A stretch of DNA of 24,432 nt, from positions 1 through 24,432 of the IMG/VR virus record IMGVR_UViG_3300032182_000230. One strand, given 5' to 3'. The notes beneath the pieces were generated by a model. That model did not search any database. It worked only from the letters and a program-made list of their open reading frames with translations, and was not told the origin of the DNA. Of this stretch, positions 1 through 24,432 are shown one piece after another (positions within the stretch are counted from its first letter, which is position 1; each line of letters begins with the position of its first letter). The translations under genes and the position numbers were made by a program. Origin of the DNA: a virus.

Positions 1-47
1 TCCACCATCACCCCCAGACTGCGCCCCTGACCCCTTATACTAGACCC

Positions 48-257
48 ATGGCAAACATCAAACGACCTTCCGACTATCTCATGGCACAGGACCTCCACGA
101 TCGGCAGTTCTGCCACCGCGCCACCTTCGCCACCTTCACGGGACGGGCAGGGCAACCCATGGCATGGGATGGCGACTTTGACGACAACTTCACGGCAGAG
201 GATTACGATCGCCGCCGCTATGAGCGAGACGCCCGCCGCTACGGTGCCAACTATTGA
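48..257 (+). CDS. Small hypothetical protein, 69 aa
   Basis: I do not recognise this gene. The product is highly charged and aromatic: the N-terminus has the pattern KRPSDYLMAQDLHDRQFCHR, and the C-terminal third is a run of Asp, Arg and Tyr (DYDRRRYERDARRYGANY). There is no membrane segment or signal peptide. Codon use is GC-rich with many G/C third positions, which supports real coding and matches the next two genes. No Shine-Dalgarno is visible before the ATG. A TATACT at 36-41 is so close that a transcript from it would be almost leaderless. It stops just before a strong inverted repeat (266-292). It could be an early phage protein of the host-interaction type, but nothing in the sequence fixes a function. 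Confidence 0.6.
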   Translation: MANIKRPSDYLMAQDLHDRQFCHRATFATFTGRAGQPMAWDGDFDDNFTAEDYDRRRYERDARRYGANY

Positions 258-265
258 TCTGTCCT

Positions 266-292
266 CCTAGGGGTAGGCATCGCCCCCCTAGG
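266..292. other. Strong hairpin between small genes
   Basis: CCTAGGGG (266-273) pairs exactly with CCCCTAGG (285-292). Inside it GGC (276-278) pairs with GCC (282-284), leaving an ATC loop and a two-base TA bulge. The eleven base pairs are mostly G-C. It lies 8 bases after the stop of the 69-residue gene and so sits where a terminator would. No T-run follows, so it is not a classical intrinsic terminator. It could be an RNA processing or stability element, or a weak terminator. Confidence 0.6.
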
Positions 293-301
293 GTCTACAA
301 T
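274..301 (+). promoter_or_regulatory. Candidate host sigma-70-type promoter
   Basis: A -10 box TACAAT (296-301) has a partial -35 match TAGGCA (274-279, four of six consensus bases) at 16-base spacing. The expected start near 308 would give a leader of about 20 bases before the NYETW gene at 330. The -35 lies in the loop and inner stem of the hairpin at 266-292. Host-type promoters usually drive early genes in this phage group, so these small genes may be early. The -35 is weak. Confidence 0.35.
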
Positions 302-326
302 ACACACAACACACACAACACACGAC
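302..326 (+). repeat. A/C direct repeat in leader
   Basis: Two back-to-back copies of ACACACAAC (302-310 and 311-319) are followed by a degenerate third copy ACACGAC (320-326). They occupy nearly all of the leader of the gene at 330 and leave no purine-rich Shine-Dalgarno. This may be an unstructured A/C leader that aids ribosome access, or simple slippage expansion. Confidence 0.7.
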
Positions 327-329
327 ATC

Positions 330-578
330 ATGAACGGTTGGGCAAACTACGAGACCTGGAACGCTGCTCTCTGGATCGGCAACGATGAGTTTCTCTACAA
401 CACAGCAAAGGCATGTGTGACATACCGCGAGGGACTGGAGACCCCATGGGATAAGTTCGTGCGGTGCATGTGTGAGGGGCAGATTGGTCGTATGCTCTGC
501 AAGACAGGCGACGGCGTGGCATGGGATGACCCTGCCATCGATGCAGACGAGATGAACGAAATGCTGTGGGATCTCTGA
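330..578 (+). CDS. NYETW-type small phage protein, 82 aa
   Basis: This is a small acidic protein with an N-terminal block NYETWNAALWIGNDEFLYN (about residues 6-24). That block is characteristic of a widespread family of short uncharacterised phage and mobile-element proteins (DUF7249-like, from memory). The middle has an amphipathic part with two Cys (FVRCMCEG), and the C-terminal tail DDPAIDADEMNEMLWDL is acidic. There is no membrane segment. The function of the family is unknown to me. Its TGA overlaps the ATG of the HicA-like gene (578) by one base, so the two are translationally coupled and probably made together. By position it could act as partner of the HicA-like protein, but that is only inference. 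Confidence 0.75.
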   Translation: MNGWANYETWNAALWIGNDEFLYNTAKACVTYREGLETPWDKFVRCMCEGQIGRMLCKTGDGVAWDDPAIDADEMNEMLWDL

Positions 579-748
579 TGACAGACAAGCAACTTAAGCG
601 CCTCGCCCGTGTGCATGGGTGGGTTGAGCATCGCAAGGGTAGCAGGCATGAGATCTGGAGGCGTGGCGACAGTGAACAGGTCGCCATCCCATACAGACCA
701 AAGCAGCACACCGCCCGCCTGATCGCACGGCAACTCACAGCAGCATAG
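578..748 (+). CDS. HicA-like RNA-binding/toxin-fold protein, 56 aa
   Basis: The protein matches the HicA mRNA-interferase layout: an N-terminal helix (MTDKQLKRLARVHGW), the core KGSRHEIW (about residues 21-28) carrying the His expected to be catalytic in HicA toxins, a strand ending in VAIPY, and a C-terminal helix TARLIARQL. HicA proteins are short (about 55-80 residues) dsRBD-fold ribonucleases normally inhibited by HicB. No HicB-like gene is next to it; downstream is a terminator. The ATG at 578 overlaps the previous stop and is preferred over an upstream in-frame GTG at 566, because it removes only four residues and gives the usual coupled arrangement. It may be an orphan toxin, an RNA-binding relative, or half of an unrecognised pair with the NYETW protein. 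Confidence 0.65.
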   Translation: MTDKQLKRLARVHGWVEHRKGSRHEIWRRGDSEQVAIPYRPKQHTARLIARQLTAA

Positions 749-751
749 CAC

Positions 752-790
752 ACCCCCGCCCCCTGACAGTATGTTGGGGGGTTTGTTTGT
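752..790 (+). terminator. Terminator after HicA-like gene
   Basis: CCCCC (759-763), or the alternative ACCCCC (752-757), can pair with the G run at 776-781. A loop containing TGACAGTATGTT lies between, and the T-rich tail TTTGTTTGT (782-790) follows. It comes directly after the HicA-like stop and closes the GC-rich block of small genes. The T tract is interrupted by G, so efficiency is uncertain. Confidence 0.6.
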
Positions 791-920
791 ACTAAGGGGT
801 CGCCAAGCGAAAATCGAAGGGTCCCTCTAACCTACAAAAGTATCCAGACGACCGATAAATATTATTGAAAATGGTTTTTTGAAAAACCTCGGAAATAAAA
901 AAATTCCCCCAGAAAAAATC
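791..920. other. Gene-free boundary with promoter and hairpin
   Basis: Together with the terminator this is the longest gene-free stretch in the window. The first 60 bases show nothing recognisable. The second half has the late-type motif at 854-861, a small hairpin GGTTTT-TTGA-AAAACC (873-888), and an A-rich stretch up to the start at 921. An in-frame TTG at 879 could extend the next gene by 14 residues, but it lies inside the hairpin and lacks a Shine-Dalgarno. Base composition changes here from GC-rich to AT-rich. Confidence 0.5.
854..861 (+). promoter_or_regulatory. T4-late-type promoter motif GATAAATA
   Basis: GATAAATA differs from the T4 late consensus TATAAATA by one base and stands alone without a -35 box, as late promoters of gp55-type sigma factors do. 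Transcription would start around 867-870, about 50 bases before the ATG at 921. It sits at the boundary between the GC-rich small-gene block and the structural cluster. Confidence 0.6.
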
Positions 921-1166
921 ATGGAAAAACCCGATTTCAAAGACTTTACAGGTATCTTAGAAAACTTTGATGCATTTTGTGATGAGTTTGAAAGTCGCGC
1001 CGCGAACGCATTCCTAAGAGGAGATCAGAATGATGGAAGAGTTACAGAAGCAGCAGCAAACATTGGAGACAGCACTCCTGAAGTTGTCAGAGAGGTTGCA
1101 GAGCCTGGACCAGCGGATATCAGCCCTGGAGAGACCACAATTGATGTACAGGCGACCTCACAGTAA
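921..1166 (+). CDS. Small hypothetical protein, 81 aa, overlapping next gene
   Basis: I do not recognise this protein. The first 37 or so residues are convincing coding sequence: an acidic amphipathic start (MEKPDFKDFTGILENFDAF) followed by CDEFESRAANAFLRGDQ. From about residue 37 onward, where the next gene's frame begins at 1030, this frame turns into a low-complexity Ala/Glu/Pro/Thr tail that looks like out-of-frame translation. The ATG at 921 is preferred to the TTG at 879. No clear Shine-Dalgarno is seen. Either two genes genuinely overlap by 137 bases, or the real product is the N-terminal part joined to the next frame by a +1 shift near 1024-1030. The late promoter at 854 should drive it. 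Confidence 0.5.
   Translation: MEKPDFKDFTGILENFDAFCDEFESRAANAFLRGDQNDGRVTEAAANIGDSTPEVVREVAEPGPADISPGETTIDVQATSQ
1018..1023 (+). promoter_or_regulatory. Strong Shine-Dalgarno inside preceding gene
   Basis: GAGGAG sits six bases before the tandem ATG ATG at 1030-1035. It is the best ribosome-binding site on the left side of the window. It argues that the coiled-coil ORF starts independently even though it lies within the reading frame of the 921 ORF. Confidence 0.7.
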
Positions 1167-1260
1167 CAAGCACGAGACGCTAAGTGATACTTTAGATTAT
1201 CTACATAATAACGTAGAAGGAATTAAGAAAGATTTAGTAAACGTTGCAAGAGCTGTGTAA
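1030..1260 (+). CDS. Small coiled-coil protein, 76 aa
   Basis: The N-terminal 35 residues form a heptad-like coiled coil (MEELQKQQQTLETALLKL, then SERLQSLDQRISALE), with Leu/Ile at the expected spacing. A short basic linker (YRRPHSNKH) is followed by a second amphipathic helix (LSDTLDYLHNNVEGIKKDL). Length and helical character suggest a small oligomeric scaffold or structural accessory protein, but I cannot name a family. It starts with tandem Met codons behind the GAGGAG at 1018-1023. Its first 137 bases overlap the 921 ORF in another frame, and its TAA overlaps the ATG of the PAAR-like gene by one base, indicating translational coupling with a tail gene. Confidence 0.7.
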   Translation: MMEELQKQQQTLETALLKLSERLQSLDQRISALERPQLMYRRPHSNKHETLSDTLDYLHNNVEGIKKDLVNVARAV

Positions 1261-1622
1261 TGCCTAATGTAGTCGGACCAGATTGTGTAGATTCGCCCAG
1301 TACGGATGGAAACTGTTTGTATCCTGCAAAAGCACTTGGAGGAGAAACTACTACAAGTGATAACGTATACTTTGAAGAAGAGAAGGTAGAATACTACCAA
1401 TCTACGAATTTCCCAGAGGCAGTGGATGGGGTGAAGGTAAACCCATTGATACCTGCACCATGCCAACCAGGGCAACGAAGGATTAATCCAGTGATTAACA
1501 ACAGTGTGTTTATCAATGGAAATCTCTTCGCAGTAACTGGTGACGAGGCAAGTCTAGTGGGAGTGACTACACCGAGGACCTTGACAGGTCCTTACAAGTA
1601 TCCTACAATAATCATTGGTTAA
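1260..1622 (+). CDS. PAAR-like tail spike tip protein, 120 aa
   Basis: The C-terminal part (residues 75-120) has a PAAR-like arrangement: INPVINNSVFINGNLFAVTG, then GDEASLVG, then PRTLTGPYKYPTIIIG. It recalls the 'VFVNGKxxAxxGD ... G.PTVxIGG' pattern of PAAR proteins. In T4 the PAAR protein is gp5.4, which caps the membrane-piercing spike. The N-terminal half (residues 1-60) is a Pro/Asp/Thr-rich region with Cys at 9, 19 and 68, and resembles nothing I know. A start overlapping the coiled-coil gene's stop indicates coupling. It lies just upstream of gp25/gp6, which suits a baseplate hub or spike part. A different small virion protein remains possible. Confidence 0.5.
   Translation: MPNVVGPDCVDSPSTDGNCLYPAKALGGETTTSDNVYFEEEKVEYYQSTNFPEAVDGVKVNPLIPAPCQPGQRRINPVINNSVFINGNLFAVTGDEASLVGVTTPRTLTGPYKYPTIIIG
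1581..1609 (+). promoter_or_regulatory. Host-type sigma-70 promoter, TTGACA-17-TACAAT
   Basis: A perfect -35 TTGACA (1581-1586) is separated by exactly 17 bases from TACAAT (1604-1609), a one-mismatch -10 box. It lies in the 3' end of the PAAR-like coding sequence. The predicted start near 1616 gives a leader of about 20 bases to the 48-residue basic gene at 1637. Such promoters are read by host RNA polymerase early in infection, unlike the late motifs elsewhere in the window. The hexamers could be coincidental within coding DNA. Confidence 0.5.
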
Positions 1623-1636
1623 CCTCCTATAATTTT

Positions 1637-1783
1637 ATGGCACGAAGCAAAGTTGGTCTCTCAGGTCAGAAGGTGATTGAGAGCACTCCCAAGAACACTC
1701 GACAGGGTATGGGGAAGAATACAAAGTATGCTGCTACATCGCGTAACAAGGCGCGTAAGAAGTATCGTGGTCAGGGTCGCTAA
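1637..1783 (+). CDS. Very basic 48-aa conserved phage protein
   Basis: This complete ORF runs from ATG to TAA, starting MARSKVGLSGQKVIESTPKN and ending RNKARKKYRGQGR. It has roughly a quarter Arg plus Lys, almost no acidic residues and no hydrophobic segment, so it probably binds nucleic acid or another anionic surface. Short basic proteins beginning with a SKVGLSG-like stretch and ending with a KYRGQGR-like tail recur near gp25 in T4-like cyanophages, as far as I recall; their function is unknown. There is no Shine-Dalgarno (the upstream sequence is AACCTCCTATAATTTT). A possible host-type promoter at 1581-1609 lies just upstream, and a late-type motif and hairpin follow. Confidence 0.75.
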   Translation: MARSKVGLSGQKVIESTPKNTRQGMGKNTKYAATSRNKARKKYRGQGR

Positions 1784-1813
1784 ACACCGAAAGCGCCGAG
1801 CGTATCTCCGAAA

Positions 1814-1820
1814 CTAAATA
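1814..1820 (+). promoter_or_regulatory. Late-type promoter motif CTAAATA
   Basis: CTAAATA resembles the T4 late box. With the usual offset, transcription would begin at about 1826-1832, that is at the foot of the hairpin starting at 1834. It would serve the 72-residue gene at 1879. The proximity of a terminator-shaped hairpin makes its output uncertain. Confidence 0.45.
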
Positions 1821-1833
1821 ACTAAGAGATAGC

Positions 1834-1877
1834 AACCTCTCTAAAAGTTCTGGAAACAGACTTAAGAGAGGTTTTTT
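1834..1877 (+). terminator. Terminator-shaped hairpin overlapping next gene's ribosome site
   Basis: AACCTCTCT (1834-1842) pairs with AGAGAGGTT (1865-1873). Inside, AAG-TCTG-type bases (1845-1852, one bulged T) pair with CAGACTT (1857-1863), capped by a GAAA tetraloop (1853-1856). That makes about 16 base pairs, followed by T's to 1877. The form is that of an intrinsic terminator for the genes upstream. The 3' arm also holds GAGAGG (1866-1871), the only Shine-Dalgarno-like sequence before the ATG at 1879, so folding would hide it. Confidence 0.7.
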
Positions 1878-1878
1878 C

Positions 1879-2097
1879 ATGGGCAATCATCATAAAGTAG
1901 ACAAGTCACAAGATTTTATTGATGAAGGCATGACACTCATTACCGAGACAGACAGTGATCGCCTTCTAGATGCCGCTGCAAGGCGTCGTAAGTCCAAGAT
2001 GAAGGAAGAACTATACCCACTACCTGAAGACCGCCTAGAACGCCCTTGTGGAGGAGCGGGCGGATTTGATGATTTTGTTGAGCGTTGGCACGAGTGA
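1879..2097 (+). CDS. Small charged hypothetical protein, 72 aa
   Basis: I do not recognise this protein. It is hydrophilic, with an acidic helical first half (KSQDFIDEGMTLITETDSDR), a basic cluster AARRRKSKMKEE (about residues 33-44), a Pro-rich linker (YPLPEDRLERP) and an aromatic tail (GGFDDFVERWHE). There is no membrane or signal segment. The ATG at 1879 follows directly after the hairpin's T-run, with GAGAGG seven bases upstream inside the stem. The next in-frame ATG (1930) has a GAAGG one base away, which is too close, so 1879 is kept. It ends at the late promoter of gp25. Small charged proteins at this place may be chaperones or accessory virion parts, but that is a guess. Confidence 0.65.
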   Translation: MGNHHKVDKSQDFIDEGMTLITETDSDRLLDAAARRRKSKMKEELYPLPEDRLERPCGGAGGFDDFVERWHE

Positions 2098-2104
2098 ATA
2101 AATA
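2097..2104 (+). promoter_or_regulatory. Late-type promoter AATAAATA for gp25
   Basis: AATAAATA, one base from the T4 late consensus, overlaps the last base of the preceding stop codon and lies 24 bases before the gp25 ATG. No -35 is needed by gp55-type polymerase. A small CAGC/GCTG stem (2109-2121) lies in the short leader. There is no clear Shine-Dalgarno for gp25. Confidence 0.65.
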
Positions 2105-2128
2105 GATTCAGCCTATTGCTGTGTCTAA

Positions 2129-2521
2129 ATGCCGACCTTTCAGACATTCAAAGATCTGAGTGTAACATTTAAGAAGCATCCTGTATCAGATGATCTTGTA
2201 CAGGTAAAAGACAAGGCAGCTATCGTTCAAGCGATTACTGCCTTACTTCTTACTAGAAAGGGAGAAAGACCATTCCAACCCGAATTGGGTTGTGATGTAC
2301 AAAATGCTTTATTTGAACCTCTGGATTTTGCTAGTGCTGCAATTATCAAAACAGAGATTCGTGATACATTAAATCGTTATGAACCAAGAATTGCTACTAC
2401 TGGTATTCGTTGTACGCCTGATTACATGAATAATGGGTATGACGTTGAAATGACTTATACAATTGTTGGAAGAGATGACGCACCAATAACTGTAGACTTC
2501 TTCTTAGAGCGCACACGATAA
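2129..2521 (+). CDS. 25: Baseplate wedge subunit gp25
   Basis: This is a gp25/GPW family protein. In T4-like and other contractile tails gp25 sits in the inner baseplate wedge with gp6 and gp53 and helps nucleate the sheath. The 130 residues match the usual 125-135. Visible are the N-terminal strand (VTFKKHPVSDDLVQVKD), the helix with AIVQAITALLLTRKGERPFQ (about residues 31-50), the PELGCDVQNALFEPL segment, and the family's signature EPR at residues 85-87 (RYEPRI). C-terminal strands include YDVEMTYTIVG. T4 gp25 was once called a lysozyme, but the role is structural. It has its own late-type promoter and its stop overlaps the gp6 start (TAATG), so the two are coupled. Confidence 0.95.
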   Translation: MPTFQTFKDLSVTFKKHPVSDDLVQVKDKAAIVQAITALLLTRKGERPFQPELGCDVQNALFEPLDFASAAIIKTEIRDTLNRYEPRIATTGIRCTPDYMNNGYDVEMTYTIVGRDDAPITVDFFLERTR

Positions 2522-4314
2522 TGCCATATACACAAGTTGCTAACTTAGACTTTGAAGATATCAAAGCGCAGCTCAAGGACTACTTGAGATCACAGTCAGA
2601 TTTTACCGACTATGACTTTGAGGGATCGGCATTATCCACTCTCATCGACACACTTGCCTATAACACCTACTATACGGCGTTTAACACCAATATGGTAGTC
2701 AATGAACTATTCATTGATTCAGCGACCTTGAGGGACAATGTAGTAGCGATTGCGAAGCAATTAGGATACAGACCCAAGAGTGCTACGTCCCCAACTGCTT
2801 ATATTTCTTTTACAGCAACATATCAGAACGCTACAACTGATACTGAGTTGCTTTTAAAGAAAGGAACAGGTTTTATTGCTTCATATGATAATGTCATTTA
2901 TCAGTATGTTGTTGTGGATGATGCCAAAGCACAAGTATCAAATGGCGTTGCAACATTTACAGATGTTCCACTTAGAGAAGGAACACTATTAACAAACACA
3001 TTTACTGTCAATACGGCACTCAAGTCACAAAGGTTTATTCTTGACAACTCCAACATTGACACAAATACCATTAGGGTGAAAGTATTTCCCACTGGAGGAA
3101 GCTTTAGTGAGATCTATCAAGTTGCTGATAATATCATTGGTATTGATGGAACATCCAAAGTTTTCTTTTTAGATGAGATTGAAGATGAGAGATATGAGAT
3201 TTTACTTGGAGATGGAGTTCTAGGAAAGAAAATTGAAAATGGTTCTCGTGTTGAAGTTTCTTATATCACGACTGCAGGACCAGAAAGCAATGGTGTAAAG
3301 ACATTCGTATTCTCAGGTGTCCTTGAAAACCCAAATGGTGTGACACCAAACGTTTCTGTTTCCATCACTTCCACTACTGCTGCAGCAGGTGGAGAGGAAA
3401 TTGAGACCACTCAGAAGATCAAGTATACCGCTCCTAAGGCATATGGCACACAGGACCGCGCTGTAACCGCCCAGGACTACGAAGCAATCGTTCGTAGGGT
3501 ATATCCTGCCACCAGCGACATTATCATCTTTGGAGGCGAAGATCAGGACCCACCACAGTATGGTAAAGTATTCATTTCACTAAAACCAAAAGATGCAAAT
3601 TATTTGACATCTTTAAGCAAGAATGAAATTGTTACAGAACTTGAGAAGTATACTGTAGCATCGGTTGAACCAGTTCTTATTGATCCATCAATTCTATTTG
3701 TAGAATTGACAAGTAAAATTTATTATGATCGCTCTAAGACTGATGAAACCCCTGCTCAAATTAGAGATAAGGTCATTACATCTCTTCAGTCTTATCTTGA
3801 TACTAGTGATACTGAGAAGTTCAATGGTAAGTTTAGATACAGTAAAGCAGTTGGTGTAATTGATGATGCCGATAAGGTAATCAATTCGAATTTAACTTCT
3901 GTAACAATGAGGAAGGATTTCTATCCACAACTTAACTCAACTTTCTATTATGAGATTTGTTTCCAGAACGCTTTTGACAAGGATTGTGATGATCCTATTC
4001 TTTCTACAACTGGATTTAGAGTAACTGAGTATCCCAATTTTGATGTCTATCTTGAAGATAGGGATGGCAAAATTGTCCTATATAGACTAGATAGCGTAAC
4101 TGGTGAAAAAGTTGTCCTCGACAGCGAAGTTGGCGATATTGATTATGTGAAAGGTGAATTAAAAATGTATGCTCTTACTATCATTAAGGGCAGTTTCTTT
4201 GACAACCGCATCTCTGTAAGAGTAAAACCACTTTCTAATGATATCAAGGCACTCCGTGAGGTTTATCTTGATGTTGACGTTGCTAATTCCTCGTTCACTG
4301 CATACAAAGAGTAA
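2521..4314 (+). CDS. 6: Baseplate wedge subunit gp6 (baseplate J family)
   Basis: gp6 dimers form the inner ring of the baseplate and join with gp7 and gp25. The 597 residues compare with about 660 in T4. The N-terminal part has a typical helical region (FEDIKAQLKDYLRSQSDFTD and TLIDTLAYNTYYTAFNTNM). It is followed by AKQLGYRPKSATSP (about residues 77-91), a baseplate-J hallmark. The conserved core AVTAQDYEAIVRRVYPAT with GGEDQDPPQYGKVFISLKP (about 315-357) is intact. The C-terminal half is beta-rich and less conserved. The DNA around 3390-3560, which encodes this core, and the first 300 bases are visibly more GC-rich than the rest of the gene. It is coupled to gp25 by a one-base overlap; the giant gene follows after four bases. 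Confidence 0.93.
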   Translation: MPYTQVANLDFEDIKAQLKDYLRSQSDFTDYDFEGSALSTLIDTLAYNTYYTAFNTNMVVNELFIDSATLRDNVVAIAKQLGYRPKSATSPTAYISFTATYQNATTDTELLLKKGTGFIASYDNVIYQYVVVDDAKAQVSNGVATFTDVPLREGTLLTNTFTVNTALKSQRFILDNSNIDTNTIRVKVFPTGGSFSEIYQVADNIIGIDGTSKVFFLDEIEDERYEILLGDGVLGKKIENGSRVEVSYITTAGPESNGVKTFVFSGVLENPNGVTPNVSVSITSTTAAAGGEEIETTQKIKYTAPKAYGTQDRAVTAQDYEAIVRRVYPATSDIIIFGGEDQDPPQYGKVFISLKPKDANYLTSLSKNEIVTELEKYTVASVEPVLIDPSILFVELTSKIYYDRSKTDETPAQIRDKVITSLQSYLDTSDTEKFNGKFRYSKAVGVIDDADKVINSNLTSVTMRKDFYPQLNSTFYYEICFQNAFDKDCDDPILSTTGFRVTEYPNFDVYLEDRDGKIVLYRLDSVTGEKVVLDSEVGDIDYVKGELKMYALTIIKGSFFDNRISVRVKPLSNDIKALREVYLDVDVANSSFTAYKE

Positions 4315-4318
4315 GTAA

Positions 4319-7300
4319 ATGCCTGCTGTAAAGACTAAGAGAATTTCCACTCTGATCGAAACGCAGCTTCCTCAATTCATTAGTACAGAGTATGAACTCT
4401 TCAGTAAGTTCATGCAAAAGTATTATGAAGCGCAGGAAGTGCAAGGTGGCACATTGGATGTTATTAATAACCTCCAAAAATATGCAGACATCGACTTCTA
4501 TGAAAAGAACATCTTAAAGCAGAATGATGTTCTTGCTTCTACTATTACAGATAGTGACACTACAATTGTCTTACAAGATGCACAATCATTCCCAAAGAAG
4601 AATGGTTATGTAAGAATTGATGACGAGATCATTTTTTACGCCACAAGAACAGACACCGAACTAAGAGAGTGTTCCAGAGGTGTTAGTGGCAATTCATCTC
4701 TTGGAGATCTATACGAAAGTAGCACATTTACTAGCACAGAAGCAGCACCACACAATTCTGGACAGAAAGTATACAACGTAAGTAATCTCTTCTTATATGC
4801 TTTTGTAAAGAACTTTGAGAAGCAATATCTAGGTTCTTTCCCAGAAAAATATCTAAGAGGAGAAGTTGATAAGAGAACTCTTATCAAAAATATTCAAAAA
4901 TTTTATAAGTCAAAGGGAACAACTAGTTCCATTAAATTTATCTTCAATTCTATCGTTGCAGAAGATGTAAACGATAAACCAGAAGTATACAAACCAAAAG
5001 ATTTTACATACAAATCTTCCAATGCAGATTGGATAAACGTCTATGCATTGAAGTGTAAGGTTGTTTCTGGTAATGTAAATTCTTTAGTAGGAAAGCAAAT
5101 TGTTCAGGAAGCAACTAATGAGTATGGATTTGCTTCTGCAATTGTAGACAATCTTTCTGCTGAAGGAACAAGAGATGGTGAAAGTATCGTTAATATTGTT
5201 GTTGCTCCCGAAACAGTCAATGGCGAATTTGCAGTTTCTACCAAAACTTCATTAACAAAATCACTTTCTGGTGTAGCAACCGCTGGAAATCGTATTGATG
5301 TATTTTCTACTCTAGGATGGGATAAAACTGGTTCTGTCTTAATTGGCAATGAAACGATTACATTCGAAGAAAAGACTGCTACCCAATTCATTATTAAAAG
5401 CAGACAAGCATCTGGGGCAGTTGTTCATCCTGCAGATACTTCTGTATATAAACCAGTAACACTTACTGGATCTGGAGTTACACTACTAATTCTTGGAGTT
5501 GTATACAACGTTGCTCCAACTGATGCTCAACCACATGCAAGTGTTGGTGATAAAATTCAAGTTTCAGAACCTGGATTTTTATCTGTAGATCCAAAGATTG
5601 TAAAAACTGGAACCAATCAAACACGTTGGATTTTAGGTTCTGGAGCGTCTCCAGTTGTTCCAACTTTGCCATCGGTTCAATCTTCTCTGTTAGAAGTTCC
5701 AACAGATGTTACTACTATTCACGAAGATGATCAGTATTATTATATCACATCATCCAGTTTTCCATCTCATAAAATTTTAGATGGTTCTACTGTTAGTCAA
5801 AAAGTTTTAGATCAAAAGATCCTAAGACTAATTAGAAAAAGAGCAACGGCAACTACTGAAAGATATCAGACACCTAAAGCAGATACTGGTATTCTTTTGA
5901 ACGGTGTAAGAACTTACAGTTACAGAGATACTGAAAGCGTACGCTTTGGTAGACTAGAAGAAATTAAGATTGATTTGCAAGGAAGAGGTTATGCAAAACC
6001 TCCATTTGTTCTGATTGATGAAGTTCCAAACAAAGCTAGAGCAGTTCTTGCTGGTCAGGTTGTTGAAAGTATTATTGTTGATACTGAGGACGTTTTTCCA
6101 AAAACACCAACTGTTACCATTACTTCTGGTAGAAGAGCAGAAGTTCGTGCCGTTGTTACTGGTGGTAAAGTAACAAGTTTGATCATTGATAATCCTGGTG
6201 AATATTACTCATCTCCTCCAATAGTAAGAATTAGAGACAATGCTGGTAGAGGAAGATTTGCTAGTTACAATGCAATTGTTGACGGAGACGGAAAACTAGT
6301 TGACTTTGAAAAAATTGATGAAGGAAACTTCTATAACCAAAATACGGTAATTGTTGATATTATTGCAGTTGGTGAAGGTGCTGTAGGAATTCCACTTCTA
6401 AAAGAATGGAACTTTAACAGATACGAAAAACTCAAATCGACACTTGACACAGAAAATGGTTATATTTTCCAAAACTATGATTCGACTTTAGAGTATGGAT
6501 ATGGATATCTTGCAAACCCAAAAGCGTTGCGTGTTGCGTTAAACGACAACTTAAATAACGCTGGGACAGAACCATCTACAATTGTTCACTCGCCAATCAT
6601 TGGATTTGCATATGATGGTAATCCGATTTATGGACCATTTGGACACCAGGACCCACTAAATCCACAGTCATCTATTGTTAGAATGACTTCTGGTTATTCT
6701 CTCAAGAATTCTCGCTCAGGTGGTCCTTCAGTAAATCAGTATACCTTGGGATCATTCATTGATGACTATCAATATGTTCATCGTAGTGGTTCTCTAGATG
6801 AAAATAACGGAAGATTTTGTGTCACTCCAGAATTTCCAAATGGAACTTATGCATATTTTGTTACTATTGACAGCAGTCAAGTACCACAGTTTCCATATAT
6901 TTTAGGTGCTAACTTCTATTCTCTACCAGTTGATAGTAACTACAATTCAGACATTAATCAGAATGACATTCCAAAGAATGCCAAGAGATATAATGTTGCT
7001 GGTATGCCAAGAAATGGCGAGGGTCTGATTGCATCCATCTCCGATGTTTCTTCAGGAACAATTGATAACATTGATATTGTAAGATCATCCAGTAATTTCT
7101 CAGTCAACTCTAAAGTTTATTTTAATAACCAGGGAACTGAAGGATCTGAAGTAGAAGCAAATGTTTCTTCTGTTAAAGGCAAAGGTGTATCTTATCTACA
7201 AAGTAAAGAAAGTAAAGTAGTAAAATTAACTACTGTTCAGACTGCATTTTTGTTTGCTGATGACACATTAAGACAACCATCTTCAAATGCATCTGGAACT

Positions 7301-10300
7301 ATTGTTGGAACAGTTTCCAGTGATAATGTAATTGTTCTGAAAAATGTTGTAGGAACATTTGACAATACAGGAACTTTCTCTGCCGACATTAAAACCTTCT
7401 CTATATTAGTAGATCAAAATAGTTCTTACACAGAAGGTGCAATCTTAAGTCTAACCAATGGTGTCGATGCTCCTATCGCAACAGGTGAAGTATTAGAAGG
7501 AACAAATCGCCAAAACGTAGTTAAAATTAAAGTTCTAACTGGAACATGGATTGTAGATGAAGATTATTTCATTCAATCTAGTAATCTATTCAATACAATT
7601 GGTTCAAGAATTGTAACTCTAACCTCATTGAGTGATGGTCTTGAACCATTTGAAGTTAATCAGAGTGTTGCTCTGATCGAAACTGATGCAAATCATGGTC
7701 TTGGTATTGGTGATAGTGTCAATATCGATATCAATCCCGATGACACAACTAAGACTAAAACATATTATCTAAGAAAAAGAATTTACCAAGAGGTAAATCT
7801 AATTCCACCAAGTAATACATCAACTATTAGTTTTACTGGTATTGGTAGATTTGAAATTCTAAATGGTGGTGCTGATTACACTCCTGGAACTTACACTGAT
7901 GTAAAACTTACTGGTGGTTCAGGAAAAGATGCTACTGCATCATTTACAGTTTCTTCTGCTGGTATTGTTTCCAATTTCCAATTGCAAAATGCTGGAAGTG
8001 GATATGCTAGGGGAGATTATATTTCTGTAGCAGATGAAAGTCTCGTTAGATCTAGTGCTTCACTGTCAACTGCAAGATTTACGCTTTATGTTGGACATGT
8101 TGGAGTTCCCGCAGGATCCACAAAAGTTTCACTAAAATCTTCTATTGGGTTTGCTGTTGGTGACTTGATCACTATTGGAGAAGAAATCTGCAAAATTAAC
8201 AGTATTACTGATAATGATTTGTTTGTATCTAGAGGACAAGAGAATACGGCAGATGTAGATCACTTTGATGGTCAAGAAGTTTCTTTATACAAACCAACAT
8301 ATAATTTTGATGAAAACTTCCAAATTTTCAGTGGATCCAATTCTGGATACATTCAAAGTTATGATAGAGATACTCAAAAGATCGTAGTAGTATATGATTA
8401 TGCAACAGAACTATCAACAGCAAATCTGGTAACGTTAAGTTCCAGTTTCTTTGAAAGTAGCAGTCCTAGCAGACTAGTCTCAGTTAAATCTGCTGGAGAC
8501 TTGGTGTACAAATTTGAATTTTCTGAGGATAACACATCATTCACACCAAATCCAAATATTAATATTCAAGAGTTCTATAAGTATAAGTTTGATACGTCTC
8601 ACTCATCTCTTACTGGGACTTATTTTGATCTTTCTCCAAGTAGAAATTATAATATAGAAACACTAGAAAAAACATCTTCAACAATCCTTCCTGGAAATGC
8701 AGGTTCTTTCACTGATGTAAAATTTGGTTTTGGAGCAAGACTTTCTGGTAACACCTACCAGACTAAAGTTGGAACAAACTTTTCTAATTTCTACTACTTT
8801 GATAGAAAAGGCATTGTCAATTCCGAAGGATCTTATTTAAAGATCGTTCAAGATCCTCTACAAGGCGTAAGAACTGTAAACTATGTTACACCCAACCGTT
8901 TTGTTTATGATATTAGCAGCGAGCCTCTTTGGGATGGTTCTGGATCCATTTCTTATACTACTACTGGTCAGTTCGCTATCGGTGAAATTAATTCCTTTGC
9001 AATCACGAACCTTGGATTAAACTATAAAAAACTCCCTGTAATCAGTGGTGTAGATCCAAATCAAAACTTTAGAGCATCTGCTACAGTATTATTTGATATT
9101 ACTACTAATACAATAACTGGCATAAACCTTCAAAATAAAGGTTCAAATTATGTAAATCCAAAAGTTGTTATTACTAATGGAGATGGTGTTGATGCTAAAT
9201 TTAATATCGTTGTTAGAAATGGAGAAATTTTCTCTATCACTGTAGATGATCCTGGAATTGGATATACTTTTGCTCCCGAAATTATTATTGTTGAAGGTGA
9301 TGTTGAAGCATATACAGAAAGTGTAACTGTAGGAGTTCCTAGAAGTGTTTCTATTATTAACAATGGAGGATCCTTCCATTTAGATAAAACAGTAGCGTCT
9401 ACTTTTAGTTCTAAATCTGTTCTTGTTCTTTCTAGTTTTAATGGAGATTTTAGAAAGGGAGAAACCGTTGTCCAGAGAATTGGAGGCACCGAGGTTGCTC
9501 GTGCAAAAGTTTCTGAGTGGAGATTTGGTTCAAATCTACTGAAAGTAGAAAATATTTTGGGAACATTTAGAGAAAATGTATCTGTTCAATCTATAGTTTC
9601 TCCAGTATCAGGAATTGTAAAATCAATTTTTGTAAGCACCTTTGCAGAAGAAGTAACAGGTTTTTATGACAACTTAGGTTTTTACAAATCTGATAGAGGA
9701 AGAATTGGCAACTCTAATCAAAAAATTGTCGATAGTTTCTTCTATCAAGACTATTCTTATGTTGTCAAGTCTAAGACACCTGTTGACCAGTGGCGTGAAC
9801 TAATTAAATCCACTACACACCCTGCTGGATTTAAACTATTTGGACAAGTTGATGTAGAAGCTACTGCAAGCACTGAGATGCCAGCAGAACTACCAAAGGC
9901 ATCACATTTTAGCATCATCCAACTATCTGATAAGGTAACAATTGAAAGTGAATCTACAAGAAGAACTGTAACTCAAATTCTTCAAAAAGTAGAAAATCAA
10001 AGAATTCGAAAAGGACAAGGCTCTGCTGCTACCAGTGAGTTCTTATTTAATGAGATGCGTGCATTTGAAGTAAAACTTGCTAAACCATTTGATGGCGTCA
10101 ATGGTGTTGATGCTGGTAAGATTGCTGGTTCTGTTGCAAGATTGGCGGAGTACAACGATACTCAAACCTTTGAACTTATTAACGATCTTGGACAAGTAGA
10201 AACAAAGTCTGTTCCTTCGGGTCATAATATTGTATTCTACAAAGCTAGTATAGTTGAAGCAGTAACAGGAACAGGATATTCTGGAACAGAAGAACAAGTT

Positions 10301-13300
10301 ACTGTAGACTTGAGCACCAGTTTAGAAAACTGGGATTTAGCAAATAACACAAGTGGTTACTCTTCTGGTACTGCAGGTAGTCCATTATCTTACAGATGTA
10401 TTAGATCTGCTTTGAGTGGTAATGGGACAAATTATTCAGGAACAGATCTCCCTAACGGTGTTGGGACTATTATATACAACAATGGATCTATTTGGCCTCA
10501 AAATACAACTGGAGAATTCCTCTATAATAATAGTGACAATAGTGTCTTTGGTTGCGATTTCGCTTATCTATTTGAGCATCCAACATTTGGAATATGTTTT
10601 GCTATTGAATATAAAAATGATGGTTACTACGATCACCCAGAAGTTTTCCCACGAGGATGGAAATCTGGAGATGTATTTAGATTATATGTAAATGGCACTT
10701 ATAGTGCAGGCACAGGACCGCAGCCAGATAGATTTGGACATATTGATTTTAAAGTAGATGCAATTACGCTTGAATCTGGTGGAACTGCTACTTATACAGG
10801 ACAAGCTAACAATATCGGAACAAAAGAGTTCCAACTCTTAGATGAAAATAATAAACCATTTACGCCATATGATGCCAAAAACCTAATTGTTACATTAGAC
10901 GGTGTGTTACAAGAACCTGGAGTTTCTTACACTGTTCAAGATGATAAGATTATTTTTAGTGAAGCTCCACTAGGACCTTCTTCCAAGCAGACTGGTGAAT
11001 CACCAACTGACGTTACCCTGTATAATAGAACAGGTCCGAATGCTTTTGTTGGCACCACTTTCTATGCCAAGTATGTTGCATTTAAAGATAATCAATATAA
11101 TAACGAATACTTCAAGAAAATCAGAAACATCTTCCAGCGTAATGGTAGATGGTTAGATGCTGCAAATCAAGTTGAGAGAAACCGTCAGTTTATTGTAGAA
11201 GAGACTATTGGATATGCAAAAACAACATATCCAACGTTAGATTGGAGCACAAAGCAAGATGACTATGAAGTAAATATTGGTTCTATCCTCGATGCATATG
11301 AGCACGATTTGAGATTTGGTGGAAACATCAAAACTATAGACTACACTTCTATTTTTAACACAGATAGCGATTATCTATACATCCAAAACAATAGATCTCA
11401 ATCTACTGGCATCTTTAAGTATGCTGCAAGATTAGCAAAACTTGCTATTAGAAATTGGGACTACACAGATGCTGGTGTAGTATACATTCAAGGTTCCAGA
11501 ACCATGACTGTTACCGATACTGACAATCTCGCTATCGGTATGTTTGTAAGTTCTGGTAGAGCATTCCCATCTGGAACTTATATCGTTTCTATTGATAGTG
11601 ATACACAAGTTACTTTAAGTCGTGCTGCACTAGCAAACTCTTCTGGTGGTGGTGGAGTTCCTGCAGGAACCACTTTACTAAGTGGCACAGCAACTGATGG
11701 CACTCTTCCTACTAGCACTGGTGCTGTTAAACCACCAAATGAATTTAACGTTCCACCTGGAGTTACTGTTACCGCTGGACTTTCATTTGCTGGAACTGAT
11801 CAGGCAACATTCTCTTGGAGTGGTATTAACAATGGCACTTTTTATGATGCTGCTAATCTAATCGCAGCAAATAAAAAGTATATTCAAGAAGAAACTCTTG
11901 GATGGGCACAAGCAACCTATCCCAGCATTAGTTGGGGATCTAAAGGTGGTAAGTGTCAAAGGGATTTAGGTTTCTTGGTTGATGCATATGTTTATCACCT
12001 TCGCTTTGGTGGAAATGAAAAGGTTGTTGAATTTGGACAATTATATTATGTAAAAGCAAAATATCCAGAATCAGAAAATTTACTCTTCATCAATAAAGAA
12101 TTAGATGAAAGTCTTGCTGCATTTGAATATGCAAAAGACTTGATGGTTCAAGCAATGAGAAATACTCTTGGTGCTGGAACTTATACTTCTATTTCTCCAG
12201 TTGTTGACAATAGCATTTTGGTTGACAGTGTAACTCCATATTGTGCTGAAGTAGAAAGTGCCTTAGATACTTACGATAGTATTGTCAATACAATTTTGTC
12301 TGAAGGAAAAGGATTAGTTACAAAAACAAACCAAAATCCAAACAAACCAGGCAATTGGTCTAGATCTTTGACATATTCAAATTATAATATTATTGGTGAT
12401 CCATTACTACTAGCACAAGAGTGCAATGATGTAATTTCTTCTGTTGATTCATTAACTTCCAATATTGATGATATTCTACAGCAAGAAGCAGTTACTAGAA
12501 CACTTCCAGATTATATTGACGGTGAAACAAAAGAGTTTGAATTGTATTGGGAGGATGGATCAGAAGCTATCTTGGAAGAAGATGAAGATCTTTTCCTAAC
12601 AATTAATGCTGTTTTACAGAGACCAAAGTATACTGAAAACTTCCCACTGTTTGATGCATACTTTATTGATAGAACTGTAATTCCCAACGTTATTAAATTT
12701 GATGTTGCTCCTATTTGGGATCAAGATTTCGGTGCAAAAACTATTGGTGAACCAACTGCTGTAGAAAAAATTGTTGGTGTTGGTGTTGGTAACTACAAAC
12801 GTCTTACAATTGATTATGATTTGGTTGATGGTATTAAAAATGGTCCATTCCTAATCTTGGATGTTGAAGACAACGCTGTACAAAACATAGAATCTGAAGA
12901 TAATCTCTATGTCTTCTTGGATGGTGTTCTACAACGCAAAGGATACTCATACACAATTTCTGGTCCAAACATCTACTTCAATGTTCCTATTCAGAAGGAA
13001 ATGAAGATTGATATGAGATATCTCTATGGTAGAGATGTTGGTCAGGTTTTGAACATCTACGATTTTGCACCAGATACTTACTATTCTAGAGGAAGACTAA
13101 CAATTTCTGGTCTAACATCTACTATCATTAATGAGTTTGGAACTTATGCTTGGATGGGAGACAAGATTGGATCTCCAATTCATTTATGGCAACAGAGAGT
13201 AGATGGAACTTTTAATGTTATTGGTGAAGTTTCAAACTTCTTTAATAATGCTGGAACTGTTGAATTTGATGTCAAATCTCAAAATGGATACATTATAGAC

Positions 13301-15391
13301 GGATTAGATTTTGTGTTTGCAGTTAAGGGTCGTTACGATATTCAGTATTCTATCAGTGATGGAGATATCACATCATCAACATTGTCTTTAAATGTAGATG
13401 ATCAAGGAAGAAAACTTCTGAAAGATGATAGTGCTCTCTGGAAAGGAACTGTTATTGGTAAATCTTACAGAAATCCATTTGTATATCTTGCAAACGGTGA
13501 TAAAATTCGAGTTGAGGGAGAAGAAGGATTTAGATCTGTAAAACAAGTTCCACCAACTGCAACCAGCAAAGATGGAAGAAATGATAATCCTCTATCCAAT
13601 GAAATTTATTCTTCCGTATCTGTTGAAACATATACTGGAGTAACAAGAGGTGAAGGTCTCTCTATCGTTCCTATCATGGAAAAAGATAGCAATGGAGATC
13701 TTACTGGAAAAATCGAAAGATTAGAGTGGAACCAACGTAGTTATGATCCACTAACACAACCAACAGCATATCAATATTATACTCCACCAATCATTAAATT
13801 TATTCCTAAAACTGGAAAAGGTGGCGGTGCTAGAGCAAATGTTCTAGTAAGCAAAGGTCAGGTAATTAGTGTTGATTTGATTGATGGTGGTTCTGGTTAT
13901 GAAGAAGCACCTACAGCAGTTGTTTCTAGAAGATTTGACATTCTTTCGGAAAGAGACATTGGTGTATCAATTATCAATATTGGTGTTAACCCATATGTTG
14001 AAACTGCTGGTGTAACTGTAACTTCTACTATTGATCTTATCAGTTTCCCAGAACCACTAGGATTTACAACTACTGCTGTTATTGCAGATAGTCCCACACG
14101 GGTAGATTGGGAACTAGAAGAAGATATTCAGTTAGTAGAAGAGGCTGGAACTAATCTTTCTGCTGGAATAACTGGACCATTCGTAAGATACAGTGCTCCA
14201 TTCATTACCAATGTAGAAAAAATTGATGTCTTCAAAGATGTTTGTGAATATGTTTCTATAGTTTCTACTCGTGTTGAAGACATTACATCGGCTTCTATTG
14301 TATATGTTAACGAGTTGGATCGACATGAACATATACAGATTACTACCACTCTACAAAATGTCATCCTTAATGATGCCATTGATAATGTCAACTTCTTTGA
14401 AGTTGGTGCTTATCTACAGGTTGATCTTGATGCTGCAGAAAATATTATTTACATTGCTGACACATCTAAGTTTAAGTCATCTGGTTATTTGTTAATTGGT
14501 GACGAAGTTGTATTCTACTATCGTAAACTTGGTGATCGTTTCATCAAAGTACAGAGAGGAAAACAAAACACAACTCCACAAGATTGGTCTGCTGGAACTT
14601 TCTTGCGTCAAATCCCAGATCCTGTATCTGTAGCATTCGGTGGTGTAGTCACTGTTGAAAGTGGAAGTGAAGTTAGTATGGTCTCTGCATCTGCAGCAGC
14701 AGGTGGATTTGAAAGAAAAGTTCAAAGACAAATCTCTGCTCCAGATGAATTCTCTATTGCTAGAAATCAAGTAGAGATTGTTGTTAATCCACCAGAAACT
14801 GGATTTGTTGATAGATATATTGAAGAAGTATTCTTCACTGATGAAATTCCTTTGAGAAATGGATCTACAGTTCAATTAGCAACTAAAGATGTTACTCAAA
14901 GAAATGGAAATGTAGTTCTAATCAACAACTTTACGTTTGTTGTTGGACAAGTTGAGTATAGAGGAGATTATGTTCTAGGAAAACTTGGACCTTCTATTGG
15001 TAATTTTGGTGATGTATTCGTGGATAGTGGATTTATGAGTGTTTCTGGAATTGCGATTGGTGATATGGATATCTACTATCCCGCACTAACAATTGGAGAT
15101 TTCACTGAAAGACATAGTTCTAGTTACATGAAGTCTGGTAGAGTTTTTAGAATGGTTCGCCCATCTATTAATAATCCAGTTACTCATAGTGCATTTACTG
15201 GAACCATTCCATTCATCTTGAATGTCAACAATACTACATATTTCCCCGATAGTGGACATCTGTTTACTGCAAACGGAACTGTTATCTCTTATACAAGTAA
15301 GTCAAATACAACCTTCAATAGTTGCACAGTGGTATCTGGACCAAATACCATTACAAGCGGCGATGAAGTGATTCCTTTTGCAATTAACTAA
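4319..15391 (+). CDS. Giant gp7-like baseplate protein, YHYH domain, 3690 aa
   Basis: The position after gp6 and the N-terminus match the large gp7-like 'baseplate wedge initiator' or VrlC-like structural proteins of T4-like cyanophages. T4 gp7 has about 1030 residues, so this one is over three times longer. Residues 1-60 are helical; about 160-210 carry the recurring FEKQYLGSFPEKYLRG and KFYKSKGTTSSIKFIF motifs. Residues about 755-855 form a YHYH-type domain (GFAYDGNPIYGPFG, then NNGRFCVTPEFPNGTYAYF). Repeated modules follow: (a) 'I.IG.E.I......RG' at about 81-124, 322-379, 1265-1331 and 3376-3431; (b) 'G.GY..PP.V' at about 552-640, 1178-1237, 1559-1660 and 3168-3205; (c) 'L.GVLQ....Y' at about 2188, 2757 and 2862; (d) a duplicated helical module at about 2260-2382 and 2502-2621. 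It probably spans from baseplate core to periphery. Identity as gp7 is inferred; that it is one continuous structural gene is seen. Confidence 0.8.
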   Translation: MPAVKTKRISTLIETQLPQFISTEYELFSKFMQKYYEAQEVQGGTLDVINNLQKYADIDFYEKNILKQNDVLASTITDSDTTIVLQDAQSFPKKNGYVRIDDEIIFYATRTDTELRECSRGVSGNSSLGDLYESSTFTSTEAAPHNSGQKVYNVSNLFLYAFVKNFEKQYLGSFPEKYLRGEVDKRTLIKNIQKFYKSKGTTSSIKFIFNSIVAEDVNDKPEVYKPKDFTYKSSNADWINVYALKCKVVSGNVNSLVGKQIVQEATNEYGFASAIVDNLSAEGTRDGESIVNIVVAPETVNGEFAVSTKTSLTKSLSGVATAGNRIDVFSTLGWDKTGSVLIGNETITFEEKTATQFIIKSRQASGAVVHPADTSVYKPVTLTGSGVTLLILGVVYNVAPTDAQPHASVGDKIQVSEPGFLSVDPKIVKTGTNQTRWILGSGASPVVPTLPSVQSSLLEVPTDVTTIHEDDQYYYITSSSFPSHKILDGSTVSQKVLDQKILRLIRKRATATTERYQTPKADTGILLNGVRTYSYRDTESVRFGRLEEIKIDLQGRGYAKPPFVLIDEVPNKARAVLAGQVVESIIVDTEDVFPKTPTVTITSGRRAEVRAVVTGGKVTSLIIDNPGEYYSSPPIVRIRDNAGRGRFASYNAIVDGDGKLVDFEKIDEGNFYNQNTVIVDIIAVGEGAVGIPLLKEWNFNRYEKLKSTLDTENGYIFQNYDSTLEYGYGYLANPKALRVALNDNLNNAGTEPSTIVHSPIIGFAYDGNPIYGPFGHQDPLNPQSSIVRMTSGYSLKNSRSGGPSVNQYTLGSFIDDYQYVHRSGSLDENNGRFCVTPEFPNGTYAYFVTIDSSQVPQFPYILGANFYSLPVDSNYNSDINQNDIPKNAKRYNVAGMPRNGEGLIASISDVSSGTIDNIDIVRSSSNFSVNSKVYFNNQGTEGSEVEANVSSVKGKGVSYLQSKESKVVKLTTVQTAFLFADDTLRQPSSNASGTIVGTVSSDNVIVLKNVVGTFDNTGTFSADIKTFSILVDQNSSYTEGAILSLTNGVDAPIATGEVLEGTNRQNVVKIKVLTGTWIVDEDYFIQSSNLFNTIGSRIVTLTSLSDGLEPFEVNQSVALIETDANHGLGIGDSVNIDINPDDTTKTKTYYLRKRIYQEVNLIPPSNTSTISFTGIGRFEILNGGADYTPGTYTDVKLTGGSGKDATASFTVSSAGIVSNFQLQNAGSGYARGDYISVADESLVRSSASLSTARFTLYVGHVGVPAGSTKVSLKSSIGFAVGDLITIGEEICKINSITDNDLFVSRGQENTADVDHFDGQEVSLYKPTYNFDENFQIFSGSNSGYIQSYDRDTQKIVVVYDYATELSTANLVTLSSSFFESSSPSRLVSVKSAGDLVYKFEFSEDNTSFTPNPNINIQEFYKYKFDTSHSSLTGTYFDLSPSRNYNIETLEKTSSTILPGNAGSFTDVKFGFGARLSGNTYQTKVGTNFSNFYYFDRKGIVNSEGSYLKIVQDPLQGVRTVNYVTPNRFVYDISSEPLWDGSGSISYTTTGQFAIGEINSFAITNLGLNYKKLPVISGVDPNQNFRASATVLFDITTNTITGINLQNKGSNYVNPKVVITNGDGVDAKFNIVVRNGEIFSITVDDPGIGYTFAPEIIIVEGDVEAYTESVTVGVPRSVSIINNGGSFHLDKTVASTFSSKSVLVLSSFNGDFRKGETVVQRIGGTEVARAKVSEWRFGSNLLKVENILGTFRENVSVQSIVSPVSGIVKSIFVSTFAEEVTGFYDNLGFYKSDRGRIGNSNQKIVDSFFYQDYSYVVKSKTPVDQWRELIKSTTHPAGFKLFGQVDVEATASTEMPAELPKASHFSIIQLSDKVTIESESTRRTVTQILQKVENQRIRKGQGSAATSEFLFNEMRAFEVKLAKPFDGVNGVDAGKIAGSVARLAEYNDTQTFELINDLGQVETKSVPSGHNIVFYKASIVEAVTGTGYSGTEEQVTVDLSTSLENWDLANNTSGYSSGTAGSPLSYRCIRSALSGNGTNYSGTDLPNGVGTIIYNNGSIWPQNTTGEFLYNNSDNSVFGCDFAYLFEHPTFGICFAIEYKNDGYYDHPEVFPRGWKSGDVFRLYVNGTYSAGTGPQPDRFGHIDFKVDAITLESGGTATYTGQANNIGTKEFQLLDENNKPFTPYDAKNLIVTLDGVLQEPGVSYTVQDDKIIFSEAPLGPSSKQTGESPTDVTLYNRTGPNAFVGTTFYAKYVAFKDNQYNNEYFKKIRNIFQRNGRWLDAANQVERNRQFIVEETIGYAKTTYPTLDWSTKQDDYEVNIGSILDAYEHDLRFGGNIKTIDYTSIFNTDSDYLYIQNNRSQSTGIFKYAARLAKLAIRNWDYTDAGVVYIQGSRTMTVTDTDNLAIGMFVSSGRAFPSGTYIVSIDSDTQVTLSRAALANSSGGGGVPAGTTLLSGTATDGTLPTSTGAVKPPNEFNVPPGVTVTAGLSFAGTDQATFSWSGINNGTFYDAANLIAANKKYIQEETLGWAQATYPSISWGSKGGKCQRDLGFLVDAYVYHLRFGGNEKVVEFGQLYYVKAKYPESENLLFINKELDESLAAFEYAKDLMVQAMRNTLGAGTYTSISPVVDNSILVDSVTPYCAEVESALDTYDSIVNTILSEGKGLVTKTNQNPNKPGNWSRSLTYSNYNIIGDPLLLAQECNDVISSVDSLTSNIDDILQQEAVTRTLPDYIDGETKEFELYWEDGSEAILEEDEDLFLTINAVLQRPKYTENFPLFDAYFIDRTVIPNVIKFDVAPIWDQDFGAKTIGEPTAVEKIVGVGVGNYKRLTIDYDLVDGIKNGPFLILDVEDNAVQNIESEDNLYVFLDGVLQRKGYSYTISGPNIYFNVPIQKEMKIDMRYLYGRDVGQVLNIYDFAPDTYYSRGRLTISGLTSTIINEFGTYAWMGDKIGSPIHLWQQRVDGTFNVIGEVSNFFNNAGTVEFDVKSQNGYIIDGLDFVFAVKGRYDIQYSISDGDITSSTLSLNVDDQGRKLLKDDSALWKGTVIGKSYRNPFVYLANGDKIRVEGEEGFRSVKQVPPTATSKDGRNDNPLSNEIYSSVSVETYTGVTRGEGLSIVPIMEKDSNGDLTGKIERLEWNQRSYDPLTQPTAYQYYTPPIIKFIPKTGKGGGARANVLVSKGQVISVDLIDGGSGYEEAPTAVVSRRFDILSERDIGVSIINIGVNPYVETAGVTVTSTIDLISFPEPLGFTTTAVIADSPTRVDWELEEDIQLVEEAGTNLSAGITGPFVRYSAPFITNVEKIDVFKDVCEYVSIVSTRVEDITSASIVYVNELDRHEHIQITTTLQNVILNDAIDNVNFFEVGAYLQVDLDAAENIIYIADTSKFKSSGYLLIGDEVVFYYRKLGDRFIKVQRGKQNTTPQDWSAGTFLRQIPDPVSVAFGGVVTVESGSEVSMVSASAAAGGFERKVQRQISAPDEFSIARNQVEIVVNPPETGFVDRYIEEVFFTDEIPLRNGSTVQLATKDVTQRNGNVVLINNFTFVVGQVEYRGDYVLGKLGPSIGNFGDVFVDSGFMSVSGIAIGDMDIYYPALTIGDFTERHSSSYMKSGRVFRMVRPSINNPVTHSAFTGTIPFILNVNNTTYFPDSGHLFTANGTVISYTSKSNTTFNSCTVVSGPNTITSGDEVIPFAIN
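11096..11465 (+). repeat. Helical module, copy 1 (in giant gene)
   Basis: Protein-level repeat with the landmarks DAANQVERNRQFIVEETIGY, AKTTYPTLDW, ILDAYEHDLRFGGN and, near the end, YAARLAKLAIRN. It pairs with 11822-12180. Similarity is clear in the protein and weak in DNA, so the duplication is old. Modules with 'DAANLI..N..FI.EE' and 'DA..YDLR.GGN' recur in cyanophage structural proteins, as I recall. Confidence 0.75.
11822..12180 (+). repeat. Helical module, copy 2 (in giant gene)
   Basis: Second copy of the module at 11096-11465, with matching landmarks DAANLIAANKKYIQEETLGW, AQATYPSISW, LVDAYVYHLRFGGN and YAKDLMVQAMRN. About 355 bases of Ser/Gly/Thr-rich beta-type sequence separate the copies. 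Confidence 0.75.
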
Positions 15392-15412
15392 ATAACCACA
15401 TAAATATAAATA
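15388..15412 (+). promoter_or_regulatory. Cluster of three late-promoter motifs for gp8
   Basis: CTAAATA (15388-15394), CATAAATA (15399-15406) and the perfect T4 late consensus TATAAATA (15405-15412) lie within 25 bases, the last two sharing two bases. The perfect box lies 37 bases before the gp8 ATG and should be the main start; the others may act as weaker alternatives. The first overlaps the stop of the giant gene. Confidence 0.75.
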
Positions 15413-15449
15413 ACTCAGGCACAAATTACAACGTCGGACAAAGAAACCC

Positions 15450-17261
15450 ATGGCTGCTATTATTTCTGATAAGTTTCGTATTTTTAACGCGAAGCAATTC
15501 CTAGAATCCCTTACTGAGGGCGCGACTGACACCAGTGCGGAGCGTTCACGAATGTATTTCTTCGTGGGTCGCCCACAACCATGGAGAGCATACTTAGAAA
15601 TCTATTCTAAGAATGCAACTCAGTTTACGGTTGGCGATGAGGTGTATGTTGGAACATATGGTTCCACTGCCTTCCGTGCCACAATTGCTGCTGTTTATGA
15701 TAGTGCCCTTCTTCTGACCGACGTTTTTGGCAGCAATGGTGTTAACTCTGCTCCTGCGTTAGGATCCGATCTCAAGTGCCGTGCAGGTGGTGCAGGTGGA
15801 TCTGACACTGGTGCTACTGCTAAGTCTGGTGTTTATCGTTATGCAACTGAGGACATTCCTCCCCTTCCACTTGATAACCAGAGAGAAAAGATTGCTCTAT
15901 ATGACGAAATCATCGCTGCAAAGCGTATCACTGATTCTTTCGCAAGAACAGTTATCCGTCGTTATAACTGGGATCTAGTTGCTAATCCTAAGTTTGACAT
16001 GTGGAAACCAGATTATGCAGATACTCCTGGTGGTGGCGGTCAAATTGGTAAGCAAGCTGCAACTGGCGCTGCTTCCATCGCTGATGCTAAGTTCTATGTA
16101 ATGAACTCTCAGTATGAAGTGTTCAAGTGCCTATTCAATGGCGAAAACCCTTCAAACACAACTGGTCAAAACGCTACCGAAGAACCATTCACTGGCGCTC
16201 CTAACTACGATGCGGGAACAGGTCTTTATACAGAAACCACTGGTGCTGGTTACATCTGGAAGTACATGTATACCATCCCAACTGATGATGTTCTGAAGTT
16301 CCTATCTTCCGACTTCATGCCAGTTGTTCTCGGCAGCAACACTTCACGTCAAGCAGTAGAAGCACTTGCAACTGCTGGTGCTATTGACACCGTATTGATT
16401 GAAGATGGTGGAACAGGTCTCCCAGTTTCACAAACTCTTTATACTGCAATCAAGGGTGATGGTGCAGGTGGTGTTGTAGAACTAGTAACCAATGGTTCTG
16501 GAACTATCACTTCTGCTTCTATCCAAGCAAGAGGATCAGGTTACACCTATGCAAACATCCTTTTGGGTGTTGGTAACCTATTCAGCGATGCTGCTCTAAC
16601 AACTTCTGTTGGTGGTTATAGCGGAACTGCTGCATTGGAAGCAGTCCTTCCCCCACAGGGTGGTCATGGTTCCGATCACGAAACCGAATTAAATGGTAAG
16701 CGTGTAATGACCAACATTCGCCTAACCTATGCAGAAGGCGCTGGAGATTTCCCAGTAGATAACGATTTCCGCCGTATTGGCATCATTGCAGATCCACTAG
16801 ATTGGGGAACTACAACTTTTGCAACTTCCGATACTCTTTCGGGTCTAAAGGCAATCAGAATTACTGGTGCTAGTGCAGACTATGCAGTTGATGAAAAGAT
16901 TGTTCAAACTGTAGCAGGTGGAACTGCATATGGAACTGTCGTTTCTTGGACACTAGACGAAAATTCTACAACTGAAGGTGTTCTTAAGTATATCCAAACC
17001 AATGATGCACACACTGATCAAGGTGTTGTAAGAGCGTTTGAAAGCAACGCTGCTAATGCAATCACTGGCGAAAGTTCAGCAGCATCTGGTGACGTTAATA
17101 CCACTTATGCTGGTGCTCTTCTCGGATCTACTTTTGCTGCAGGTCTAGCATCTCCAGAGATTGAGAACAACTCTGGTGACGTTATCTACATCGAGAACCG
17201 TCGTCTAATCACTCGTGCTCCTGACCAGATTGAAGACATCAAACTCGTCATTGAATTCTGA
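15450..17261 (+). CDS. 8: Baseplate wedge subunit gp8
   Basis: gp8 binds gp7 and gp10 in the outer wedge. The N-terminal half has the features I associate with cyanophage gp8: FVGRPQPW (about residues 38-45), GVYRYATEDIPPLPLDN followed by ALYDEIIAAKRI (about 127-160), VIRRYNWDL, and YEVFKCLFNGE, then YIWKYMYTIPTDDVLKFLS. The protein has 603 residues against 334 in T4. The excess includes a 'G.G' beta module (IEDGGTG...ARGSGYTYANILLG, about 316-375), also seen in the neighbouring giant proteins, and a region resembling a tail-type domain (about 440-500). Codons are more GC-rich than in the giant gene, consistent with high expression or different history. It has its own late promoters and terminator, so it forms a separate unit. 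Confidence 0.88.
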   Translation: MAAIISDKFRIFNAKQFLESLTEGATDTSAERSRMYFFVGRPQPWRAYLEIYSKNATQFTVGDEVYVGTYGSTAFRATIAAVYDSALLLTDVFGSNGVNSAPALGSDLKCRAGGAGGSDTGATAKSGVYRYATEDIPPLPLDNQREKIALYDEIIAAKRITDSFARTVIRRYNWDLVANPKFDMWKPDYADTPGGGGQIGKQAATGAASIADAKFYVMNSQYEVFKCLFNGENPSNTTGQNATEEPFTGAPNYDAGTGLYTETTGAGYIWKYMYTIPTDDVLKFLSSDFMPVVLGSNTSRQAVEALATAGAIDTVLIEDGGTGLPVSQTLYTAIKGDGAGGVVELVTNGSGTITSASIQARGSGYTYANILLGVGNLFSDAALTTSVGGYSGTAALEAVLPPQGGHGSDHETELNGKRVMTNIRLTYAEGAGDFPVDNDFRRIGIIADPLDWGTTTFATSDTLSGLKAIRITGASADYAVDEKIVQTVAGGTAYGTVVSWTLDENSTTEGVLKYIQTNDAHTDQGVVRAFESNAANAITGESSAASGDVNTTYAGALLGSTFAAGLASPEIENNSGDVIYIENRRLITRAPDQIEDIKLVIEF

Positions 17262-17281
17262 TCAAAGTTAAATAACTTAAG

Positions 17282-17309
17282 TCCCCCGAGAGATCGGGGG
17301 ATTTTTTTT
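17282..17309 (+). terminator. Intrinsic terminator after gp8
   Basis: TCCCCCGA (17282-17289) pairs perfectly with TCGGGGGA (17294-17301) around a GAGA tetraloop (17290-17293), followed by eight T's (17302-17309). It is a textbook rho-independent terminator 20 bases after the gp8 stop. Confidence 0.95.
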
Positions 17310-17316
17310 ATCTCTA

Positions 17317-17348
17317 CTAAATACTAAAGACAAGATGCTAGTATTTGG
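17317..17348 (+). promoter_or_regulatory. Late-type promoter CTAAATA with overlapping dyad
   Basis: CTAAATA (17317-17323) lies 34 bases before the ATG at 17358, directly after the gp8 terminator. AAATACTA (17319-17326) is an exact inverted match to TAGTATTT (17339-17346), extendable by a T-G and a C-G pair to ten pairs, so the promoter box forms one arm of a dyad. GGCGGAG (17347-17353) is the Shine-Dalgarno for the next gene and abuts the dyad. Confidence 0.6.
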
Positions 17349-17357
17349 CGGAGTACG

Positions 17358-20300
17358 ATGCCACAAAAGACTAACCTAAATGTAAATCCTTATTATGAGG
17401 ACTTTGACGCGAATAAGAATTTTTATAAAATTCTGTTCCGTCCTGGTTACTCTATTCAAGGTAGAGAATTAACGCAAGTTCAATCAATTCTACAGAACCA
17501 AATTGAGAGTTTTGGTAGATATGCGTTTAAGCAGGGAGAATTAGTAATCCCTGGAGAGGTTGGTCTCAATACAAAATTAGACTACGTTAAACTGTCTTCT
17601 GTTTCCGAGGTTGCTATTTCGGAAGGAAACGACATCGTATACAAAAAGTATGATATCACTCAATTAGTTGATCAGCAACTAAGAGGATTGACATCTGGTG
17701 TTACAGCAACCGTTTTATCGGCAAAGTTGGCAACAGAATCTACAGCAGACACTGTTTTTGTAAGTTACATCAATAGTGGTAACTCTAATGAAGAACAAAC
17801 ATTCCGCCAAGGTGAAACATTAGAGGTTGTTGATGGTGTTAATACTCCGTTGTTAGTTGTTGGAACAGATGGTAGTGTTCTACCAACTAGTATTCAAGTA
17901 ACTAATCCTGACACTGGAGAAGTAACTTCTCTAGAAAGTCCCGCTATGGGATTTGGTTCTGCTGTCAAAGTTCAAGAAGGCATCTATTTTGTCAATGGAT
18001 ATTTTGTTCGCAACGAAGAGCAACTTCTTGTCATCGATGAGTATTATGATAAACCATCTGCTAAAGTAGGATTTACGATTAAAGAAGAGATTGTAACACC
18101 AGAAGCAGATGCATCTTTATATGACAATGCAATTGGATCATCTAACTACACAGCACCTGGAGCTCATAGACTAAAAATTGATTTAGAGATTAAGAAATTT
18201 GCTCTGGATGCAATTACTGATAAAAACTTTATTCAACTTCTCACTGTCAAGAGAGGTATTGTACAAAGAAAAATCTCTTCAACCGATTTTAGTGTTCTAG
18301 AGCAAACTCTAGCGCGTAGAACTTTTGACGAAAGTGGTGATTACGTTGTTGATAATTTTGATATTGATATGCGTGAGTGGGCGCAGAAAGACAGCAACAA
18401 AGGTATCTACGGCGTTGATGAGTTTGGTCTTTACAACGGATACACTGCTGGTGAAGCTTCTAGAAAAATGGTTGCTAGCATTGGTCCTGGCAAAGCATAT
18501 ATTAAAGGATATGAAATTGTCAATAAAGAAACAAAGTATCTTGAAATTAACAAAGCAAGAGAAAGTCTTACCAGTGACAATGTAACACTAAAAACTAAAG
18601 GTCTTCCAACTTTATCAGTTACCAATGTATATGGAAGTGTTCCTTTGAACAAAGAGGGATCTGATCTTACTGCGTATCCCGATATTTTCTTGTATGGAAC
18701 TTTTACTGATGGTTCAATCGGTGTAAATGGAACCGAAGCGACTACAGACCATAGACAAACTATTTCTAGAAGAGGTCTAACATTTACTGCTAATGATGCA
18801 ATTAGAACTCTGACTATTGATGTAAATGGTCTTAATGGTCAACCAACTCTTGGGTCTTTGACCGACAGCACTTTCCAGACAGATTATAAAACTATTTACT
18901 ATATTAAATCTAGAAGTGGTGATGGAACTGCTACAGAAATTGGAACTGTTACTACTCTAGCATTCGCTACTATTAACAGACCTGGAATTGATAGCAATGA
19001 AAATAAGCAGTTCCTAGAACTTACTGTTTTTGGAAGAAAGGATGAGATCGAAAATCTCATGCTTGAATATGACGAGGGAGATTCCGAAAAGAAGAGAAAA
19101 CTATTCCTTTCCACTGGAGATGCTCAAGCTAATACAAATTATTGGGGTGAAGTAGTAGATTATAGAAATTCAATTACTCCAGTTATTGGTAAAGTAAAAC
19201 CAAGCAACTTCTTCCTTAAGCAAAGAGGTGCTGGTTTCAATGGAGATTCTGATGTAATCCTTTCAAAGGGTCGTCTTGCTGGAGGAACTCCAAGTTACAA
19301 TAGTGTATTTGGTTTCTCTTACTTTGATCCACAATTCTTTACTAGAATTTTGTTGGAGACAGTTCCTGCTGGTGGATTTGATGAGGGTAAGTATGTATTT
19401 GGTTTAGACAGTGGTGCCTATGGAGTTGTAGAAGGACCTGCTTCTGGCGTCTACTCCACAGATAGAATTTTGTTTATCAAAACAATTTCAGGAAACTTCA
19501 AATCTGGTGAAACAATCAGAGACGAAGATTCAAACACCGTAAAAATTGCAAAAGATAATACAATTTCTCACTTTGTCACAATTGACAGAGGATCGGGATA
19601 TTCTTCTGGAGCAGGGGTAAAATTAAATGGAGTTGATTACGATTCTTCCAAGATTGAAGCAAAAATTCTTGGTGGAAAAATTTACAAAGTTGTTATTAAC
19701 AACTTAGCAGCTCTTAGAAACTTAGAATTTACACAACCACCAGAAATTGTTATCACTGGATCTTCAGATAGTTCTGGTGCTGCAGCAGTTCGTGCTGTTT
19801 TAGTAAGAAACTCAGTAACAACATTCAATCCACAAAATATCAAGTCAATTGGTGGTAACTATGGTTCTGGTGGCACTAATAAGTTTAGTGCCGATTTGGT
19901 TGTAGACGACCAGACACTAGGTAGTATCACTGCAGTAACAGACTATACTTTCTTTGGTAAGAAAGGCACAATGTTTGTAGAATCTACAAGTTTTAGTGCC
20001 GATGCATCTAGCATTTTGCAACAGGGAGATCTAATTCAATTCTCTGATCAAGATAATAATCTTGTTCGTGCTATTGTTCAATATGCCACACAAGCAGGCG
20101 GTGCTGCAAAATCTAGAATTTATCTAGACACTGCACTGCCTGGAGATGTTACTAATACAAGTATTGTTCGTTTGAGACCAAGACCTCAAAATACTAATGG
20201 CGGAACCCTACTTTTCCCAACAGGAAGTAAGCAAGTAGAACAAATTTCTGCTGGTGGTGACGACACTAAAATTAAGTACTATTTCCGAAGAGATTTTGTA

Positions 20301-23300
20301 ACTACTGCTTCTACTTCTGGTGGAACTATCACATTTGCTGCTCAATTGCCATTTGGAACTCAGAGATTTGCAGCATTCAGTGAAGAAAATTATATCATCA
20401 CTGTTTTAGACCCAGGTGATGCTCCAAATATTGCAAAGGGTGATATTGTTTATGTTCCTGTAGATGCGGTAGAAATCTCATCTTCTACCGATACTGCTAG
20501 TGGTCTCACTTCTGGATCAATTAGTCTACAACTAACTTCAGACTATTTTGGAACTATTCCTACAAACGGTTCTTTCCCCAAACTTAAGTTGACTGCAACG
20601 TTGGAAGTATCCAATGCAAAACCAAGACTTAAGACTGCAGTAAGAAACAAGAGAATTGTTGTTACATCATCTGGCGATAGAGTTATCCCACTAAGAGGAA
20701 ATGATTTTGATACAGAAGTTATTGAAACTCTATCATATTCGGATGTATTTAAACTCAGATATGTTTATGAAGGAACTCCTTCTCAACCACCAGAAGTAGA
20801 TACTGCTGGAAATCTAGTTTCGGGAACAGATGTTACTTCTAGATACACATTTGATGATGGTCAAAGAGACACTGTTTACGAAGTTTCTCGCCTTGTTTTG
20901 AAACCAGGATTTGAAGCATCTGTTGGTCAACTCGTAATTGCATTCGATTACTTCGAGCAGTCTCAGGGAGATTTTGTAACTATTGACAGTTATCTACATG
21001 AAGCAGGTGTTCCTGAAGATGAAATTCCTTCATTCAACTCACCTGTTCTTGGTAACGTAGAACTCAAGAACGTAATTGATTTCCGTCCTAAGGTAGACAC
21101 AACAGCAATTATCCCAGGTTATCTTGATAAGTCTATCTTAGAAGTCACAGATGGTGCGTTTGCTGGTCCTGGTGCTGTTGTATCGAGCACCCCTGCTCCA
21201 GATGCTGGTATTGAATATACATTCTCGTTCAGTCAGAAACAATATCTTGATCGTATTGATGGGGTATTCTTGAACAAGAAAGGAGAGTTCTTAGTAAAAG
21301 AAGGTAACTCTTCTCTTAATCCAACTAAACCAGATCCAATCGAGGATGCTGTTCCTCTATTCTATGCTTATATCCCTGCTTATACCAAGACAAGTAAAGA
21401 TGTAAGAATTACTCCTGTTGATAACCGTCGTTACACAATGCGTGACATCGGTAAACTGGAGAAGCGTATTGAGCGTCTTGAGTATTATACTACTCTTAGT
21501 ATTCTTGAGCAGCAAGCTCTCAATATGCAGGTCAAAGATGAAGTGGGTCTTGACAGATTTAAGTCTGGTTTCTTTGTTGATAACTTCGAAGCACATAGTG
21601 TTGGTAATCTAACTTCACTTGATTACACATGTGCTGTTGATCCACAGCAATCTGTTCTTCGCCCACAATCAAAAGAAGACAACATCAAACTAGTCGAAGT
21701 CAACGTAAGAGAAGATCAGAGAGCAGTTTCTGGATATAAGAAAACTGGTGATGTGGTAACGTTACCATATTCTCAATTGGATCTTCTGGGGAATGAGTTT
21801 GCATCTACAAAAATTAATCCAAATCCATTTGTAGTTCTCCAGTACGTTGGAGATGGTGAATTGTCTCCATCTATTGATCAATGGTATGATCAAAATGAGG
21901 AACCATTGGTAGTTGATACTAATACTAGTTTGTTCAACATTTTCTTGGCGAAAGATAATGTTAAAGAAAGTTTTTCTAGTATCCACAATTCATTTGTAGT
22001 TAATTGGGTTGGTTCCGCACCTTCATTTACTTCAATCAACTCTTTGGGTGAAGTAAATACTCAACAATCTTCTGCAACGGTTCAGGCAGCATCTCTAGGA
22101 AGTTCTTCTAATATCAGTCCACAAAATAATGATGTTGGTAAAGGAGTTCAAACTAAAAATGTGAGAGGCAATCTGGTTTCAAATTCCCTTTCATTCTTTG
22201 CAAGAAGTCTTCCTATTAAATATGTTATCAGAAGAATGAAGCCCAATACGAAGATGTATGTCTTCCTAGAAGGAAGAAATATTAATCGTTGGGTAAATCC
22301 AGATCTAAGATTTACTGGCATCGCTGGTAGCTCTTTATCAGCATTCAATGGTCCTATCACAACTGATGAATATGGAAATGCATCTGGTCTGATTATTCTT
22401 CCTGCTGGATATCCACCACTAGAAAATGCAACTTGGACTGGAGATGTTGATACAGTTGGATATGATACAAGTGCAGAAGAAGTATCTATTACTTCTGGTA
22501 TCTTAACGTTTAGATTTACTTCAAGTGCAAGTAATGCATCTAAGGAAGAAGTAGATAGCTACACTGAGGTCAAGTATTATGCTACTGGTATTCTACCAGA
22601 AAACCCAGGCAGCATTGTTTCGACTAAACCTTCTTACTTCAAGTCTAATGAAGGTGTTCAGTTAATCGAAAGCAACACTGATAACCCTGTCAGACCTAAT
22701 CCACTAGCGCAAACTTTCAAGGTTGAGAACTTAGAAGGTGGTTGTTTTGTAACTGGTGTTGACCTTTACTTCAGTAAGAAGAGCACTAATATTCCAGTCA
22801 AGACATACATCACTAATGTGGATGCAGAAAAACCAGGAAAAAATATTGTTCCTGGATCTGAAAAAACACTATCACCAAACACCTTTATCAAGTGTTATGC
22901 AAACAGCGACGTTGCTGTATTTAAAGGTGAGAATGTTACTGGTGTAACATCTGCTGCTTCTGGTCCAATTCTCAAAATCTTTGATAAGAACAATGTAGAG
23001 TTGGTTGCTTCTGCGGTTGGAAAATATAGTCTTACTAACGAACAAGTTTATACATTTGTCCTCAGTAATCATAATGGTAAGTCATTTGTCCAGAATGAAG
23101 ATCTATCAATACCTTCTGTAACTACAGCAAATGCTACACAAGGAACCACTGGAAAAATTACCATTGCTAAGGACAGTGGAAAAGTTTCTAAAGTTAGAGT
23201 TACTAACCCTGGACAAAATTATGATAGTGCAATTTTAACTATCGAAAGTCCACAACTTCCTGGTGGTTCTACTGCTACTGCTGCTATTAAAGTATCAGGT

Positions 23301-24432
23301 GGTAAGATTTACAATGCAGAAGTCTCACTTTCTGGATTTGGATATACCGAAGCTCCTTCAGTCGTCGTCAAAGGCGTCGGAAATGGCGCTGGAGGATGCG
23401 AAATCCAGACCTTCATTGAGATTGATACACCAGCAGTTAGAATGGGCGTAGCGGTCGATAATGAAGGAGTTACGCAATCCACAACTCCAACATTCTTCGA
23501 GTTTGAAAATCCAGTTTATCTACAAGATGGTAGTGAGTATGCTCTTGTTGTAGAAACAGATTCTACCGATTATATGTTATGGGCATCTAAACTAGGTGCT
23601 ACTGATATCGCTACTAGCACTGTCATTACATCACAACCTTCTCTTGGATCTGTTTATAAGTCTCAAAATACTGAAAGTTGGACAGAAGACATTTTTGAAG
23701 ATCTTAAATTCACTCTATATCGTGCAGAATTTGATATCTCAAAACCAGCAGAGTTGCGTTTGAAAAATGACAATCTTGGATATGAACTTTTAGAAACCAA
23801 TCCATTTGAAAGTAATGCCAGTGCAAATACAAATGCATCATCTAGGTTGTTTAAAAATAACAATGCATTGGTAAAAGTTAATCACAGAGATCATGGTTTT
23901 GAAACATCTGGAAAGTCTTATGTTTTCTATAGATCAGCACTGGAGACTGGAGGCGTTACTGCTGACATTCTGAATAGCAATCTCTTCCAAGTTTCTAATA
24001 GTGGTGTTGACACATACAACATTACTTCTACTGCGGATGCTTCTAGTAATGCATTCGGTGGTGGAACAATGGTTTATGCATCACACAATAGAAAGTTTGA
24101 AACTTTATATCCTCAAGTAAATTACCTCTCTTTCACGGGAACAAAACTTGAGAACTATGTTAAGACTACCAATGTAGTTCCTGTTGATTCTTCGACAACA
24201 AATTATACATCATATTCACAAACTGGATATGAAAGAACTTTCTTGAATGAATCACAATACTTCACAAATCAAAAACTAGTTGCATCAGAAATCAATGAGA
24301 CACTAAACAACATTGATCAATCTTTAGAATATAAGATGGTTCTGTCTTCGACAGTCTCCCATCTTTCTCCTATGATCGACTTGTCTAGTGCTTCAGTTAA
24401 AACTTCTAGCACTAGAATTGAAAATGCTTCTG
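17358..24432 (+). CDS. DUF4815 virion structural protein, 3' end cut by window
   Basis: The reading frame is open from ATG 17358 to the last base: 2358 codons with no stop, so it continues beyond the window. The N-terminus FYKILFRPGYSIQGRELTQVQ, then GRYAFKQGE (about residues 21-61), and the later GKAYIKGYEIVN (about 376-387) are the DUF4815 signature, found in large phage structural proteins encoded near baseplate genes. About residues 1365-1390 (KLEKRIERLEYYTTLSILEQ) form a short coiled coil. The rest is beta-rich, with 'G.GY' modules near 741 (DRGSGYSSG) and near 1935-2015 (GKVSKVRVTNPGQNY, then LSGFGYTEAPSVVVKG). It has a clear Shine-Dalgarno (GGCGGAG) and late promoter. By position after gp8 it probably works at the baseplate periphery or as a fibre or pin protein (gp9/gp10 area), but neither identity can be shown. 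Confidence 0.85.
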   Translation, partial: MPQKTNLNVNPYYEDFDANKNFYKILFRPGYSIQGRELTQVQSILQNQIESFGRYAFKQGELVIPGEVGLNTKLDYVKLSSVSEVAISEGNDIVYKKYDITQLVDQQLRGLTSGVTATVLSAKLATESTADTVFVSYINSGNSNEEQTFRQGETLEVVDGVNTPLLVVGTDGSVLPTSIQVTNPDTGEVTSLESPAMGFGSAVKVQEGIYFVNGYFVRNEEQLLVIDEYYDKPSAKVGFTIKEEIVTPEADASLYDNAIGSSNYTAPGAHRLKIDLEIKKFALDAITDKNFIQLLTVKRGIVQRKISSTDFSVLEQTLARRTFDESGDYVVDNFDIDMREWAQKDSNKGIYGVDEFGLYNGYTAGEASRKMVASIGPGKAYIKGYEIVNKETKYLEINKARESLTSDNVTLKTKGLPTLSVTNVYGSVPLNKEGSDLTAYPDIFLYGTFTDGSIGVNGTEATTDHRQTISRRGLTFTANDAIRTLTIDVNGLNGQPTLGSLTDSTFQTDYKTIYYIKSRSGDGTATEIGTVTTLAFATINRPGIDSNENKQFLELTVFGRKDEIENLMLEYDEGDSEKKRKLFLSTGDAQANTNYWGEVVDYRNSITPVIGKVKPSNFFLKQRGAGFNGDSDVILSKGRLAGGTPSYNSVFGFSYFDPQFFTRILLETVPAGGFDEGKYVFGLDSGAYGVVEGPASGVYSTDRILFIKTISGNFKSGETIRDEDSNTVKIAKDNTISHFVTIDRGSGYSSGAGVKLNGVDYDSSKIEAKILGGKIYKVVINNLAALRNLEFTQPPEIVITGSSDSSGAAAVRAVLVRNSVTTFNPQNIKSIGGNYGSGGTNKFSADLVVDDQTLGSITAVTDYTFFGKKGTMFVESTSFSADASSILQQGDLIQFSDQDNNLVRAIVQYATQAGGAAKSRIYLDTALPGDVTNTSIVRLRPRPQNTNGGTLLFPTGSKQVEQISAGGDDTKIKYYFRRDFVTTASTSGGTITFAAQLPFGTQRFAAFSEENYIITVLDPGDAPNIAKGDIVYVPVDAVEISSSTDTASGLTSGSISLQLTSDYFGTIPTNGSFPKLKLTATLEVSNAKPRLKTAVRNKRIVVTSSGDRVIPLRGNDFDTEVIETLSYSDVFKLRYVYEGTPSQPPEVDTAGNLVSGTDVTSRYTFDDGQRDTVYEVSRLVLKPGFEASVGQLVIAFDYFEQSQGDFVTIDSYLHEAGVPEDEIPSFNSPVLGNVELKNVIDFRPKVDTTAIIPGYLDKSILEVTDGAFAGPGAVVSSTPAPDAGIEYTFSFSQKQYLDRIDGVFLNKKGEFLVKEGNSSLNPTKPDPIEDAVPLFYAYIPAYTKTSKDVRITPVDNRRYTMRDIGKLEKRIERLEYYTTLSILEQQALNMQVKDEVGLDRFKSGFFVDNFEAHSVGNLTSLDYTCAVDPQQSVLRPQSKEDNIKLVEVNVREDQRAVSGYKKTGDVVTLPYSQLDLLGNEFASTKINPNPFVVLQYVGDGELSPSIDQWYDQNEEPLVVDTNTSLFNIFLAKDNVKESFSSIHNSFVVNWVGSAPSFTSINSLGEVNTQQSSATVQAASLGSSSNISPQNNDVGKGVQTKNVRGNLVSNSLSFFARSLPIKYVIRRMKPNTKMYVFLEGRNINRWVNPDLRFTGIAGSSLSAFNGPITTDEYGNASGLIILPAGYPPLENATWTGDVDTVGYDTSAEEVSITSGILTFRFTSSASNASKEEVDSYTEVKYYATGILPENPGSIVSTKPSYFKSNEGVQLIESNTDNPVRPNPLAQTFKVENLEGGCFVTGVDLYFSKKSTNIPVKTYITNVDAEKPGKNIVPGSEKTLSPNTFIKCYANSDVAVFKGENVTGVTSAASGPILKIFDKNNVELVASAVGKYSLTNEQVYTFVLSNHNGKSFVQNEDLSIPSVTTANATQGTTGKITIAKDSGKVSKVRVTNPGQNYDSAILTIESPQLPGGSTATAAIKVSGGKIYNAEVSLSGFGYTEAPSVVVKGVGNGAGGCEIQTFIEIDTPAVRMGVAVDNEGVTQSTTPTFFEFENPVYLQDGSEYALVVETDSTDYMLWASKLGATDIATSTVITSQPSLGSVYKSQNTESWTEDIFEDLKFTLYRAEFDISKPAELRLKNDNLGYELLETNPFESNASANTNASSRLFKNNNALVKVNHRDHGFETSGKSYVFYRSALETGGVTADILNSNLFQVSNSGVDTYNITSTADASSNAFGGGTMVYASHNRKFETLYPQVNYLSFTGTKLENYVKTTNVVPVDSSTTNYTSYSQTGYERTFLNESQYFTNQKLVASEINETLNNIDQSLEYKMVLSSTVSHLSPMIDLSSASVKTSSTRIENAS

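What the first reader, a model, noticed from the sequence alone, without database searches (positions are those of the whole stretch)
330..748. Orphan HicA-like gene coupled to an NYETW protein rather than HicB
The HicA-like protein keeps the GS-x-H core with the expected catalytic His but has no HicB neighbour. Instead its start overlaps the stop of a small acidic protein of unknown function in a two-gene unit with its own promoter-like and terminator-like signals. The NYETW protein could be a new type of antitoxin, or the HicA fold may have been recruited as an RNA-targeting phage effector.
Basis: partly seen in the sequence, partly recalled or inferred. Interest (0 to 1): 0.55.

Follow-up and report, generated by a model that had tools for sequence, protein, structure and literature searches.

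The report
HicB-free HicA-like gene in cyanophage
A virus of marine cyanobacteria carries a small gene that looks like a working bacterial RNA-cutting toxin but without its usual antidote gene; relatives suggest it is a swappable takeover gene, and that the gene beside it is probably not its antidote.

Summary
Window 330-578 encodes DUF7249 (the NYETW protein, acidic). Window 578-748 encodes a 56-aa HicA-family protein whose start codon overlaps the DUF7249 stop by one base. The window is a fragment of a T4-like marine cyanophage. The HicA histidine is invariant in 82 of 82 distinct family proteins and the gene is under purifying selection. No HicB was detected in 12 phage records carrying HicA-like genes.

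Coupling to DUF7249 is real but not obligatory. The two genes overlap or lie within 60 nt in 22 of 56 distinct sequences of the window's HicA subfamily, and once occur as an inverted two-gene block. Each also occurs alone: an identical DUF7249 protein without HicA, and HicA without DUF7249 on a 12.7-kb contig. In 35 gp25-anchored loci the two genes assort independently (p=0.72). DUF7249 is predicted all-alpha, unlike HicB, and no complex was confidently predicted.

Best reading: a HicB-free, HicA-fold RNA-targeting gene, probably early expressed, carried as a modular cassette. T4 RegB is the closest functional analogue, and it was not found in these cyanophages. The antitoxin reading is unlikely but not excluded. 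RNase activity and toxicity are untested.

The parts
274..301 (+). promoter-like site of the unit (TAGGCA, 16 nt, TACAAT at 296-301, about 30 nt before the DUF7249 ATG)
   Evidence: consensus scan at chance level; TAYAAT found only at -35..-28 before DUF7249 in 25 of 98 distinct relatives, 2.5 expected from shuffles
330..578 (+). DUF7249 (PF23907, phrog_871), the NYETW protein: 82 aa, pI 4.1, predicted five-helix fold
578..748 (+). HicA-like protein, 56 aa (in-frame alternative start GTG 566), pI 11.5, predicted catalytic His24 and invariant Arg19; start overlaps the DUF7249 stop by 1 nt (TGATG)
   Evidence: PF07927 8.7e-6 and phrog_353 4.8e-9; profile match to solved HicA 5yrz_B 6.2e-5; His invariant in 49 of 49 A-type and 33 of 33 B-type distinct proteins; dN/dS 0.09 against S-B43
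758..782 (+). terminator-like hairpin with T-rich tail after HicA
   Evidence: same hairpin in L001 and S-B43, and a different hairpin at the end of the HicA-less site L022
854..861 (+). GATAAATA, resembling a T4-type late promoter (motif recalled); start of the late/baseplate side, which marks the far edge of the cassette
   Evidence: invariant in the five aligned loci; gp25 follows at 2129

Best explanation
The HicA-like gene is a HicB-free HicA-fold protein with an intact predicted active site, in a lytic-type T4-like cyanophage. It is carried as one interchangeable cassette in a variable small-gene island upstream of the gp25/gp6 baseplate genes. It is most likely made early from the host-type promoter in front of DUF7249 and acts on RNA (cleaving or tightly binding mRNA) to help shift gene expression to the phage, a job like that of T4 RegB. 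A lytic phage that kills its host may need no antitoxin. DUF7249 is an independent small cassette protein; here the two share a transcript and are probably translationally coupled. Shown here: gene content, fold membership, conserved His, purifying selection, modular gain and loss. Inferred: early timing, shared transcript, RNase activity, target and RegB-like role.
For: HicA fold: the HicA part of the model is alpha-beta-beta-beta-alpha and its four best PDB hits are HicA or HicA-like chains (5yrz_B, two chains of 6g26, 1whz). His invariant in 82 of 82 distinct proteins. dN/dS 0.09 between the window and S-B43. PF15919 HicB in 0 of 12 HicA-like phage records and 0 of 9 contigs. Cassette behaviour: flush empty site in L022 with the same DUF7249 protein, HicA-only L393, independence in 35 gp25-anchored loci, and three HicA-like subfamilies in the same island. 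RegB precedent: early phage endoribonuclease with a RelE/YoeB-like fold (PMC3014915, passages); PF10715 found in T4 but in none of 9 HicA-like cyanophages.
Against: No RNase assay or expression timing is available. LeBron gp82, an orphan phage HicA, was not toxic on overexpression (PMC13148394, passage), so orphan HicA proteins may be inactive or binding-only. In one set of loci with full flanks the window's subfamily always had DUF7249 (9 of 9), and adjacent pairs co-diverge (rho 0.52), which hints at a functional link. The match to Pfam HicA is 0.8 bits under the curated cut-off.
Confidence: 0.58

Rival explanations
1. DUF7249 is a non-HicB antitoxin or chaperone of the adjacent HicA: an acidic all-alpha protein made first from the overlapping transcript binds the basic HicA and restrains it.
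For: Acidic-upstream, basic-downstream order and charge (pI 4.1 and 11.5), as in Adephagia gp90/gp91 (PMC11373665, passages). Overlapping starts in 10 of 56 distinct A-type sequences and a further 12 within 60 nt. Inverted two-gene block in L389/L390. A-type HicA with DUF7249 in 9 of 9 loci with full flanks. Co-divergence of adjacent pairs rho 0.52, p 0.001, against -0.09 for separated pairs.
Against: DUF7249 often stands alone, including an identical protein in L022. A-type HicA without DUF7249 in L393 and seven less resolved loci. B-type HicA-like proteins with the same His often lack DUF7249 (3 of 4; 6 of 12 records). No association in 35 gp25-anchored loci. Order flips and intervening genes are common. 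No confident placement in the read-through model, pTM 0.52.
Confidence: 0.13
2. The HicA fold has kept RNA binding but is used as anti-defence: it binds or sequesters RNA of a host toxin-antitoxin or other RNA-based defence, in the way T4-like TifA counters ToxIN.
For: Small basic RNA-binding-type fold in a hypervariable phage island of the sort that holds host-interaction genes. TifA precedent (PMC10853763, abstract in the search listing). Orphan LeBron gp82 not toxic.
Against: The putative catalytic His is invariant in 82 of 82 proteins, which pure binding would not obviously require. No defence-family match of note (one weak hit, E 0.006).
Confidence: 0.15
3. HicA is an addiction remnant: a former HicAB toxin that lost HicB and is decaying or neutral.
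For: HicB is absent and the gene is gained and lost between relatives.
Against: dN/dS 0.09 (window and S-B43) and mostly below 0.25 in other pairs, though pairs with L004 reach 0.35-0.38 and one (L004/L010) 0.82. Invariant His. Recurrent presence at the site in three subfamilies.
Confidence: 0.05
4. HicA is neutralised in trans by a HicB of the host or by an unrecognised phage antitoxin elsewhere.
For: Solo toxins controlled in trans are discussed in PMC2701414 (passages). Phage genomes hold many uncharacterised small ORFs.
Against: No HicB in 12 phage records with PF15919, nor in 4 of them with PF05534. Hosts were not searched.
Confidence: 0.09

Closest known systems
HicAB type II toxin-antitoxin systems (HicA, PF07927)
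   Same: HicA fold, G-x-x-H core with the catalytic His, small basic protein; acidic-upstream, basic-downstream gene order as in Adephagia gp90/gp91 (PMC11373665, passages)
   Different: No HicB; the upstream neighbour is DUF7249, predicted all-alpha and dispensable across loci
LeBron gp82 and other orphan phage HicA-like genes
   Same: Phage-encoded HicA-like protein without a nearby antitoxin (PMC13148394, passage)
   Different: Mycobacteriophage; gp82 was not toxic on overexpression; no DUF7249 neighbour was described in the passage
T4 RegB endoribonuclease (PF10715)
   Same: Early phage RNase with a toxin-like fold in a T4-type phage; the review discusses that it may need no antitoxin (PMC3014915, passages)
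   Different: Different fold (RelE/YoeB-like); not homologous; RegB was not found in these cyanophages
phrog_353 / phrog_2053 / phrog_18430 and DUF7249 (PF23907, phrog_871)
   Same: The window's proteins fall in phrog_353 ('toxin') and DUF7249
   Different: These are catalogue entries without tested function; their shared island and modular exchange are described here

Membership tests
HicA (PF07927) | sequence match to the family profile | tested here: inconclusive
   8.7e-6, 26.2 bits, under the 27-bit cut-off; subfamily members L134 and L060 pass with 33.7 and 33.1 bits; phrog_353 4.8e-9
HicA (PF07927) | dsRBD-like alpha-beta-beta-beta-alpha fold | tested here: met
   model of close relative L014, HicA part pLDDT about 74-90; best PDB hits are HicA chains 5yrz_B (TMt 0.77), 6g26_E (0.73) and 1whz (0.61), E 0.04-0.08; 1whz as HicA-like is recalled
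HicA (PF07927) | conserved catalytic His after the Gly | tested here: met
HicA (PF07927) | mRNA interferase activity | not testable with these tools
   no assay
HicAB type II TA system | adjacent HicB antitoxin | tested here: not met
   PF15919: 0 of 1 window record (18), 0 of 4 (19), 0 of 8 (46), 0 of 9 contigs (117); PF05534 0 of 4 (21); DUF7249 is predicted all-alpha (81)
HicAB type II TA system | toxin not found without its antitoxin (taking DUF7249 as the antitoxin) | tested here: not met
   L393; B-type loci
HicAB type II TA system | complex of the two proteins and neutralisation | tested here: inconclusive
   read-through model pTM 0.52, mean pLDDT 71.6, with the DUF7249 half poorly modelled
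DUF7249 (PF23907) | profile match over the curated cut-off | tested here: met
   129.4 bits, cut-off 27
T4 RegB (PF10715) | homology to RegB | tested here: not met
   the window HicA matches only PF07927 in Pfam; PF10715 in 0 of 9 HicA-like cyanophages, found in T4 at 1.1e-69

The most novel reading that the evidence does not exclude
In the overlapping DUF7249-HicA bicistrons, DUF7249 is a new class of all-alpha, non-HicB regulator that binds HicA and times its action during infection, so that the pair is a self-limiting phage-takeover module assembled from an RNase toxin and an unrelated partner. (PMC2701414, passages found HicA-HicB strictly as unique pairs in its 2009 prokaryote set.)
Probability: 0.12. 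Interest if true: 0.65.

Novelty: new variant of a known kind. Interest (0 to 1): 0.4.

Why it matters
If the protein cleaves RNA, lytic T4-like cyanophages use HicA RNases without an antitoxin, and several HicA subfamilies have been recruited at one genome site. That would give marine cyanophages a RegB-like step of host or early mRNA turnover that is not annotated today (two phages' records do not annotate the gene at all). It also gives a clean test of why a toxin fold can be carried without its antidote.

Tried and rejected
Rejected: DUF7249 as a disguised HicB. Its model (pLDDT 95) is five helices with no HicB-like sheet, no significant PDB match and no VIA match; in the viral library only one hit passes E 0.001, a cyanophage protein of 72% identity. 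Rejected: DUF7249 as a common plasmid gene (no tblastn match in plasmids). Rejected: a host gene as direct source; the genome-contig scan found no relative, but its single peptide pattern was narrow.

Led nowhere: NCBIfam and PADLOC; papers naming DUF7249 (0); papers on HicA and cyanophage (one search lists 9, of which I later read passages of one, PMC7863781: sponge viromes); one search lists that same paper. The first mixed alignment for a joint model (A7) was misaligned and not used; A8 replaced it. The S-PM2 ORFanage deletion (PMC4503421, passages) spans 5,799-15,339 and so does not remove the HicA-like gene at 24.8 kb.

Results against my reading, told in full: A-type HicA had DUF7249 in 9 of 9 fully flanked loci (before L393 was found); adjacent pairs co-diverge; L389/L390 carry the pair as an inverted block. 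Rows dropped: one search was given 59 of the 80 gp25 loci (most of those with short upstream sequence left out), used 41 with at least 2.5 kb upstream and dropped 6 duplicates by gp25 DNA. One search dropped loci with identical DUF7249 DNA (80 to 70, 80 to 75, 80 to 52); its samples S1 and S2 share contigs. Missing genes near contig ends may be truncation.

Full report
What is there. The window is the whole of a 24.4-kb virus record and is a fragment of a T4-like marine cyanophage: nucleotide matches of its first 1.8 kb are to Synechococcus phages, cyanophages and Prochlorococcus phages only (237 records), and gp25 lies at 2129-2521. ORF 330-578 is DUF7249. ORF 578-748 is a HicA-family protein, and its ATG overlaps the DUF7249 stop by one base. 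DUF7249 is acidic (pI 4.1) and HicA basic (pI 11.5). A promoter-like site and a terminator-like hairpin flank the unit. The consensus scan alone gives the promoters at chance level and the terminators little above it, but TAYAAT is positionally conserved at -35..-28 before DUF7249 in 25 of 98 distinct relatives, against 2.5 expected.

Is it a HicA? The profile of 22 sequences finds solved HicA 5yrz_B at 6.2e-5. A model of the close relative L014 gives alpha-beta-beta-beta-alpha for the HicA half, and the top PDB hits are HicA chains, at modest E-values of 0.04-0.2, the query being a two-domain chain. The putative catalytic His is invariant in 49 of 49 distinct proteins of the window's subfamily (A) and in 33 of 33 of a second subfamily (B). 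The preceding Ser is not invariant: Gly, Ala or absent in some. dN/dS is 0.09 against S-B43 and low in most other pairs; one pair is 0.82.

Is HicB missing? PF15919 was not found in the window record, in 12 phage records that carry HicA-like genes or in 9 further contigs. PF05534 was not found in 4. Controls rang in known genomes. Eleven of the 12 records are labelled complete genomes or genomic sequences and one (QB2) is a partial genome.

How often do the two genes go together? tblastn with the window HicA finds 7 cyanophage records (4 phages) and 16 weak Streptococcus phage records; DUF7249 is found in 225 records, 217 of them cyanophages; gp25 in 454 cyanophage records. Of 80 DUF7249-picked viral loci, 73 have at least 1 kb downstream and 33 of these have a HicA-like ORF within 1 kb, from three subfamilies. 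In a more distant DUF7249 set the figures are 0 of 45 downstream and 3 of 35 upstream. So HicA goes with this genome island rather than with DUF7249 in general.

Test without choosing on either gene. In gp25-anchored loci, of 35 distinct loci with at least 2.5 kb upstream, 14 have both genes, 9 only DUF7249, 6 only HicA-like and 6 neither (Fisher p=0.72; contig ends may hide some genes). By subfamily, A-type had DUF7249 in 9 of 9 fully flanked loci and B-type in 1 of 4. A later scan found L393, an A-type HicA with intact His and no DUF7249 on its whole 12.7-kb contig; L388, L392, L394, L395 and L352 also lack it but have little sequence upstream of HicA. Conversely L022 has the identical DUF7249 protein and a HicA-free site that aligns flush with the window's cassette. 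S-T4 has a HicA-like gene in the same island, beside a homologue of the same neighbour gene, without DUF7249.

Evidence for a link. In 56 distinct A-type sequences the arrangement is overlap in 10, 1-60 nt in 12, 61-1000 nt in 21, over 1000 nt in 1, HicA upstream in 4 and no DUF7249 found in 8; in 32 B-type sequences there is no overlap. In L389/L390 the pair, with overlapping start, lies inverted relative to gp25, and in L390 hairpins flank it. Adjacent pairs co-diverge (rho 0.52, p 0.001, n=18) and separated pairs do not (-0.09, n=25). Linked inheritance explains this as well as function does.

DUF7249. The model is confident (pLDDT 95, pTM 0.86), all-alpha, five helices, with no significant PDB match. 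It is not a HicB. The read-through model of DUF7249 plus HicA has pTM 0.52 and models the DUF7249 half poorly, so it neither supports nor excludes a complex.

Mechanism. The best-supported account is a HicB-free HicA-fold RNA effector in a modular small-gene island. T4 RegB is the precedent: an early phage endoribonuclease with a RelE/YoeB-like fold (PMC3014915, passages). RegB is found in T4 but in none of 9 HicA-like cyanophages. A caution is LeBron gp82, an orphan phage HicA that was not toxic (PMC13148394, passage), whereas Adephagia gp91, which has a HicB, is highly toxic (PMC11373665, passages). RNA cleavage, early timing and target are inferred.

Novelty. Both protein families and orphan phage HicA-like genes are already catalogued or described. 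I found no paper on this pair: DUF7249 returned 0 papers, HicA with cyanophage 9 papers (listing only, one of them later read in passages) and HicA with 'Synechococcus phage' 1 (passages). The library holds only open-licence papers. I call it a new variant of a known kind.

Noticed in passing
window 879-1166 and 1030-1260: Two overlapping ORFs in different frames (137 nt overlap) follow the unit; a motif pair for both, in different frames, was found in 18 of 80 DUF7249 loci, and overlapping genes lie in the corresponding stretch of S-PM2 and Syn1.
   Followed up: partly
window 4319-15391 and 17358-24431: Very long ORFs (3690 aa, and 2358 aa running off the end), probably structural proteins.
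   Followed up: no
L027, L037, L136, L141 and others: A second HicA-like subfamily (phrog_2053, SKTPSDN tail, T4-like GC 820 in S-PM2 and Syn1) with the same invariant His, currently labelled unknown function.
   Followed up: partly
L080 about 255 nt after DUF7249; L066, L069, L077: A third HicA-like subfamily (phrog_18430 'toxin') in the same island.
   Followed up: partly
L104 (S-RSM4) 3001-3168, L105 (S-WAM2) 2995-3162: The HicA gene is not annotated in these phage records.
   Followed up: no
S-T4 record 47-217 and 171616-171786: The same HicA region appears at both ends of the linear record, probably terminal redundancy left in the assembly.
   Followed up: no
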